Source: Vibrio bathopelagicus (GTDB lineage Bacteria > Pseudomonadota > Gammaproteobacteria > Enterobacterales > Vibrionaceae). From it: 64,000 nucleotides of DNA. Both the position numbers and the translations under genes were made by a program. The notes below the pieces were generated by a model. It was not told the origin of the DNA. It worked only from the letters and a program-made list of their open reading frames with translations, and did not search any database. Of this stretch, positions 1 to 64,000 are shown piece by piece (position 1 is the first letter of the stretch; each line of letters opens with the position of its first letter). Location of the stretch: positions 1,550,001 through 1,614,000 of the forward strand of contig NZ_CP062500.1 in the NCBI RefSeq assembly GCF_014879975.1, given 5' to 3'.

Positions 1-451
1 CAACGAGTATATGAGCTTTAATTGAACGAATTACGGTTTCAAGTTGCGAGCCGACCGAGTGAGAATCTCCTGATTTGCCGATAACCAACACGCGCAGCTC
101 TTCTTCAAGATCCAAGAGTCCTTCTAGTAAACTGCCGTGACGCTGCAATTTACTCACGTTTTTCACGCCTTGGTTTAACGCCCATTTTTGAGCTTCTTCC
201 AATAACGTATTACCGTGTTTTAGCATGATTTTACTGCGTGCTTCATCGAGTTCAGCCAGCTCTTCAAGTAACTCCTCTTGGCTCCCTAAACCTATTTGGC
301 CAGAGAATTCACTCACCACGGGCTGAGTCGAATGATCCAAAGCGTGGAATAGAACCAACGGAGCGTTCACTTTGTTTGCAACCCAAGCACTGGCTTCGCA
401 GGTGGAAGTTGTTGAGTTAGCGCCATCAATACAAGCGATTATATTTTTCAT
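1..451 (-). CDS. Universal stress protein (UspA family), partial at the left edge
   Basis: About 150 codons are visible from an ATG at 451, and the C-terminal end lies beyond the window. The N-terminus, MKNIIACIDGAN, is the usual first beta strand plus nucleotide-binding aspartate of UspA-like proteins. The middle is a Glu/Leu-rich helix, and near the edge the strand VLVIGKSG begins the phosphate-binding loop of ATP-binding Usp domains. The gene starts 9 bases after the stop of the SulP transporter, so the two are almost certainly one transcript. Usp genes joined to SulP transporters are common in marine gamma-proteobacteria, and the Usp is presumed to modulate the transporter or signal its energetic state. 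That role is inference. Confidence 0.85.
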   Translation of the reverse strand, partial: MKNIIACIDGANSTTSTCEASAWVANKVNAPLVLFHALDHSTQPVVSEFSGQIGLGSQEELLEELAELDEARSKIMLKHGNTLLEEAQKWALNQGVKNVSKLQRHGSLLEGLLDLEEELRVLVIGKSGDSHSVGSQLETVIRSIKAHILV

Positions 452-460
452 GTGTTTTCC

Positions 461-1948
461 TTAATGTCCGGCTAATAGCTTTTCAACTTCTTCGGGTTTA
501 TCGTGCACGCCAAATTTGTCGACAATGGTACGCGTGGCTTGGTTCATTCCTATTAAGTCCACATGTGTCCCTTCACGGCGAAACTTAACGACCACTTTGT
601 CTAATGCTGAAACGGAGGTGACGTCCCAAAAGTGTGCCGCCGATAAATCTATCGTCACAGATTCAATCACTTCTTTAAAATCAAACGACTCAATAAACTT
701 ATCGGATGAAACGAAAAAGACCTGTCCTATAACGGTATATTTACGGCTGTTTTGCTCCGTACTGTCATTTTTGATGACCATCATTCGGCTAATCTTGTTA
801 GCGAAGAACAGTGACGCAAGCAGCACGCCAATAAGTACGCCAATGGCTAAGTTGTGGGTAGCGACAACAATAATGACCGTAGCAAGCATCACGATATTAG
901 TAGATAAAGGGTGCTTCTTTAGATCTCGAATAGAGCCCCAAGAGAAGGTCCCGATCGCGACCATGATCATCACAGCAACCAGTGCTGCCATAGGGATCTG
1001 CTTTAGCCATGGGCCAAGAAAAACGACCATAATTAGTAAGAATACACCTGCTGATAGCGTCGACAATCGGCCGCGACCACCCGATTTAATATTGATCATC
1101 GATTGACCGATCATGGCACAACCCGCCATACCCCCAAAGAAGCCAGTAAAGATGTTGGCAATGCCTTGGCCCTTACACTCTCGGTTCTTATCACTGCTGG
1201 TATCAGTAAGATCGTCAACAATCGTCGCTGTCATCATCGATTCCAATAAACCTACTACAGAAAGTCCAACGGCATAGGGGAAAATGATCGACAAGGTTTC
1301 TAAGTTGAGAGGTACATCAGGCCATAGGAAGATAGGCAAAGTGTCAGGTAAGTTCCCCATGTCACCTACGGTACGAATATCAATATCGAACCACATTGCG
1401 ATGGCAGTGAGGAGGATGATACACACCAAAGGTGAAGGGATTAATTTGCCAATAACAGGCAGGTAAGGGAACAGGTAAATGATACCTAGGCCGCCAGCGG
1501 TCATCGCATAGACGTGCCAAGTTACGTTGGTGAGCTCAGGCAGCTGAGCAAGGAAGATTAAGATGGCGAGGGCATTTACAAAGCCAGTCACGACAGATCG
1601 CGAGACGAACCGCATAAGGCTACCAAGTTTCAAATATCCAGCCAAAATTTGCAGGACACCAGTCAGCACCGTTACGGCCAATAAATATTCTAGGCCATGT
1701 TCTTTGACTAAGGTGACCATTAATAATGCCATGGCTCCAGTGGCTGCTGAAACCATCCCCGAGCGGCCTCCGGTGAAAGCAACCACAACAGAAATACTGA
1801 AAGAGGCATACAAGCCAACTTTAGGGTCAACGCCAGCGATGATAGAAAAGGCGATGGCTTCAGGAATTAAAGCAAGTGCAACAACGAGACCAGCAAGTAG
1901 GTCTCCACGGATGTTCGACATCCAATCAAGTTTGATATTTTGGTACAT
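461..1948 (-). CDS. SulP-family inorganic anion transporter with C-terminal STAS domain
   Basis: The protein has 495 residues. An SLC26/SulP membrane domain fills roughly residues 1-390, with about 10-12 hydrophobic segments. The SulP signature lies near the start ([20 protein letters not shown]), followed by the GLYASF stretch. A STAS domain follows at about 410-490, containing the strand [16 protein letters not shown]. It is an inner-membrane importer of sulfate, bicarbonate or a related anion; which one cannot be read from sequence. Marine members coupled to a Usp or carbonic anhydrase often move bicarbonate. The Usp gene follows 9 bases downstream. The start MYQNIKLDW is conventional for the family. 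Confidence 0.9.
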
Positions 1949-2438
1949 TGAATTCTCAATTTGGGCACGGCAAAACGCACCAGAAATAGATCTGGGGTGC
2001 GGATGAGTGCTTCTTTGATAAAATTTTGGCGCGAAAAAGCAGCCTAAGATAGGCGGATAATCAACAAGCGCAAAGAGTGAGCAAGATACTAAAGACTAGT
2101 ATTGAGCTTCGGTTAGCAGTGAGAGCTATAGGGGGGGATGGAACGTTTAAGGCGGCGTAATTAACACAGGTATTAATATCCTCTTGTTGTATTTTAAAAA
2201 AGGCAACTATACGCTGATGTGTTTATATATCAATCGCTGGTGATATGGGTGTCGAGTGTATCAGTGCAAACTCACATTTCACTTTTCGACGCTTTGGTTT
2301 TTCGTCAGGTGACTAACGAGAGTTCTTACTATTCAGAGTGTGTGCGTATACGGAGTAAGAAAATACGAAGTGAGTAAGTTCGTATCGCCCATATGACGAG
2401 AGAAAAAAGAGCAGCGGAAGTGCTGCTCTTTTTGATGA
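1949..2438. other. Intergenic region: SulP leader and end of the carboxypeptidase unit
   Basis: These 490 bases hold no convincing gene. An imperfect hairpin (arms at 1977-1984 and 1991-2000) lies about 30 bases upstream of the SulP start and could sit in its leader RNA. A run of seven G occurs near 2132-2138. The far end holds the terminator of the carboxypeptidase gene, annotated separately. The SulP promoter must lie here, but I see no strong consensus boxes. Confidence 0.5.
2404..2433 (-). terminator. Rho-independent terminator of the M32 carboxypeptidase gene
   Basis: A perfect stem pairs AAAAAGAGCAGC with GCTGCTCTTTTT around a 6-base loop. Its right edge is 5 bases beyond the stop codon at 2439. 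On the minus strand the stem is followed by a T run. Confidence 0.85.
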
Positions 2439-3911
2439 TTATAGGTAACGGCTTCTCAAATGATCTTTAAAGTACTGTGCATTGAGTGTTTCACCTGTTG
2501 CGCCTTTCACTAAGTCATCAGTGGTCAGCAGGCTGCCTTTGCTCCAAATATTGGACTCTAACCAAGTGAAGATAGGTGATAGGTCGCCACTTTCAATTAC
2601 AGAGTTCACATCAACTGTTTTCTTCATCGAAGTCATAAACTGAGCCGCGTACATCGCACCTAATGTGTACGATGGGAAGTAACCAAATGCGCCGTCTGTC
2701 CAATGGATGTCTTGCATGCAGCCATTAGTGAAATTGCCTTGAGTGCTTAAACCAAGGTAAGACTGCATTTTAGTGTTCCACAATTCTGGAACATCGGTGT
2801 GTTTTATGTTGCCGTTGATCAGGTCACGTTCAATTTCGTAACGTAAGATAACGTGTGCAGGGTAGGTCAGCTCATCAGCATCAACGCGGATGAAGTCTTT
2901 CTTCACGCGAGTGTAGATCTTCTGGAAGTTCTTTTGCTCAAACTCAGAACCAGAGAACTGTTGTCCTGCTAGGTTGGCTAAATGCCCGATGAACGGGTCG
3001 CTGCGGCCAACTTGCATCTCGAAGAACAAAGATTGAGATTCATGGATGCCCATCGAGCGGGCCTCACCGGCTGGTTGGCCTGCTAGATGTTTTGGCAAAC
3101 CTTGTTCATAACGTGCGTGTCCCGTTTCGTGAACGATGCCCATTAATGATTGAACGAATTCGGCTTCATCGTAGCGAGTCGTGATTCGCACGTCTGAAGG
3201 TACGCCACCACAGAAGGGGTGAACACTTTCATCTAATCGGCCGTGTTCAAAATCGAACTGAAGCAGCTTCATGACTTCTAAGCCAAGTGTTTTCTGTTTT
3301 TCAGTCGAGTAGATACCTGATGGCGCGTTAAATTGCTCGCTCGATTGCTTTTCGATCACTTCGTCAATCAGGCTTGGTAGCCATGTCTTAACGTCGGCAA
3401 ACAAAATATCAAGTGAAGCAGAGCTTGTACCCGGTTCATAGATATCAAGCATGGCATCATAAGGTGTTAGGTTCGCCGCATCGGCACGGATTTGCGCTTC
3501 TTCACGAGACAGCTCAACCACTTCACGCCAGTTCTTTTCAAAACCAACCCAATCATTGTTACCACGTTGGCTGCGCCATGCATGTTCACATTTTGAGCCT
3601 GCTAGAGACTTAGCTTCAACCAGCTTTTCAGGAAGTAGGTTGGCTTGTTGCCATTGACGTTTAATTTCACGTAGGGACGATTGTTGCTCGCTATTTAGCG
3701 CTTCGTTTTCAGCGTCTGAAATCCAATCACCAAGTTGTGGCTGAGTCATTAAGCCGTGAATATGAACAGAGAGTTCAGCCATGGCTTCGCTACGTGCTTG
3801 GTTACCACCTGCAGGCATCATTGAAGCTTGGTCCCAACCACAAATAGAGGCTAGGTGTTGAAAGCGTGAACATTTTTGAGAGTGTTCGACTAGTTTTTTG
3901 AATGCGCTCAT
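2439..3911 (-). CDS. Carboxypeptidase Taq, M32 metallopeptidase
   Basis: A protein of 490 residues, typical for family M32 (about 500). It removes C-terminal amino acids from peptides using a metal held by an HExxH motif, seen here as HETGH at residues 261-265. The other M32 signatures are present: HPF at 231-233, DVRIT at 240-244 and IHESQS shortly after the HExxH. There is no signal peptide, so it is cytoplasmic. It forms a single-gene unit with its own terminator, and the start MSAFKKLVEH is the normal family N-terminus. Nothing looks damaged. Confidence 0.93.
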   Translation of the reverse strand: MSAFKKLVEHSQKCSRFQHLASICGWDQASMMPAGGNQARSEAMAELSVHIHGLMTQPQLGDWISDAENEALNSEQQSSLREIKRQWQQANLLPEKLVEAKSLAGSKCEHAWRSQRGNNDWVGFEKNWREVVELSREEAQIRADAANLTPYDAMLDIYEPGTSSASLDILFADVKTWLPSLIDEVIEKQSSEQFNAPSGIYSTEKQKTLGLEVMKLLQFDFEHGRLDESVHPFCGGVPSDVRITTRYDEAEFVQSLMGIVHETGHARYEQGLPKHLAGQPAGEARSMGIHESQSLFFEMQVGRSDPFIGHLANLAGQQFSGSEFEQKNFQKIYTRVKKDFIRVDADELTYPAHVILRYEIERDLINGNIKHTDVPELWNTKMQSYLGLSTQGNFTNGCMQDIHWTDGAFGYFPSYTLGAMYAAQFMTSMKKTVDVNSVIESGDLSPIFTWLESNIWSKGSLLTTDDLVKGATGETLNAQYFKDHLRSRYL

Positions 3912-4209
3912 TTGACTACTCTTAATTTGGTTTCTTTAAATGATCCTTAAGATCGCGTCAGCTTTAAGGTTCATATCTCATGTACTTTGGTTATGGCTCT
4001 GCTTTTTAATGACGTTGTACTTCGTAGTCGAAGATATAGCGATGAAAGCAGGAGGCGGTACGATGCCTTGAATTTACTATTTATTAACAAATTAAACTGT
4101 TCCATTGTGCACAAAATCAGTGACTTGTATAGCCGATGGCAATTGTTGCTTGCGAATTGTTCAGATACACGGTATTGATGATAGATCGCTGAACAAGAAT
4201 GACAATGAT

Positions 4210-4845
4210 ATGGATATTTTGAACTTTGAGGCATTTCTAATTGCCATCACTATTTTAACGCTAACGCCGGGTTTAGATACGGCATTGGTGATTCGCAATA
4301 CGAGCCGATCCGGCTTAGCTGACGGTGTTATGACCAGTTTTGGTATTTGTGGCGGCCTTTATGTGCATGCCTTTTTCTCTGCTGTAGGGATCTCCGCGAT
4401 TCTTGCTCAATCAGCTGAACTCTTTCAAGCCGTTAAAATGGTGGGGGCGGTTTACCTGATTTGGCTTGGCTTAAGCAGTTTACGCGCTTTGATGAAAAAT
4501 GGCGGCGGTATGAAGGTTGGGGAGCAAGCTAAACAAGCATACAGCGCTAAGCGTTCTCTACGCGAAGGCTTCCTATCTAATGTACTGAACCCGAAAACAG
4601 CGGTTTTCTATTTGGCCTTTCTGCCTCAATTCGTAAACCCTGAAGGTTCACCGTTATTGCAATCCATGCTGATGGCTTCGGTACACTTTATGATCGCAAT
4701 GGTGTGGCAATGTGGTTTGGCTGGGGCTCTGAGCTCCGCTAAAAACTTGCTTAAGAACGCGAGCTTTATGAAGTGGATGGAAGGTGTGACTGGTATGGTG
4801 CTGGTGGGGCTTGGCGTTAAGCTTCTAATGGAAGAGCCTGCGTAG
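4210..4845 (+). CDS. LysE/RhtB-family amino-acid exporter
   Basis: 211 residues from the ATG at 4210. The frame is open upstream to 4105, but that extension is polar and unlike the family, whose members start just before the first membrane helix (here MDILNFEAFLIAITILTLTPG). Six hydrophobic segments fit the LysE/RhtB fold. The hallmark GLDTALVIRNT follows helix 1, and SNVLNPKTAVFYLAFLPQF is the conserved central motif. It probably exports amino acids or a small metabolite such as homoserine lactone; the substrate cannot be assigned. It is followed by a strong hairpin terminator. Confidence 0.9.
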   Translation: MDILNFEAFLIAITILTLTPGLDTALVIRNTSRSGLADGVMTSFGICGGLYVHAFFSAVGISAILAQSAELFQAVKMVGAVYLIWLGLSSLRALMKNGGGMKVGEQAKQAYSAKRSLREGFLSNVLNPKTAVFYLAFLPQFVNPEGSPLLQSMLMASVHFMIAMVWQCGLAGALSSAKNLLKNASFMKWMEGVTGMVLVGLGVKLLMEEPA

Positions 4846-4865
4846 TTTTCCTTTTCTGTTGCAGA

Positions 4866-4890
4866 TGAATAAATGAATAGATGAATAGAT
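4866..4890 (+). repeat. Short 8-base direct repeat (ATGAATAG-type), about three units
   Basis: The octamer ATGAATAR is repeated head to tail just ahead of the LysE terminator stem. It is most likely replication slippage in a non-coding spacer. Confidence 0.6.
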
Positions 4891-4891
4891 G

Positions 4892-4919
4892 AAAGCCCAC
4901 GACGTATCGTGGGCTTTTT
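4892..4919. terminator. Terminator between convergent lysE-like and aerolysin genes
   Basis: The arm AAAGCCCACGA pairs with TCGTGGGCTTT around CGTA and is followed by a T run on the plus strand. It lies 47 bases after the LysE-like stop. It may also stop the minus-strand toxin transcript, which ends 38 bases away. Confidence 0.85.
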
Positions 4920-4957
4920 GTTACTGGTAAACCGAGTGTTAGATGTGAGCCACTGTG

Positions 4958-6433
4958 TTATTTAACAACGCTAATGTTCATCTCAGCGCCTTCGAAACCT
5001 AAGTCACTCAACTCATCCGCATTAAAGTTGGTAGTAACTTCGATATCGCCAATGATCTCAGTGGTTTCGTTGACTGAATCAACACTTCTTTTGTTACGAA
5101 CACTGTTGGTAATTGGCGTTGCTTGTCCAATCTCAATAGTGCCTGCAAATTGAGATTCAGCGTTAAAATCGCCAGATACGTATGAGTGGAATGGGCGTAA
5201 GCTTCCCCCAGTCGCGTACTGCATACTTGATAAACCGGCTTCTTTGATAGCCCAGCCCCAGTCCCACCATTTCGTTTCTCCTGGGATGTATCGGTGATCC
5301 CATTGGTAGCGAATATCGGCTGATTCATTGCTGCTACGGCCCATTGTGAAGGTATGAGCTTTGTAAGGGCGGTTGTCTGGGTGGGTGTGCCATGCGTTAC
5401 CACCCCAACGAAGGAAGCCGTTAAATTCAACATCGTAACTGATGTCGGCGTTGAATCGGTAAGGATAAGAGATGGTTGAACGATATAGCTCAACTCGAAT
5501 CGGCAGCTCTGAATTCGCTGGAACCATAGGACGAGCTTGAAGTGTTACTTGCTCGCTAGTGGAGTTGCCGTTGGTTTCAGCAAAGCTCTGGTTCGCTTCT
5601 AACTTAATCGTTAGCTTAGTCTCGCCAACCAAAGGCCACTTGAATGTATTCTCTGTTTGAACACTTTCGGAGAACCCATAGCTATTCGTTTTCGACCAAT
5701 TTGTAGACTCATCGACTTTGAGATCGACAACGACTTGTTGCGCGATGTTACTTCTGTTTCTTGCCGTTGCATAAACGGTCTTAACCAGTTCGCGATCGGA
5801 CTCGACGACATCGCCGTGCCAAAAGTTATTGTCGTTAACGGTGTAGGTGAAGTTGTCGACTGTGATCTTAGTCTTTTCGTTACAGCGATAACCATCACAA
5901 GAACCACTGTTGTTGCCTTGTATTACCCAAGAGTTACCTGAGCGGTTAATCGTCATGTCTTCACCAACATACTGACTGTTGTTACCGCCAACCCATGCAT
6001 AACCTAGGTTATGAGCTAGGTAGCTAAGAGGGCGTACAAAATCATTGCGGTTGTTGACTAAGTCATATTCAACATCTATCTCGCTGCCTTCTGGGACGGC
6101 TTTAGCAGAGTAGTTTGGAATTTCAGATTGGTCATTGTTTGGATAACAGAACGTTGACCCGCTGTTTGATTGTTTAATTTCACCATGATAGCCAGGCCCC
6201 ATGATTACCCAGTTTCCTTTCAGCCCTGTGATCTGCCAAGTGCCCATACGAGCGAGCAAAGCACTCTTTTGTTCTTCAGCCTCATAACGGTCTAAAGGGC
6301 GATAACCAGAGCGACATACATCTTCACCAAGTTGGTCAAACACTATTTGGTCTGGATAAACCTTTGCGTTTACACCGGTAGATAGAACAGACAACACTGC
6401 GGTTGCCAAGAGACTTCTGTTTATACTAATCAT
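4958..6433 (-). CDS. Aerolysin-family beta-barrel pore-forming toxin (proaerolysin-like)
   Basis: The protein has 491 residues from the ATG at 6433, which has GAGGG 8 bases upstream; a TTG two codons earlier is less likely. A Sec signal peptide ends near residue 23, and the mature protein begins KVYPDQIVFDQLG, like Aeromonas proaerolysin. Against proaerolysin from memory, the colinear match includes the small lobe. Cysteine spacing is identical (residues 40/96 and 179/184, the two disulfides of aerolysin), as are the SQYVGEDM segment, the glycan-binding region FLRWGGNAW with W343, H351 and R355 (equivalents of W324, H332, R336), and the WWDW motif at 389-392. The pro-peptide junction carries RNKRS at about 446-450, a dibasic furin-like site where aerolysin is cleaved. 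The product would be secreted as a soluble protoxin that binds GPI-anchored glycoproteins and forms heptameric pores. Two inverted repeats and a broken ToxR-like regulator lie upstream. Confidence 0.95.
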   Translation of the reverse strand: MISINRSLLATAVLSVLSTGVNAKVYPDQIVFDQLGEDVCRSGYRPLDRYEAEEQKSALLARMGTWQITGLKGNWVIMGPGYHGEIKQSNSGSTFCYPNNDQSEIPNYSAKAVPEGSEIDVEYDLVNNRNDFVRPLSYLAHNLGYAWVGGNNSQYVGEDMTINRSGNSWVIQGNNSGSCDGYRCNEKTKITVDNFTYTVNDNNFWHGDVVESDRELVKTVYATARNRSNIAQQVVVDLKVDESTNWSKTNSYGFSESVQTENTFKWPLVGETKLTIKLEANQSFAETNGNSTSEQVTLQARPMVPANSELPIRVELYRSTISYPYRFNADISYDVEFNGFLRWGGNAWHTHPDNRPYKAHTFTMGRSSNESADIRYQWDHRYIPGETKWWDWGWAIKEAGLSSMQYATGGSLRPFHSYVSGDFNAESQFAGTIEIGQATPITNSVRNKRSVDSVNETTEIIGDIEVTTNFNADELSDLGFEGAEMNISVVK

Positions 6434-6685
6434 TAACAATTCCCTCGTTTGTAATTTTTCTATTTTGATAATGTTTTGTGCGCCGTGCAGTTAACAAGAC
6501 CAGTTCACTTTTTCATGTTGATAAATAGATAGATACTGAAAAGGGTTGAATTAAATTTCCTCAATAATTCAATAACTTGTATTACTAGAAGTGTTGTTAT
6601 GGTGAAATTGTATGCAACTGGAAGTAAATTGTTTGATGGGGCTCAAACCGTTTTTAGAAAAATGAGGCGTTATTATCGCTACTTT

Positions 6686-6707
6686 AACGTCAAATTATTT
6701 TGACGTT
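6686..6707. promoter_or_regulatory. Perfect 9-base inverted repeat upstream of the aerolysin-like gene
   Basis: AACGTCAAA and TTTGACGTT are separated by TTAT. The element lies about 250 bases upstream of the toxin start in an AT-rich region. It could be a dimeric regulator's operator or a leader hairpin. There is no T run, so it is not a simple terminator. Confidence 0.4.
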
Positions 6708-7002
6708 GTTTAATTACATGTGAGGTGAATGATTAGGTATGATAGGAGACATATTATTCACATCGCCTACAGCTTTAAGTTGATATGTGAATTAACAATA
6801 ACGATATAAATTTTACTTAGGTTTTTAAATGCAATCAGTTGTTTTAAACATCCGATTAATCGAATGTTTAAAAGTGAGGGATGCTTATTGATATAGTCAT
6901 GAAAATAACCATCCGTTTTTATGTGTAATATTCAGGATGGTGTTAATTAAACGTCGATAAATTATCGTTTAGCCAGTAGTTGTGTTCGGCCTGTATTACA
7001 CG

Positions 7003-7031
7003 TTCGAATAATGGCAAATAAATCATTCGAA
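7003..7031. promoter_or_regulatory. Inverted repeat TTCGAATAAT / ATCATTCGAA downstream of the ToxS-like gene
   Basis: The ten-base arms match at nine positions across a 9-base spacer. The element is 83 bases past the ToxS-like stop, in the toxin upstream region. A regulatory site is possible; no regulator can be named. Confidence 0.3.
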
Positions 7032-7113
7032 CTTAAGACATCAACCTTCAACGTTAATGGATCATTGTTGATGAGTAGGTAAGGTGACAATAAGCTGTCA
7101 TTCATTGTTTTAT

Positions 7114-7422
7114 TTATTTTTGTACTGAGACTAAATCAATAGTGCCAGATATTGAAAAGAAAAGTGATTGAGAAGGGCCTGCCTCTCCTCTAAACCGCAG
7201 AACAATCGGGTCGGGCATGTTGTCATCTTGAACCGACATAAGATGCAGAACCTTGTTGTTACTTATTTTGGTGAGCCCATCAGTACGTAATACATTTCCA
7301 TCGATTATGAGGTCTACCACGCTATGTTGGTAACGGTGCTCTTCTTGCGGTGGAGAGTTAGGAATACTCCATATGCCAACCAATAGAGCTAACGCGGAAA
7401 ATAGAGAAACAAATGGCATCAT
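7114..7422 (-). CDS. ToxS/TcpH-like small membrane-anchored periplasmic protein
   Basis: 102 residues: one N-terminal membrane anchor (MPFVSLFSALALLVGIWSI, about 2-20) followed by a short periplasmic part. The start overlaps the stop of the upstream ToxR-like frame by ATGA (7419-7422), the usual translational coupling of toxR-toxS, tcpP-tcpH and similar pairs, in which the second protein stabilises the periplasmic domain of the regulator. I do not see clear sequence identity to ToxS, so the role rests on architecture and position. The regulator partner is broken in this sequence, which may leave this gene orphaned. It is the last gene before the toxin upstream region. Confidence 0.6.
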   Translation of the reverse strand: MMPFVSLFSALALLVGIWSIPNSPPQEEHRYQHSVVDLIIDGNVLRTDGLTKISNNKVLHLMSVQDDNMPDPIVLRFRGEAGPSQSLFFSISGTIDLVSVQK

Positions 7423-8223
7423 AATTGGCCTCTCTCTAGGAATAACGCTATCTCGGTACTCGCACGATCTAATTGCGTGGGTGTGTAAAAGATATTGACG
7501 GACTGACGCGTTTCTTTATTGAGTATTGAAAGCTCAGAGTAGTCAGGCTCTTCGCTAATGTATGCCACGCAATCACATTGATATTTATAGAGAATGGCTT
7601 CTAGTTCTGGGCTCATCGCCATTTCAGACTCTTGGAACACTTGAACCTGACCAACCCACTGTTCATTGAGTCGGTTGACTGAGTTGATATCGCCAAGGCT
7701 CCTATCGTGCACCTTAGCAAAGCCAATAGCGCCGATGCAAATAGCAAACAACCAGTTGTGAAGTAACACAGTCTATTTCTGCGTGATCTGATTTGCTGGT
7801 GAGCAGGCGAAGTTGGTTTAGGTATAGATTCATGGCTACTTGCAATAGAGGCCGCAACACTGCTGTTATCGAGTGGAACTTGATCGCTCACTGGAGTGAG
7901 AGGAATAGTGGCTCCGCTTTGTGGTTGCGACTCGATAAAGACGCAATCATCGATAAGGCGGTAACCAACTTTTGGTACCGTCACGATTGGCGTCTCTTTA
8001 ATGCCGAGCTTAACGAATCCTTGGCGGAGTAAACTGATGCATTTCGCAAGTGATGTATCACCAATGAATTCGCTTCCCATGCGAAACTAATGATATCTTG
8101 TTTGTTCACAATCTCTGGTGAGTGTTTAAGTAATAACTCTAAAACGCGAGTCTCACGATATCCTATTTTAATAGAACGTTCGTCGTTATAAATACGGTTT
8201 TTAATTGGGTCGAATCTGATCAT
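7419..8223 (-). pseudogene. ToxR-like membrane-bound winged-helix regulator, two frame breaks
   Basis: Three overlapping minus-strand frames add up to one ToxR-type regulator. Frame 1 (from ATG 8223) encodes the first half of an OmpR/ToxR winged helix, up to KQDIISFAW. The second frame continues with GSEFIGDTSLAKCISLLRQG and the wing TVPKVGYRLI, then a Ser/Pro-rich linker. The third frame encodes the membrane segment end and a periplasmic domain containing CDC. The first break is explained by one lost G in a G run at about 8077-8080. The second is one lost base in the membrane segment at about 7735-7780. Restoring two bases makes the 805-base locus 807, or 268 residues, close to ToxR length. 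It is either a decayed gene or a consensus error. The intact protein would bind DNA from the inner membrane, and the nearby toxin is an obvious candidate target (inference). Confidence 0.75.
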
Positions 8224-8591
8224 ATAGCCAACATTTATTTTTATTATAATTCTCTCAACAATGTAGATGACTATAAACTGACTATTATATGAATTAAAGT
8301 CACATGTTTTATTCTGGTGTTTTTTTGTGTGGTTGAAACAAAATGCTGTTTATGCGTTTATGACTAAAAAACGGTTATTTATACATGTTCTGTTAAATAT
8401 AAGTAATATCTAATTAAGGTGTTGGTTTTATTAGTGGCCTTTTTGTTAGCATATTAATTCGCACAGTGACCCAATTAATATCCTTTTATATGTAAGGGAA
8501 TAAGTGCTAGTCATGATTTTTCAGTTTAATGTTTGAATAAATATAAAAAAGCCCGCATTTGAATGCGGGCTGTGTATTCAATCAATTCAGG
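8224..8591. other. AT-rich spacer upstream of the ToxR-like gene
   Basis: These 368 bases must hold the promoter of the ToxR-like unit (reading left) and contain the terminator of the AGCS symporter (reading left from 8592). I see no gene and no clear operator. Confidence 0.45.
8545..8571 (-). terminator. Terminator of the riboswitch-controlled AGCS symporter
   Basis: AGCCCGCAT pairs with ATGCGGGCT around a 4-base loop, and an A6 run on the left reads as T6 on the minus strand. It is 20 bases beyond the stop. Confidence 0.88.
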
Positions 8592-9962
8592 TTAAGCTTT
8601 AACGGCTTCACAATCATTTGAAGAAGTTAAAGGTTTGAAGAATAACTTCGTTTCTTCGATGACGACGCGACGTAGCAAGATAAGGCCGATTAGGTTTGGA
8701 ATTGCCATTAGGCCGTTCACGATATCAGCCAACAGCCAGATCATGTCGAGCTTTAAGAATGCACCAGAAGCAACCAACGCAATGAAGATGATCTTGTAAG
8801 GCAGAACCGCTTTAGTTCCCAGTAAGAAAACAACACAGCGTTCACCGTAGTAGTTCCAGCCTAAAATCGTGGTAAATGCAAAGAAGATTAAGCCAACAGA
8901 AACCAGCATAGGGCCAAGAGTGTCCGCATTCAAACCGACAGCGAATGCATGAGTGGTCATCGCAGCACCAGAAAGATCGGTTTGCCAAGCACCCGTTAAG
9001 ATAAGTGCTAAACCTGTCATCGTACAAATGATGATGGTATCGAAGAAGGTACCCGTCATAGAGACAAGTCCTTGCTTCACACACGAGTCCGTTTTTGCCG
9101 CCGCCGCCGCCATCGGAGCGCTACCTAGGCCTGATTCGTTCGAGAACACACCACGAGCAATACCGGATTGGATAGCAAGCATGATGCTCGCACCAAAGAA
9201 ACCACCTGTTGCTGCTGTGTTGGTAAACGCAGAGGTCACAACAAGGGTAATGGCATTCAATAGTTGGTCTGCATTTGAAACCAAAACGCTTAAACACGCG
9301 ACGATGTACATGATAGCCATGGTAGGAACGACTTTTCCTGCCACCTTAGCGATAGATTGAATACCACCCAATGTTACAACCGCTACTAATATCGTAAGAA
9401 CGACAGCAGACATTTCACGGGAAGCACCAAATGAAATTTCAGTTGCGTCTAAGATAGCGTTAACTTGTGGGAAGGTACCAATACCGAAGCAGGCAACCCC
9501 CAAAGCGAACACAGCGAACATCACCGCTAACACCCTTGAACCGACACCGTATTGCAAGTAGTACATTGGGCCGCCAACCATTTCGCCATTGCTATCGGTT
9601 CTACGGTATTTAACAGCAAGTAGACATTCTGCGTATTTGGTCGCCATACCAAAGACAGCGGCAAGCCACATCCAGAATAGGGCGCCAGGGCCACCAATCT
9701 TGATTGCGGTCGCTACACCTACGATATTACCTGTACCAATCGTTGCGGAAAGCGCTGTACACAAAGCGGCGAAGCTTGAAACGTCACCCGTGCCGGATTT
9801 GTCTTTGGTGAACACCATTTTTAGCGCAGTTGGAAGGTGTCTAAACTGGAGTAAGCCTAAACGAAAAGTGAAGTAAACACCGGTGCCAACTAATAGGATA
9901 AGTAGCGGTGGTCCCCAAACGAATTGGTTGATGGTTTGAAGTGTAGCTTGTAGATGGTTCAT
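8592..9962 (-). CDS. Sodium:alanine/glycine symporter, AGCS family
   Basis: 456 residues and about 11 membrane helices. The AGCS signatures are present: ATIGTGNIVGVATAI after helix 2, GPGALFWMWLAA, and the stretch SGIARGVFSNESGLGSAP. It imports alanine or glycine with sodium across the inner membrane. A tandem glycine riboswitch precedes it in the same transcript, so glycine is very likely a substrate or controlling metabolite. The arrangement matches the classic V. cholerae glycine-riboswitch/symporter locus. The start at 9962 (MNHLQATLQTINQFVWGPP) is normal for the family. The gene is intact, in contrast to the second AGCS gene of the window. Confidence 0.94.
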   Translation of the reverse strand: MNHLQATLQTINQFVWGPPLLILLVGTGVYFTFRLGLLQFRHLPTALKMVFTKDKSGTGDVSSFAALCTALSATIGTGNIVGVATAIKIGGPGALFWMWLAAVFGMATKYAECLLAVKYRRTDSNGEMVGGPMYYLQYGVGSRVLAVMFAVFALGVACFGIGTFPQVNAILDATEISFGASREMSAVVLTILVAVVTLGGIQSIAKVAGKVVPTMAIMYIVACLSVLVSNADQLLNAITLVVTSAFTNTAATGGFFGASIMLAIQSGIARGVFSNESGLGSAPMAAAAAKTDSCVKQGLVSMTGTFFDTIIICTMTGLALILTGAWQTDLSGAAMTTHAFAVGLNADTLGPMLVSVGLIFFAFTTILGWNYYGERCVVFLLGTKAVLPYKIIFIALVASGAFLKLDMIWLLADIVNGLMAIPNLIGLILLRRVVIEETKLFFKPLTSSNDCEAVKA

Positions 9963-10094
9963 GATTTCCCCTTAATAAATTAAAAATTTAAGGAGAAGAG
10001 GGAAGGCAGTGCAGATCACAGGGATCGATAGCACTACTTAATACATACGGATTTCTAGATAGAATTCTTTTGTTAATTAAGGCTGTTGCTTTCC

Positions 10095-10347
10095 ACTCCT
10101 CTGTCCTTTTGCCTGAGAGTTTCACTTAGCGAATCACTTATAGATAAGTAATGGGCACTAAGCTTGCTCCTTCGGCGGCCGGTTTCTACAACAAAGTAGT
10201 ACGGCTCTCTCCAGAGGTTCCTCCAACAACAGTCCTCACTTTTCTGGATTTCTCCAGCATAAAGCGCCTGAAAGATTTACTTCTTCGGCGGGTTAATCTA
10301 ACTAAATGTTAATATTTAGTTAAAAACCGCTCTCCTGCAGTCTTCAT
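10095..10347 (-). ncRNA. Tandem glycine riboswitch (two aptamers) ahead of the AGCS symporter
   Basis: Read on the minus strand, the first aptamer starts near 10345 with the GGAGAGC core, has a variable AT-rich stem, and closes with CCGCCGAAGAAGTAAATC and TTTCAGGCGC. After a linker the second aptamer begins with CCTCTGGAGAGAGCC (near 10219) and ends with CCGCCGAAGGAGCAAGC, then CTCTCAGGCAAAAGGACAG. These are the conserved glycine-aptamer cores, twice, as in the cooperative tandem form of Vibrio. The 130 bases between the second aptamer and the start codon at 9962 hold the expression platform. In the V. cholerae case glycine alters expression of the following symporter. Whether it activates or represses here is not readable by eye. 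Confidence 0.95.
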
Positions 10348-10525
10348 CGGAACAATTACCTAAATAATTAGGTAATCTGTAGGCGTATCCTAGAACATAT
10401 AAAATGTGATGTCAGCTACAAAATATCTGTTTGAACAAATGTTGTTCAACTAAATGATCAAACAACGAGTCTCTGACGTAACTTGCTTATTTAAATGGTA
10501 TAAAATAGAGAAACAAGGAGGAGTT

Positions 10526-10684
10526 ATGACTCGATTAATAGCGATTGTTTTTTTATTGGCTTTGGCATTTGTACTGTTTCGTTACCGGACAAACGAAAAA
10601 CTGCAAAAAGGGGTAGTGATTGTTATCGTTAGCAGCTTCCTTTTGTATACTGCCAGCCTGATGATTTCGGAGTTAACTCGTTAG
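10526..10684 (+). CDS. Small two-helix membrane protein, 52 residues
   Basis: From the ATG at 10526, which has the strong ribosome site AAGGAGGAG five bases upstream, the frame gives 52 residues: helix at about 3-17 (LIAIVFLLALAFVLFRY), a short basic loop and a second helix at about 28-46. The frame opens earlier (10454), but that extension has no ribosome site. A TATAAA box lies about 22 bases upstream of the start, possibly a promoter. The promoter region would be shared back to back with the riboswitch transcript. No function is recognised. Confidence 0.72.
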   Translation: MTRLIAIVFLLALAFVLFRYRTNEKLQKGVVIVIVSSFLLYTASLMISELTR

Positions 10685-10756
10685 ACGTTGTGTTGAAGCA
10701 GCCACGTATTGTTCTAAAATCGGTGGTGCTCCAACTAGAGTAAGCGAGTTGACAGA

Positions 10757-10790
10757 ACTTAAGTGAAGTATTCAAGTACTAGACTTAAGT
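10757..10790. promoter_or_regulatory. Two copies of the palindrome ACTTAAGT, 26 bases apart
   Basis: ACTTAAGT occurs at 10757-10764 and 10783-10790, and the palindrome AGTACT lies between them at 10775-10780. The set sits 70-105 bases upstream of the GTG start at 10861. The spacing is about two and a half helical turns. It is a candidate operator pair; the regulator is unknown. Confidence 0.35.
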
Positions 10791-10860
10791 GGTAGGTTTA
10801 ACTGAGCCTTTAAAATTAGTGACCGCGTAACGTTAAACATATTTTTGGGAGTACCCGCTA

Positions 10861-11595
10861 GTGAACCAGCAATCTGGACAAAGCGAACAAGATGAAGTGG
10901 TTGTTATTGAAGAACGCGATAAGCGCAGTCAGCTTTATATCGGCATTGCTGCGGTTATAGGTTTGGCTCTGGGTGGCTTAATTGGTTCTACAGTGACGGC
11001 TTCGAAGTGGGAGTCCACTTATCAGGTACTAGAAACTCGTTATCAAGAATTGCGCGACAGCAAAACCGAATTGATGACGTCAGTTGAAGCTAAGGTGGCA
11101 AAAGTCGATACCGAGATCGATGCAAAAGTAGAAGCCGCTTTAGTGAAACAGACTGAAGCGCATCAAAAAGAACTGAAAGATTTAGAAAAGCAGTCTGCCG
11201 TTTTAGAAAAAGCGAATTATTCATTAGAGCAACAGCTTAATGAGCAGAAGCAAACACTAGAAGAAACTCAGCAAAACAATCAAAAGCTGAATCGTCAAGC
11301 TGACATGCAATCGACCCTTTTTGAACGTTCACGTGAAGTCTTCCGAAAAGAATTGCAGATATCTCAAGAGCTTGAAAAGCTTGAGAAAGAAAGAGATGAG
11401 CTTGAACAGAGCCTTAGTGCATTGAAAAAGGCGTGTGACGTTTTCTTAGATGGCACATCATGGGATGCGAAATCTGACGCTTGTGAGAAACAAGATAACG
11501 CGAACTCTCGACTGAGCGATATCAGACAAATGATTGAAGTTCACACTATGGATCTCAAGCAGATCAAAACGCTAACCGAAGAGATGGGCTTATAA
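10861..11595 (+). CDS. Membrane-anchored coiled-coil protein, 244 residues
   Basis: A GTG start preceded by GGGAG. After an acidic N-terminal tail (about 1-22), one membrane helix with glycine zipper spacing lies at about 25-47 (LYIGIAAVIGLALGGLIGS). The rest, about 60-200, is a long Glu/Lys/Gln-rich coiled coil. Two cysteines (CDVFLDG and SDACEKQ) lie in a short C-terminal region, followed by a final helix. Topology is probably N-in with a periplasmic coiled coil. Vibrio homologues are sometimes labelled ParA-like, but no nucleotide-binding motif is present here, so that name is not supported. Function unknown. It has its own terminator. Confidence 0.8.
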   Translation: MNQQSGQSEQDEVVVIEERDKRSQLYIGIAAVIGLALGGLIGSTVTASKWESTYQVLETRYQELRDSKTELMTSVEAKVAKVDTEIDAKVEAALVKQTEAHQKELKDLEKQSAVLEKANYSLEQQLNEQKQTLEETQQNNQKLNRQADMQSTLFERSREVFRKELQISQELEKLEKERDELEQSLSALKKACDVFLDGTSWDAKSDACEKQDNANSRLSDIRQMIEVHTMDLKQIKTLTEEMGL

Positions 11596-11997
11596 GCTCA
11601 GGAGCTTAGTCCACTCATAAGCAAGCCTGTGTGCTAGCGAATGTGTGACAGCAAGTATTCAAACGCCCACATCATGAAAATAGTGTGGGCGTTTTCGTTG
11701 TAAACGTGTGTACTTGTACTGCTCGCTTTGTTGCAGATAGCTATGTCGTATCGTTGCAGGTAGCTCAGTGGTTTCGTCTTAGGTAGCTAAGATCCGTTTG
11801 CAACCGATTACCAAGGCTATCCGTGATTAGAACCGTAAAATAGCTGTTGATATGTAGTTAGTTGAATACTTGGTGACTTTGCACGCATATTTATATGCAG
11901 GGAAAATAGCATAATGGTGGTGTTCTAGGATGAACACGCGGTCTGTTGTCATGCTGTGATTAGACCATCTCAATGGACAAGGGCAAAGGAGGGAGCC
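11596..11997. other. Intergenic region with terminator and degenerate direct repeats
   Basis: This 402-base stretch holds the terminator of the coiled-coil gene and a degenerate repeat, GTTGCAGRTAGCT at 11730-11742 and 11753-11765, with a shorter relative near 11780. Nothing else is recognised. Confidence 0.5.
11661..11696 (+). terminator. Terminator of the coiled-coil membrane protein gene
   Basis: AAACGCCCAC pairs with GTGGGCGTTT around a 14-base AT-rich loop, followed by T residues. Confidence 0.8.
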
Positions 11998-12162
11998 ATG
12001 CCTGAATACTTGTGTGAGACTTGTACTGTAGCTTATTGCTTTGATGATTGTCATTCGTTGCTAGCAAAAAGAGAAATGACTGAAGTCGAAGAGTCACTTG
12101 ACCGAAACAAAGTAAGCGAAGACCCTGATCGGCTTGAACAAGACAGTGCAGACGCTAGTTAG
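11998..12162 (+). CDS. Small cysteine-rich acidic protein, 54 residues
   Basis: From the ATG at 11998 with AAAGGAGGGAG immediately upstream. The frame opens at 11956, but the ribosome site picks the internal start. The N-terminus MPEYLCETCTVAYCFDDCH has four cysteines and a histidine (CxxC, then CxxxCH), suggesting a small zinc-binding knuckle. The rest is acidic. No family is recognised. The strong ribosome site and a terminator 90 bases downstream argue for a real gene. Confidence 0.55.
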   Translation: MPEYLCETCTVAYCFDDCHSLLAKREMTEVEESLDRNKVSEDPDRLEQDSADAS

Positions 12163-12163
12163 T

Positions 12164-12227
12164 CATTAAAATGGATAGGTATCAAAACGGGTAGGTATCA
12201 AAACAGATAGGTACTAAAACGGATAGG
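12164..12227 (+). repeat. Tandem 16-base repeat, four units
   Basis: Units at 12164, 12180, 12196 and 12212 follow the pattern TATCAAAACGGATAGG with a few substitutions. The array begins right after the stop of the 54-residue gene and before its terminator. It looks like a small minisatellite, useful for strain typing. Confidence 0.8.
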
Positions 12228-12253
12228 CATAGTGCTAGCTTTGATTCAGGCAT

Positions 12254-12296
12254 AAAAAATCCCTACGAGCTAAGCAATAAGCCAGTAGGGATTTTA
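12254..12296. terminator. Bidirectional terminator between the 54-residue gene and the second AGCS gene
   Basis: AAAAATCCCTA pairs with TAGGGATTTT over a 21-base loop region. T runs lie on both strands. It lies between convergent genes. Confidence 0.7.
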
Positions 12297-12391
12297 GTTA
12301 AGTTGCATTACTGTTCTCGCTTTCTCAAGCAAAGGATATTACAAAAATTTTTAGAACAGTGTTATTCGACCATAAATTATTAACGAGAAGA

Positions 12392-13932
12392 CTATTTCTC
12401 GTAAGTTTTGATTTCGCCTGATTTAACGCGAGCAACAAATGATTGCAGTTCTTTCTTCACGACAGGCATTAGGAAGTACAGGCCAAGAATGTTGAAGATC
12501 GACATAGCAAAGATAGCCGCATCAGAGAAGTCGATTACCGCGCCAAATTGAATCGTCGCACCAATAACAACAAACACACAAAACATCACTTTGAAAACCA
12601 GTTCCGTTGTTTTGCCTTCACCAAATAGGTAAGTCCAAGCCTTAAGACCGTAGTACGACCAAGAAATCATTGTCGAAAACGCAAACATGATTACCGCGAG
12701 AGCGAGTGTGTATTTAAACACTTCTGCAGTTTCAGTAAACGATGCAGCAGTAAGCGTCACACCTGTTAAGCCTGTTCCATCGAATGGACCTACGTTTAAG
12801 CCAGCGATAGTGATAACCAATGCGGTCATTGTACAAATGATTACCGTATCAACGAATGGTTCTAATAGTGATACAAGACCTTCCGTGATTGGTTCTTTTG
12901 TTTTTACGGCTGAGTGAGCGATTGCTGCTGAACCTACACCGGCTTCGTTTGAGAACGTAGCACGTTTCAGACCTTGGATTAAGGCACCAATAAATCCGCC
13001 AACCACACCTTCACCGGTAAATGCACCTGTAAAGATGGCACTAAACGCAGGACCAACTTGATCAAGGTTAGAACCGATAACAATGAGAGCCATACCGATA
13101 TACAGAGCAGCCATCCAAGGAACAACTTTTTCTGTTACCGATGCAATAGAAGGCATACCGCCAACAATAACGGAAAACACTAAGGTAGCGAGTACAAGCC
13201 CTGTGATAACACCGTATTCACTAGGTACATCAAATGCGTAAGTGAGCATGGCATGTGCTTGGTTCGCTTGGAACATGTTACCACCGCCCAATGCACCTAA
13301 AATACACATTAACGCAAAACCAATAGCAAGGACTTTACCCAGTCCACCCAACCCTCTTTCACCTAGGCCTTGGCTCAAGTAGTACATTGGACCACCAGAA
13401 ACGACACCTGAAGGTAAAATGGTTCGGTATTTCACACCTAAGGTACACTCACAGAACTTAGAAGCCATACCCAGAAGGCCACACAAGATCATCCAGAATG
13501 TCGCGCCAGGACCACCAATCGCGAGTGCAGCACCTACACCTGCAATATTACCCAGTCCGACAGTTCCTGAAAGCGCTGTTGTTAACGCTTGAAAGTGAGA
13601 AACTTCCCCATCTTCTTTGGAGTTAGGGTCGGTATACTTACCTTTGATAATGTCTATCGCCATACCAACACGTTTAAATTGAACAAAGCCAAAATAAACA
13701 GTGAAGATAATCGCGGCGAGCAAGAGCCAACCAACAATGATTGGGAAGTTTGCTTCACCAAGCGGAACACTTTTAAATATTAATCCAACGAACCACCCTG
13801 TGTAGTCATTGAAAAAACCATCAACACTTTTACTCAAGTTACTGATACTTTGGCTAAATGATCCTTCTTCTGCAAATGCACTGGAACTAAATAATAATAT
13901 AAACCCAAAAATAATTCACGTATGTTTTTCAT
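12392..13932 (-). CDS. Second AGCS sodium:amino-acid symporter, N-terminus broken by one base
   Basis: The open frame (12392-13837) encodes an AGCS symporter: VGLGNIAGVGAALAIGGPGATFW, KRATFSNEAGVGSAAIAHSA and 10-11 helices. It has no ATG, only a poor TTG at 13837. Upstream, an ATG at 13932 with AGGA before it starts MKNIRELF. Adding one T to the T5 run at 13908-13912 joins this to FGFILLFSSSAFAEEGSFSQ and then to the symporter, giving a normal signal-peptide N-terminus and 1542 bases (513 residues). The break is therefore a single lost base, from mutation or consensus error. Otherwise the gene is complete. It is about 50 residues longer at the N-terminus than the riboswitch-controlled AGCS gene. 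Sodium-coupled uptake of alanine, glycine or a related amino acid is expected. Confidence 0.85.
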
Positions 13933-14387
13933 GGTTTTCCTGTCTTTTTATTAAATTATGTTTGCTACTGTTGTGTTTGTTTTCTATTTGATTTTTATAT
14001 TTTAGTGATTTATCTACTTCATTTGACGGCAACACAAACGGCTGTATCTAAGTCGAAAAACGAAATAAAGATAAGTACTGATCTTGCTTTATATGGATAT
14101 CCTTTTGGTATGTGAACCAATAAGACTATGGCATTCGGCTAGCTAAGTCCTACTGATAATCCTATACACAAAAACAATACCAACAAAGAAATTTTTACAA
14201 TAAATTTACATTTGTTCGGGTTTTGTCATTGTTTTGGAATAAGCGGGCGAGTTTTGGCTTGAAAATGGCATATGCAGTCGTAGCTATAGCAACTGGTGGA
14301 TTTCGTTATGTAGGCGTTTTTATCCTTGCTTAAAACGCTTTCCACTAAATTCTGAGAGCGATGGAAGAAGGGGGGCTGAGAGTGGCT

Positions 14388-14452
14388 GATAATAATGAAA
14401 CAGGCAGATAATAGTGAGAACGACGGATAATAGGGAGAGTGGAAGATAATAG
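14388..14452 (+). repeat. Degenerate 19-base tandem repeat around GATAATAG, four units
   Basis: GATAATAR begins at 14388, 14407, 14426 and 14445, exactly 19 bases apart. The spacers between are purine-rich and variable. Confidence 0.75.
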
Positions 14453-14531
14453 GAAAGTAGGCGAGTTTGAATATCTGATATGTTCTGGAGGTTTTAGACA
14501 TTCGATATTGAGGATGTAATCGGATCTAAGG

Positions 14532-14564
14532 ACATTAAAAAAGCCCTTTATCAGAGCTTTTTAA
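14532..14564 (-). terminator. Terminator of the TolC-HlyD-permease operon
   Basis: TTAAAAAAGC pairs with GCTTTTTAA around an 11-base loop. On the minus strand it ends in a T6 run, 49 bases beyond the last stop of the operon. Confidence 0.75.
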
Positions 14565-14612
14565 TTGTTTTTGAAGAACCACAAATCTGATGGTTCAACA
14601 TTCTTTGTTTAG

Positions 14613-15773
14613 CTAGTGGGGACTGACTCGACTGATGCTCTTGCTTGATTTATGAAAGAGCTTGAGTGCCAGCAACGAGCCCCATAGCAGAACTTGTCCC
14701 CATAATAGCGTCCATTGAGGTGCTACTTCTTGCCAAGACGCACCCATTTGATTGAGTGCCAAGAAACCTTGGATAGCTGGTGTGCTTGGAAACAGTTGTG
14801 ATAACAGTACCAACCATTCAGGCATCATTTCAATCGGCCAGATAAAACCTGAAGAGAAGATCAGTGGCATTGAACTGATTAACACAACAACCGTGACTAA
14901 CTCTCTTCGTGGCACTAGCTCACCAATAAAAATTCCAATCAAACAGCTTGCTAGTAAGAAGGGCAGTAGCAGGGTTAAAATTTGTGTTGTTGAGGCGAGC
15001 AGGTTAATCCCATACATCGAAAAGCTTGCGCCGAAGTAGTACATGGACAACAAGTAATAAATGCCCACTAAAGTACAGCAGCGAGCAAGCATCAGTTTCG
15101 CGGGAGAGGTTTTGCTCCAATAGCCAAACGTTGATTGAGCGTTTTGTGTTGCGCCAACTAAACCAGAAGCCATGGCTAAGGTTTGTTGTAAGATCAAAAC
15201 AAATACCGCGGGAACCACGTAATCGATGTATCCCATGCGACTATTGAAGGTTGGCTTTAGGTTTAAGCTAAATGCGCTGTAACCTTTGGCTGCGGATTCT
15301 AACGGGACACCTTCGACCAATAAGTGACTGACCTTAACTTGCGCGGCTAACGTGCCTCCAGCCTTAGCAAGCCCTTCAACAATGGTTCCGTACACCAAGA
15401 AGTAAGATGCATCACCGGCATAAGAGAGCGTTGGGCTTTTACCAAGAAGTAAGTCTTTATAGAAATCTTCTGGGATGACAATGAACCCGCCAATCTCTTG
15501 GTCAAGAACGGCTTGTTTCGCATCTTCAATAGTGGAATCTCGACGTACTAAGTCGATTTGAGACGTGGCATCGACCATTCGTTCTAATTGGTAGCTGCTT
15601 TGACTCTTGTCCAAGTTTACAACCGAAGCTTTCAATTGTTCAGGTACTTGATTTGCGTAAGGCAGTGGGTACAAGAATGAATAGAAGACCACACCGCCGA
15701 AGACGGTTAGCAATACGACGGGATTACGCAGAACAGCCAATAGTTCTTGTTTCAGCAGTTGAGTAAAGCTCAT
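14613..15773 (-). CDS. ABC-2-type permease, second of a pair
   Basis: 386 residues. An N-terminal membrane helix (about 17-35) is followed by a large periplasmic domain (about 40-170) and five or six C-terminal helices, the layout of the ABC-2 family (YbhS/YbhR/YhhJ type). FGGVVFYSFLYPLPYANQVP and the C-terminal SGFIWPIEMMP segment are typical. Its start overlaps the upstream permease stop by ATGA, so the two are translationally coupled and probably form a heterodimer. It is the last gene of the efflux operon. The energy-coupling ATPase usual for this family is not in the operon. Confidence 0.85.
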   Translation of the reverse strand: MSFTQLLKQELLAVLRNPVVLLTVFGGVVFYSFLYPLPYANQVPEQLKASVVNLDKSQSSYQLERMVDATSQIDLVRRDSTIEDAKQAVLDQEIGGFIVIPEDFYKDLLLGKSPTLSYAGDASYFLVYGTIVEGLAKAGGTLAAQVKVSHLLVEGVPLESAAKGYSAFSLNLKPTFNSRMGYIDYVVPAVFVLILQQTLAMASGLVGATQNAQSTFGYWSKTSPAKLMLARCCTLVGIYYLLSMYYFGASFSMYGINLLASTTQILTLLLPFLLASCLIGIFIGELVPRRELVTVVVLISSMPLIFSSGFIWPIEMMPEWLVLLSQLFPSTPAIQGFLALNQMGASWQEVAPQWTLLWGQVLLWGSLLALKLFHKSSKSISRVSPH

Positions 15774-17041
15774 TGTTTTACTCCTTGTTGTTCTGATTTC
15801 TCTTGTTGTGCTTGTGTTGACGGTGCTGCTTGTGCAGATAGAGCTGATTGCGTTAAGTGTTTCTTAATTAACAAGATAACCACGAAGGCAGGGACTGCGT
15901 ACCACAACATGGAAGTAAGGCTCATTAGCGAGTGTGCCGCGCTCACTCCATAACTGGATTGCGCTGTTTGTACTTCGATGTAGTGGCTCACTGGCAGTAA
16001 GCTTCTCCAAACTTGAGCAGCAGTGTTCATGTCAGTTACTGGGAAGGTAATTCCCATGAACGCAAAACTTGGCGCGGTGAAAGCACCCGCGAAACTCATG
16101 GCTCTAGCTGGATCAAGCGTTAAGAAGAAAAACAAACAACCCATGATGATACAACTGATGACAGTAAGCAGCAGGGCAATGGTCAGTGCCATAAAGCTGC
16201 CATTGAATGGCCAGTCTAATAGGCCATAGAACCAAAAGCTAAAGGCAATACCAAACGCAAAAAACAGTGCCACATAAGGCATTAATGTTGATGCCAGTGA
16301 TTTGATAGGAGAGTTCGATAGCCATGCTTTCAAACCGCGAGCGCGTACGTTTGCAGTCAATACTAAGATCGTGCCGACCACTATCATGATCTGCCATAAC
16401 GCAGGAATTACGGCTGATACCAAGAACTGCGCATAACTGGTGTTCTTATTAAACAATGGCGTGATCTGGCTCTGCACCGTGACCGCTTGCCCCAATGCCG
16501 ATTGTACTGTCGTATCACCGTGTGAAAGCTGTTTAACCACTTCGAGTTGTGCGTTAAATGTGCCTTGAGCCTGCAGCAGAGCCGAGTTCACCAGTTTACC
16601 GATTAAGATAAATTGGCTGTTGTAGAACACGGAAACTTGCGGGTTTAATCCTAGGTAGATATCTCGGTCAAAGTGTCGAGGGATGACAACATAGCCATAG
16701 ATATCGCGTTCAATCATCGCCTTAGCAGCTTCACTCGCCGAGCTGTACTTTTGAGTCACTTGTAGCGTCGGTGAGGCATCAACTAAGCGCGTGAACTGTT
16801 GCGAAATTTGGCTATGTTCAAGATCAACCACCGCAACGGGTAAGTCACGGGCGATGCCTTGCGAGAAAATCAGCCAAATACTGGCAGCAAGAAGCAAGGG
16901 TATCCAAGTTAGGCACGACAACAACCACTTGTCTTTGCGGACAATCGCCCACTGCCTAAGCAAGGTATTCTTCGTTCTATGATGCTCAGTTGATTGTGAG
17001 CCTTTAGATTGCGCTCCAGTAGATTGAGAGTTAGCAGACAT
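15770..17041 (-). CDS. ABC-2-type permease, first of a pair
   Basis: 423 residues with the same architecture as the downstream permease: a helix at about 40-60, a periplasmic domain (DLPVAVVDLEHSQISQQFTRLV), then C-terminal helices. The C-terminal tail and the first 25 residues are low-complexity, rich in Ser, Gln and Thr, and look variable. It lies 7 bases after the HlyD gene and overlaps the next permease by 4 bases. Together with TolC- and HlyD-like partners it would make a tripartite envelope-spanning exporter. No ATP-binding protein is encoded nearby. Confidence 0.85.
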   Translation of the reverse strand: MSANSQSTGAQSKGSQSTEHHRTKNTLLRQWAIVRKDKWLLSCLTWIPLLLAASIWLIFSQGIARDLPVAVVDLEHSQISQQFTRLVDASPTLQVTQKYSSASEAAKAMIERDIYGYVVIPRHFDRDIYLGLNPQVSVFYNSQFILIGKLVNSALLQAQGTFNAQLEVVKQLSHGDTTVQSALGQAVTVQSQITPLFNKNTSYAQFLVSAVIPALWQIMIVVGTILVLTANVRARGLKAWLSNSPIKSLASTLMPYVALFFAFGIAFSFWFYGLLDWPFNGSFMALTIALLLTVISCIIMGCLFFFLTLDPARAMSFAGAFTAPSFAFMGITFPVTDMNTAAQVWRSLLPVSHYIEVQTAQSSYGVSAAHSLMSLTSMLWYAVPAFVVILLIKKHLTQSALSAQAAPSTQAQQEKSEQQGVKQ

Positions 17042-17048
17042 ATGTCAC

Positions 17049-18023
17049 CTAAAGCTCAACCACAAGGCTCATACCCATTCGCAGCGTCTCGCTGGTATCG
17101 ACAGGGCGAGCTTCTACTTCAAAGGTGCGTAGGTCAAAGCCTTGCGCAGCATCAGTTGAACGCCAAGTCGCAAAATCACCCATGACGGCAATATGAGTTA
17201 CTTTAAAGGTCAGTGATTTGTCTAGAGCAGGAAGGTATGCCTCAAACTGGCTACCTTTCTCGAAATGCTTAAGCATATCTTCACGTACATTGAGGACTGC
17301 CCAAGCATCGTTGGTGTCGATAACAGTCACAACAGGGAAGCCTTGGGGTGCTAGTTCACCGCTGCTTAATAGTACTTGAGATACTTCACCATTAAACCAG
17401 CTGTGGATTTGTGTGTCTTTTGCGTAAGCTTCAACTTCTGCCACGGCACCTGCAGCCATTAATGCTTTTTGAGCCGCTGCGACTTTGGTTTCGTCACGAG
17501 CGCCTTCTTGTGCTAATTGATACATTTGGAACGCAGCGCTTTCCGTGTACTTCGACGCTTGCCACTGAGTTTTGGCTTCATCACGCTTCTGCTCGGCAAC
17601 CACGCCATCGTTGTAAAGGTTGTTTACACGTTGATAGGTTTTGTCCATGAGATCGGCCGCCGCTTTTGCTTTCAACCATTGATCTTTAGCGGCTTGGATC
17701 TGTTGAGTGCGGGCACCATTCTCCGCTTGTTGTGCTAATGCACCAGCGGCTTTTTGACCCGCTTTTGCTTGTTCTAGCTTCGCGTCAATCTCAGGGCTCA
17801 GAAGAGAAAAGATCAATTCGCCTTTTTCAACCGAATCACCTTTACGCACGAATATTTCATCAATTCTGCCAGGCACTTTCGATGAGATACTGTATTGCTG
17901 CGCATCGATTTGACCTTGAAGCTTAACAGGCTGAGGTTGATAAGCTTGGTAAAAACTGTATCCGACCCAGCCAATAACGCCGATACCAACTAAAGATAGA
18001 AGAAGGGGCTTAATAGGTTTCAT
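17049..18023 (-). CDS. HlyD-family periplasmic adaptor (membrane fusion protein)
   Basis: 324 residues. An N-terminal anchor (about 9-26) is followed by the lipoyl half-motif (ISSKVPGRIDEIFVRKGDSVEKGELIF), an alpha-helical hairpin (about 80-190), and the returning half with the beta-barrel domain (DAWAVLNVREDMLKHFEKG). It would link the two ABC-2 permeases to the TolC-like channel. It is 3 bases downstream of the TolC-like gene and 7 bases upstream of the permease. It resembles the YbhG/YhiI class of adaptors. Confidence 0.9.
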   Translation of the reverse strand: MKPIKPLLLSLVGIGVIGWVGYSFYQAYQPQPVKLQGQIDAQQYSISSKVPGRIDEIFVRKGDSVEKGELIFSLLSPEIDAKLEQAKAGQKAAGALAQQAENGARTQQIQAAKDQWLKAKAAADLMDKTYQRVNNLYNDGVVAEQKRDEAKTQWQASKYTESAAFQMYQLAQEGARDETKVAAAQKALMAAGAVAEVEAYAKDTQIHSWFNGEVSQVLLSSGELAPQGFPVVTVIDTNDAWAVLNVREDMLKHFEKGSQFEAYLPALDKSLTFKVTHIAVMGDFATWRSTDAAQGFDLRTFEVEARPVDTSETLRMGMSLVVEL

Positions 18024-18026
18024 GAA

Positions 18027-19466
18027 TTATCCTTTTGACTGGCTATCGGTGTCTGTTTTTGAATCGAAACCAGACGGAACAGAAGAAGTTAAGTAACTCG
18101 AGTAAGCGTTCATTTCGCTGGTTAGCGCCAAGAGCTTGTTGAGAGAGATTAGGTATTTGAATCGCGCAGCAGATTGCTGAGTTTTGATGCTCGCAAGATA
18201 AAGCTCGGCATCAACCACTTCTAACGAGTTAGAAAGCCCTTGAGTGAACGCCTTTTTACGAAGCGATAGATTCTCTTGAGCTAAAGAAAGGCTTGAGTTG
18301 AGACCTTGAACCTCTTCAATCGCTTGGTTTGCTTCAAGGTAAGTCTTCTGTACCAACACGGTTAAGTCTTGCTTGGCTTGTGATTTAAGGAATTGAACCT
18401 GTGATACGGCGCTGTGAGCTGCTGCGACTTTGTCTGATCGACCAGAGGTATCAAGTAGTGGAACATTCACACCAATACCAACTAACCAATCAGGTTTCAT
18501 TTCGCTGGCTAGAGAGTCATCTTCGTAAAGGCTGTAATCACCGTAAAGGTACACTTCAGGGTAGTACTTACCTTTTTCAGCCTTGATTAAGCTGCTTGCT
18601 TGTTTCTCTTTTGCATCAAGGATCTTCAAGCCAGGGTAGGTCATCAGGGTTTGATCAATAAACACATCCATATGAGGCAGGTTGTTATTGATAAACAGCT
18701 GTTCAGAAGGCTCAACACTTTGGCTTTGACTGAGTATTTGAGTTAATGCTAACTGAGCAATTTTTAGATCGTTCTGAGCTTTAGTGCGCTCAACCACTGC
18801 TTTATCTAAAGAGGCATCCGCCTGCAGGCGTTCTACTCGTGCGATTTGCCCTTGCTGCTCCAGCTTGATAGCGAAATCACGGTGTTGAGTTAACCCTGCT
18901 TCAACGGCTTGACGTGTTTTAACGACATCTTCCGCTAAGATCACCGAGAAGTAGTATTTACTCAAGTCTTCGTAGCGAGCTTGTTTTTCCATCAACAGTT
19001 GGCTTTGCGCTTCTTCACTTTTACCTTCAGCGGCAGTTTGTGCTGCTGTGATTCGGCCGCCAGTAAAGATAGGCCAAATCGCACGGATGGAAGAGCTAAA
19101 GATGTCTTGCTCGGTGATCGTTGAAGTCACACCGCCAAGTATTGGCTGTAGAATACCTCCTATTGCACCCAAGTTAGGTACACCACTTAAGCTATTTGAA
19201 AACTGTTCGCCATTAATCGTCACGTCACTATCAAGGTGAGTGTAGTTGGCACCTAAGGTAATAGAAGGAAGGTTAAGGCTACCTGTTGCGTTTTGAAGGT
19301 GCTGGTAACGCTCAACATTGGCCTGTTGAGCAGCAAGAGAGTTGTTGTTCTCTTGTAATATTTGCCACGCTTCAGGAAAGGTCAGCGGAGCAGCATAGCT
19401 TGGCGAGCTGATTGTACCGATCAGAATACTGGCAATCGCAAGGCATCGGAATTTTGGTTTGGTCAT
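18027..19466 (-). CDS. TolC-family outer-membrane efflux channel
   Basis: 479 residues with a signal peptide ending near residue 25 (SSPSYA, then APLTFPEAW). Two OEP repeats are visible: the first half contains NLPSITLGANYTHL, the second the parallel stretch YYPEVYLYGDYSLYEDD. There is a long helical Gln/Ala-rich region in each. No lipobox is present, so it is TolC-like rather than an OprM lipoprotein. It is the first gene of a four-gene operon (channel, adaptor, two permeases). A perfect palindrome lies 16-36 bases upstream of the start codon, suggesting local repression. Confidence 0.9.
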   Translation of the reverse strand: MTKPKFRCLAIASILIGTISSPSYAAPLTFPEAWQILQENNNSLAAQQANVERYQHLQNATGSLNLPSITLGANYTHLDSDVTINGEQFSNSLSGVPNLGAIGGILQPILGGVTSTITEQDIFSSSIRAIWPIFTGGRITAAQTAAEGKSEEAQSQLLMEKQARYEDLSKYYFSVILAEDVVKTRQAVEAGLTQHRDFAIKLEQQGQIARVERLQADASLDKAVVERTKAQNDLKIAQLALTQILSQSQSVEPSEQLFINNNLPHMDVFIDQTLMTYPGLKILDAKEKQASSLIKAEKGKYYPEVYLYGDYSLYEDDSLASEMKPDWLVGIGVNVPLLDTSGRSDKVAAAHSAVSQVQFLKSQAKQDLTVLVQKTYLEANQAIEEVQGLNSSLSLAQENLSLRKKAFTQGLSNSLEVVDAELYLASIKTQQSAARFKYLISLNKLLALTSEMNAYSSYLTSSVPSGFDSKTDTDSQSKG

Positions 19467-19482
19467 CTGAATTAATTACCAA

Positions 19483-19502
19483 ATTAGAGTGTTAACTCTA
19501 AT
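19483..19502. promoter_or_regulatory. Perfect palindromic operator candidate upstream of the efflux operon
   Basis: ATTAGAGT and ACTCTAAT flank GTTA, giving an 8-base perfect dyad within 36 bases of the TolC-like start. Position and symmetry fit a MarR- or TetR-type repressor site. No regulator gene of those families is adjacent. Confidence 0.6.
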
Positions 19503-19622
19503 GTTAGCAGGAGGATCATCGTTTGTCTTGAATGGATTGTCTCACATGAACAGAAACTCTCATAACTCGTTAATTAAATGTAATAAATTTTAGTCATGTG
19601 GATATTAAAGATTAAGGTACGA

Positions 19623-19648
19623 AAAGAGCACGACAAAGCGTGCTCTTT
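19623..19648 (-). terminator. Terminator of the 76-residue gene
   Basis: AAAGAGCACG pairs with CGTGCTCTTT around ACAAAG, 40 bases past the stop at 19688. It supports a separate transcript for that gene. Confidence 0.8.
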
Positions 19649-19687
19649 AAGTTCAGTATAGAAGTATTTATTACAAAATGAAGGGCG

Positions 19688-19918
19688 CTATTTATTGAAG
19701 CTTGGGCAATGGTGATCGGCACGCCACACCAGTTGTCTTGAACCTTGCATTGTTTGTAATAAATCTCTACCTGACATTTGCGGGAAAGCCAACAACACTT
19801 TTAGATCGAGCGGGGATGTCTCGTTCTTCTCATAGGCTCTAACATGAGTAAAAGTAGATTGTAAGTTTCTGAACAACATAGCCTTAGTAAGGCAGATTCC
19901 AAAATTATCGCGTTTCAT
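19688..19918 (-). CDS. Small soluble protein of unknown function, 76 residues
   Basis: The ATG at 19918 has AAGGA about 10 bases upstream, and a good terminator follows the stop, so a monocistronic gene is likely. The protein is mixed basic/acidic without membrane helix or signal peptide. It has the motif SPLDLKVLLAFPQMSGRDLL and a C-terminus rich in Trp, His and Cys (RADHHCPSFNK). I do not recognise a family with certainty. Confidence 0.55.
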   Translation of the reverse strand: MKRDNFGICLTKAMLFRNLQSTFTHVRAYEKNETSPLDLKVLLAFPQMSGRDLLQTMQGSRQLVWRADHHCPSFNK

Positions 19919-20507
19919 TGCCTGGTTTCCTTTTCAACAATGTTTGTACGTTATGTTTTTTATCCTGTTTAAATTCGACAGTGCCACTCTTGGTATCAGT
20001 GGTTCGTATTCGGCGTTATTCCCTATTAACACTTGAGCATCTTCACCTGACGTTAGATGAGAATGGGGAGGAGAGCTTGCCCATCCACACAACGTTTAAG
20101 TCTGGTGATTCATAACTGCTCATACTGACAAGTGCATTATTGGAGTGATTGTTGCTGACCTGTTAACCGATTTGGTTCGGTTACAAAGCTGTCTTGAAAA
20201 TGCGACTCATCACTCACCATCGACGAACTTCTTCATATGCAACCATTATAATTGTATTTATTTTAAACAACCTAAAAAACACCTAAAAGCTTAGTGATCT
20301 AGCTCAATATTTATTCGTTTATCTGTCTTATTAAGCTAATCCGTTCTAAAAATGAGCGATTGGTTAGGCTGCATAACGTAAAGCAATATCAATTAATAAC
20401 ATGCTCAATTATTTAGTTGAGTAACAGTCACAAATTTGTATAAGCAAAAAGGCCATAAGATTAACTTGGTGTTAACATTGTCCGCTAAGCACTAGGGACG
20501 GTCTTAT
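19919..20507. other. 589-base divergent intergenic region
   Basis: Promoters for the 76-residue gene (left) and the sensor kinase (right) must lie here. A 65-codon plus-strand frame (19918-20115) starts on the other gene's start codon and has no ribosome site, so I do not call it. No clear operator or RNA gene is visible. Confidence 0.45.
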
Positions 20508-22157
20508 ATGAAATGGAGTAATATCAGTTTCCGAAAAAGGTTACTGATTATCATGACGGTAACTGGCCTCGTTGAACTTCTGATTCTTTCAGCAGCAGGT
20601 TTCTATTACATCAAACAATCTCAAGAACAAGAGATGGGTTTGAAGGCTTTGGGCGTTGCAGAGTTTCTTTCTGAATCACCACGCGTTATCCAACTTATTC
20701 AAAAGAACAATGCTATATCCGATGGCAAACCTTACGTTCTTACTACTCAGATTCAAGATAAATACCGAGGTCTTACGAAGCTCATTGGAGCGGCCTTTAT
20801 TGTGGTTGGTGATGAAAAGGGCATTCGACTGATACACCCTTACGACGACAGGCTCGGAAAGCCTATGCGTGGTGGTGACAATCAGAAGGCTTTGGTGTTA
20901 GGCGAGTCTTATGTGTCGACGGCCAAAGGATCGCTCGGCTTCTCCGTCCGTGGTAAATCTGCCGTAAAAGACCAAAACGGCAATGTGATTGGCGTAGTCT
21001 CGGTGGGTTATCTACTGGATTCTCTTCAAGACAGAATTGAACCTTATTTAGCCTTTTTGATTGTGATGGCGTTGCTGGTGGTTGCCGTCAATGCGGTGAT
21101 TTCAAGCTATGTATCTCGTCGTTTTCAACGCGCTATTTTGGGCTTTGAGCCAGAAGAAATTGGCCGCTTATACGTAGAACTTGATGTGACCATGAGTACT
21201 GTGAAAGAGGGTATTTTAAGTATCGATAAGAACGGTATTTTGCGCTCAATAAACAAAAGCGCCTGCGATATTTTGTCTATTGATAGGGATAAAGCACTCA
21301 ATCAGCAACGTCTATCAGATGTGTTGGTGGGCAGTGATTTAGAACAGCTGTTATCGACTGGCGATACCGATCATGATGTTGAATTGTACCTGAATAATAA
21401 ACGAATCATTGCCAACCGCAGCCCAATTATAGTGGCGGGCGAAGTGGTCGGCGCGGTGTCCAGCTTCCGATTACGAGATGAGATAAACGATTTAACCGAT
21501 CAGCTTTCTCAAACTAAAGAGTATGCAGACTTACTTCGTTCACAAACACATGAACATCAAAACAAGCTCAATACGATCAGTGGCTTGATTCAAATGGGTG
21601 AGCTGGACTCCGTTCAACAATTGATTGGTCAAGAAACCGCTCACTATCAGAGCTTAATTGAGTTCTTAAGAGAGACAGTGAAAGATCCACTGATTGCCGG
21701 CATGCTTTTAGGCAAAACAGAGCGAGCACGAGAGATTGGTTTAGAGCTTAAGGTCGAAGAAGGATCAAGGCTTGAGGCATTACCAGCTTGGTTAAACGCT
21801 GAGGATGTCGTGACGATTCTTGGTAACCTCATCGATAACGCCTTTGATGCCACGATGATGGCGATCAAACAAGAAGGGAAGATTGCACCAGCTCGCCGTG
21901 TGATCGATGTGTCGATCAGTGATTTTGGCAATGAAATCATCGTAGAAGTAGAAGACAAAGGGTGTGGTCTGCCAAAACACTTGGCAACCAACGCACTCAC
22001 CGAAAAAGGCGTATCGAGCAAAGCGAAGCAGAACCGAGGTGTCGGTTTGTATCTTATTAAGCAGCTTGCTGACCGATATCAAGGACAGCTTGAAATGGTC
22101 GACAACCACGATTTTGGTACGCGAATGACGGTTTATCTGCCAAAAGAAGAACAATAA
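20508..22157 (+). CDS. CitA/DcuS-type sensor histidine kinase
   Basis: 549 residues. TM1 lies at about 12-34. A periplasmic PAS-like (PDC) ligand domain spans about 38-178 and contains RGLTKLIGAAFIVVGD and SVGYLL; TM2 lies at about 180-200. A cytoplasmic PAS domain (about 225-325) precedes the kinase core. The phospho-acceptor is H348 in SQTHEHQNKL, the CitA/DcuS-class H-box. The N-box NLIDNAFDA and G-boxes (DKGCGLP, GVGLYLIK) are intact. Such kinases sense citrate, C4-dicarboxylates or similar acids. The response-regulator gene follows 69 bases downstream. The best transporter candidate in the window is tctCBA, about 12 kb away. Confidence 0.92.
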   Translation: MKWSNISFRKRLLIIMTVTGLVELLILSAAGFYYIKQSQEQEMGLKALGVAEFLSESPRVIQLIQKNNAISDGKPYVLTTQIQDKYRGLTKLIGAAFIVVGDEKGIRLIHPYDDRLGKPMRGGDNQKALVLGESYVSTAKGSLGFSVRGKSAVKDQNGNVIGVVSVGYLLDSLQDRIEPYLAFLIVMALLVVAVNAVISSYVSRRFQRAILGFEPEEIGRLYVELDVTMSTVKEGILSIDKNGILRSINKSACDILSIDRDKALNQQRLSDVLVGSDLEQLLSTGDTDHDVELYLNNKRIIANRSPIIVAGEVVGAVSSFRLRDEINDLTDQLSQTKEYADLLRSQTHEHQNKLNTISGLIQMGELDSVQQLIGQETAHYQSLIEFLRETVKDPLIAGMLLGKTERAREIGLELKVEEGSRLEALPAWLNAEDVVTILGNLIDNAFDATMMAIKQEGKIAPARRVIDVSISDFGNEIIVEVEDKGCGLPKHLATNALTEKGVSSKAKQNRGVGLYLIKQLADRYQGQLEMVDNHDFGTRMTVYLPKEEQ

Positions 22158-22226
22158 TAATTAAGCGCGAAGTGATCGAGTAAAGATCATCGTGATGGAA
22201 AAAGCATGGTTAAAGGAAGAACATAA

Positions 22227-22922
22227 ATGAACGCAATCACGAGAGTCATGGTCATTGAAGATGATATTGCGATTGCAGAGCTTCACCATCGTTATTTAGA
22301 ACAGATGGGAGGCTTTGATGTGGTCGGGATTGCGACCACACAGTCTGAAGCGTTAATGCAGTTAGATATCTTAAAGCCTGATTTGGTTTTATTGGATGTG
22401 TATCTGCCTGACGGATGCGGACTTGATATTTTGAACCACGTACGCGGCAGCAATCAGGGCTGTGATGTGATTCTTATTACCGCAGCTCGAGACGTCGACA
22501 CCCTTCAACAAGCAATGCGTGGTGGAGTCGTCGACTATCTACTCAAACCTGTGATGTTTCCTCGCTTGGAAGCAGCACTGAAAAAGTATCAGTCGCAGCA
22601 GCAAGAGTTTGAAAGTGTGTCGGATCTTAACCAAGGTTTGGTCGACAAGATGTTGCAAGCGAATGCTAAGGCCGACTCTCGAAAGGTCTCTACGTTACCG
22701 AAAGGGATAGATGGCGTAACGCTTGATAAAATTAGAGCCATTTTTCAACAAGCCGACATCGCTGACATTACCGCGGATGAGGCGGGTGAACGTATTGGGG
22801 CGAGCCGAACCACAGCTCGACGCTATCTAGAGTTTTTGATTACTACTGGCGAGTTAGTGGCAGACTTAAACTATGGCACCGTAGGGCGACCGGAACGTTG
22901 CTACAACAAGCCTAGAAAGTAG
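22227..22922 (+). CDS. CitB/DcuR-type response regulator
   Basis: 231 residues. The receiver domain (about 5-118) has acidic pocket EDD at 11-13, phospho-acceptor D57 (LVLLDVYLP), T85 and K107. A short linker leads to the CitB/DcuR-type helix-turn-helix near the C-terminus (AGERIGASRTTARRYLEFL). Its partner is the kinase just upstream. The expected targets are genes for uptake or catabolism of an organic acid. No second copy of a target site was recognised near either gene. Confidence 0.92.
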   Translation: MNAITRVMVIEDDIAIAELHHRYLEQMGGFDVVGIATTQSEALMQLDILKPDLVLLDVYLPDGCGLDILNHVRGSNQGCDVILITAARDVDTLQQAMRGGVVDYLLKPVMFPRLEAALKKYQSQQQEFESVSDLNQGLVDKMLQANAKADSRKVSTLPKGIDGVTLDKIRAIFQQADIADITADEAGERIGASRTTARRYLEFLITTGELVADLNYGTVGRPERCYNKPRK

Positions 22923-23376
22923 TCGAACTCAACAAACGTGACTTCCACAAGACAGATAACAACAAACACAATCCCGTAATTTTTCAACTGTAAAACAAGT
23001 TGAATAAGAACGGTTTACTTTTTAAGACCAATCTACCACTCACTCCACAGACCAGATGGCATTCTTTCTTTACTACAATGTTTGAGAATGCCGATTTGCT
23101 GCTATTTCTACCTTTGTGAACTTCGTTATCGATTAGAATTTGTTCGAAATGAGTCAATATTTAATCGATTGCTTTCACAGTGGTTGATGTAAATCAAATA
23201 CTCATAGACAATACTGTCCCGAATAGAGGTGATAGCATTCACCCTCGTTTACCAAACGCATTCTCAAGTGTAATAGGCTCTCGCTATTGATGTAATAGCC
23301 AAGACCTATTATCTATTTTCGTATGTCGCTGATACCTTTGGCGAATACTAAAAACCTTGTTTTTATAGGAAAGATG
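22923..23376. other. zwf upstream region
   Basis: 454 bases between the response regulator and zwf. It contains a perfect FNR-type box, annotated separately. No RNA gene or terminator was recognised. The frame of zwf extends upstream to 23323, but the ribosome site supports the later start. Confidence 0.5.
23184..23197. promoter_or_regulatory. FNR-type binding site upstream of zwf
   Basis: TTGAT-GTAA-ATCAA exactly matches the FNR consensus TTGATNNNNATCAA. It is centred about 186 bases upstream of the zwf start. It may control the oxidative pentose-phosphate operon in response to oxygen. The distance would fit a promoter further upstream or a repressing site. CRP sites are related, but the half-site TTGAT favours FNR. 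Confidence 0.6.
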
Positions 23377-24879
23377 ATGGTAATACCTGAAAACAGCAGC
23401 ATCGTTATTTTTGGTGCGTCGGGAGATCTAACTTACCGCAAGTTAATTCCTGCTTTGTACCACCTGTATGCTAGCAATCAACTTCCAGAATCCTTTGCGA
23501 TTCTTGGAGTGAGCCGTACTGAGTACAGCGACGAGTCTTACCGTGAGAAGCTGAAGAAGTCTCTTCAGGAAATGGAAAAAACTGAGCCAGAGACGCTGAA
23601 TGCATTTATTGAACATCTGCATTACCAAGCGATCAACACTTCAGATGTAGACGATTACGCTCGTCTAGCCCAACGTCTGGATAAGCTTGAGCAAGACTAC
23701 CAATTCGAAAACCATAACACACTGTTCTACTTGGCAACCCCGCCAAGCCTTTATGGTGTGATCCCAGCAAACCTTGCTGCACATGGCCTTAACGATGAAA
23801 AGAACGGCTGGCGTCGTCTTATCATTGAGAAGCCATTTGGTTACGATCTAGCATCAGCGCAAGCGCTGGATGAAGAGATCCATCATCACTTCCAAGAACA
23901 CCAGATCTACCGTATCGACCATTACCTTGGTAAAGAAACGGTACAAAACCTTCTAGTGCTTCGTTTCTCAAACGCGATGTTTGAACCACTGTGGAACCGT
24001 AACTTCATTGAATACGTTGAAATCACAGGTGCTGAGTTCCTTGGCGTAGAAGAGCGTGGCGGATACTACGACGGTTCTGGCGCAGTTCGTGACATGTTCC
24101 AAAACCACTTGCTACAAGTATTAGCAATGGTTGGTATGGAGCCGCCTGCTCAAATCAATGCGGATTCAATTCGTGACGAAGTGGTTAAAGTACTTCAGTG
24201 TCTTAAACCACTGGGAGAAGACGATCTGCGTAAAGATTTGGTTCTAGGTCAATACACGGCATCAGACGTTCGTGGTCAGCACTTGCCTGGTTACCGTGAA
24301 GAGCCGGGTGTAGCAGATGACTCTCGTACTGAAACGTACATTGGTCTTAAAGCACACATTAACAACTGGCGTTGGAATGGGGTTCCTTTCTACGTACGTA
24401 CGGGTAAACGCTTACCAACGCGCGTAACGGAAATCGTGATTCACTTTAAGAACACGCCTCACCCAGTATTTGGTCAAGATGCACCAGAGAACAAACTGAT
24501 TATCCGTATCCAACCGGATGAAGGTATTCAGATGAGCTTTGGTTTGAAAGAGCCAGGTGCAGGTTTCAAAGCAAAAGAAGTGAAAATGAACTTCTCTTAC
24601 TCTGACTTACCTGAAACTCAAATGCTAACGGCTTATGAGCGTCTTCTTCTTGATGCACTGAACGGTGATGCGACTCTGTTTGCACGTACAGATGCAGTAG
24701 AAGCATGTTGGAAGTACGTTCAACCAATCTTAGATCTCAAACAAGACCCTCAAGCACTGTTTGGCTATGCTTGTGGCACTTGGGGCCCGCAAGAAGCCGA
24801 TGAGCTTCTGCAACGTGATGGCCGCGCATGGCGTTTCCCATGTAAAAACCTAACAGACACGGATTACTGCGAACTATGA
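23377..24879 (+). CDS. zwf: Glucose-6-phosphate 1-dehydrogenase
   Basis: 500 residues from the ATG at 23377, which gives the standard Vibrio N-terminus [12 protein letters not shown]. An ATG one codon earlier is equally close to AGGAAAG. The protein oxidises glucose 6-phosphate to 6-phosphogluconolactone with NADP. Motifs are the nucleotide-binding [10 protein letters not shown] (13-22), EKPFG (151-155) and the substrate-binding RIDHYLGKE (179-187). It is first gene of zwf-pgl-gnd and overlaps pgl by ATGA. An FNR-type box upstream suggests oxygen-linked regulation. Confidence 0.97.
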
Positions 24880-25592
24880 TCAATCACAAGATCTTTGCAA
24901 CGCCTGAACTGGTCGTTGAAAACCTAGCAAATGAAATGAAAGTATACAGCGAGCAGGGCAAACCTGTTCACATTTCATTATCGGGTGGCAGCACGCCAAA
25001 AATGCTTTTCAAGCTTTTAGCGGGGGCGCCATACGCAGAAGGCATTCAATGGAATAACCTTCATTTCTGGTGGGGCGACGAACGTTGCGTGGCACCTGAT
25101 GACGCTGAAAGCAATTTCGGTGAAGCGAATACGTTACTTTTCTCAAACGTAAACCTTCCTGCAGAGAACATCCACCGCATCCGTGGTGAAGATGAGCCTA
25201 AAGCAGAAGCAGAGCGTTTCGCAAAAGAGATGGCAGACGTGATTCCAACTGAAAACGGCACGCCTGTATTCGATTGGATTCTGCTAGGTGTTGGTGCAGA
25301 CGGCCACACCGCTTCACTATTCCCGGGTGTAACTGACTATCAAGATGAGAACCTATCTGTATTAGCTTCTCACCCTGAGTCGGGTCAAATCCGTGTTTCT
25401 AAAACGGCGAGAGTTTTAGAAGCAGCAAAACGAATCAGCTACCTAGTACTGGGTGCAGGTAAAGTTGAGATCGTTAAAGAAATTCATACAACTCCTGCTT
25501 CAGAACTGCCTTACCCGGCAGCGAAAATCCAGTCTAAAACTGGCGAAACAGAGTGGTTCCTAGATTCAAATGCAGCAAGTGCTATCGCATAA
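24876..25592 (+). CDS. pgl: 6-phosphogluconolactonase
   Basis: 238 residues, the DevB/SOL-type enzyme. It hydrolyses 6-phosphogluconolactone, the product of Zwf. Typical motifs are [13 protein letters not shown], the WWGDERCV segment and [14 protein letters not shown]. It starts inside the zwf stop (ATGA) and ends 28 bases before gnd, completing the oxidative branch of the pentose-phosphate pathway in one operon. Confidence 0.96.
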
Positions 25593-25620
25593 GTGCGAAT
25601 AGCCGCAAGGAGATAAAATA

Positions 25621-27069
25621 ATGAAAGGTGATATCGGTGTAATTGGCCTAGCAGTAATGGGTCAGAACCTTATCCTAAACATGAACGACCACGGCTTTAA
25701 AGTTGTGGCTCACAACCGTACTGCTGCGAAAGTAGACGAGTTTCTAGAAGGCCCAGCTAAGGGTACTAACATTGTTGGTGCTTACTCTCTAGAAGAGCTA
25801 GTTGAGAAGCTAGAAGCGCCGCGTAAAGTGATGCTTATGGTTCGTGCTGGTGACGTTGTAGACACGTTCATCGACAAGCTTGTACCACTTCTAGACAAAG
25901 GCGACATCATCATTGATGGTGGTAACACTAATTTCCCAGACACTAACCGTCGTGTTGCTGCTCTTCGTGAGAAAGGCATCCACTTCATCGGTACGGGTGT
26001 TTCTGGTGGTGAAGAAGGCGCTCGTTTCGGTCCTTCTATCATGCCAGGCGGTTCTCCTGAAGCTTGGGAAGCGGTTAAGCCTATCTTCCAAGGTATCTCT
26101 GCGAAAACTGACGCGGGTGAGCCTTGTTGTGATTGGGTTGGTAACGACGGTGCTGGTCACTTCGTTAAGATGGTTCACAATGGCATCGAATACGGTGACA
26201 TGCAGCTTATCACTGAAGCATACCAGTTCATGAAAGATGGCCTAGGTATGAACCACGACGAAATGCAGGCTGTATTTGCTGACTGGAACAAAACTGAGCT
26301 AGATAGCTACTTGGTAGAGATCACTGCTGACATCCTTGGCTACAAAGATGAAGACGGTGAAGCGCTAGTTGAGAAGATCCTAGACACTGCTGGCCAAAAA
26401 GGCACGGGCAAGTGGACTGGTATTAACGCACTAGACATGGGTATCCCACTGACTCTAATCACTGAGTCTGTATTCTCTCGTTGCCTGTCTGCACTTAAAG
26501 ACCAACGTGTTGAAGCTGAGAAACTGTTCGGCAAGACTGTTGCTCCAGTTGAAGGCGACAAGCAAGAGTGGGTTGATGCAATCCGTCAGGCTCTACTTGC
26601 TTCTAAGATCATCTCTTACGCTCAAGGTTTCATGCTAATGCGTGAAGCGTCGAACGAAAACGGTTGGGATCTAAACTACGGTAACGTTGCTCTTATGTGG
26701 CGTGGTGGTTGTATCATCCGTTCTGCATTCCTAGGCAACATTCGTGATGCTTACGAAGCGAACCCAGAGATCGCATTCCTAGGTTCAGATGCGTACTTCA
26801 AAGGCATCCTAGACAACTGCATGGGCGCTTGGCGTAAAGTTGCAGCTAAGTCTATGGAATCTGGTATTCCAATGCCATGTATGACTTCTGCACTAACGTT
26901 CCTAGACGGTTACACAACAGCTCGTCTTCCAGCGAACCTTCTACAAGCTCAACGTGACTACTTCGGTGCTCACACTTACGAGCGTACTGACCGTCCACGT
27001 GGTGAGTTCTTCCACACAAACTGGACTGGTACAGGCGGCGACACTGCTTCTACAACTTACGACGTATAA
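25621..27069 (+). CDS. gnd: 6-phosphogluconate dehydrogenase, decarboxylating
   Basis: 482 residues, the normal length of the enteric/Vibrio enzyme. It converts 6-phosphogluconate to ribulose 5-phosphate with NADP. The N-terminal dinucleotide motif is GLAVMGQNL. The substrate signature GNDGAGHFVKMVHNGIEYGD and the C-terminal tail that reaches into the partner subunit are present. AAGGAG stands before the ATG. Codon use is strongly biased (few rare codons), as expected for a highly expressed enzyme. A terminator follows. Confidence 0.97.
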   Translation: MKGDIGVIGLAVMGQNLILNMNDHGFKVVAHNRTAAKVDEFLEGPAKGTNIVGAYSLEELVEKLEAPRKVMLMVRAGDVVDTFIDKLVPLLDKGDIIIDGGNTNFPDTNRRVAALREKGIHFIGTGVSGGEEGARFGPSIMPGGSPEAWEAVKPIFQGISAKTDAGEPCCDWVGNDGAGHFVKMVHNGIEYGDMQLITEAYQFMKDGLGMNHDEMQAVFADWNKTELDSYLVEITADILGYKDEDGEALVEKILDTAGQKGTGKWTGINALDMGIPLTLITESVFSRCLSALKDQRVEAEKLFGKTVAPVEGDKQEWVDAIRQALLASKIISYAQGFMLMREASNENGWDLNYGNVALMWRGGCIIRSAFLGNIRDAYEANPEIAFLGSDAYFKGILDNCMGAWRKVAAKSMESGIPMPCMTSALTFLDGYTTARLPANLLQAQRDYFGAHTYERTDRPRGEFFHTNWTGTGGDTASTTYDV

Positions 27070-27127
27070 TCGTTAGTTAGAATCAGTAAAGAATAAATTT
27101 GTTCTTTCAGCTGTAAGCTAGAAAACA

Positions 27128-27157
27128 AAAGGATGCCTCAGTGGCATCCTTTTTTAT
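27128..27157. terminator. Bidirectional terminator between gnd and the HD-GYP gene
   Basis: AAAGGATGCC pairs with GGCATCCTTT around TCAGT, with T runs on both strands. It serves convergent genes. Confidence 0.88.
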
Positions 27158-27200
27158 TGGTTTGCGTTTTCTTGGACCGACAGAACTAAGAAGTTATAGC

Positions 27201-28349
27201 TCAAGCCATCATGACCTGCGACTGAGTATCGTCGTTGTATTGCTCCCGAATTGCCATAAAGTCGTCTAGGTTCTGTTTAAGGGCCTCAACACATTCTGGA
27301 TCGAACATTGAACCGTTGTGCGCTTCAATGTATTCCATCACTTCATCGAGTGTCCACGCGTGCTTGTAGGCTCTTTTACTCATCAGTGCATCAAACACAT
27401 CGGCTAACGTCACGATTCTCGCTTCTAGTGGTATTCCAGTGTTACTTAAGGCATCTGGCAACCCCGTTCCGTCAAACCGTTCATGATGATGACGCACGAT
27501 ATTCTTTATGAATTGTATTTCGTCAGAACACATAGAACTGTAATGCGACAGAGCCACGACATCGTCAATCATTTCTTCGCCATATAAGGTGTGGTTGTTC
27601 ATGATGGCTCTTTCTTCTTCATTGAAGCGCTCGCTACTGAATAAGACCTTATCTGGAATCCGATATTTTCCTATATCGTGGAAGGGCGCATAGAGCCGAA
27701 TTCGATGAATGAATTGGTGTGTAATTTCCCTTCTGGTGTGCGACAGAGTGCGAGCAATTTGTTCACTGTATTTACCCATGCGAATAAGGTGTTCTTTGGT
27801 TTCGGGATCTCGAGCATGACCCATGTTTAAAGCGATCGCTAAAGAGGATTGAAAGTGACACTGGCGCTCAAACCATTGAACGAAAAGACTGGAGATTACT
27901 TGAGTGAGATAGGCGATATCACATTGAATATGCTGGTTCGCAAAAAATCCCGTTGATGAAGCATTGATAAACACAAACCCAAGATTACTTTCTTGATGAT
28001 GAATAGGCGTTGTGTAACTGCTTTGGTGGCCGAGTTCGAGTAGGTGAGATATTTGTTTGGTCGGGCTTATCGTGGTGAGGTCGTTGATGATTCGAGTATC
28101 TAAAGATTCTGCCATTCGAGATAAAGCCGATTCTGGCTTAAGTTCTTGTTCGATATAGCGGTGTTGCGCTTCTTGGCAGAGCGTGTCCGAAACAAAGTAA
28201 TTTGATGCTCTGTTTTCACTGCACAGCACGACCGAAAGCCGAGATAATATGGGGTAATGTTCGCGAGCTAGCCGAAAAAGATCATCAACGATGGCGATAA
28301 TATCTTTATCTTGGGCGGCTACTCTGCTGATTTGGGAGTAGTCAAACAT
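27201..28349 (-). CDS. HD-GYP-type phosphodiesterase with N-terminal GAF-like domain, degenerate GYP
   Basis: 382 residues from the ATG at 28349; a TTG at 28355 sits better behind AAAGG and is possible. A GAF-like sensory region spans about 15-165. The HD domain follows, with HDIGKYRIPDK at about 224-234, the HH pair and DVFDALMSKR further on. The motif that gives the family its name reads DGTGLP instead of DGxGYP. HD-GYP enzymes hydrolyse cyclic di-GMP using two or three metals. The HD metal residues are kept, but the changed GYP loop may alter activity or GGDEF binding. It stands alone, convergent with gnd, with no transmembrane segment. Confidence 0.85.
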   Translation of the reverse strand: MFDYSQISRVAAQDKDIIAIVDDLFRLAREHYPILSRLSVVLCSENRASNYFVSDTLCQEAQHRYIEQELKPESALSRMAESLDTRIINDLTTISPTKQISHLLELGHQSSYTTPIHHQESNLGFVFINASSTGFFANQHIQCDIAYLTQVISSLFVQWFERQCHFQSSLAIALNMGHARDPETKEHLIRMGKYSEQIARTLSHTRREITHQFIHRIRLYAPFHDIGKYRIPDKVLFSSERFNEEERAIMNNHTLYGEEMIDDVVALSHYSSMCSDEIQFIKNIVRHHHERFDGTGLPDALSNTGIPLEARIVTLADVFDALMSKRAYKHAWTLDEVMEYIEAHNGSMFDPECVEALKQNLDDFMAIREQYNDDTQSQVMMA

Positions 28350-28706
28350 GGTCAAAGCCAACCTTTATTTATAGTTATATCATTGTTTAATATCGTTATT
28401 TATAGGTTTCTATACCATTTCTAAACATAGCACCGTGTTGTTAAAATGTAATACGGTATTTTGATAAATGGTTATGCCATCACTCAAATAGTCGTTATTT
28501 CATTGTGTTTCCTGTGAATGTGTTAAGCCGGCAGATTAGACATCGTTAAATTCACTAAATGTGAATATTAAAGATAAGTGGATGGCTGTGTTCACTGACT
28601 TAAATATCAATATGTTAAGTCTCTTTTCAACCAAGGGTTACTATACAAAATATTCACGCTAATCATTTTACTCTGACAATAAATAGACTCTGTCGGAGAT
28701 AAAAAT
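28350..28706. other. Divergent promoter region between the HD-GYP gene and the RND pair
   Basis: 357 AT-rich bases holding promoters for both directions. No clear operator, repeat or RNA gene was recognised. Confidence 0.4.
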
Positions 28707-29471
28707 ATGAAAAAACTAGCAGTGCTGTCGGCTATGGCGGCCATATCTTTCCAAAGCGGTAGTGCATTCGCCGTTGACTTAATTGGGCACGCGATCGCAC
28801 AACAATCTCAAGATGTTGTGGCACAGGTTAGCGGTGTTGTAGAGAGCCAACCATTCCAACTTGGCGAGCCGGTTCAACAAGGACAATCTTTAATTATCCT
28901 TGAAGATAGTGATTTCAAATTGGAAGTCCGTCGTCAACAAGCAAATTTGGAATTGGTTAAAGCCGACCTAAAAATCAAAAGTAGTATCTACACTCGTTAT
29001 AAAGAACTAAAAGCGAAAAAGAGCTTGTCGCAGCACGAGCTCGATATCGCTTTAGCTGACCTTCAAGCTGCAAAAGCCCGTGTCAAATTGGCACAGATAG
29101 ACCTAGAAAAAGCCACCGACAACTTTACGCACACCCAAATCAATTCTGAGATAAACGGCTACGTTGTGAAACGCAATGTAGAGCAAGGCTCATGGGTTGA
29201 GAAAGGAAATCTACTTTATAGCGTTGCAGACGTTAACAATATCATTGTTCGTTTATTGGCTAGCGAGCACGATCTGGCTGAATTATCTGTTGGGCAGGAG
29301 CTGAATTTGTGGAGTGACGTTAACCCTGAAATTAAAGTCAGAGCAAATATAAAACGTATTGGTATCAATCTCGACCAAGGTTTATTGGCTTACCCAATCG
29401 ATATTGAAATTCCAAACGAAGATAGCCTTATTAAGCCGGGGATGTCCCTGCATGCAAGTACACTCAACTAA
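28707..29471 (+). CDS. RND efflux periplasmic adaptor (short membrane fusion protein)
   Basis: 254 residues, shorter than the usual 350-400 for RND adaptors. A signal peptide ends near residue 22 (SGSAFA). The lipoyl domain halves are DVVAQVSGVVESQPF and INGYVVKRNVEQGSWVEKG, separated by a short helical hairpin (about 65-145). A beta-barrel domain follows, with only a reduced membrane-proximal region. It would connect the RND pump (start 11 bases downstream) to an outer-membrane channel encoded elsewhere; no TolC-like gene is adjacent. There is no lipobox. Confidence 0.88.
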   Translation: MKKLAVLSAMAAISFQSGSAFAVDLIGHAIAQQSQDVVAQVSGVVESQPFQLGEPVQQGQSLIILEDSDFKLEVRRQQANLELVKADLKIKSSIYTRYKELKAKKSLSQHELDIALADLQAAKARVKLAQIDLEKATDNFTHTQINSEINGYVVKRNVEQGSWVEKGNLLYSVADVNNIIVRLLASEHDLAELSVGQELNLWSDVNPEIKVRANIKRIGINLDQGLLAYPIDIEIPNEDSLIKPGMSLHASTLN

Positions 29472-29481
29472 GGAGTAGTCG

Positions 29482-32400
29482 ATGAGACATATTATTAGCT
29501 ACTTTGCGGCTCGAGGTTTTTTGGCTCGGGTAATTACAATGATGGTTTTTGCGGTAGGCATTGCTTCATTGAGCATTATTAAGATGCAAGAAGACCCAGA
29601 AGTGGCCTTTCCAGAAGTAGAGATTGTTACCCATTATCCAGGTGCTTCACCGCAAGACATTGAACTGAACATTACCAATAAAATTGAAAAAGAGCTGCGT
29701 GGGGTGCAAAACATCCGCGAAATGACATCGGAATCAACAGAGGGGACTTCACTGATTTTACTGGAGGTCGCTGAAGATGCTGATATCGCAGATGTAGTAC
29801 GTAAAATTCAGCAAGCGGTTGATCGAGTCAGTGGGTTACCGAAAGATATCTCAGACCCTCCGCTTGTTCTCCAAGAAAGTACCTCGTCCTTTGAAGTTTT
29901 ACGTTTTGGTGTAACGACAACTGGTAATTACAGCGATCTTCAGCAGTATGCCCGTCAGCTTGAAAAACGAATCAAATCGATATCAGGTATTGGGACTGCA
30001 ACTATGTCTGGCTTTCGTGAACGAGAGTTTTGGATTGAGGTAGATCCAAGCAAAGCGAGTCGCTACAACCTCACGTTTAACGATATTATGACATCGGTAA
30101 ACAGTCGAAATTTATCGTTATCAGGTGGTGTTGTTGAATCGTGGAAGTCAGAACATCGTCTTGTTACCTTAACGCAGGTGACCAGTGCAAAAGAGCTAGA
30201 AGACACCATCATTCGTGTTTTGCCTGATGGTGGGCTAGTACGAGTTCAAGATATCGCAACGGTCACTGATGGGTTCGAGAAAGCCACTGAATACGGCATG
30301 ATTAACAACCAACAAGCGATTTTATTTAATATCACTAAGACGGCTAACGCAGATGTACGCACCGCTATTAGTGCGGTATTAGATACACTCGATATTGAAC
30401 GCGAAAAGCATGGTGGTAAGTTCGATTTTCATACGTCGATTAACCTTGCTAAAGACATGGAAGATAAGTTCTCTATTGTTGCGAGCAACGGCGGTTTAGG
30501 TCTAGTTCTCGTATTAATCGTGTTGGGTATGGCTCTGATGCGTCAGGTTGCTTTCTGGGTCGCTGTCTCTATTCCTTTCTGTATTTTTGGCGTCTTGGCT
30601 TTAATCCCTGGAATGGGGATGACCTTAGATGCAATAAGCTTGGCTGCTCTCTTACTCGTTATCGGTATTATTGTCGATGACTCGGTAATCGTTGCAGAAA
30701 GTATTTACAGCGAAAGAGAGAAAGGTGCATCGCCACTGGATGCCGCCATTGAGGGAACGCTAAAAGTCTATAAGCCAGTTCTGGCAAGCTTAACCACTAC
30801 GATCCTCGTGTTTATCCCAATCTTCTTTATTCCGGGAGAGCTAGGGATGGAGATTGCGGTCATACCTCTAACTGTCATTATGGCTCTGACGTTTTCTTGG
30901 TTTGAGTGTACGGTTACGTTGCCAGCTCACTTAGCCGATGCACTTAAAAAACCAAACTTAAACACTCGAAAGATACATGTGTTCAATAAAGTGGTTACTC
31001 GTTATGAAGCGGTTCTTACTCGTGCGTTGCAACACAAGTTTAAAGTCGTTCTATTCGCGTTACTTATGTTGGGTGCTAGTGGGGCTATAGTTGCAACACT
31101 CAGGTTAGATTTCTTCCCAGCTCAAGCGGCAAAATACATAGAGGTTTACACAGAAGTTAAACCCGGCACTCCAATGGATAAGGTACGAGCAGCACATCGT
31201 CAAGTGGAGCAAGCGATTAGTGCTTTGCCTGATTCGGAAATGCTGAGTTATGAAATGACCTATTCGACGCCAGTAAGTACAGGATTAATTAATTTAACCA
31301 ATGCGGAAGATAGAGAGAGAACCGCAGACGTTATCGCGGACGAGTTAAGCAACAAGCTCAGTGAGATTACTTCTGTCCCGTTTATTAAATTTACAGTAGA
31401 TGCGGGCGGAGCACCTCCCGGTGAGCCTGTAGAAGTACGTGTGATTGGTCAAAACAAGGAGTCTCGTGATCATGCCGTTCAAGTGATTGAAGCGTGGTTG
31501 GGGCAACACATCGGCTTGAGTAACGTGACGAACAATGAAGAGCTTAAAGATCAACAGCTTGAAATTGTGCCTCAATACGAGTGGCTCGCTCGCTATGGTT
31601 TAACTGTCGATGATTTGGCGACTACCTTGCGCGTAGCATTTGATGGCGAGAAGGTGTCGACAACTTGGATTGGTGATGAAGAGGTTGGTCTTCGAGTCAT
31701 ATTAATAGAACGCTACCGTAACCTTGAGAAATTGCGAAATACCAAGATCTATACCGCGGACGGAACTCAAGTACCTTTAAGTCGATTGGCTCACGTACGA
31801 TACACTCAAGCAGAACGTATCATCTTGCATTTCAATGGCGACCGACAAGTGTTGGTTACGGCTCAAGTAGAGGGTAATGCGCTTGATCCTGATGAAATCA
31901 CAGATGAGCTATGGGAAGCCGTGAAAGGTCAAATAAGCTCTGATGTCATGTTGGATATTGGTGGTGAAGTGGAAGCAACTGAAGAAGCACTAGGGGGAAT
32001 TGTGGTTGCTTTTCCATCTGCTATTCTCGGGATCTACTTTGTGCTGGCCATAATGTTTGGCTCGTTGGTTCAGCCGTTATTAGTTATCTCAGTTATCCCT
32101 TTTGCTTTGGTAGCCTCTTTGATGGCGCTATTTCTCCATATGCAGCCTATCTCGTTATTCGCCTTAATCGGTGCGCTTGGTATGTGTGGGGTAGTGGTCA
32201 ACAACTCCTTGGTGTTGATAGTTAGAATTAATGACTTACGAGACCAAGGTATGGAGATCACTCAAGCTGTGATTCAAGCTGCGAAAACTCGTTTAAGGCC
32301 AATCTTATTGACTTCTGTAACGACAGTCGTTGGCTTGTTACCTTTGGCTTATGGTATTGGGGGGGCAGATGTGTATATGGGGCCAATGGCATTAACCTTA

Positions 32401-32490
32401 GGCTATGGCCTACTATTCTCTGTGCCAATCGTACTGTTCATTGTCCCTTGCTTGTATGTCGTGATATCGAGACGGAAAATGACTATTTAG
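29482..32490 (+). CDS. RND-family efflux pump, inner-membrane permease
   Basis: 1002 residues, at the short end for HAE-type RND pumps. The family layout is visible: TM1 near 12-30, a large periplasmic loop, TM2-6, TM7 near residue 515, a second loop and TM8-12. The proton-relay aspartates in TM4 are present (IIVDDSVIVAE), and GALGMCGVVVNNSLVLIVR in the second half is the matching TM10. It exports hydrophobic compounds or biocides using the proton gradient. It follows the adaptor by 10 bases, and a terminator lies 36 bases after the stop. Confidence 0.93.
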   Translation: MRHIISYFAARGFLARVITMMVFAVGIASLSIIKMQEDPEVAFPEVEIVTHYPGASPQDIELNITNKIEKELRGVQNIREMTSESTEGTSLILLEVAEDADIADVVRKIQQAVDRVSGLPKDISDPPLVLQESTSSFEVLRFGVTTTGNYSDLQQYARQLEKRIKSISGIGTATMSGFREREFWIEVDPSKASRYNLTFNDIMTSVNSRNLSLSGGVVESWKSEHRLVTLTQVTSAKELEDTIIRVLPDGGLVRVQDIATVTDGFEKATEYGMINNQQAILFNITKTANADVRTAISAVLDTLDIEREKHGGKFDFHTSINLAKDMEDKFSIVASNGGLGLVLVLIVLGMALMRQVAFWVAVSIPFCIFGVLALIPGMGMTLDAISLAALLLVIGIIVDDSVIVAESIYSEREKGASPLDAAIEGTLKVYKPVLASLTTTILVFIPIFFIPGELGMEIAVIPLTVIMALTFSWFECTVTLPAHLADALKKPNLNTRKIHVFNKVVTRYEAVLTRALQHKFKVVLFALLMLGASGAIVATLRLDFFPAQAAKYIEVYTEVKPGTPMDKVRAAHRQVEQAISALPDSEMLSYEMTYSTPVSTGLINLTNAEDRERTADVIADELSNKLSEITSVPFIKFTVDAGGAPPGEPVEVRVIGQNKESRDHAVQVIEAWLGQHIGLSNVTNNEELKDQQLEIVPQYEWLARYGLTVDDLATTLRVAFDGEKVSTTWIGDEEVGLRVILIERYRNLEKLRNTKIYTADGTQVPLSRLAHVRYTQAERIILHFNGDRQVLVTAQVEGNALDPDEITDELWEAVKGQISSDVMLDIGGEVEATEEALGGIVVAFPSAILGIYFVLAIMFGSLVQPLLVISVIPFALVASLMALFLHMQPISLFALIGALGMCGVVVNNSLVLIVRINDLRDQGMEITQAVIQAAKTRLRPILLTSVTTVVGLLPLAYGIGGADVYMGPMALTLGYGLLFSVPIVLFIVPCLYVVISRRKMTI

Positions 32491-32798
32491 GTTGTGAATT
32501 AAGCGACATTAAACGATAAATCATCAAAGAGAGGGCAATTGAAGCTCTCTCTTTTTGTGTATCTCAGCGGCCCCTATCGTGAAATAAGTGGATGACTGGT
32601 GGAAATTGAGTCATTTAAGTCTACTTACTAAAATATAAAGAGTAGATAGTTAGGATACTGGTTCGCTTTATGCCATCATAAAGGGAGTGATAGGGAAACG
32701 GACACTCCCATAGAAATACATTGGTAGACATTATTGATGATGGCGTGCCAAGTAGAATTCAGAGCCCAACTCGGTTTAGGTTGTGAAAAGGTAAAGAG
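32491..32798. other. Intergenic region with terminator and an isolated hairpin
   Basis: 308 bases. After the RND terminator there is a 7-base perfect inverted repeat, GGGAGTG / CACTCCC, at 32683-32689 and 32703-32709. Without a T run it is not a terminator. It could belong to the leader of the VF530-type gene. Confidence 0.4.
32526..32556 (+). terminator. Terminator of the RND operon
   Basis: AAAGAGAGGGC pairs imperfectly with GCTCTCTCTTT and is followed by T residues. Confidence 0.8.
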
Positions 32799-33212
32799 AT
32801 GACTGAAGAAGAAAGAATTGAACTGCAGCAAAATAACCCGCTGCACGGCTTGAAGCTAGATACGATGATCACTGAATTAGTGGATCATTATGGTTGGGAA
32901 ATTTTGGACGCAGCAATGCGCATGAACTGCTTTAACACAAAGCCAACCGTTGCAAGTGCCGTTAAATATTTGAAAAAAACAGAGTGGGCTCGTGAAAAGG
33001 TTGAAAACTTCTACCTTTACCGTTTTAAGCGTATGCCTAAAGCGTCGGACATCGAATACCAGATGCCTCCGCGTTCACGTACATTCCGTCACGGACTAGA
33101 GCCTCGTGAACCAATGGAATTGACGGTAGAGTCTATCCACGCTTCACAAGCTAAAGCTGCATCTGCATTTAAAGAGCGTCGTGGCGGCAACGGTCGTAAC
33201 TTTCGTCGCTAG
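32799..33212 (+). CDS. VF530-family protein (DUF2132)
   Basis: 137 residues. The conserved VF530 block is NPLHGLKLDTMITELVDHYG, then WEILDAAMRMNCFNTKPTVASAVKYL with WAREKVENFYLYRF, filling about residues 10-75. The family is small and widespread in Vibrio, with a helical fold and a suggested DNA-binding role. The C-terminal part here (about 76-137) is an added basic, Arg/Gly-rich tail (RRGGNGRNFRR), consistent with nucleic-acid contact. That is inference. It is monocistronic and ends before a strong terminator. Confidence 0.88.
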   Translation: MTEEERIELQQNNPLHGLKLDTMITELVDHYGWEILDAAMRMNCFNTKPTVASAVKYLKKTEWAREKVENFYLYRFKRMPKASDIEYQMPPRSRTFRHGLEPREPMELTVESIHASQAKAASAFKERRGGNGRNFRR

Positions 33213-33294
33213 TAAAGGGCGTCGTTAATAGAAAGGCGTCGTTAGAAAAGCCGTCGAAATAGCCTAATCAGCTAAAGCGATAAGCATAAAATAC

Positions 33295-33320
33295 AAAAGG
33301 AGCCTAAGCGCTCCTTTTTT
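33295..33320. terminator. Bidirectional terminator after the VF530-family gene
   Basis: AAAAGGAGC pairs with GCTCCTTTT around CCTAAGC, with T6 on the plus strand and T4 on the minus strand. It lies between convergent genes. Confidence 0.85.
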
Positions 33321-33346
33321 AATGCGTGTCGCTTTAGTCGTTTGCC

Positions 33347-33538
33347 TTAAGCTTTGCGGTTCTTTCTTTGATTCTTCCAAAGGTCAACGACATAGACAAT
33401 GGCGCTGATCAGTAAGAATAGCGCTGACACAGAAAACAGAGCGGGCATTTTTAGGATCCACGCGAATGTGGCAGCAAGAAAAGCGACAAAGCAAATGAGT
33501 CGACTTGATGACATGACATGACCGAGTTTAGTGTTCAT
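33347..33538 (-). CDS. Small two-helix membrane protein, 63 residues
   Basis: From the ATG at 33538 with TAGGAGGCG directly upstream, a very strong ribosome site. Helices lie at about 14-29 (LICFVAFLAATFAWIL) and 32-52, and the tail is basic (DLWKNQRKNRKA). The basic end should be cytoplasmic. Function unknown. Confidence 0.75.
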   Translation of the reverse strand: MNTKLGHVMSSSRLICFVAFLAATFAWILKMPALFSVSALFLLISAIVYVVDLWKNQRKNRKA

Positions 33539-33763
33539 AACGCCTCCTAATGAAGTCTCATTTTCGACAGAAGAATTATCCCACCTTTGGCAAAGTAAAG
33601 GCTAAAAAACAGTCTAAATTGTTATCAAATTTGCTAATTGAAGGACTCGTCTCACATATTTTGGCTTGGCTATTTTATAAGCAATAAAATAGCGAGATAG
33701 GTATCGAAAGGGAAAATATTTTCGGTCGGTCTTTCCTGCTGCAAGTCTTGTTGCACTGAATGT

Positions 33764-34522
33764 TTAGTTAGCATAGAAAAAGTAAGCGGTGATCAAAAAG
33801 CTAGCGATGATCACTGTGGTACGAACATATTGTTGAGGAATACGGCGAGAAACTTTTGCTGAATAGTAACCACCGACCAATGTCCCAAACAAAACGGCCA
33901 TACCTGACGGCCAATCAATCGAACCATTTACAACAAAGAACACGATTGCCGCGAGTGATGCGCATGCCGATACCAACAATTTGATGCCATTCATCACGTT
34001 GATATTGGTATATCCTGCCAGTGCCAAATAACTCAATGTCACAATCCCTAAACCTGCATTAAAATACCCACCGTAGATACAAACAATCAAAAGCAATAAA
34101 GCGGAAAAGAATGCGCCTGCGCTGGTGGCGTGCTTATGTTTAGCGGTTACTTTCTTTAGCCATTTATTGAGTGTGCCACCAAAGGTAAAAAGCAGAGCGG
34201 CGAACAGCAACAACCAAGGTACGGATTGAGTAAATAGCGCTTCTGGTGTGTGTAGTAGTAAAAATGCACCAATGCCGCCGCCAATTACACATAGCCCGAC
34301 AACGAGTTTGAGTTGTTTGGTGCCAGATTGAATTTCATGGCGCAGTGCATAAGCACCACTGATGTAACCAGCGCATGAAGCAAAGGTGTTGGTCGCGTTG
34401 GCTGCAATCGGAGGCACGCCAGCAAACAATAGAGCGGGGAAGGTGATAAAACTGCCTCCGCCAGCAATGGAGTTCAGTACACCGCCAATCACGCCTGATA
34501 AGAATAGAATCAACCAATCCAT
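33764..34522 (-). CDS. TSUP (TauE/SafE) family membrane protein
   Basis: 252 residues from the ATG at 34522; a TTG five codons earlier is possible. About eight hydrophobic segments in two repeats, with the family motif GVLNSIAGGGSFITFPALLF at the start and the echo YGGYFNAGLGIVTLSYL in the second half. TSUP proteins are thought to export sulfite, sulfoacetate or organic anions; the substrate here is unknown. It reads towards the 63-residue gene and is separated from tctA by a terminator. Confidence 0.88.
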   Translation of the reverse strand: MDWLILFLSGVIGGVLNSIAGGGSFITFPALLFAGVPPIAANATNTFASCAGYISGAYALRHEIQSGTKQLKLVVGLCVIGGGIGAFLLLHTPEALFTQSVPWLLLFAALLFTFGGTLNKWLKKVTAKHKHATSAGAFFSALLLLIVCIYGGYFNAGLGIVTLSYLALAGYTNINVMNGIKLLVSACASLAAIVFFVVNGSIDWPSGMAVLFGTLVGGYYSAKVSRRIPQQYVRTTVIIASFLITAYFFYAN

Positions 34523-34661
34523 AGTTTTAGAATCCAATGCGTTAAATGATGAATCACCTTACTTGATTTTGTTATTAATATCAGGGATATGTGTTTTTCA
34601 GGAGTCGGATTGTGAGTTTGCTACCATCTTAGAGCTGTGGTTTTTTGAAATGACTGATACG

Positions 34662-34684
34662 AAAAAAGGAGCCTGAGGCTCCTT
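34662..34684 (-). terminator. Terminator of tctCBA
   Basis: AAGGAGCC pairs with GGCTCCTT around TGA, with A6 on the left that reads as a T run on the minus strand. It lies 44 bases beyond the tctA stop. Confidence 0.85.
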
Positions 34685-34727
34685 CTGTTTAGTTTAAATA
34701 AGTGATGTTCGCTTGCTTTCTCTGAGC

Positions 34728-36248
34728 CTAAACTTCAACTGGTTTTGCTCTAAAGCTCTTGAACAGCTTAACTAGAATCGGACTAGAGAGAACCAATACC
34801 GCCAAGATAGTGAATGTCATGGTGATAGGGCGTTCCCAAAGGAAGCTGAGCTCACCATCACTGATCATTAGGGCGCGTCTCAAGTTCTCTTCCATCAAAC
34901 CACCTAATATGAAGCCAAGCAGTAATGGCGCGAGTGGGAAGTTGGCCAGCCTTAACGCTATCGCCGCCATCGCCACAATTAGCATTACAAAGACATCCAT
35001 CGTGTTGAAAGACACCAAGTACACGCCAGTGATTGAGAAGAAGATAATCATTGGCAGTAGTACCGTTCTTGGTACCGCTAGCAGTTTAGAGATATAAGGG
35101 ATCAACGGTAGGTTTAAGATAACCAGCACGATGTTGCCAAAGTACATCGAGATAATCACCGACCAGAATACATCTGGATGCTCAACGAACAGGCGAGGAC
35201 CCGGTTGGATACCGTATGCAATCAATGCACCTAGCATGATTGCTGTAGTACCAGAGCCCGGAATACCAAGTGTTAGTAGTGGTACGAATGAACCACTTGA
35301 TGCGGCATTGTTTGCTGATTCAGGTGCAACAAGACCACGAATGCTGCCTTTACCAAATTCTTTCTGTTTGTCTTTTGGCGCGAGGCTACGTTCCATACCG
35401 TAACTCAAGAATGCGGCAATCGTTGCACCAGCACCAGGTAGAACGCCAGTAAAGAAACCAAGGATCGAAGAACGAATCGAAACGGGCGCGACTTCTTTGA
35501 ACTCTTCTTTGGTCACTTTCATGCTACCAATATCGGCCATCTTTTGGCTTTCTTCGCCGCTGGTGTCTTTCTCTGGTTTCAAAATACCCATTAAAGTTTC
35601 ACCTAAAGCGAATGTTGCCATTGCAAGAAGTAGGAAGCTGAATCCGTCCATCAGGTCCGTTAGACCAAATGTGAAACGTTCTACACCGACACCTTTGTCG
35701 ATACCCACAGTTGATAGCATTAAACCTAAGATAGTCATCATCCATGCCTTGATGACCTGACCTGGACCTGCAAATGCCGCTACAGCTGATAAACCTAATA
35801 GCATCAGTGCAAAGTAGTCAGAAGACTGGAAGCTTAATGACACGCTTGCTAGAGCTGGTGCTGCGATCAACAGCATAATTGCAGAAAGCGTACCACCAGT
35901 AAAAGAAGAGTAGGCTGCAAGGGCAAGGGCTTTACCAGCTTGGCCTTTTTGCGCCATTGGGTAGCCGTCGAATGCCGTTACTACCGTAGACGAACAACCC
36001 GGAGCATTGATTAAGATTGATGATGTTGAGCCACCAAATACCGCGCCATAATAGACACCCGCCATCAAAATAAGACCTGAAGAAGGGTCAAGGCCGTAAG
36101 TAATAGGGATCATCAGTGCAATTGCTGAAATTGGACCGAGTCCCGGTAGCATCCCGATAAAGGTACCCACGAAACAGCCCACGATTACCATCATGATGTT
36201 CATTGGCATCACAGCGGTAGAAAGTCCTTGTAAAATTCCATCTAACAT
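34728..36248 (-). CDS. tctA: Tripartite tricarboxylate transporter, large membrane subunit
   Basis: 506 residues and about 12 helices. TctA signatures are the N-terminal GCFVGTFIGMLPGLGPISAIA, INAPGCSSTVVTAFDGYP near residue 80-100 and the mirrored GVLPGAGATIAAFLSYGMER in the second half. It forms the sodium-dependent channel for citrate, tricarballylate or related acids delivered by TctC. tctB lies 10 bases upstream in the same transcript. Confidence 0.95.
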   Translation of the reverse strand: MLDGILQGLSTAVMPMNIMMVIVGCFVGTFIGMLPGLGPISAIALMIPITYGLDPSSGLILMAGVYYGAVFGGSTSSILINAPGCSSTVVTAFDGYPMAQKGQAGKALALAAYSSFTGGTLSAIMLLIAAPALASVSLSFQSSDYFALMLLGLSAVAAFAGPGQVIKAWMMTILGLMLSTVGIDKGVGVERFTFGLTDLMDGFSFLLLAMATFALGETLMGILKPEKDTSGEESQKMADIGSMKVTKEEFKEVAPVSIRSSILGFFTGVLPGAGATIAAFLSYGMERSLAPKDKQKEFGKGSIRGLVAPESANNAASSGSFVPLLTLGIPGSGTTAIMLGALIAYGIQPGPRLFVEHPDVFWSVIISMYFGNIVLVILNLPLIPYISKLLAVPRTVLLPMIIFFSITGVYLVSFNTMDVFVMLIVAMAAIALRLANFPLAPLLLGFILGGLMEENLRRALMISDGELSFLWERPITMTFTILAVLVLSSPILVKLFKSFRAKPVEV

Positions 36249-36258
36249 AATGTTATCC

Positions 36259-36759
36259 CTACCAAAGAGTGAAGATTAAACCAGGCTCTAGGTAGATATC
36301 TAAGCCTTGAGTTAAAAGAAGAAAGAACGCGATAACGAAAGGAAACGACGCCCCAAATAAAACCGCTTTGCGGCGTTCACCCAGCAGGTAGAAGCCTGCA
36401 AGTAAGAAGAAGCTAGTCGCTAAAACGAAGCCAAGATAAGTCAGTCCAACACCGTACAGTGCCATCAGCACAAGAAAGCCAATCAGTAATCGCCAGTTCA
36501 AAGGTGTGGTGTCACATTTGATTTTCTGATCCGGTTGCCCTGTGACGAGTAGGATCAACGATAGCCCGATGCCAATGAAGGTCAGCAGGGTAGGCAGTGT
36601 TCTTGCAGTAAACGGTTCATACTCGTCACCGGGGAATAAAGGAATCAGTGTGGTTTGGTAGCCATAGCATAAGCACGCCAACATAAAGATCATTGCGCCG
36701 AGGCGATCTTTAGAAAGCAGGGATTCCTTACTCAGAAATTTGGTTGGTAAGTCCGACAT
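36259..36759 (-). CDS. tctB: Tripartite tricarboxylate transporter, small membrane subunit
   Basis: 166 residues from the ATG at 36759, which has GGAG 6 bases upstream; an ATG four codons earlier has no ribosome site. Four hydrophobic segments (about 18-33, 50-70, 90-125 as a pair, 135-155), as in TctB. It couples to TctA and is poorly conserved in sequence, so the call rests on layout and context. Confidence 0.88.
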   Translation of the reverse strand: MSDLPTKFLSKESLLSKDRLGAMIFMLACLCYGYQTTLIPLFPGDEYEPFTARTLPTLLTFIGIGLSLILLVTGQPDQKIKCDTTPLNWRLLIGFLVLMALYGVGLTYLGFVLATSFFLLAGFYLLGERRKAVLFGASFPFVIAFFLLLTQGLDIYLEPGLIFTLW

Positions 36760-36974
36760 ATCCAACTCCATTTGGGGTGGTATAGAAAAGTAAAAAAGCC
36801 GTACATGAGCGAGTCAATGAAATGTCTGGGATCACTAACCAAAGGTAAGCGGATTACGGTGCTGGTTTATCAGCCACTTGCGTCTACAACGAATCGGCAA
36901 GCGTTAGTAATACGTCTACGAATAAACAAAGGAGTTTGAAGTTAACTCATGTACGGCGAAACAAGGAAAGAGTG

Positions 36975-36994
36975 AGAGGGTACGAATACCCTCT
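36975..36994 (-). other. Intercistronic stem-loop after tctC
   Basis: AGAGGGTA pairs perfectly with TACCCTCT around CGAA, 12 bases past the tctC stop, with no T run. This is typical of a structure that protects the upstream message, so that the binding protein is made in excess over the membrane subunits. Confidence 0.55.
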
Positions 36995-37005
36995 GCTATT
37001 GTTGG

Positions 37006-37977
37006 TTATTTCAAGAAACCAAGCTCACGCATTAGGTCGCCCATTTGTTTTTCTTGGTCTTCTAGGAACGCGTAAAAATCTTTGTCTGCTTTGTAGTTGT
37101 CAATCCAACCGTTACGGTCACGAACGACTTGCCATTCATCGGTCTTGTACATTTTGCCTAGCGCTTCATTCCACTCGTCGATTTTTGCTTGACTAGTGCC
37201 TGGAGCTGCGAAGAAACCACGCCAGTTGGCAAATACAGTTTCATTGCCGTATTCCGTTAGTGTTGGAATGTTTGGAGCAGCATCAAGACGTTTTGGTGCC
37301 GTCACTGCCAATACTTTTACTTGGCCAGACTTAGACATCTCTAACACTTCACCAAGGCCTGTTGAAAGCAGTTGGGTTTCACCAGAAAGCAGTGCGGCCA
37401 TTGCTTTACCACCGGCATCATAGGCAATGTAACGCACTTTCTTAGCGTCAAAACCTTCGCCTTTGAATGCTGCTGCCACAACAAGGTGATCCATGCTGCC
37501 ACGAGCAGAGCCGCCAGCAATTTTTACTTTACGTGGGTTGCTTTCGAATTCTTTTACTACGTCTTCCCAAGTGTTGTACTTAGAATCTGCAGACGCGACG
37601 ATTGCACCGTAATCGGCAATAGTTGCTGCAACTGGAGTTAAGTCGCGGAAAGACTGTGGGAAGATACCTGTTAACGAGCGCACAACGATAGGCGTTGAGT
37701 TCACCATTAGTGTATCTTCTTGACGTTGAGCGGTTTCAATTAGGTGAGCAATTGCTTTACCGCCGCCGCCACCAGACAAGTTTTGGAAAGAGACATTTTC
37801 TACGATGTCTGATTTCACTAATACATCACCCGTACCACGAGCTGTCATATCCCAACCGCCACCAGCGCCGCCAGGGATTAGGAAGTGGATTTTCTCTACG
37901 TCAGCAGCAAAAGTGTTAAAAGAAAAGGTTGCTGCGATGATAGAAGCCGCAAGAGTAGGTTTCAGTGCCTTGAACAT
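37006..37977 (-). CDS. tctC: Tripartite tricarboxylate transporter, periplasmic binding protein
   Basis: 323 residues. A signal peptide ends after residue 24 (FNTFA, then ADVEKIHFLIPG). The Bug/TctC motifs are present: IHFLIPGGAGGGWDMTARG at the N-terminus, GGSARGSMDHL in the middle, LTEYGNETVFANWRGFFAAPG. It captures a carboxylate in the periplasm and hands it to TctA/TctB. It is the first gene of the operon, separated from tctB by 246 bases that contain a stabilising stem-loop. A pair of GTTAAC palindromes lies about 110 bases upstream. Confidence 0.94.
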   Translation of the reverse strand: MFKALKPTLAASIIAATFSFNTFAADVEKIHFLIPGGAGGGWDMTARGTGDVLVKSDIVENVSFQNLSGGGGGKAIAHLIETAQRQEDTLMVNSTPIVVRSLTGIFPQSFRDLTPVAATIADYGAIVASADSKYNTWEDVVKEFESNPRKVKIAGGSARGSMDHLVVAAAFKGEGFDAKKVRYIAYDAGGKAMAALLSGETQLLSTGLGEVLEMSKSGQVKVLAVTAPKRLDAAPNIPTLTEYGNETVFANWRGFFAAPGTSQAKIDEWNEALGKMYKTDEWQVVRDRNGWIDNYKADKDFYAFLEDQEKQMGDLMRELGFLK

Positions 37978-38083
37978 GGTTCACGTTCCTTATGTAGGGG
38001 ATCTCTTCAATGGAGAGAAACTTATGTTTTATATCCAGCTGCTAAACACACGAGTAGGATATTGCTTAGCAGATGAGGTTAAA

Positions 38084-38100
38084 GTTAACGGTGTGTTAAC
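38084..38100. promoter_or_regulatory. Paired GTTAAC palindromes upstream of tctC
   Basis: GTTAAC at 38084-38089 and again at 38095-38100, separated by 5 bases, about 107 bases upstream of the tctC start. It could be a regulator site; not assignable. Confidence 0.3.
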
Positions 38101-38204
38101 GAATTGTCTTTAATGCGGTGATATTGAGGATAAAGAACATTGGGTGAATAAAGTTCATAAAGTTCACGGCGAGAAGCTAGTGTCTTTATTCGTTGAGAGA
38201 CATA

Positions 38205-38232
38205 AAAAAGAGAGCCACCAGGGCTCTCTTTA
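38205..38232 (-). terminator. Terminator of the hybrid kinase operon
   Basis: AAAGAGAGCC pairs with GGCTCTCTTT around a 5-base loop. The A6 to its left is a T6 run on the minus strand. Confidence 0.87.
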
Positions 38233-38270
38233 ATTGTTTGTAAACTCGAACAAATCTCGTCTTTTCATTT

Positions 38271-41200
38271 TCACGATGAGTTCGTGAGTGCTGAGTTTTT
38301 TAGCAGTTCATTGGCGGTATCGAAGTCGAATTCCTCTAGCGCGCCTTCCAACCTTTTGAACTCAGAAGGAGATAAGCCCACTACTGAACCATCTTCAATG
38401 TTAAGAATGATGTTGAGTGCTTCTGTATCATCGTTGGCAACGGCTTCCAGTAATTGACGGTACAACTTGGCGTTTGGCTGATTGGGTGATGGAGCCGTGT
38501 TTGCCTGTTGTTCTTCCGGATATTTATGGGTTGGATCTGACTTTGAGAGCGAGTTTGCGATCTGTTGGCTTAACGTGATCGTGGTTTTGATGACCTTGTC
38601 TTTTAAATCGGTATCCGTGAGTTCGGATTCCAGCTTTTCACATAGACTATGCAAGTCGCTAGCCCCCAGGTTACCAGCGACACCTTTGAGTGTGTGTAAG
38701 TAACGCTGCTGAGCACTGCTTGATAGTTCGGAGGCTAAAGTTTCTTCGTCAGAGTAAGCTTCAAAAAATCGCTTTAGTAGTTTTAGGTATAGCTGGTGAT
38801 TGTTGCTTGCCCTCATCAATCCCATGTTGGTATCAAGACCACTAATGACAGGTAACGCCTCGGGTTCTTTTTCTGCGTTGTTTTCTTCTTGTAGAGTATT
38901 GGTGGACTCTTGCAATGAAACATTGAACTGCACAGGGTTAGACGGTGAAACCCAATTTGCCAAGGTCGCGAACATAGAGCCGACATCAATCGGTTTTGCG
39001 ATAATGTCACTCATCCCGCAATTGAGTGCTTTCTCTTTATCTCGCTCCATTACGTTTGCTGTCATCGCAATGATTGGGGTGTGAGTGTCTTTTATCTCGT
39101 TGCGGATATGCTCAGTTGCTTCATATCCGTCCATGATTGGCATTTGGCAGTCCATCAAGATGCCATCGAAAGGGGTATCATCAGCAATGGCTTGTTGATA
39201 AAGATCGATGGCTTGTTGTCCATTCTCAGCAATGGTGACTTTAATCTGCTGGCCTTCTAACAGCTCTGTCGCGAGCTCTTGGTTTATCTCGTTGTCTTCA
39301 ACCAACAAGATGTTAGCACCAGCCAGTTGTTGAACATTCGCAAGCTGATTCTGTTGTTCCAATTCGCTACGAGAGACGCGATCTGAATCAAGCCCATAAA
39401 GAGACACGATAGAGTCAAAGAGGTGAGAAGAGGTAATCGGCTTGTCTAAAATACTCGGAACCTCAAAGCCTCTTTTAGTAATGGCTTCGGCTAATTCTTC
39501 TCGGCCATAAGCGGTTAGCATCATTATTTTCGGCTCTTTACTCAGTGATAAGCCGAGATTGAGCGCTTCTAACAGATCAACACCGTCGCGTTTAGGCATT
39601 TTCCAATCTGAGATAATAAGATCAAAGGGTTTATTGTTAGCATCTGCGGTGTGTAATTCCACTAACGCTTCATCAACAGAAGCACTTAACGTTGGAGTGA
39701 GTTTTAGAGATTCTAAAATATCGCCAACGATCAAGCGTGCACTAGAGTTGTCATCAACAACCAACACCTTCAAATGATTAATCGAAGCGGGAACCACCAC
39801 TCGGTTTTGGGTTATTGAGTGACTAACGCGAGTTGCGATCGTAAATGAGAAGGTTGAGCCTTTACCAAGTTCCGTTGAAACGTGAATGTCTCCACCCATT
39901 AATTGGCTGAGCTCCTTACTGATCGCTAAGCCCAAACCCGTACCACCATATTTCCGAGTGGTAGAGCTATCGGCTTGAGTGAACTTATTGAACAGTTTAG
40001 CGGCTTGCTCTTGTGTCATACCTATTCCGCTATCAGAGACAGCAAAATTCAGTTTTATGTCGTCACCATCTCTTTCTTCAACAGAGATAGAAATTTTCAC
40101 TTCGCCTTTCTCTGTGAATTTAACGGCATTGTTGCTGAGGTTAATCAAGATCTGGCCAAGCCTTAGCGGATCACCAATAAGATTGGTTGGCACATCTCGG
40201 TCTACTTGGATTAGAAGCTCTAAGCCACGCTCAGAAGCTCGTAGGCCAACCAAGTTAGTAATGTTGTCTAGTACGTTCTCGAGATGGAAATCGACGTTTT
40301 CTATGTCTAATTTACCCGCTTCGATTTTAGAGAAGTCGAGAATGTCATTGATTAGCCCAAGTAAGGTGTCTGAAGAGAGTTTCACTTTATGGATGTAGTT
40401 ACGTTGTGCCTTAGTTAAATCGGTTTTTAGTGCCAAATAGCTCATACCAATGATGGCGTTCATCGGTGTTCTGATTTCATGGCTCATGTTAGCTAAGAAA
40501 TCGGATTTAGCATGATTGGCGGCATCAGCTTCGTCACGTGCAACGGCTAAGTTTGTTGCAAAGTGCTCAAGGGCTGAATGCGCTTTGTTGGCTAACAGGC
40601 CCATCAACAAAATGATCAAAAAGAATATTAAGCCACCAATGGCAAGGTGTGATGAGACGCTTGAAGAGTCTTTTACATTATCACTTTCCGCCATATAAGC
40701 ATTCGCAACTAAGTCATGCAGTTGAGTGAAATTAGCGTTCATCTCTTTCAATACTTGATGGCTAAGCAGTTGAGCTCTGGCTAGGTTAGAAAATTCGGCT
40801 TCATAAAATGTCACGTGTTGATCAAACGCGGTGATATTCATTTCAGGTGCGTATAACGTCAGAATGTCAGCCGCTGCGAGTGACACAGACTGCATTTCAC
40901 CGATCAAAGTAAAGACTTGTTCTGATATCACCGATTGATCAGCAGATTTCGCTAACGAAAAATCACGATTGAGCTGCTCTGATTGGCTTAACAGCGTTTG
41001 AATAATCAGCAGATTTTCACCGATTGAAAGCTGAGATGAAAGGCGAGATTGAGCATGTCCTATCTGTTTGTTGAGGTCGGTTAATAAACCTTGTTGCTGT
41101 GAGTTAAGCATCGTTGAAGCGCGTGATAGCTCAATACCGCTGCGAGATACTTGCTTGGTGATTGATGTTTTGAGTTGTACTGCAGAGCTAGACAAGCCTT

Positions 41201-41945
41201 GTAGCTGAACTAGGTTAGTGTAGTAGCGGTTCTGAGCTTGTTGGACAGTTTGTAGTAACTCCGTGCCTTGTGGGTCTGTGACCTCGTTTTTAAGCTGAGT
41301 AATTAATGCTGATATCTTCTGGATTTCAATCTTGGTTAACGCATATGTTTGTGGCGAACCAGTCAGCAGAAATTCCTTTTCTAAGTTTTGAACTTTGGCA
41401 CTGAGTGTTGTGAGCCCACCAATTTTCATAACTCTATCAGCTTGATCTTCACTTAATATTCTAAGTTGTTTAACGTCTTGGCTAACCGCATTGATTGTGT
41501 CTTTGTGAGCGCTTTGCATTTCCGTAAGCAGATCAGTGGCCGCTAGCGATTTTTGGTTCATTCGATCACGAGCTTTCTCGCTCAACTCAATCAAGTCAGC
41601 GTATTTGATGAATTGATTTATATATCCAGTGAGCGATATTTCAGCGTGCGGGTTTTGGTTATGAGCAGCAAAGGCTTCGACCAACTCCTTTGACAGTTCT
41701 GCTTCTTTATAGAAGAGTTGCGCAGATTGCGGTATACGCTCGTTGCTAAAAGAGAGTTCGTGAACGCGAAGCTTGTCGAGGGAGGTAAGCAATTGAGTAC
41801 TGACCGCGTAGTCTTCAATGCCGACGAAGCGATTGTTTAGGTTAAACCATGCGGCAACCGCCACCGAGAACAGCACTATGGTGGCAATAATAAAAGAGAT
41901 GAGTATTTTTTTAGAATCAGATGCGAATCTGGAAACAGTATTCAT
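38271..41945 (-). CDS. BarA-like hybrid sensor kinase with two receivers and an HPt domain
   Basis: 1224 residues. TM1 at 13-33, a very long periplasmic helical sensor (about 34-432), TM2 at 434-452, then a kinase core with phospho-acceptor H489 in [11 protein letters not shown] and ATPase boxes ([24 protein letters not shown]). The first receiver (about 724-852) has D780 and the second (about 876-1000) has D932 ([11 protein letters not shown]). The HPt domain carries H1084 (LHTLKG). All phosphorelay residues are intact. The periplasmic sensor resembles long helical-bundle chemoreceptor modules. It follows an HD-GYP response regulator by 32 bases, so a relay to cyclic di-GMP turnover is likely. 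Confidence 0.92.
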
Positions 41946-41977
41946 AAAGTACCTGTATTTAAAAAGTACCAGCGAAC

Positions 41978-43021
41978 TTAGTGGTCTTGTTCATCAGTAA
42001 AAGAGCCCTTGATGGTTAACATCTCATCGAGCTTGTTAATGAAGATAGGAACTAAGTTAGGGTCAAAGTGAAGGCCAGCTTGTTCTTGTATTAGCTCAAT
42101 CGCTTTTTCAATTGGCCAAGCTTCTTTGTACGGGCGCTCGCTAGTTAGGGCGTCGAATACGTCTGCAATTGCTACAATACGAGCACTTAGAGGAATGTCT
42201 TCGCCAGACAGTTTATGAGGGTAGCCGCTGCCATCCCATTTCTCGTGGTGGTAAAGTGCGATCTCTTGAGCGAGTTTCAGCAATTTGGAGTCGTTGTCTC
42301 CAATGATGTCTCCGCCAATGGTGACGTGTGTTTGCATGATTGCCCATTCATCTGCATCAAGCTTACCGGGTTTGCCTAATATGCAGTCGGGGATGCCAAT
42401 TTTTCCAATGTCATGCATCGGTGCTGCTTGGAACAGTAGTTCAACCCATTCTTCACCCACGTCTAACTGCTGAGCAATGATCTTTGAGTAGTAACTCATT
42501 CTAACGACGTGCATTCCGGTTTCATTGTCTTTGTATTCAGCGGCTCGGCCAAGCTTACGAATGATCTCAAGCCGGCTCATTTCGAGCGCTTCTGTTCTTT
42601 GTCGGACTTTACGTGACAGCGCAAGGTTTTGGTCATACAACGAAATATGTGTCGCGACACGAGCTTTCACTATCGGCGGGCTAACGGGTTTGGTTATGTA
42701 GTCCACCGCACCTAATTCAAACCCTTTTTGTTCATCTATCACGTCTGTTTTCGCCGTGACAAAGATGACGGGAATATCAGAGGTGACAGGGTCGCTTTTT
42801 AGCCTTTGGCAGACTTCATAACCGTCCATTTCAGGCATCATGATGTCGAGAAGAATGAGGTGAGGTTTTGGCGAGGAAGAGGCTATCTTTAACGCTTTTT
42901 CGCCTGATGTAGCCGCTTTGATTTTAAAATCGTCGTTGAGGATTCCAGAGAGAGTGTGGATGTTGTCTGGGATATCATCAACAACCAAAATAATGGGTTT
43001 ATCTGTCGTAATTTGATTCAT
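41978..43021 (-). CDS. Response regulator with HD-GYP phosphodiesterase output
   Basis: 347 residues. A receiver domain (about 9-125) with DD at 15-16, phospho-acceptor D59 ([13 protein letters not shown]) and K111. A short coiled linker leads to an intact HD-GYP domain: [25 protein letters not shown] (HD at 203-204), [11 protein letters not shown] (258-268) and [13 protein letters not shown]. It should hydrolyse cyclic di-GMP when phosphorylated. It is cotranscribed with the hybrid kinase downstream, the probable phosphodonor. Unlike the HD-GYP protein at 27201-28349, its GYP motif is complete. Confidence 0.94.
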
Positions 43022-43342
43022 TTTTTGTCCCTAAAAAATTTAATCAGATTGCTATGTTCTATGCTAGTAAAGCGTAGTGGAATTTGGTGGAAATGCATGA
43101 TTTCAGGAGGGTTAATTATTGGTTTTGGAATCCAAAAGGAAATAATGGTACACCTATCTATGAATAGATATTTTATATGTTAACCTTTATTTAACAAAGA
43201 ATAACTACATGGATTGTGTAGTAGTGCGATCAAGGTTGAATAGTTCAGGGTTTAGTTTGCTAAGACCGAATAATTCAGAGGGACTTAGTCGTTCAAGTAA
43301 CTTTTCAAATCTAAAGTGGACTTGTTACAGGGAGAACGTACG
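43022..43342. other. Divergent intergenic region upstream of the orphan gene
   Basis: 321 bases between the HD-GYP regulator (left) and the unknown 409-residue gene (right). AT-rich in the middle. A partial direct repeat, AGTTCAGGGTTTAGTTTGCT-like then AATTCAGAGGGACTTAGT, is visible near 43240-43290 but is too degenerate to call. Confidence 0.4.
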
Positions 43343-44572
43343 ATGCCGAATACAGGGCTGACCATCATTCAGAAAGACATGCTATCGCTATTTGCGAATG
43401 CAGATTTGGTGGGTGTGACTAAAGTAGATAAGGTTAAGATTGCGGTTGCCGCCGCAACAGAAGTAGACAGTTTAACGGGCACCATTACCGAGGCTGTGAC
43501 AGGGAGTGGAACCAGCCTTGCTGGTATGATTGAAAACATAATCGAGCAGATAAAAGAAAAATTCCTCGATTATGCAAAGAGTATTACCAGTATTGCGATG
43601 GATGATATCAAAGCTCAGATATTGAGTATGATTCCAAGCTTGGTTAAGCGAATTTTTGCTGATTTAGCGCCTGCAATCGATGATATTAAAGAAGCCGCGA
43701 CGAGAATTTACTCGGCGTTGGGCAAAGCCGTTAACAATCATAAAACCCGTCACCTTAGCTCAATGACAACGACGCGTGTTGGTGCTGATGTGATTGATAA
43801 AATCCGTGGTGAGATCCGCGCCGTTGCGATCGAAGATTCAATGATTGCACTGGCTCATGGTGGAGTAATTGCGATTAACTTAGCCAGTTCAGGAATTGGT
43901 GCCACTGTAACCAGTATTGTTAAAGCGGTTCTTTCTATTTTCAACTTTTTCCGTGGTTTATACGACAAATGGGTCATGGAGCGTAAGTTCCGTAAGTTTA
44001 AGCAAGAGTGCGTGATGCTGAATCAGAAGCGAGATGTTATTGGCGCTAACTTCTTCCGAGACTGGTTCAAAATGAAGATGGAAGAGATCCCCGTTATCGC
44101 TTCCTACATGGTTTGTATGCCTTGTTATAGTTCCCCATATAATTTTCTTTCAATTACCGATATCACACCACCTCCGCCTAATATGAAGACTCGCTTAACT
44201 CGAAGAATTAAGCGCAAATTTGGCCGTAAGGTGAATACCGATCCTTCAGTGATCAAGTTATCTTTCCAGAAGTCGACCTTGAGTGCTTACGCCACATTGC
44301 AAGAAGAGGCTAAGGCGTTTATTGCCAACAGTGAAATCGCGCTTGAAAGTAATAAGCCGGGAGTGAAACAGGCGTTAAATGCCGCACGTGGTGAACCTAA
44401 CTTTATTCCGGGAACGGATGAGAAAGCATTTTCCAAGGCGGTAAGAAAACAGCAGGTTAAGAACTTCTTTAATGGTACAACTATCAAAGAGAGCGTGAAA
44501 GAAAGCCTTGCCCCCAAAGCATTAGCCGCAACCGTTGCTGGTGGGTTGGAATCGCTCCTAATACCTGAATAA
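43343..44572 (+). CDS. Unknown 409-residue protein next to the T6SS cluster (possible effector)
   Basis: The ATG at 43343 has AGGGAGAA upstream; the frame opens at 43316 without support. The N-terminal 150 residues are helical and amphipathic (SLAGMIENIIEQIKEKFLDYA, SMIPSLVKRIFADLAPAID). A hydrophobic Gly/Ala-rich segment of about 35 residues follows near 175-210 (HGGVIAINLASSGIGATV, then VKAVLSIFNFF). A proline knot (TPPPPN) and a strongly basic stretch (RLTRRIKRKFGRK) come next, then a helical tail. No signal peptide, MIX, PAAR or known catalytic motif was seen. A membrane-acting protein is possible. The gene is convergent with the T6SS operon and separated from it by a terminator. No obvious immunity gene follows. 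I do not recognise the family. Confidence 0.7.
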   Translation: MPNTGLTIIQKDMLSLFANADLVGVTKVDKVKIAVAAATEVDSLTGTITEAVTGSGTSLAGMIENIIEQIKEKFLDYAKSITSIAMDDIKAQILSMIPSLVKRIFADLAPAIDDIKEAATRIYSALGKAVNNHKTRHLSSMTTTRVGADVIDKIRGEIRAVAIEDSMIALAHGGVIAINLASSGIGATVTSIVKAVLSIFNFFRGLYDKWVMERKFRKFKQECVMLNQKRDVIGANFFRDWFKMKMEEIPVIASYMVCMPCYSSPYNFLSITDITPPPPNMKTRLTRRIKRKFGRKVNTDPSVIKLSFQKSTLSAYATLQEEAKAFIANSEIALESNKPGVKQALNAARGEPNFIPGTDEKAFSKAVRKQQVKNFFNGTTIKESVKESLAPKALAATVAGGLESLLIPE

Positions 44573-44643
44573 CAAAATGAACAGCTGCTGGAATCACTCA
44601 GGTTATTGATTTCACAACATAGGCCAAGTGGCTTGAAGCGAAC

Positions 44644-44675
44644 AAAAAAGCGGATGATTGATCATCCGCTTTTTC
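44644..44675. terminator. Bidirectional terminator between the orphan gene and the T6SS operon
   Basis: AAAAAGCGGATGAT pairs perfectly with ATCATCCGCTTTTT around TG. T runs on both strands end both convergent transcripts. Confidence 0.92.
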
Positions 44676-44709
44676 TTTGTCTGAAGATATAGATATAAAT
44701 ATAGTCGGC

Positions 44710-45489
44710 TTATCTATGCTGTTTTAGTAGAATCTGATACCGAGTTGGTAGGGCTGTATCATCTAAAAATTCCTCTAACGTAACCGCAAGAGCGAACCAA
44801 TCGTCAAGCTTGCTTGTTACCAAGTCCTGTCTAAAGTACCGAGGCGTGTAACTGTCAAAGCGAAGTTGTTCGCGTTCAGTACCTATGTTAGTAACAGAGC
44901 CAAAGTCGATGAGTTGAGCTTGTCCTTGTGGGCAGAATACGATGTTGGATGGCTTAATATCACCATGAACGAAACCTAACCTGTGGACTTGGTTAATTGT
45001 AGATTCTAAAGCGTTAAGCCAGCGTGAAGGTAAACACTCCGCTAAATTTGAATATGCTTGTATCTCTAGCAGTGTTTTACCATTCATGTAAGAAAGAACT
45101 AAACAGTCACTCTTGTGGCTAGAAAAGTAATCACAATAGTTAGGCCAGATATCATTTTTATTGGAGTCGGTATTGAAATTGGTATTTGAATACAGAAACT
45201 CCGCCTCTTGTTTTAAGAAATGGCGGTGCTTTAACTCTTGAGCTGATTTTATCGTAACCAGCCCCCAACTAGGATGTTGGGCTTTGAAAACCCGTGAACT
45301 TAAACGAGAGAGGTTAGTGTATCCATGAGCGTTGAACACTTGCAGAAGCTTTTCATCGTTCGAGTCCGTTTTTGAGAATAGATCATCCTCAGAAATTTGA
45401 GCTCGCCTTAATGGACATGACGAGCTGTTTGAAAGTGCGTTATCAGATACCACTTGGTAGTGAGAATCCAGAGAAGAAACCGGGAACAA
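44710..45489 (-). CDS. Serine/threonine protein kinase of the T6SS cluster
   Basis: 259 residues, kinase domain only. The lysine of strand 3 is K81 (VTIK), alpha-C glutamate E95, catalytic loop HGDIKPSN at 175-182 and DFG at 195-197. The loop has HGD in place of HRD, so it is an atypical, non-RD kinase. There is no C-terminal membrane or sensor part, unlike PpkA of Pseudomonas. The TTG start at 45489 overlaps tssM by 47 bases; a GTG at 45453 is an alternative. It is the last gene of the T6SS operon. In other systems such kinases phosphorylate the FHA protein, which is encoded here by tagH. No matching PP2C phosphatase is in the window. Confidence 0.82.
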   Translation of the reverse strand: MFPVSSLDSHYQVVSDNALSNSSSCPLRRAQISEDDLFSKTDSNDEKLLQVFNAHGYTNLSRLSSRVFKAQHPSWGLVTIKSAQELKHRHFLKQEAEFLYSNTNFNTDSNKNDIWPNYCDYFSSHKSDCLVLSYMNGKTLLEIQAYSNLAECLPSRWLNALESTINQVHRLGFVHGDIKPSNIVFCPQGQAQLIDFGSVTNIGTEREQLRFDSYTPRYFRQDLVTSKLDDWFALAVTLEEFLDDTALPTRYQILLKQHR

Positions 45490-48400
45490 ATGGGTTCGAT
45501 TGACCTTGAGTTTTGATGGTCAGCTTTACTTTACTGTCACCGTATACAAACTCAACCTGAGTATCTTGTGCAGAGGTGAAATTCACGTTTGGCTCGAACA
45601 AACGGAACCAACTCCATGTTCCTTTTACGGTGTTCTGGCCAATTGTAGAATCCTGAGCATTGAGTTGAATGCCCAACTTCTCGATAAACTTCGCGTCACC
45701 TTGCCACGATTGTTGGCTCCATAGCGTTGGGCCATGACGATAGGTAAAGATAGGCTTATCTGAAATGATTGAAAACTCCGTGATGTTTGGCGTCATATCG
45801 ACGGCTTTCAGTTGGAAATTGATCAGAATGTTCGATGGATCCGCTAAGAATAGGGCGTTCTTTATATCAGCGGCCTTATCAATCATTGTCCAAACTTCAG
45901 GTGTAATGGATAACCCTGTACCTGGTAGTAATCCCGGTAAATAGGGTGCTTCGTCACTGTTTTTGATAAATCCATTTAAACGAGTTTGAGAGAATTTATC
46001 GACGATGCCATTAGTAACGAAGAAGGCTTTAACATCCGCAACACTGACATCCGATTTAGATTTTCGGTTGAACGGATAAAACGAAGCCAATCGCTGTTGG
46101 TAAGGTTGATACACTTCTTTCGACCACACTGTATTCAGGTAATCGTGAGCCAGTGACATCACCGTCTCATTACTCTGATGTACCACTTTATTAATCAGCT
46201 CTTCAGCGACCGTTAAATGATTGTTGGAGAGGCTTGATAGCGACGCAATCGGATTACCAGCTTGCAACGTCACGGACAACGTATCAAAGGCGACCTTTTG
46301 TGGCTCTTTAGTCTCGTAAAACTTGTCTCCCCACTTTTTAGCGTTAATAAATGCGGTTAGTAGGTTGTCTATGGGCTTCTTACCTTGGTCGTTGGCAGAA
46401 ACCTGTTTTTTGTACGATTGGAAACTAAGAGATATCTGACGAGCGGATTCTTTTTTGTCAGGATCTTGAATTGGCATGCTTGCAGGATCTTGTTCCTTGT
46501 CACCCTTAGCTGGTATTTCTAGTTCTACATAGGTGTACTTAGCGATCGTCGAGTACAAACTGACTAATGGATTATTGCTGGCTTCTGACAGGCTCGTTAA
46601 CGTATTTTTTAATTGCGTAGGGTCAGCCACTTCTTTGACTTCGACATTACGAACCAAATCACGCCAATAGTTAATGTAATCATTCTGGTAGGTTTGCTTC
46701 AACTCTCGGCTGATTCGGTGAAGCTCGAGTGCGCTAGGATAAGCACCGGCAACGCCTTCATAAGACTGCAAAGCAGATTTAAGAGTCGGGGAGTTGACTG
46801 ATAAATCGAGTTCGTTAAAACCCGTTGGCGTATAAATATACGGAACTAAGTAGCCGGCGTAACTTGGCGAGAATTGAAGTACTGAGTCAAAGTTCTCACC
46901 TAATTCACCACGAATATCGACGCGCTTTGCATAGATAGTAGAACTTTGGATATGTTCGTACAACAGGGTTTCAATACCTGTCTGGGTGATGACTTTCTTA
47001 GCTAGGCTCTCTAAATCATGGTTCGATTTTATTGGCGTTAGGTTACGTGCAAATATGTCATTCAATAGTACTTCTAGCTGAGCAATGTTGATGCTATCTG
47101 CCTCTCCTTGGTCTTGCAGAGTACGAACGTAGTAGTTTTTAAGCTCTTGGACATTGGTTCTGTCTTTGTTAAAAAGTAAACGGTAGTTATTAAGCAGAGA
47201 CAGCGTTTGAGATTGATCTTCAAGGTTTACGTACACAAACAGGTCTTTCTCGATCGTATTTTCCATCGAAGGGATAAGCACCTGTTGTAACTCCGTGAAA
47301 TAGGCTTCTTCGACTTCTTCCTTGATACTAGGGTTCGGCATAAACGGTAAGCTATACCAAGGCTCGGGCTGTTTGTAGAGGTTATATATTCGCTGTAGTG
47401 AGAACAGGTTCGGAATGTTATCTGCCATGTTTTCAATATCATAAGGTGAGGCAGATATCGCTTCTTTGTAGCGTTCCAACATTACATCCGCTCTGGTCTC
47501 ACGTTGATTTTGGAAATCAAAGTCGAACTTAATCACCAATAACACGGCTGCGAGTAAACCAATCCAAGAGAGCGTGAACAGAACTTGGTTAACCAACAAG
47601 GTGTTCTCTTTACGTTTGTTTACGCCCACTAGTTCGTGTTCCGATAGGATCACGTGTGTCATGAGGTATTGGGCAAACAAAGTCTGATTAACAGGGATTT
47701 GCTCGTTCTGTTGGTAGTGTTCATGTCCTACAGAGTAGGAGACCGCACTCGCAAGTAAGTCGGATTGCGAAGAGCTTTGGCCATCATGAGTGAAATAGAA
47801 GCCTCTGAACTGCAGTGCGTCACTGAGTTGCTCACCTCGGTATAATCGATTGAGGAACAGCCAAAGGTTTTGTTTCAATAGTCCAAACTGGAAAGGAGCA
47901 CTGGCAATAGAGTTTCGATAATCTTGATTCAATTGACCTGCTAGTGCATTGCTCATGTTCGCAATCAGTTCACTGATTAAATGATCGTATTCATCATTGA
48001 ACCAGTTCGCATCGATGCCACCATGTGCAGAGTAAGGCGCTGTGGCACCGAATACTTCATCTCTTTTCGACTCGTCAAAAGCAGAGAAGAACTGACAAAA
48101 GTCGCTGATGCTGCCCATATTCGAGATGACGTTATAAATCGGTAGGCTTACACCAAAGGCTTGATTGAACGTCTTGATTGTCGATTTAAGCTCGTCAGCC
48201 TGCTGTGTTATCTGTTCGTTATTTTCCAGTAGTGACGATACGTCAGTGGTGAGCAACAAGCCATTAGCTGCTTGTCTCGGGCGCCATGCGGTTAGAGACT
48301 GACTGAGTGTTTTTAGATATTCAGGATGCTGGTCTTCTCCCATACTCACCGACACTAAAATAGAGTGCTCACTGACCCAAAATAGGATCGGGAATTCGAT

Positions 48401-48835
48401 GTCATTACCGAAGTCGTCAAGCTTATACGCTTCGTAGCCCATTTGAGTGATGATGCTTTTGTCTTTGTTTGGGTTTTGACTCAATAGTAAATAGATGGGT
48501 TGATCGTAACGACTGGTTAAGCGAGTTTTACGCTTCTGACCACTGATCATCCGTTTAAAATGATTTGCTAATTGCTTTTGTCTTTTCCGAATCAGTTCTT
48601 TATCCAAAGACTCTTCTTGTGATTTTGCGCTGCGTTTGATGAGCACCCAATAGCAAATGAAGCCGATAAGCGTAGAGACGATGGCGATAGTCGTCAGCGT
48701 CCACACTAAATAAGCATTGAGTGGTGTTAACAGAATGACACTAGAGGCGACGGTAAAAAAGGCGACAGAGGCTAGGGCAGAAATGCCTACTGTTTTCTTA
48801 ACGTTGCCTGACTTGTTTGATTTGGCATCCGGCAT
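45443..48835 (-). CDS. tssM: T6SS membrane-complex protein TssM (IcmF)
   Basis: 1130 residues. Two N-terminal helices (about 16-37 and 44-66), a cytoplasmic domain to about 410, a third helix near 420-440 (VLFTLSWIGLLAAVLLVI) and a large periplasmic domain. It forms the inner-membrane to outer-membrane spine with TssL and TssJ. The Walker A site of many TssM proteins should lie near residues 117-130, but here reads LLSQNPNKDKS, and the DTAGR strand is VSVSMGED, so the NTPase motif is lost. It starts 2 bases after the tssL stop. Confidence 0.93.
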   Translation of the reverse strand: MPDAKSNKSGNVKKTVGISALASVAFFTVASSVILLTPLNAYLVWTLTTIAIVSTLIGFICYWVLIKRSAKSQEESLDKELIRKRQKQLANHFKRMISGQKRKTRLTSRYDQPIYLLLSQNPNKDKSIITQMGYEAYKLDDFGNDIEFPILFWVSEHSILVSVSMGEDQHPEYLKTLSQSLTAWRPRQAANGLLLTTDVSSLLENNEQITQQADELKSTIKTFNQAFGVSLPIYNVISNMGSISDFCQFFSAFDESKRDEVFGATAPYSAHGGIDANWFNDEYDHLISELIANMSNALAGQLNQDYRNSIASAPFQFGLLKQNLWLFLNRLYRGEQLSDALQFRGFYFTHDGQSSSQSDLLASAVSYSVGHEHYQQNEQIPVNQTLFAQYLMTHVILSEHELVGVNKRKENTLLVNQVLFTLSWIGLLAAVLLVIKFDFDFQNQRETRADVMLERYKEAISASPYDIENMADNIPNLFSLQRIYNLYKQPEPWYSLPFMPNPSIKEEVEEAYFTELQQVLIPSMENTIEKDLFVYVNLEDQSQTLSLLNNYRLLFNKDRTNVQELKNYYVRTLQDQGEADSINIAQLEVLLNDIFARNLTPIKSNHDLESLAKKVITQTGIETLLYEHIQSSTIYAKRVDIRGELGENFDSVLQFSPSYAGYLVPYIYTPTGFNELDLSVNSPTLKSALQSYEGVAGAYPSALELHRISRELKQTYQNDYINYWRDLVRNVEVKEVADPTQLKNTLTSLSEASNNPLVSLYSTIAKYTYVELEIPAKGDKEQDPASMPIQDPDKKESARQISLSFQSYKKQVSANDQGKKPIDNLLTAFINAKKWGDKFYETKEPQKVAFDTLSVTLQAGNPIASLSSLSNNHLTVAEELINKVVHQSNETVMSLAHDYLNTVWSKEVYQPYQQRLASFYPFNRKSKSDVSVADVKAFFVTNGIVDKFSQTRLNGFIKNSDEAPYLPGLLPGTGLSITPEVWTMIDKAADIKNALFLADPSNILINFQLKAVDMTPNITEFSIISDKPIFTYRHGPTLWSQQSWQGDAKFIEKLGIQLNAQDSTIGQNTVKGTWSWFRLFEPNVNFTSAQDTQVEFVYGDSKVKLTIKTQGQSNPFVPGFFSGFSLPSGI

Positions 48836-48837
48836 AA

Positions 48838-50040
48838 TCAGTTAGACTCTTCCTTGTTTAAGTCATGCGCAGAAGTGCGAACAATAATGGCGTTTATTTG
48901 GTCGCTTTCTACGAACCAAGCTTTGATTGTTCTCGCTTCTTCTGAGGTGTTGGCTCTTAATATCACTCGATAGTATTTCTTGTAAGGTGAGATGATTGGC
49001 TCATAAGCTGACGGAGATAGATTCTTGATGAAAGCTTGGGCATTTTTCTTATTTGAGAACGTCGCGAGTTGCACCAACCAATTGGTTGAGCTTGGCGTGA
49101 AGTTAGTCGTTTTTGAGGCTTCTACTGCGTCAGCTTTACTCGCGTGACGAGGAGGGTTTTCCAAGTCGTTATCTTGGCTGATGAAGACAATGTCTTGGAT
49201 TTCTCCAGATAGAACATAGCGTTGGCTAAAGTTCGGTAAAAAGGTGAAATCACGCGATCGCTGTGCGTGGGTTTTGTTGTACCAGAACTCCGTTAAACCA
49301 ATACTAGTTGCTATCAAACAAAAGAAAAACAAGCTGGTAATGAAGTAACGTTTACGTCTAGTCGGTTTTCTTACGTCAGGTAGTTTTACCTTCGTGCGGC
49401 AGTGAACGCCACTCGCGGTACGATATTGACTGATGGTTTGTTCTAATTGATGAACGAATGCTTTTAACTGTTCAGCGCCGCCTTCGCGATATTGGCCTTT
49501 GAATCCAATATTGATGAAGAGGTAGATAATCTCCAGCAGATCGATCAGCTTGTGTGGTTGTCTTGCGGCTTTTTCAGCAACAGAGAAGAACAGTTCACCG
49601 CCATTACGCATGCCAAACAGATCGCTAAGTAGGGTTTTATTTTCCCAGCCGCGTTTCTCCCCCCACTCGGTGTAGATGATGAATTCATCAATGACTACAG
49701 CGTACAAAAAGCAAAGTTTATCGATAACGGCAATAGGGTAGGTAAGCTCGGTTGCTTGAGCCTTTATGTCGTTAATACCTTGAATAAACTGCTCTCGGAA
49801 AACGGTTAAATCTTCGGGTTCAGACAGCGTTGAGATTTTGAGTGTTTTGGTCAGCAAATCACTACTGATGTTGATCAGTTGATTCTCTGCCTTATCAAAG
49901 TGACGCAGAAACTCTTCTTGGGTGCTGGTGGAGTGCACCGCAACTAATTTAGACAAAGCTTGGTCAGACTCTGTATTCGCAGAGCTTTTTGATGCTTTAT
50001 CTATAACCAGTGTTTCTTCGTCTAAATAATCCATGGCCAT
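48838..50040 (-). CDS. tssL: T6SS TssL (DotU) with C-terminal SPOR domain
   Basis: 400 residues. The DotU domain fills about 35-215 (the conserved core reads FLYAVVIDEFIIYTEW), with a single membrane helix at 233-250. After a linker, residues about 321-388 form a SPOR domain (NWLVQLATFSNKKNAQAFIKN, YYRVILRA). Many TssL proteins stop after the helix, and others carry an OmpA-like peptidoglycan domain. A SPOR module would instead bind glycan strands lacking stem peptides, concentrated at the septum. The start overlaps the tssK stop (TAATG). Confidence 0.9.
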   Translation of the reverse strand: MAMDYLDEETLVIDKASKSSANTESDQALSKLVAVHSTSTQEEFLRHFDKAENQLINISSDLLTKTLKISTLSEPEDLTVFREQFIQGINDIKAQATELTYPIAVIDKLCFLYAVVIDEFIIYTEWGEKRGWENKTLLSDLFGMRNGGELFFSVAEKAARQPHKLIDLLEIIYLFINIGFKGQYREGGAEQLKAFVHQLEQTISQYRTASGVHCRTKVKLPDVRKPTRRKRYFITSLFFFCLIATSIGLTEFWYNKTHAQRSRDFTFLPNFSQRYVLSGEIQDIVFISQDNDLENPPRHASKADAVEASKTTNFTPSSTNWLVQLATFSNKKNAQAFIKNLSPSAYEPIISPYKKYYRVILRANTSEEARTIKAWFVESDQINAIIVRTSAHDLNKEESN

Positions 50041-51371
50041 TATCTCAACGCGTATAGAACGACTTCGAGAGCGGGTATGCGAGCATCGACGTGCAGCGCA
50101 ATCGCATCACGCGTATCAAGCATATCTAACCAATTCCGATCTTTGGTATCGACTTCAAAATAAGCGACACCTTGCATCGGTTTTAGCTCACTCGGTGCGA
50201 TAGGAAGTGGCGTTAACGAAATGCCAGACAGCGAGCTTCTCACTAACTCAACAATCTTGTTGTTACTGCTTAACTTGGCTGAAATAGGGAACAGTTCATT
50301 AAGCTCTGTGCTGCTGATATCGGACTTAACACTGAGAACGAAACGACGGTTATAAACGCTGCTAGGGTCTTTGATTAATGTGCGAAGTAAACGGCGTTTC
50401 TCAAACAGTGAAATGTCCCACTTGAATTCGATAACCGAGTCTTGTTGAACCAGGGTGAGTAAGTTTCTTAGGCTCGAAAACAGTGGGTTAAAGTTGTCGT
50501 AGAGCTTGTCATATTTTAAAGGCTGGCACTCATCTGGAATTGCTGGTGTTAACGCCATGACTTGAGCTTCAAACTGTTTCAACTTTGAATAAAGTTCGTG
50601 TGTCGGGTATTTGGTGTTACTGATGGTTAATTCAAACCACGGTAGCCAAGTGTTGAGTGTTTGAAGCCATAGGAAATCTTGCATCATAGACTGAGGACTT
50701 TTTTGCCCTTGGCCAGCCTCGATGCGTTTAAGAAGGTTTTGAGCTCGGTTACTTACCAGCGCATGAATCTCTTTGACTCGTTCGCTAAGGAGAGTTGAAG
50801 CGCCGTAATGTAAGCAGGCAGGGATAAAGGCTCTATCGAGCATGACTTCATCAGAGTCGCTGATCTCTAAGATCTTAGCGACGGGAATTAGGGTAAAACC
50901 AGACGTGTCTTCTCCAGCGAATTTGAGGCTGATATTAAGCTGAGCGACATCAACTTCAACACTGGCATTTTCAGAGGTAGACGTGTCGAAGACATTGATT
51001 GAACGTGTGATGTAACGGCTTTGTTCTTGGCCATCTTCGCTGTAATCATTGTTGCCTTGTAAGGAGATTGGCAGAGCAAGGTAAACGATGGTTTCAATGG
51101 TACCTTGAGGAATGTCGACTACGATCTCTTGCTTGAGATTGAATTGGGTTCCATCAGGGAACACACCAGAACAGCTTGGAATAGACAGCTTACCGATCTT
51201 CAATAGATCGTGGTTAAGTACTAACTCGGTGATGCCGAAGAAAGGGGCAAAACCAGCCAGTGTTTCGATATTCTGACGAATGTAATTTTGCACGTAACGG
51301 TCTTGCTGCTGAAAGTGCTGAGGAGCAATAAACATCCCTTCTTGCCAAACTACTTTTTTGAAAGCGTCCAC
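50040..51371 (-). CDS. tssK: T6SS baseplate protein TssK
   Basis: 443 residues from a GTG at 51371 with AAGGA 6 bases upstream. This gives the conserved N-terminus VDAFKKVVWQEGMFIAPQHFQQQDRY. The 19-residue extension to 51428 is lysine-rich, overlaps tssJ and lacks support. TssK is the trimeric adaptor that joins the baseplate to the TssL/TssM membrane complex. The frame ends in the start codon of tssL. Confidence 0.93.
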   Translation of the reverse strand: MDAFKKVVWQEGMFIAPQHFQQQDRYVQNYIRQNIETLAGFAPFFGITELVLNHDLLKIGKLSIPSCSGVFPDGTQFNLKQEIVVDIPQGTIETIVYLALPISLQGNNDYSEDGQEQSRYITRSINVFDTSTSENASVEVDVAQLNISLKFAGEDTSGFTLIPVAKILEISDSDEVMLDRAFIPACLHYGASTLLSERVKEIHALVSNRAQNLLKRIEAGQGQKSPQSMMQDFLWLQTLNTWLPWFELTISNTKYPTHELYSKLKQFEAQVMALTPAIPDECQPLKYDKLYDNFNPLFSSLRNLLTLVQQDSVIEFKWDISLFEKRRLLRTLIKDPSSVYNRRFVLSVKSDISSTELNELFPISAKLSSNNKIVELVRSSLSGISLTPLPIAPSELKPMQGVAYFEVDTKDRNWLDMLDTRDAIALHVDARIPALEVVLYALR

Positions 51372-51412
51372 GTAAAATCCTTTTCTATTATTTTTATATC
51401 TTGGCTTTTTTA

Positions 51413-51901
51413 TTAAAAGATTTGCCACCAGCTGGAGTCAGGCTGTATCACGGCTAACTCTGCTTTCTTCCCTGTAATCGTTAACTCTAAGGTTTGCTCT
51501 GGATCGGAAGGCATCATCAAAACGGTCTTGGTTGTGCCATTCTGGTAATCAGCGAATTCGACCAGAGCTGCAATGTATTGCGTGTTCTTGTTGACGTCTA
51601 ACGTCAGCTTTTGCTCTGAGTTAGGTAGTACAATCGGTAATACCTGTTTTGAAACTAAGTTTGCCGCCAATAGCTGCAGGTCATTGTTGTACAAATCTAT
51701 AAACGGAAGTTGTTTGAACAGTTGTTGATCCGTTAATTGGTAAAGCCTAACCACAACAGGGTTGGCTTGGTCGTCGTTGTATTGGTTGACTGTCGCATCC
51801 GCTTTAACGGTCAACGAGTATTGAGTGACAACAGGAGCAGGCTCCGATGAAGAGCATGCTGTGATCAGTAAACAAAGCGATAAGAGTATGAGACGTTTCA
51901 T
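51413..51901 (-). CDS. tssJ: T6SS outer-membrane lipoprotein TssJ
   Basis: 162 residues. A lipoprotein signal has the lipobox LITAC, with the lipidated cysteine at 16, then SSSEPAP. The remainder is the transthyretin-like beta-sandwich of TssJ (VVVRLYQLTDQQLFKQLPFIDLY). It binds the periplasmic end of TssM at the outer membrane. Its start overlaps tagH by 4 bases, and its stop is 41 bases before tssK. Confidence 0.92.
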   Translation of the reverse strand: MKRLILLSLCLLITACSSSEPAPVVTQYSLTVKADATVNQYNDDQANPVVVRLYQLTDQQLFKQLPFIDLYNNDLQLLAANLVSKQVLPIVLPNSEQKLTLDVNKNTQYIAALVEFADYQNGTTKTVLMMPSDPEQTLELTITGKKAELAVIQPDSSWWQIF

Positions 51902-52848
51902 TCTCTCTCCTCACTTTGCTTTTGCATGTTCTCCATAAACAGCGCTTTGAACTGACGTCTGAAATCTCCGTTGTCTTGGCGGTGTTGGAAGTGCTTTCTG
52001 TAGATCTTCCAATATTTTTTATCTTTGTTGGTAAAAATACCGCTACTCACGTATTCACTAAACTGGTTCTCAAGCTGCTTTGGTGCAAACTCATTCAAGA
52101 ACTGATCAACCGTCTGTTCTAATGCATCGAACAGCGCTTTTTGTTGTAGCTGTGGGTTCTGTAAATACTGTTGATTCTTCTCAGTTAACGTAATGAGTTT
52201 GTCGATCGACTCTTCAATACGGGTATTGTTCTCAACATTAACGGGTAAATACTCTAATTCAGTAGCAGAGAGAGCATTGCTATCGCGATGAGCGATTTCG
52301 TCCACTTCAATGTTGGGTACGACTTTGTCGTCGTCTAAGTCTTCAAAAGGATCAGACGAGAAGGGGTCGTCACTCAATACATTCTTTGAAGAGAAGTTTG
52401 AGGTTTTCTTAACTGTCGCGACTTGCGGTGCGTCATCTAAAAAGTCTGTGTCGCTGTCATCCAGTTTTAAGTTGAAAGGTTCTATAAAATTGTCATCCTG
52501 TGTGGTGTTATTGGCCGCGCTCATTTTTGGATCACTCAATAGGCTCACCAGTAGTGTGTAGCCACCCAGTTTGATGATGTCACCATCGGTAATGACGTAC
52601 TCTTTCTCTTTTGCCAGCGACTTATCGTTCAACGACACGCCGTTGTTACTGATGTCTTTAATCACGTAACCACGGTCTGTAGGGTAAAGTTGGCAGTGAG
52701 TTCTTGAGATCCATTTCGTTTGATCGGGTAGCGCAATATCACATGATGGAGAACGACCTAAGCTTCCGCCACTTTCGGGCAGATACGTCACTCTAGAGGA
52801 AACGACCTCTTCAGCAGGTACAGAAATCATGTGGACACTGATGGACAA
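51898..52848 (-). CDS. tagH: T6SS FHA-domain protein TagH
   Basis: 316 residues from a TTG at 52848 with AAGGAG 6 bases upstream; an ATG six codons on has no site. The FHA domain (about 18-100) has the phosphothreonine-binding residues: GR at 31-32, SRTH at 48-51, NNG at 68-70. An acidic linker (about 120-175) and a C-terminal T6SS-specific domain (VDQFLNEFAPKQLENQFSEY) follow. It is the expected partner of the Ser/Thr kinase at the end of the operon. It lies 3 bases after the periplasmic binding protein gene of the inserted cassette. Confidence 0.92.
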   Translation of the reverse strand: MSISVHMISVPAEEVVSSRVTYLPESGGSLGRSPSCDIALPDQTKWISRTHCQLYPTDRGYVIKDISNNGVSLNDKSLAKEKEYVITDGDIIKLGGYTLLVSLLSDPKMSAANNTTQDDNFIEPFNLKLDDSDTDFLDDAPQVATVKKTSNFSSKNVLSDDPFSSDPFEDLDDDKVVPNIEVDEIAHRDSNALSATELEYLPVNVENNTRIEESIDKLITLTEKNQQYLQNPQLQQKALFDALEQTVDQFLNEFAPKQLENQFSEYVSSGIFTNKDKKYWKIYRKHFQHRQDNGDFRRQFKALFMENMQKQSEERE

Positions 52849-52851
52849 TGG

Positions 52852-53580
52852 CTACTCCTTGCACTTGGATATGGCTGAGTTAAAACTATCTAGGAAACCT
52901 GAGTAGGTTTTAAGGAATCGATTCGAAAAATAGACCCCCATATCCTTGGTATCTAAATTCGTCGAATTGAAGTAATCGAGTGGTAAAGAGGCTTTATCTA
53001 GTTCTCTTTTAAAGACCAACTCATCCTCTAAAACAACATCAATTTCCCTTTGTTTTAAAAGTCTTAGTAATACTTTAGCATCTCGTGGCTGCTTAACGAC
53101 GTTAAATCCATTACGTTTTAGCCAAAACCATTTGTTTGAGCCAAATTTGGCAGAAAAGTTAAGGTTTAACTTTGACAATTCATCAACCTTCGGTTCCACT
53201 CCTGGGCCAAAATACCAATTCAAGGTTTGTTTTGCGATAGGTGCCGAGAGCGTTGCGTATTCATCACGTTCTGAAGTTTGGGTTGCAACGAAGAAACCGT
53301 GTTGGCTGCCACTATGCACGCGCAGTTGTGCGTCAGACCAAGTGGTCATGGTAAGTTGGTAAGGCTGTCCCATCATACTTAAGGCACATTTAACCTTGTC
53401 TAAAGCAATTCCTTGCATTGTTGCGTTTTCGTAGCTTTGGTAGGGCGGCCAATCTTGTGTGGTAAGCATTAGACGAGATGGCCCAATTTTTACTTGAGCA
53501 GAAGCACTCATCGACCAAAACGTCGAGATGAGTAGAGTGACTAGCGATAATCTGATGGTAGAGGCTCTAGTTAACATCAT
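52852..53580 (-). CDS. Periplasmic solute-binding protein (SBP_bac_3-like) inside the T6SS cluster
   Basis: 242 residues. A signal peptide ends near residue 28 (SMSASA, then QVKIG). The body resembles family 3 binding proteins: LTTQDWPPYQSYENATMQGIALDKVKCAL-type start, TQTSERDEYATLSAPI and the second lobe with LKQREIDVVLEDEL. No amino-acid ABC permease or ATPase is nearby. The start overlaps the preceding binding protein by 14 bases and the stop touches the tagH ribosome site, so it is locked into the T6SS transcript. A sensory role with the MFS-sensor fusion is an inference. Confidence 0.82.
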   Translation of the reverse strand: MMLTRASTIRLSLVTLLISTFWSMSASAQVKIGPSRLMLTTQDWPPYQSYENATMQGIALDKVKCALSMMGQPYQLTMTTWSDAQLRVHSGSQHGFFVATQTSERDEYATLSAPIAKQTLNWYFGPGVEPKVDELSKLNLNFSAKFGSNKWFWLKRNGFNVVKQPRDAKVLLRLLKQREIDVVLEDELVFKRELDKASLPLDYFNSTNLDTKDMGVYFSNRFLKTYSGFLDSFNSAISKCKE

Positions 53581-54565
53581 TAGAGTGTCCTATCACTTCA
53601 GATATCTTCAAGATTGACACTGGCGGGTAATAGTCGAGCTTATGAGCGGCTTCGATATTAACAATATAGGAATATTGGCTAAGTGACTCTATCGGAATGT
53701 CTGAAGCTTTCTGAGTTCCTTTCAATATGTTTTTCGCTTTGTATCCAGCAAATTGACCAACATTGTAGTAACGGCTGACAATACCAAATAAGGCCTTATG
53801 CTTTCTTATTGGGCTTTCGGTTGCCGAGAATGTGGGGATACCTTTCGAATGTAGCCCTGATACGACTTCCCCTCCTTGGGTGATGATGTAAGAATCAGGT
53901 GGTAAATAAGCCATATCGACACCATCACGTTTCATATTGTTTATCGTGAGGTTAATTAAGTCGCTGTTTGACTTGTTTTTATCAATGTTAAGTGGGTACA
54001 ACATAACACGCTTGTTATAAATTTCCGATAACTCCATCATTTTATTTGCGGTGATAATCGAATTATTTTCGTCAGCGTTATATATAACCCCAAGGCTTGA
54101 AATGTTATTGAGTTTTTCTATCGCTTTAAATTGTATTTCATGGGGTACGATGTGCGATACACCAGTAAAATTTCTATCGTCTGAAGATAAATCAGCAATC
54201 AACTTAGAACCTACAGGGTCGGTAACGATACTGAATACAACTGGCGTCGTGCTGTTTATTCTAAACTCGCTAGGTTCTGTGTAAGTTCCTAATAAATTCA
54301 AGGTGATAGTAGTGCCGAATGAATAAATAAGATCGGCATCTTTATATTCTAGATCTCTAATATGTTGTTTGAGCTGTGCTATATCTCTATTTGCATCAAG
54401 AATTGTAAATCTTACATCGACGTGTTGGGATAAATAATCCATGAAGCCTTGTTCGGCATCGGTTACCCCTCGCCATAATAAAAGAATGACATGTTTTTCG
54501 TCACTTTTAGCGAAGGAGAGTGGGATAATTAAAATGAAGCTAAGAACGAACACTATAAATCTCAT
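53567..54565 (-). CDS. ABC_sub_bind-family periplasmic protein inside the T6SS cluster
   Basis: 332 residues with a signal peptide ending near 19 (IPLSFA, then KSDEK). The protein matches the ABC_sub_bind (TrpX-like) type: DADLIYSFGTTITLNLLG, TPVVFSIVTDPVGSKLI, GVIYNADENNS, PPDSYIITQGGEVV and SRYYNVGQFAGYKAKNIL. These normally serve TrpXYZ-type ABC importers, but no permease or ATPase is nearby. The start overlaps the MFS-sensor gene by ATGA and the stop overlaps the next binding protein by 14 bases. The three genes form one coupled block. Confidence 0.85.
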   Translation of the reverse strand: MRFIVFVLSFILIIPLSFAKSDEKHVILLLWRGVTDAEQGFMDYLSQHVDVRFTILDANRDIAQLKQHIRDLEYKDADLIYSFGTTITLNLLGTYTEPSEFRINSTTPVVFSIVTDPVGSKLIADLSSDDRNFTGVSHIVPHEIQFKAIEKLNNISSLGVIYNADENNSIITANKMMELSEIYNKRVMLYPLNIDKNKSNSDLINLTINNMKRDGVDMAYLPPDSYIITQGGEVVSGLHSKGIPTFSATESPIRKHKALFGIVSRYYNVGQFAGYKAKNILKGTQKASDIPIESLSQYSYIVNIEAAHKLDYYPPVSILKISEVIGHSNDVN

Positions 54566-57129
54566 GATTGAACCTCTAGCTTCTGTTTATCAGACTTCAG
54601 AAATATTGAGAAAAACACAATCAAACTAAAGGAACTCGCAAGTAATGACGCGCCAAATATAAGGATAGTTTGGTCGTAACCGAAGATACTCAAACAAACT
54701 CCGGCTAGCATTGGCCCTGCTATATTACCGATACGCTCTGTAAGCCTAAATATGCCGATGATTTTACCTTTCTCGATGCCTTGACCAGAAAGTAGGTCGA
54801 TGACTAAAGGTATTTGAGGAGAAACACAGATGCCGTGTGCGATACCAATAATAATCACAATAAGTAGCAACCCTAATGTGCCTTGGAAAAAATAGAAGTT
54901 GAGCAAGGCAAGGGACGAAAGTAATCCGCCAATAAAAATAAAGGCCATTTTGTTTTTGAGTTTATCGACCAAAATGGCACTCAATGGCGAAATTAATATG
55001 ATGGCAAGGCCATAGGCCATAATCACACGCCCAGAAACAGAGCTACTTTCACCAAGGAACTGCAGATAGACAGGGCAGATGTAGTAAAGGAAGCCAGTGA
55101 GTACGATCTTCGCAGGTATGGCACTGAATATTGTGATTAAGGCAAAGTACTTGTTACTTAACAGTAGCTTGAAATCTTTTAGTTTGACGGGCTTGCTTGA
55201 GTTTCCAGTGTTTGATTTTTCAAAAAACACATAGACGAGTAACACACTGAGTGTTGCTAATAGTCCGGCGAGCATAAACGTTTCTGAGTATCCAAGCTTC
55301 TCCGCTAAGATTCCTCCGATAGCAGCACCACATAAAGATCCAGAGAAGAATGATGATAAGAAAGTCGCCATGCCTTTGGTTCGATTAGAGTCATTGGTGG
55401 TATCGGACACATAGCCTTGCGCCGAAATGAACACGATACCGTAGCCGACTGCCGTGAAAGCGCGCGCTATCAGCAAAAATTCTAAAGATTGAACGAAAGC
55501 CGTCGCGACTAAACCGACACAAGTGATCAGCCCTCCTGTCATTAACGAGTGTCTTCGGCCTACTTTGTCTGACCAATAACCTGCGAACGGCAGCGAGATA
55601 GCCCAACAAAGCATGAACAGGGAAATGGGTAAGCTAGTGACTAGGTTTTCAGGTATCCAGCCGGTTGTGTTTTCTAGCGAAGAAACAAACCTAGGGAAAA
55701 AGGCCAGCGAAGACGCTTCTGAGAACACCAATAAAAATAGGGGTAAGCGAATGAATCGAAAGTCTTGTTTGTCGATATCTTGAGATGGCTGATTAGGGTT
55801 TAGCTTAGTAATGGCTTGATTAGTCAGGCTGAGCAGTTTGCCAATTTCATCGCGCGTAGAGATCTTCGCCAAGTGATTAACGATGTCGCGGTTCACCAAC
55901 ATGAAGACTTTCTTTACTTGGTTCCAAGGCGAAATAATCATGAAGTTGCACATAAACAGAATGATTTCGGCCACCACAAGGCAAGAGGCGACCAAGACAG
56001 TAATCATGTCCATGACGCTTTCTTTGAGCAGATTGATGATCAAATTATTATCTGTGGTGACGTTTAGTTGAATCGTATGACTGTTGTTGAGTGAGAACGT
56101 CGATTCTCGGATAGAAGGGTGCTCAACTTGTTCTGCCGGATAACGATAGGAAGAGCCAGACTGTCCTTCGAAGTTAATCGAGAGAATCTCGCTATGGTGG
56201 TCAACGAAGAAAGCAAACTCCTGTTCTAAGCCGTGCAGCTTGTCGTCAGGAACTCCTTTGTCGAGTAACCCTTTAATCATCTGATTTAATGAGTCGCCAA
56301 TTAGGTTAGACTTTTGCTCGAGTTTAATCTCATAAATCTGCGAAAACTTGTCTAGCGATTGGTAAGAAACCCCAAGGTTAGCAATGATCGTCAACAGGAT
56401 GGCAAGAGAGATGATAAACACTGGAAAGTGCTTGTTTTTCAACTTCTCAAACTTAGACAATGAGTTCGGGGATTGCAGCGCCTTGTGAGCTTGGGTAATC
56501 GTTGGCAGTAATTCATCCGAATCGGTAGCGGATTCAAATATTGCAGTTGCGCCTTTGACTCGGCCTACAATACCTTTCAATAGGTACTTCAAGGAGGCAA
56601 AGGCAAACAGGCAAGAGAGTAGTATCCAAATTGCCGAATAGAGGAACTGGAGCTTGAGCAAGAAGGTTTTCTGTTGCTCTAACAGAGTTGTGGAATAGTA
56701 GAGCTTTACCTGGCCTTCGACTAAACCAAAGGAGTTAGTGATATCGAGTGATAGCTGACGGTCATTTTCTTGATTTCCCTCTCCGGTACCAAAGAGCCGC
56801 TCGCCTGAACTAGAGACGACTACCAAGGCTGTAATGCCGTCAACGATTTTTAAACGGCGGTCTAACATGCTTTGTATATTTGATATAGCTGAAAGAGGTA
56901 AGCCTAAACTGATGGCTTGGTTGATATCGTTATGTGTTTCTTCCAACACAATCTCATAGATAGAATCTGAGGTTTCAGTCAGCCTTTTCTCGAAATTAAA
57001 ATAGTTTAACGTGGCATTTAAGGTGATGGAAAACAGCAAAACCGCCATGATGGCCAACATCAACTTAACCCGAAGAGACAGGTTAAGTAATGAAAGTTTG
57101 GTCAAGGTTTGGCTGGCTTTGCTGTTCAT
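54562..57129 (-). CDS. Double periplasmic sensor / HAMP-like / MFS transporter fusion
   Basis: 855 residues with an unusual architecture. TM1 at 22-42, sensor domain one about 44-158, TM2 160-183, a cytoplasmic stretch, TM3 236-255, sensor domain two about 256-372 and TM4 374-398. A HAMP-like segment (DEIGKLLSLTNQAI, about 427-440) follows. Then comes a complete 12-helix MFS transporter (about 462-850) with motif A as GYWSDKVGRR at 517-526. No kinase, cyclase or methyl-accepting part is present. The transporter itself is therefore the only visible output. It begins 10 bases after clpV and overlaps the next gene by ATGA. Possible roles are a ligand-gated exporter or a transceptor. I know no experimentally studied relative. 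Confidence 0.85.
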   Translation of the reverse strand: MNSKASQTLTKLSLLNLSLRVKLMLAIMAVLLFSITLNATLNYFNFEKRLTETSDSIYEIVLEETHNDINQAISLGLPLSAISNIQSMLDRRLKIVDGITALVVVSSSGERLFGTGEGNQENDRQLSLDITNSFGLVEGQVKLYYSTTLLEQQKTFLLKLQFLYSAIWILLSCLFAFASLKYLLKGIVGRVKGATAIFESATDSDELLPTITQAHKALQSPNSLSKFEKLKNKHFPVFIISLAILLTIIANLGVSYQSLDKFSQIYEIKLEQKSNLIGDSLNQMIKGLLDKGVPDDKLHGLEQEFAFFVDHHSEILSINFEGQSGSSYRYPAEQVEHPSIRESTFSLNNSHTIQLNVTTDNNLIINLLKESVMDMITVLVASCLVVAEIILFMCNFMIISPWNQVKKVFMLVNRDIVNHLAKISTRDEIGKLLSLTNQAITKLNPNQPSQDIDKQDFRFIRLPLFLLVFSEASSLAFFPRFVSSLENTTGWIPENLVTSLPISLFMLCWAISLPFAGYWSDKVGRRHSLMTGGLITCVGLVATAFVQSLEFLLIARAFTAVGYGIVFISAQGYVSDTTNDSNRTKGMATFLSSFFSGSLCGAAIGGILAEKLGYSETFMLAGLLATLSVLLVYVFFEKSNTGNSSKPVKLKDFKLLLSNKYFALITIFSAIPAKIVLTGFLYYICPVYLQFLGESSSVSGRVIMAYGLAIILISPLSAILVDKLKNKMAFIFIGGLLSSLALLNFYFFQGTLGLLLIVIIIGIAHGICVSPQIPLVIDLLSGQGIEKGKIIGIFRLTERIGNIAGPMLAGVCLSIFGYDQTILIFGASLLASSFSLIVFFSIFLKSDKQKLEVQS

Positions 57130-57139
57130 TAGTTAAGAC

Positions 57140-59752
57140 CTACTTAATAGATAAATCGAAGTCGGCACTGTTGTTCGTCGCGCTAACAGTGACTTGAGTT
57201 ATCGGTTCGCTACGGCTGAGTCGACCAATACATTCTTCAGCTAATCTAGGCATCAATGAACGGTTGATGATTTGCTCGACAGCCCGGCCACCCGTCGTTG
57301 GGTCGGTATTGCGATCAACTACGAACTGAATGAAATCCGCATCCCAAGTGAACGAAGCCTGATACTGCTCCGCAAGTTTTTTCTTAATTCGATTGAGAGA
57401 GATCTCAGTGATCTTCGCGAGTTCTTCATCATTAAGCGGGTAGTAAGGAACAATGGTTGTTCGACCTAAGAAAGCAGGTTTAAAGTACTGCTGCAGATCT
57501 GGACGAATTGCTTCAAGTAACTCATCGTTGTTGATACGGTCTGTGGTTTTAGCGCACACATCACAGATAGCTTGATCGGCTGCGTTCGATGTCATGATTA
57601 TGATGGTGTTTTTGAAATCGACGGTTCGGCCTTCACTGTCTTTGATATGGCCTTTATCGAAGATTTGATAGAACAAATCATGTACGCCAGGGTGCGCTTT
57701 TTCCATTTCGTCTAAAAGCAGTACTGAGTAGGGGTTGCGTCGGATAGCTTCTGTTAACACACCACCTTCACCAAAGCCGACATAACCGGCAGGTGAGCCG
57801 AGTAACATAGAGATCTTATGCTCCTCTTTAAACTCGGTCATGTTAATCACGGTAAGGTCGTTACTACCTCCGTACAGTTGCTCCGCAAGCGCCATGGCGG
57901 TTTCGGTTTTACCTACACCACTTGGGCCACACATTAAGAACACACCAATAGGTTTTCGGTTATCCGTTAAACCAGCACGGGATATACGAATCGCTTTTGC
58001 GAGCTCATTCTTCGCGACATCTTGGCCAATCACTCGAGTATTAAGTTCGTCTTCCAAGGTAAGCAGCTTAGCGATTTCATCACTCATCATGTTGCCCACA
58101 GGGATACCCGTCCAATTGGCAATGACTTGCGCAATGGTGTTGTCGTCAACCATCGCATAAACTAACGGCTCTTCACCTTGTATATCGGCTAATTCAGTAC
58201 GCAGAGTATCGAGTTGTTTCTGTTTAGTGGCGTCGACTGCATCTTGCTCTTGTTCTTCGGTTATTTCTTGTTGAACAGATTTGATTTGATCTACTAGCTC
58301 GATCTCTTTTTCCCAACGTGTGTAATAAGCAGCCAATGCTTTTTGGTTTTCTTCAATTGATAGAGTGAGCTCTTTGATTAACTCTGCGCTATTCGAGAAC
58401 AAGGCGTCTTCTTTCTCGAGCGCCGATTTCTCGTTTTCTTGATAGCGAATGGTCTGCTCTAGCGTTTCCAATACCTCAGGTTTCGCACCTTGTGTCAGTG
58501 CAATTCGTGCACTGGCGGTATCAAGCAGGCTGATCGCTTTATCGGGTAATTGACGACTTGGTAGGTAACGGATTGATAAGTTAACCGCTGCTTCGATCGC
58601 TGATTCTGCGATAAACGCACCATGGTGAGCTTGCAATGAAGCGGCTACGCCACGAAGCATTTGCATGGCATCTTCAGCGTTAGGTTCTTCAATGGTTACG
58701 ACTTGGAATCGACGTGTTAGAGCCGGATCTTTTTCGAAGTACTTTTTGTATTCCGCCCAAGTTGTCGCTGCGATGGTTTTGAATTCACCACGAGCTAGCG
58801 CTGGTTTGAGAAGGTTAGCTGCGTCGTTTTGTCCGGCAGCGCCGCCTGCACCAATGAGAGTATGAGCTTCATCGATGAAAACAATGATAGGAATTTCAGA
58901 ACTTTTCACTTCGTTGATGACATCTTTTAGGCGGTTTTCAAACTCACCTTTAACGCTTGCTCCAGCTTGCAGTAATCCAAGATCTAGAGAGTGAATTTGT
59001 ACACCTTGCAACGCACTAGGAACTTCATCTGCGGCGATTCTTAGCGCTAAGCCTTCGACAACAGCGGTTTTACCCACACCGGGTTCACCTACCATAATCG
59101 GGTTGTTTTGGCGCTTACGACATAAGATATCAATCGCTTTTCTTACTTCGGAATTACGGCCAGAAATTGGGTCGATATTGCCGTCAATTGCTTGTTGAGT
59201 CAGGTTGACGGTGTATTTGCTTAATGCGTCGTTGCCAGCGGGTGTAGTGTCGATACTTCCATTAGCAGAAGGGGCGGCAGAGTTACGTGCAATAGGGGTT
59301 TTCTTGATCAGACCTTGCAGAGATTCTAATGACACACTGCTTAATGTTTCAAGCTGCAGGGTACTCACGCCGAGCACGTTTTGTTGCATCAGCGCCTGAA
59401 TAAGGTGCAAGCTGACAATCTCACCGTGACCGTAGTTTACAGACGCAATCATCCAAGCATCTTTGATCAATTCAGTTAAGCTGTGGCTTAATGTTGGCTG
59501 ACCTTCATTGCCTTTAGGCAACATAGAGATTTTCTTGGTCAGTTCATTAACTAGTGCGTCCAATGAAAGCTTTTGAGATTCGCACAGCGCCATGAGTTTT
59601 GCGTCTTTCTGCGAGATGAGTTGAAGAATCCAGTGTTCTGTTTCTATCGCTCCAACACCTTGGTTCATCGCCGCGCCCGCCGACGCTTCCAGCGCTTGCT
59701 TTAGCTCGGGAGATAGCTTTCCTACTAAGTTAGTGAGAGTTACTTGTGTCAT
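57140..59752 (-). CDS. tssH: T6SS sheath-recycling ATPase TssH (ClpV)
   Basis: 870 residues from the ATG at 59752 with AAGGA 7 bases upstream. An N-terminal Clp-N double repeat (about 8-155) precedes AAA domain one with GEPGVGKT at 222-229 and FIDEAH at 292-297. A middle coiled-coil region (about 420-530) and AAA domain two with GPSGVGKT at 609-616 and LLLDEMEKAH follow. It is complete. It disassembles contracted TssB/TssC sheaths. It lies 46 bases downstream of tssG and directly precedes the inserted sensor/MFS cassette. Confidence 0.96.
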   Translation of the reverse strand: MTQVTLTNLVGKLSPELKQALEASAGAAMNQGVGAIETEHWILQLISQKDAKLMALCESQKLSLDALVNELTKKISMLPKGNEGQPTLSHSLTELIKDAWMIASVNYGHGEIVSLHLIQALMQQNVLGVSTLQLETLSSVSLESLQGLIKKTPIARNSAAPSANGSIDTTPAGNDALSKYTVNLTQQAIDGNIDPISGRNSEVRKAIDILCRKRQNNPIMVGEPGVGKTAVVEGLALRIAADEVPSALQGVQIHSLDLGLLQAGASVKGEFENRLKDVINEVKSSEIPIIVFIDEAHTLIGAGGAAGQNDAANLLKPALARGEFKTIAATTWAEYKKYFEKDPALTRRFQVVTIEEPNAEDAMQMLRGVAASLQAHHGAFIAESAIEAAVNLSIRYLPSRQLPDKAISLLDTASARIALTQGAKPEVLETLEQTIRYQENEKSALEKEDALFSNSAELIKELTLSIEENQKALAAYYTRWEKEIELVDQIKSVQQEITEEQEQDAVDATKQKQLDTLRTELADIQGEEPLVYAMVDDNTIAQVIANWTGIPVGNMMSDEIAKLLTLEDELNTRVIGQDVAKNELAKAIRISRAGLTDNRKPIGVFLMCGPSGVGKTETAMALAEQLYGGSNDLTVINMTEFKEEHKISMLLGSPAGYVGFGEGGVLTEAIRRNPYSVLLLDEMEKAHPGVHDLFYQIFDKGHIKDSEGRTVDFKNTIIIMTSNAADQAICDVCAKTTDRINNDELLEAIRPDLQQYFKPAFLGRTTIVPYYPLNDEELAKITEISLNRIKKKLAEQYQASFTWDADFIQFVVDRNTDPTTGGRAVEQIINRSLMPRLAEECIGRLSRSEPITQVTVSATNNSADFDLSIK

Positions 59753-59798
59753 AGTCAATTCCTTGTATCTCTATAATCTATACATTCCGTATTACGAA

Positions 59799-60731
59799 CT
59801 ACAAAAGCAAAATCTTTACGGTTTCATTGGGGTTACGTTCCGGTGCTAGGTAGTCAATCTCACCTAAACGAGCGGCAATAGAAACGTTGCTTGATAAACG
59901 GGGTCTGGTTAAATATGAACGCTTAACGTTCAGGTAAATGGCAACAGGTGTGCTGTCTTTTAAGTAATGCTGTGTTAAAGACAGCACCGCTTTGGCAAAT
60001 TGGTCATCTTGTTGAATTTCTAAGAACTCATGTCTGTTTTCCGGTGTGACAAAAATACTCAAGTTATTAAAATGAGCGAGGCAGGTTCTTCCAACTAAAA
60101 AGCCTTGCCCTAAGCGGCTGTTGAAATCCCGATTTGTGCCGATTCGAGTCAATGAATCGGCAGGTAAAAGGCGTCGTTCAAAGGTTTTACATTCAACCTC
60201 GATCGAGTAAGGGAAAAAATCATTTAGGATCTTTTTCAAAGCGGTAAGGCTACGGCTTTGTTGGCTCAGTAACAGTGAATATTGCAGGTACTCTTTGTGT
60301 TCTTTTCCTAGCGCTGCAAAGTGATTCAACAACGCTGTTTTTTTCGGGTTTTGTTCGCTTTCAACGAGTAACCAACGTCGTGCATTGGTTCGATAGGTAA
60401 TTTCAAAGTGTCGTTGATTAAACACGTCTAGAAAATCTTGCAGTGAATGATCTTCATTGTGTATCGCAGCTAACAACTCTTCGTAAATATAATTGGGTAT
60501 GACGCCTTTAACGCCAGAGAGCGCCTGTTTCGCTAATCTAAGTTTTGCTTTATTTCCCTTTAACGAGAAGTACTGAATCTCTTGTGGGTTACCTGTCGGC
60601 ATAGCCTCAGATTTTAATTGGATCTGCAACGGCGTTGTATTTTGGGATTGAAGTTGCTCCAACAATCTCATTGCCTGAGAGAAGTCGTACTTTTCAGGCT
60701 GAGTCGCTAAATCTTCGATGAAATGTTTCAT
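59799..60731 (-). CDS. tssG: T6SS baseplate protein TssG
   Basis: 310 residues, normal length. MKHFIEDLATQPEKYDFSQAMRLLEQ is the standard N-terminus, and FNQRHFEITYRTNARRWLLV with LARGR-like segments are in the middle. The TssG family is called by similarity and position between tssF and clpV. It pairs with TssF in the baseplate wedge. An 82-base gap separates it from tssF, the largest between complete T6SS genes here apart from the cassette. Confidence 0.9.
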   Translation of the reverse strand: MKHFIEDLATQPEKYDFSQAMRLLEQLQSQNTTPLQIQLKSEAMPTGNPQEIQYFSLKGNKAKLRLAKQALSGVKGVIPNYIYEELLAAIHNEDHSLQDFLDVFNQRHFEITYRTNARRWLLVESEQNPKKTALLNHFAALGKEHKEYLQYSLLLSQQSRSLTALKKILNDFFPYSIEVECKTFERRLLPADSLTRIGTNRDFNSRLGQGFLVGRTCLAHFNNLSIFVTPENRHEFLEIQQDDQFAKAVLSLTQHYLKDSTPVAIYLNVKRSYLTRPRLSSNVSIAARLGEIDYLAPERNPNETVKILLL

Positions 60732-60813
60732 ATCATCTCCCTATGACCATCGTTCTTGCTATGCTTAGCTCGCATAGTTACTGACATTCCCAGAGCTACC
60801 GACATTCGCTGAG

Positions 60814-62565
60814 TTATAAGCACAATTGACTACCGTGAATTTTAGGGTACTTCTTGATGACACCATCTCTTCCGTAGATACGGACCTTGAGTTGGATATA
60901 TCGGTCAAAGCTACAAAACTGCTGGAAGAAGCGGTTCAACACATCGGCAAATGCTAAATAAGGGGAGGTCGCATCAAGTGTCAGTTCAATCTCTGTTCCG
61001 GGAGAGAATACGTTTTTTCCCAACACGCGAATTGCGGACACTTGGGAGTTGAATGTAATTGAGTGAATCATCTGAATTTCAGCGCTTGATACCTGTTCAC
61101 GACTGCACAAACTCAACATGTGCTTAAGGTCGGCCACTGGATTACTTGATTGCACCAATGATGAAAAGTTTGTGTTCAGCAAACTAATAAATTCCCAATG
61201 GATGTTTTGGTCTACTTCTTTTGGAATGGGTGCTGAAGGTGGATAAATAGGTGAAAACTCACCGGGTAAGTCAATACTCTCTAAGCACTCTAAATTGCCG
61301 CTCACACCACAAGCCTGTTTACCATTAGTACAAAGTAAATGAGTGCCGAGCAGCTTACTGAATTCAGTACTTGGCGTTCCAGATAACGAAATCGCAATGC
61401 TCATTTCACCGAAGTGATTGTGTTTACTTTGCCAGTAGTCGTACTGTTGGTTGTGTGAATATTTTTCTTTAAAAAGAGGGACTAAAGGTATTTCACCATT
61501 GGGTGTGATTTCGTAAACGTTCTGAATTTCAATGATTTCGATATTGTTGTCACTGTGCGCGTCGGCATTGACCGGAACCGAAAGTGTTCTGTGATCGTAT
61601 GGGATCGGTTCGCCGGTTTGTTCGAACAAGTTAATCGCGGGTATCACATTGAGTTTAAAGACATCTTTATTGAATAGACGGATAAACTCAGATGGTAATG
61701 AAGACATGAACAAGTTAATGACGAGTTCAGATTCGTCAAACTGGCTGGCGTATTCGGCAAAATTCTTAAGTCTAAAGAACTGGCGCTTCTCTTTAAAAAA
61801 GAAGAATTCATTAATCAGTTGGTAACCCGTGAATTGATTACCGTGCTCAGGTAAAAACTTGAATTCAAGATCGCTGATTCGATTTTTAAGCTGGTGGCTA
61901 TCAACCGTGATGTGTCGAGCGCATTCACTGTCTGAAATAGAGATCGATAAGGTGTTGTTTAGAAGAAGCTCGACTAGTGAGTCTGCGTTGTTTTCAAACC
62001 CTTTGACGAAGAAATCGAGGTCATTCAATTCTAAATGGCTGAAATGTACTTCTGGGTCGCCAGTACTTAAAGAAATCTGAACAACCGCAGAACTTTGATT
62101 GGCCGATTTCGGTCTGTTAAAGCTAAATGGCGCGCTTAATGCCTTGATGTTACCCAGGTTAAACGGGGCAACTTTGAGTTCGTCAACGGTTCTAAATAGG
62201 CATTCGTTTTTGGTGTTGGTGCTCGAAAACAGCGAACCTTTTGGCAAAGTACTTGATTCAATGGGGCCATCTTCGGCAAGTAATTCAAGATAAGCGACAC
62301 TAGGAACCGTTTGAATATAGGAAGGGTAAAGAACACTTAAAATACCTTCAATAACCTCAGGTAGCTGCTCTGAGAGTTTCTTTTCTACCTTCGCATTCAG
62401 CAGTGCGACGCCATCTAATAGACGAGCCATGCTAGGGTCTTCAATCTTACCTTGATGAATATTGAGCTTCTCAGCGTGCGTCGGGTATTCCTGACCAAAC
62501 TGCCCTAATGAACGGCGCACAAAGGCCAGTTCTTGCTCGAAGTAACGCATAATAGGTTCAGTCAT
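60814..62565 (-). CDS. tssF: T6SS baseplate protein TssF
   Basis: 583 residues. The N-terminus MRYFEQELAFVRRSLGQFGQEYP and the following DPSMARLLDGVALLNAKVEKKL are diagnostic for TssF (VasA). Its start overlaps tssE by 8 bases. With TssG, TssE and TssK it builds the wedges of the baseplate. Intact. Confidence 0.94.
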   Translation of the reverse strand: MTEPIMRYFEQELAFVRRSLGQFGQEYPTHAEKLNIHQGKIEDPSMARLLDGVALLNAKVEKKLSEQLPEVIEGILSVLYPSYIQTVPSVAYLELLAEDGPIESSTLPKGSLFSSTNTKNECLFRTVDELKVAPFNLGNIKALSAPFSFNRPKSANQSSAVVQISLSTGDPEVHFSHLELNDLDFFVKGFENNADSLVELLLNNTLSISISDSECARHITVDSHQLKNRISDLEFKFLPEHGNQFTGYQLINEFFFFKEKRQFFRLKNFAEYASQFDESELVINLFMSSLPSEFIRLFNKDVFKLNVIPAINLFEQTGEPIPYDHRTLSVPVNADAHSDNNIEIIEIQNVYEITPNGEIPLVPLFKEKYSHNQQYDYWQSKHNHFGEMSIAISLSGTPSTEFSKLLGTHLLCTNGKQACGVSGNLECLESIDLPGEFSPIYPPSAPIPKEVDQNIHWEFISLLNTNFSSLVQSSNPVADLKHMLSLCSREQVSSAEIQMIHSITFNSQVSAIRVLGKNVFSPGTEIELTLDATSPYLAFADVLNRFFQQFCSFDRYIQLKVRIYGRDGVIKKYPKIHGSQLCL

Positions 62566-62980
62566 AGTTATCTTCTTCTAAAGAGGTCGTTAAGTCACTT
62601 AATGCGATTTTGGAATCAAAGATAAGGTCCTGTTCACCATGGCTGGTTTTTACCTTGGCGATGATGTTGAACGAAAGCGAGTTGTCACCCTCTTTACGTT
62701 CTCCAAGCTCGACAGAGATGTCATGTAATCGTGGTTCAAAGCTCTTTATCCATGTTTCTATGCGCAAGGTGAGCTGAGTCTTTTCTAAGGTCGCACTCAG
62801 TAACTGAATATCTTCAATACCAAACTTCAAATTAGAACGGTTTACTTCAACCAACCTGTTATCGATATCGGTCAATGATGCCTCTGCTTCTAAGAGTTTG
62901 GTGAGATGGAACTTGATGTCTTCAATCTCAGGGTCCTGATAGGGCTTTGAATCACTGATGAAGGTTTTCCAAAAGCTCAT
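62558..62980 (-). CDS. tssE: T6SS baseplate protein TssE (gp25-like)
   Basis: 140 residues. The gp25-like domain is recognisable by SDIDNRLVEVNRSNLKFGIEDI-type start and the C-terminal strand set (FNIIAKVKTSHGEQDLIFDSKI). TssE nucleates sheath assembly at the baseplate. It overlaps the tssC stop by one base and tssF by eight. Confidence 0.9.
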   Translation of the reverse strand: MSFWKTFISDSKPYQDPEIEDIKFHLTKLLEAEASLTDIDNRLVEVNRSNLKFGIEDIQLLSATLEKTQLTLRIETWIKSFEPRLHDISVELGERKEGDNSLSFNIIAKVKTSHGEQDLIFDSKIALSDLTTSLEEDNYD

Positions 62981-64000
62981 TACGCCACCTCGTTCAGGTC
63001 AGTAGTTAGAACTACTTCGCCACTGAAATAGTCGAACTGGTATTGAGGAACGATACGCAGAGTACAAGCGAAACTGCCAGCTTGAGAGCTTGACTCAGTG
63101 ACACTCACTTTGGCGAAACTTAATGGATATTTGGATAAGGTTTCTTCATTGGCGAACGAAACGTTGCTCGAGAACTTGTCAATCCAGTGCGTCAAAAACA
63201 ACTCACACTCCGTGGCGTTGTTGAAGCTACCGATCATCTCTCTTACTTGAACTTTTAGGTAATGCGCGATGCGGCAAGACATCAGTGTGGTTTGAATCTG
63301 CGTAAGGACTTTGTCATTGTCACTTTGTCCGCACTGCCAAATCGAATTGTTACCATTGAAGTAAAACTTATCGGTTAAAGGACTCTTCGCTAATGGGATA
63401 AAACCGCTCTGCGCATAGAAATTCGACAGTTGCCCGAACAAGCTAATGTCCGTTACTGGCTTTTGCAGGTGACTATCGAAATAGTGATTCGCAGGGAGAT
63501 TGATGACGGCGCCTTGAAGTTTATCGTTCCAACGAGATTTCAAAAAACCAAACCAGTTCACACGGTGAAACTCCCGCATGATAGTGGTCGCAAGCACCAT
63601 ATTGGCTAAACCCCACGAACCTTTACCTTGTTCATTGTAAATAAAGCCAGCTCGTCGGTTTCTGTAAGCATCACGAAGGCGAACTTGAGGAAGTGCCATG
63701 CCGATAAAGCGAGAGCTCGTTTTGCTACGTAAATCCTGCCACGCTTTAAAGTCGGGTCCGGAAAGGATTTTATTGATACGTTCAATGTCTGATAGCCAAT
63801 CGGCGCCGCTTTCACCAAAAAACGTGGATACTGGCGAAAACAACATAGGGCAAAGTGTCGCTTCGCCTAATTTACCTAACAGTTCTACGGTAAACAGATC
63901 GTCGTAATCAGCGTCAAAATCGATGTCCATCGAGATCGGGTGGCTAAACGTGATGCAACCAAAAGGGTGTCCACCTAAGGTATTCAGTTCGTTATTGCCG
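62980..64000 (-). CDS. tssC: T6SS sheath large subunit TssC, partial at the right edge
   Basis: The frame stays open to the window end, past the internal ATG at 63930, because the residues GGHPFGCITFSHP upstream are coding in the same frame. About 340 residues of the C-terminal part are seen (full proteins are near 490). Signatures are SSRFIGMALPQVRLRDAYRNRRAGF, GSWGLANMVLATTI and the C-terminal CRIAHYLKVQVREMIG. TssC with TssB forms the contractile sheath. tssB and the rest of the cluster should lie to the right. Confidence 0.94.
   Translation of the reverse strand, partial: GNNELNTLGGHPFGCITFSHPISMDIDFDADYDDLFTVELLGKLGEATLCPMLFSPVSTFFGESGADWLSDIERINKILSGPDFKAWQDLRSKTSSRFIGMALPQVRLRDAYRNRRAGFIYNEQGKGSWGLANMVLATTIMREFHRVNWFGFLKSRWNDKLQGAVINLPANHYFDSHLQKPVTDISLFGQLSNFYAQSGFIPLAKSPLTDKFYFNGNNSIWQCGQSDNDKVLTQIQTTLMSCRIAHYLKVQVREMIGSFNNATECELFLTHWIDKFSSNVSFANEETLSKYPLSFAKVSVTESSSQAGSFACTLRIVPQYQFDYFSGEVVLTTDLNEVA

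Follow-up and report, generated by a model that had tools for sequence, protein, structure and literature searches.

Pseudomonas aeruginosa TagQRST-PpkA-Fha1 is a threonine-phosphorylation pathway, and the Ppk/Fha type of T6SS control uses a kinase with a transmembrane (TM) helix and a periplasmic part, together with a TagQRST-type ABC complex. UhpC and the SLC5-histidine kinases such as CbrA are transporter-sensor proteins; SLC5/STAC kinases are mentioned in the abstract of PMC9100948. For Vibrio T6SS clusters, the relevant passages of PMC5371669 and PMC5666596 report that the genes between clpV and fha differ, note an MFS gene and an ABC periplasmic gene at the left junction, treat the junction genes as flank, and give homologues of VS_1324/VS_1325 as absent. 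Judging from their place beside VS_1326 (ClpB), VS_1325 and VS_1324 are probably the MFS and PF04392 genes described below. In passages of the same kind, VflT6SS1 of V. fluvialis, which carries the operon-head genes at its left junction, was inactive under the conditions tried (PMC5371669), no condition activating V. proteolyticus T6SS2 was detected (PMC9545535), and the activity of V. coralliilyticus T6SS2 is described by temperature and medium (PMC11371242). VP1403-VP1405 of V. parahaemolyticus were also considered as a copy of the cassette, wrongly, VP1402/VP1403 being listed as sheath genes in a passage of PMC4239648.

The locus lies in a 64,000-nt stretch of the Vibrio bathopelagicus genome (the window), on the minus strand of which the ORFs run in the order clpV, 855-aa protein, 332-aa PF04392 protein, 242-aa protein and tagH, separated by a gap of 10 bases, overlaps of 4 and 14 bases, and a gap of 3 bases. 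Among them, clpV (tssH; 57140-59758) scores 1149.9 bits with TIGR03345, over the cut-off; the fusion protein with two Cache-like domains, a HAMP-like linker and an MFS domain is encoded at 54562-57129, its partner, the 332-aa periplasmic binding protein, at 53567-54565 (Sec-type signal peptide recognised by eye), and the 242-aa periplasmic protein with an amino-acid-SBP fold, hereafter SBP242, at 52852-53580 (signal peptide likewise by eye). The FHA protein TagH (51898-52848) matches PF00498 (58.7 bits) and PF20232, and TIGR03354 at 111.2 bits, slightly below the cut-off of 120.25. On the same strand follow tssM, tssL (with a SPOR domain), tssK and tssJ (45443-51901; Pfam) and a 259-aa Ser/Thr-kinase-like protein (44710-45489; PF00069, 55.3 bits), while tssG, tssF, tssE and a second TssC-like gene that extends beyond the window and matches VipB and VipB_2 occupy 59799-63930. 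Assignment as a T6SS cluster rests on tssJ/K/L/M and ClpV by Pfam/NCBIfam and on tssA and hcp, beyond the window edge, by Pfam; tssE/F/G of the window were named by sequence and gene order instead of Pfam assignment, and tssB, tssC, vgrG and PAAR from sequence and position. The original prediction had placed three genes between clpV and tagH with exactly these coordinates and spacings, in a single tight operon-like run that the spacings support, and had described binding proteins without an ABC permease or ATPase, neither of which was assigned among the cluster ORFs. The window gene order is repeated in 27 loci, and a 28th (L007) agrees as far as its contig reaches, so the order is not a matter of chance. 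A promoter/terminator scan gave fewer sites than shuffled sequences (20 vs 33.5; 15 vs 17.5), and a PHROG scan of a 418-aa ORF gave no match.

The 855-aa protein scores 149.4 bits with MFS_1 in Pfam (cut-off 33.4). Its AlphaFold model (mean pLDDT 83.3, pTM 0.78) contains two helix-sheet-helix modules with strands at 99-145 and 315-360, helices 362-415 and 428-443 at the place expected of a HAMP linker, and MFS helices from residue 457. The sensor/HAMP-like/MFS architecture proposed for this protein is thereby supported. No Cache or HAMP Pfam match was found in the window protein; PF00672 matches the relative L044 weakly and only under the cut-off (E 0.0037), a precomputed PF00672 entry exists for P0083 and P0088, and the window protein has DEIG at 427-430, which may be a HAMP feature. 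The Cache-like part is encoded in a separate adjacent gene in 49 of 79 loci and is fused in the 28 slot-type loci as well as in L033 and L044; 17 of the 49 stand-alone Cache1 genes were aligned, and HHalign matches them to residues 6-197 (prob 99.7, E 6.4e-26). That is to say, on alignment the 855-aa protein is a fusion of two genes that are elsewhere separate. Neither the window protein nor the stand-alone Cache1 genes match a Cache profile over the cut-off (the best Pfam match, sCache_3_2, has an E of 0.001 and occurs in 3 of the 17 members), the profile search with the Cache1 alignment against the PDB gave spectrin and one microcompartment chain (E 0.02-0.6) and no sequence match for Cache, and the Cache topology of the model is only suggestive, which is why the term "Cache-like" is used here. 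The 50 Foldseek matches listed for the model are all MFS folds, none Cache, with a TM to target of 0.72-0.88, and profile and fold together indicate a DHA1-type MFS domain, a predicted transporter.

The 332-aa protein scores 94.2 bits with ABC_sub_bind (PF04392; cut-off 25.9), and in 78 of 79 loci a homologue is encoded after the MFS gene; the protein is thus a standing MFS partner, and not a lone ABC-type binding protein co-opted by the T6SS. The set of a Cache-like domain, a Cache-like-HAMP-like-MFS part and a PF04392 protein is a widespread module, and its exclusive association with T6SSs is refuted by 35 of the 79 loci, which have no T6SS cluster nearby. In 25 of those 35 genomes there is no TssK match. 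Eight of these loci span less than 20 kb (3.6 to 17 kb) and several are from MAGs, so that T6SS absence there meets a lower standard; L055, with a lone ClpV-model match, was counted as lacking a T6SS. L076 and L084 end too soon to reveal the following genes, L131 and L021 are probably one Motilimonas genome, and G061 (L117, L118) probably duplicates L059 (V. furnissii). In 16 of 19 alphaproteobacterial loci, which have no T6SS, a SpoIIE-type protein is encoded at most 2.4 kb after the module, and 15 of these 16 also have a STAS-like gene. In two Pfam runs the neighbours of betaproteobacterial and further non-T6SS loci fell into various families, in Betaproteobacteria OEP efflux, ABC exporter and LanC-kinase. 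With two of the three genes common away from T6SSs, the idea of the cassette as one T6SS-built unit is not supported. The original prediction was partly right, and the ligand gating by a host or competitor metabolite that it put forward is a candidate reading: it had allowed that wide occurrence of the genes independently of T6SS would count against it, and this is the case for the MFS and PF04392 genes and not for SBP242, which is lineage-specific.

T6SS linkage of the module has, on the MFS tree, no single origin. The module occurs at four kinds of T6SS site, i.e., the clpV-tagH slot (in some cases also holding an ATP-grasp gene), the operon head, after tssG, and divergent from tssB; in AU tests a single clade of all T6SS-linked MFS rows was rejected (p-AU 1.8e-42), as was one clade of the slot and operon-head types (p-AU 8e-8), and with the latter the idea that the operon-head version of V. 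furnissii-type clusters is a relocated window version. The TssC tree places the T6SSs of these two types on the same side of a starred branch (96*). When independent gain was tried as the reading for the ATP-grasp-type slot MFS, its position as sister of the window type was not rejected (p 0.379; tree of 45 rows), nor was a grouping of the window and Oceanospirillum types (p 0.124). One MFS tree took 62 of 82 rows, a second 47, with long rows, near-copies and most slot-type rows excluded, and the TssC tree 30, with V. furnissii, whose TssC is split into two pieces as read, excluded. The MFS/PF04392 module is separate from SBP242 and has been tied to T6SSs more than once.

SBP242 scores 23.8 bits with SBP_bac_3 (PF00497), under the cut-off of 26.4; its AlphaFold model (pLDDT 78.4) agrees in fold with that family, and Foldseek matches it to ArtJ/GlnBP-type proteins (E ~1e-10, TM ~0.6). 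In 50 of 51 Vibrio clusters of the lineage SBP242 and TssK are no more than 6 kb apart, the MFS gene is present in 43 of the 51, and 43 of 44 MFS-family genes (E <= 1e-18) of the Vibrio sample are within 30 kb of such a T6SS, which supports a lasting linkage to a T6SS lineage. The count rests on 57 SBP rows scoring 85 bits or more, on 51 TssK rows scoring 295-337 bits, and on a single piece of the G015 MFS gene, which is interrupted and gave two. TssK rows scoring over 360 bits were taken to belong to other T6SS types and excluded. Nine rows below 295 bits were set aside too; these include two nearly full-length rows of 277-279 bits and one split pair of 286 + 206 bits, with no SBP242 or MFS row close by. 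Adding these three clusters changes the counts to 50/54 for SBP242 and 43/54 for MFS. Slot (37 clusters, 5-6 kb) and operon head (6 clusters, ~20 kb) were set by distance, and some were read gene by gene. Outside Vibrio, TssK was sought in 35 genomes having an SBP242-profile match; SBP242 is ~2-3 kb from all nine such TssK places, and the MFS gene is in all four slots read. SBP242 marks one T6SS lineage and is the only lineage-specific gene of the three; T6SSs of this kind have it almost without exception, though it has not yet been given a name. The lineage includes V. proteolyticus T6SS3, in whose slot there are only an ATP-grasp gene and SBP242, and probably V. coralliilyticus T6SS2; both systems are reported to be anti-eukaryotic, and T6SS3 is a working system according to a passage of PMC9545535.

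We would put an even chance on the cassette being the envelope-sensing input of this T6SS lineage, made of two separable parts. In the first, the MFS fusion and the PF04392 protein would form a transporter-coupled sensor: a small ligand would be captured in the periplasm by the PF04392 protein, the ligand or the loaded binding protein would be read by both Cache-like domains, the HAMP-like linker would hand the state to the DHA1-type MFS domain, and this domain may move the ligand or a related compound while its conformation reports to the cytoplasm. The second would be SBP242, a lineage-specific periplasmic protein resembling amino-acid SBPs and encoded beside tagH. Both parts, perhaps in contact, would bias T6SS assembly or firing, most plausibly through the adjacent TagH and the Ser/Thr kinase at the operon's end, which would have no membrane-spanning sensor part of its own. 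In gene content the cluster agrees with Ppk/Fha control, having an FHA protein and a Ser/Thr kinase with HGDIKPSN and DFG in alignment; hydropathy predicts no TM helix in the 259-aa kinase (19-residue maximum 0.62), and neither a kinase with a TM helix and periplasmic part nor a TagQRST-type ABC complex appears in the gene assignment. The SpoIIE/STAS neighbours, apparently again signalling of the protein Ser/Thr-phosphorylation type, are counted for a sensing input, together with the steady pairing of MFS and PF04392 genes, the repeated T6SS linkage, the near-constancy of SBP242 and its residues R105, E185 and D186 invariant in the slot-type sequences aligned. Counted against it are the weak Cache identity, the 35 of 79 loci with no T6SS nearby, the 7/51 clusters without the MFS and PF04392 genes, the working V. 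proteolyticus T6SS3 without the MFS pair, and the changes of D186 in the wider alignment.

The same genes could instead be a transport system co-expressed with the T6SS and not controlling it, which would import or expel compounds met or released at target lysis, or protect the attacker. The MFS domain has kept a transporter fold, with VMAT, NorA, MdfA and SotB among the closest of the matches listed, G517, G524 and R556 are invariant and D521 almost so in 43 aligned rows, and the efflux and ABC export genes near non-T6SS copies, like the mixed betaproteobacterial neighbours in general, fit plain transport; two Cache-like domains and a HAMP-like linker would however be odd in a plain transporter, and so would recurrent ties to phosphorylation-type signalling genes (kinase/FHA in T6SS clusters, SpoIIE/STAS elsewhere), so that we regard this as somewhat unlikely. 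For SBP242 a structural role in the periplasm without ligand sensing, the MFS/PF04392 pair being an unrelated optional passenger, would suit its persistence without the pair (7/51 clusters) or with the pair ~20 kb away (6/51), the cysteines C65 and C240 invariant in 19 rows, the Pfam score below the cut-off, and a D186 that varies in the wider alignment, being replaced in five of its 19 rows (N in four, Y in one). Such a role is nevertheless improbable, given that R105, E185 and D186 are retained in all 25 slot-type proteins aligned (of 28) and that the fold matches include the sensor PBP domains 3h7m and 7ejg. Neutral hitch-hiking in a clpV-tagH gap that tolerates insertion, with no tie to secretion, would account for the variable slot content (ATP-grasp gene, MFS pair, or SBP242 only), but it is very improbable beside the retention of SBP242 in nearly every cluster, the four kinds of T6SS position with a single T6SS-linked clade rejected, and the one interrupted gene seen among window-type copies (L119).

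The sensing-input explanation has a wider form, which we consider somewhat unlikely: T6SSs of this lineage, including the reportedly anti-eukaryotic ones, would be switched by a transporter-coupled chemosensor in which the Cache-like/HAMP-like/MFS protein, the PF04392 protein and SBP242 detect an amino-acid-like metabolite coming from host or prey and thereby permit firing via kinase and FHA protein, the same module feeding SpoIIE/STAS partner switches in Alphaproteobacteria. If true, sensor-gated MFS proteins would make up a general type of input to protein Ser/Thr phosphorylation that has so far gone undescribed. With a sensor-transporter and an almost invariably present binding protein, the operon itself offers candidates for the trigger that can be tested directly; two of these are soluble and easily screened for ligands. 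In addition, a recurrent sensor-MFS-PF04392 module common to T6SS operons and SpoIIE/STAS-type gene sets has been identified.

Compared with known systems, the window cluster belongs to the same T6SS lineage as VflT6SS1 of V. fluvialis/V. furnissii and T6SS2/T6SS3 of V. proteolyticus, and the V. furnissii junction genes, called flank in the passages of PMC5371669 and PMC5666596, are a remote form of the module in which the parts are unfused. The 332-aa protein resembles PF04392/TrpX-type binding proteins (PDB 3lkv, 3lft, 6hni; E 2e-15 to 2e-10), but its partner is an MFS gene in place of ABC genes, and it reaches 105.6 bits with the TrpX equivalog against a cut-off of 390. Like P. aeruginosa TagQRST-PpkA-Fha1, the cluster encodes envelope proteins, an FHA protein and a Ser/Thr kinase; unlike it, it has an MFS protein and two soluble binding proteins where the ABC components would be, and its kinase is TM-less. 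As in UhpC and CbrA, a transporter fold is predicted to be coupled to signal transduction, whereas in the window protein the sensory domains precede a C-terminal MFS domain and there is no kinase domain.

The cassette between clpV and tagH was originally predicted at 52852..57129, and the ORF listing of the window reproduced all of its coordinates and spacings, that is, 10 bases from clpV, overlaps of 4 and 14 bases inside and 3 bases to tagH. Read along the minus strand, the genes are tssE, tssF, tssG, clpV, the 855-aa, 332-aa and 242-aa genes, tagH, tssJ, tssK, tssL, tssM and a kinase gene. Past the window edge the same strand continues with vgrG, a DUF6931 gene, PAAR, tssA, hcp, tssB and tssC (Pfam assigned DUF6931, tssA and hcp; the other names come from sequence), which places the cassette within a single long run resembling an operon. 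In its own genome (two contigs; window G000:C1:1550001-1614000), the 855-aa protein has one full-length match and four weak matches to its MFS part, and two ClpV genes exceed the NCBIfam cut-off, one in the window and one on the second contig.

Several other features of this region were recorded. TssL (48838-50040, minus) has a SPOR domain at its C-terminus, and this T6SS lineage has, after tssC, a second TssC-like gene (window 62980-63930, minus, and L085:1-1375, a stretch reaching past the window end). Just beyond the window end, divergent from vgrG, a 1057-aa protein (L085:8975-12148, plus) with SBP_bac_3, weak HAMP and HD-type domains is a second amino-acid-SBP sensor adjoining this T6SS. 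A 418-aa ORF (43316-44572, plus) converges on the kinase end and has no Pfam family above cut-off and no PHROG match. Elsewhere in the window, the ORF at 4958-6439 (minus) has an aerolysin-type look by eye.

The 855-aa protein matches MFS_1 at 149.4 bits. Its AlphaFold model (43 sequences, pLDDT 83.3, pTM 0.78) contains two modules, each consisting of a long helix, a four-stranded sheet (strands 99-145 and 315-360) and a long helix, followed by helices 362-415 and 428-443 at the expected HAMP place and by MFS helices starting at 457. MFS proteins, including VMAT2, NorA, VMAT1, MdfA and SotB, top the Foldseek list against the PDB. Judging from the model, the two periplasmic parts may be called Cache-like; stand-alone Cache-like genes match sCache_3_2 weakly (best E 0.001, 3/17 members), and a profile search of the PDB gave them no sequence match. 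The 332-aa protein belongs to PF04392 (94.2 bits; PDB relatives 3lkv, 3lft and 6hni). SBP242, the 242-aa protein, scores below the SBP_bac_3 cut-off in Pfam, while its model (pLDDT 78.4) resembles ArtJ and glutamine- and histidine-binding proteins in Foldseek (E about 1e-10, TM about 0.6). R105, E185 and D186 are unchanged in all 25 slot-type sequences aligned (28 at hand) and, judging from the fold, would hold an amino-acid ligand; among 19 sequences sampled more widely, 18 retain R105, and D186 is replaced by N in four (L112, L113, L121, L125) and by Y in one (L118).

Scanning 84,980 species genomes with alignment A1 identified 87 relatives; the 80 best, at 79 distinct loci, were used. All of these loci but one (78 of 79) have a PF04392 homologue after the MFS gene; the odd one is L007, where the contig ends within the MFS gene. 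The Cache-like N-terminal part is fused to MFS in 28 slot-type loci (L007 as far as its contig goes) and in L033 and L044, and in the remaining 49 it is encoded by a separate adjacent gene (in L076, only a 26-bit match where the contig ends). Since 17 such stand-alone genes align by HHalign to residues 6-197 of the window family (probability 99.7, E 6.4e-26), the 855-aa protein corresponds to two usually separate genes fused into one. The check whether such relatives always neighbour tss genes gave a negative answer, with T6SS genes in the fetched stretch in 44 of the 79 loci: 28 modules occupy the clpV-tagH slot (L007 displays clpV alone), nine lie immediately upstream of vgrG, four after tssG (Oceanospirillum) and three divergent from tssB. 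In the other 35, iterated models found no T6SS genes in the fetched stretch (eight stretches are under 20 kb; several of the genomes are MAGs of uncertain completeness; L055 is counted here, its lone ClpV-model match being discounted), and 25 of these 35 genomes have no TssK (PF05936) match at E <= 1e-8. Half of the cassette is thus, within these samples, a separate and probably sensory module that also serves in other settings. As for the cassette being an independent operon, this holds for the MFS/PF04392 pair, which exists without T6SS genes nearby in these 35 loci, but not for SBP242, which is near-constant in the T6SS lineage.

Among 148 Vibrio genomes, 51 TssK places of 295-337 bits were taken as the lineage (our own cut, with three clusters just under it), and SBP242 lies within 6 kb of TssK in 50 of them. 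The MFS gene is present in 43 clusters (37 at slot distance, six about 20 kb off), seven have SBP242 without it, and one, L126 (G032:C45), has neither SBP242 nor the MFS pair and also lacks clpV. Conversely, 43 of 44 MFS-family genes in this sample have such a TssK no more than 30 kb away; the one that does not (G111, L120) is a stand-alone fused MFS gene with its PF04392 partner. Six weaker SBP242 relatives (85-128 bits) lie away from lineage TssK. Outside the genus, TssK was sought in the order's 35 genomes that match the SBP242 profile; comparison of the two tables placed a strong SBP242 (>=296 bits) about 2-3 kb from all nine TssK places (314-340 bits), and no SBP242 match under 210 bits had such a neighbour. 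The slot itself holds the MFS fusion, PF04392 and SBP242; SBP242 alone (L121-L125, and also L118 of V. furnissii, where the operon head, L117, carries MFS and PF04392); ATP-grasp and SBP242 (L112); or ATP-grasp, MFS, PF04392 and SBP242 (L113, L129, L130, L132). All four slots examined outside the genus carry MFS, PF04392 and SBP242; three also have an ATP-grasp gene, and the fourth is probably from the same Motilimonas genome as L021. Within the samples named, it is firm that this cassette, so far without a name, is a genuine and conserved set of accessory genes in one T6SS lineage. The ATP-grasp gene, which is D-Ala-D-Ala-ligase-like and occurs beside or near SBP242 in T6SS3-like clusters, was identified by Pfam in L112:13128-14294 and L113:7691-8842 and by profile matches in L129, L130 and L132. 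In one Vibrio genome (G015, L119:4006-7194), the MFS gene is broken by about 0.6 kb; the ORF lists give two pieces, though the search table gives an open frame.

A careful tree built from 47 MFS rows separates the T6SS arrangements into four groups, each on one side of a branch with support of 100/97 or better, and the starred branches force at least three changes, a count in which gain and loss are indistinguishable. One clade of all T6SS-linked rows was rejected on this set (p-AU 1.8e-42), as was one of the slot and operon-head types (p-AU 8e-8); the slot type with the Oceanospirillum type (p 0.124) or with the ATP-grasp type (p 0.379) was not rejected by the AU test. Long branches join the operon-head group and two alphaproteobacterial rows, so the nearest kin of that group is unsure. 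In a quick TssC tree, the T6SSs of the slot type and those of the head type fall on the same side of a starred branch (96*), so that a single T6SS lineage carries modules belonging to two branches of the family that lie far apart.

The function of the cassette is offered as a hypothesis from sequence. The kinase at the operon end has no predicted TM helix (it has HGD and DFG motifs, from which some relatives depart), so a periplasmic sensor would have to be another protein, and the cassette supplies a candidate; MFS conformation or the binding proteins might then act on the kinase or on TagH, which carries an FHA domain. The strongest competitor to sensing is a role in transport only, because the MFS core is well conserved and the module sits near export genes in places; its betaproteobacterial neighbours are mixed (OEP, an ABC exporter, a RamC/kinase/LanC protein and radical SAM). 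A relative of the SpoIIE-HATPase protein of L054 is encoded at 16 of 19 alphaproteobacterial loci, at most 2.4 kb downstream of the module and in the same orientation (it is lacking in L067, and L076 and L084 are short contigs), and 15 of these 16 also have a relative of the STAS protein Pfam-scanned in L080, the L063 copy being on the opposite strand. Three SpoIIE-type proteins scanned with Pfam all have SpoIIE and HAMP (the latter below cut-off in L063), and two have HATPase_c_2 and dCache_3. We take this pair of genes beside the module to be the make-up of an Rsb-type partner switch.

Three further observations concern neighbouring genes. The kinase gene (44710-45489, minus) is the fastest-changing of the cluster, with 62% identity to V. 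splendidus MOR1 (L006) against 91-99% for the other genes compared. By phmmer, 13 alphaproteobacterial loci have a formyltransferase-like gene (Pfam in L058:8129-9028) along with the module, and an NMT1_3 periplasmic binding protein adjoins the module in L034:8507-9871 (Oceanospirillum) and L055:13364-14734 (Rhodocyclaceae).

A literature search of titles and abstract starts, with most subscription papers outside it, returned no description of the sensor-MFS-PF04392 module or of SBP242 as part of a T6SS, and within the literature covered the locus tags VS_1324-1326 and vpr01s_08_01810/01820 are mentioned only in PMC5371669 and PMC5666596. V. europaeus is a cassette carrier (L016); three T6SSs of this species are discussed in the available text of PMC13249269, in which the string MFS is absent. 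The slot of L025 carries all three cassette genes, and its contig, NZ_BATJ01000008.1, fits vpr01s_08 as cited in the accessible part of PMC5666596. According to the available text of PMC9545535, no activating condition was detected for T6SS2 of V. proteolyticus, and its T6SS3 is anti-eukaryotic. Two ClpV genes score above cut-off in V. coralliilyticus BAA-450. The first shares 93.5% identity with a V. proteolyticus ClpV that by elimination belongs to T6SS1; the second (L013), 83% identical to the window ClpV, is that of the cassette cluster. By elimination and by the hcp/vgrG locus tags in the accessible part of PMC11371242, L013 is probably T6SS2 of V. coralliilyticus, which the same text reports as anti-eukaryotic. 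For V. furnissii and V. fluvialis, the available text of PMC5371669 reports a cluster without VS_1324/VS_1325 homologues, with genes for an MFS protein and an ABC periplasmic protein at its left junction, and describes VflT6SS1 as likely inactive under the conditions tried; in V. furnissii, these junction genes are a distant version of the module without the fusion.
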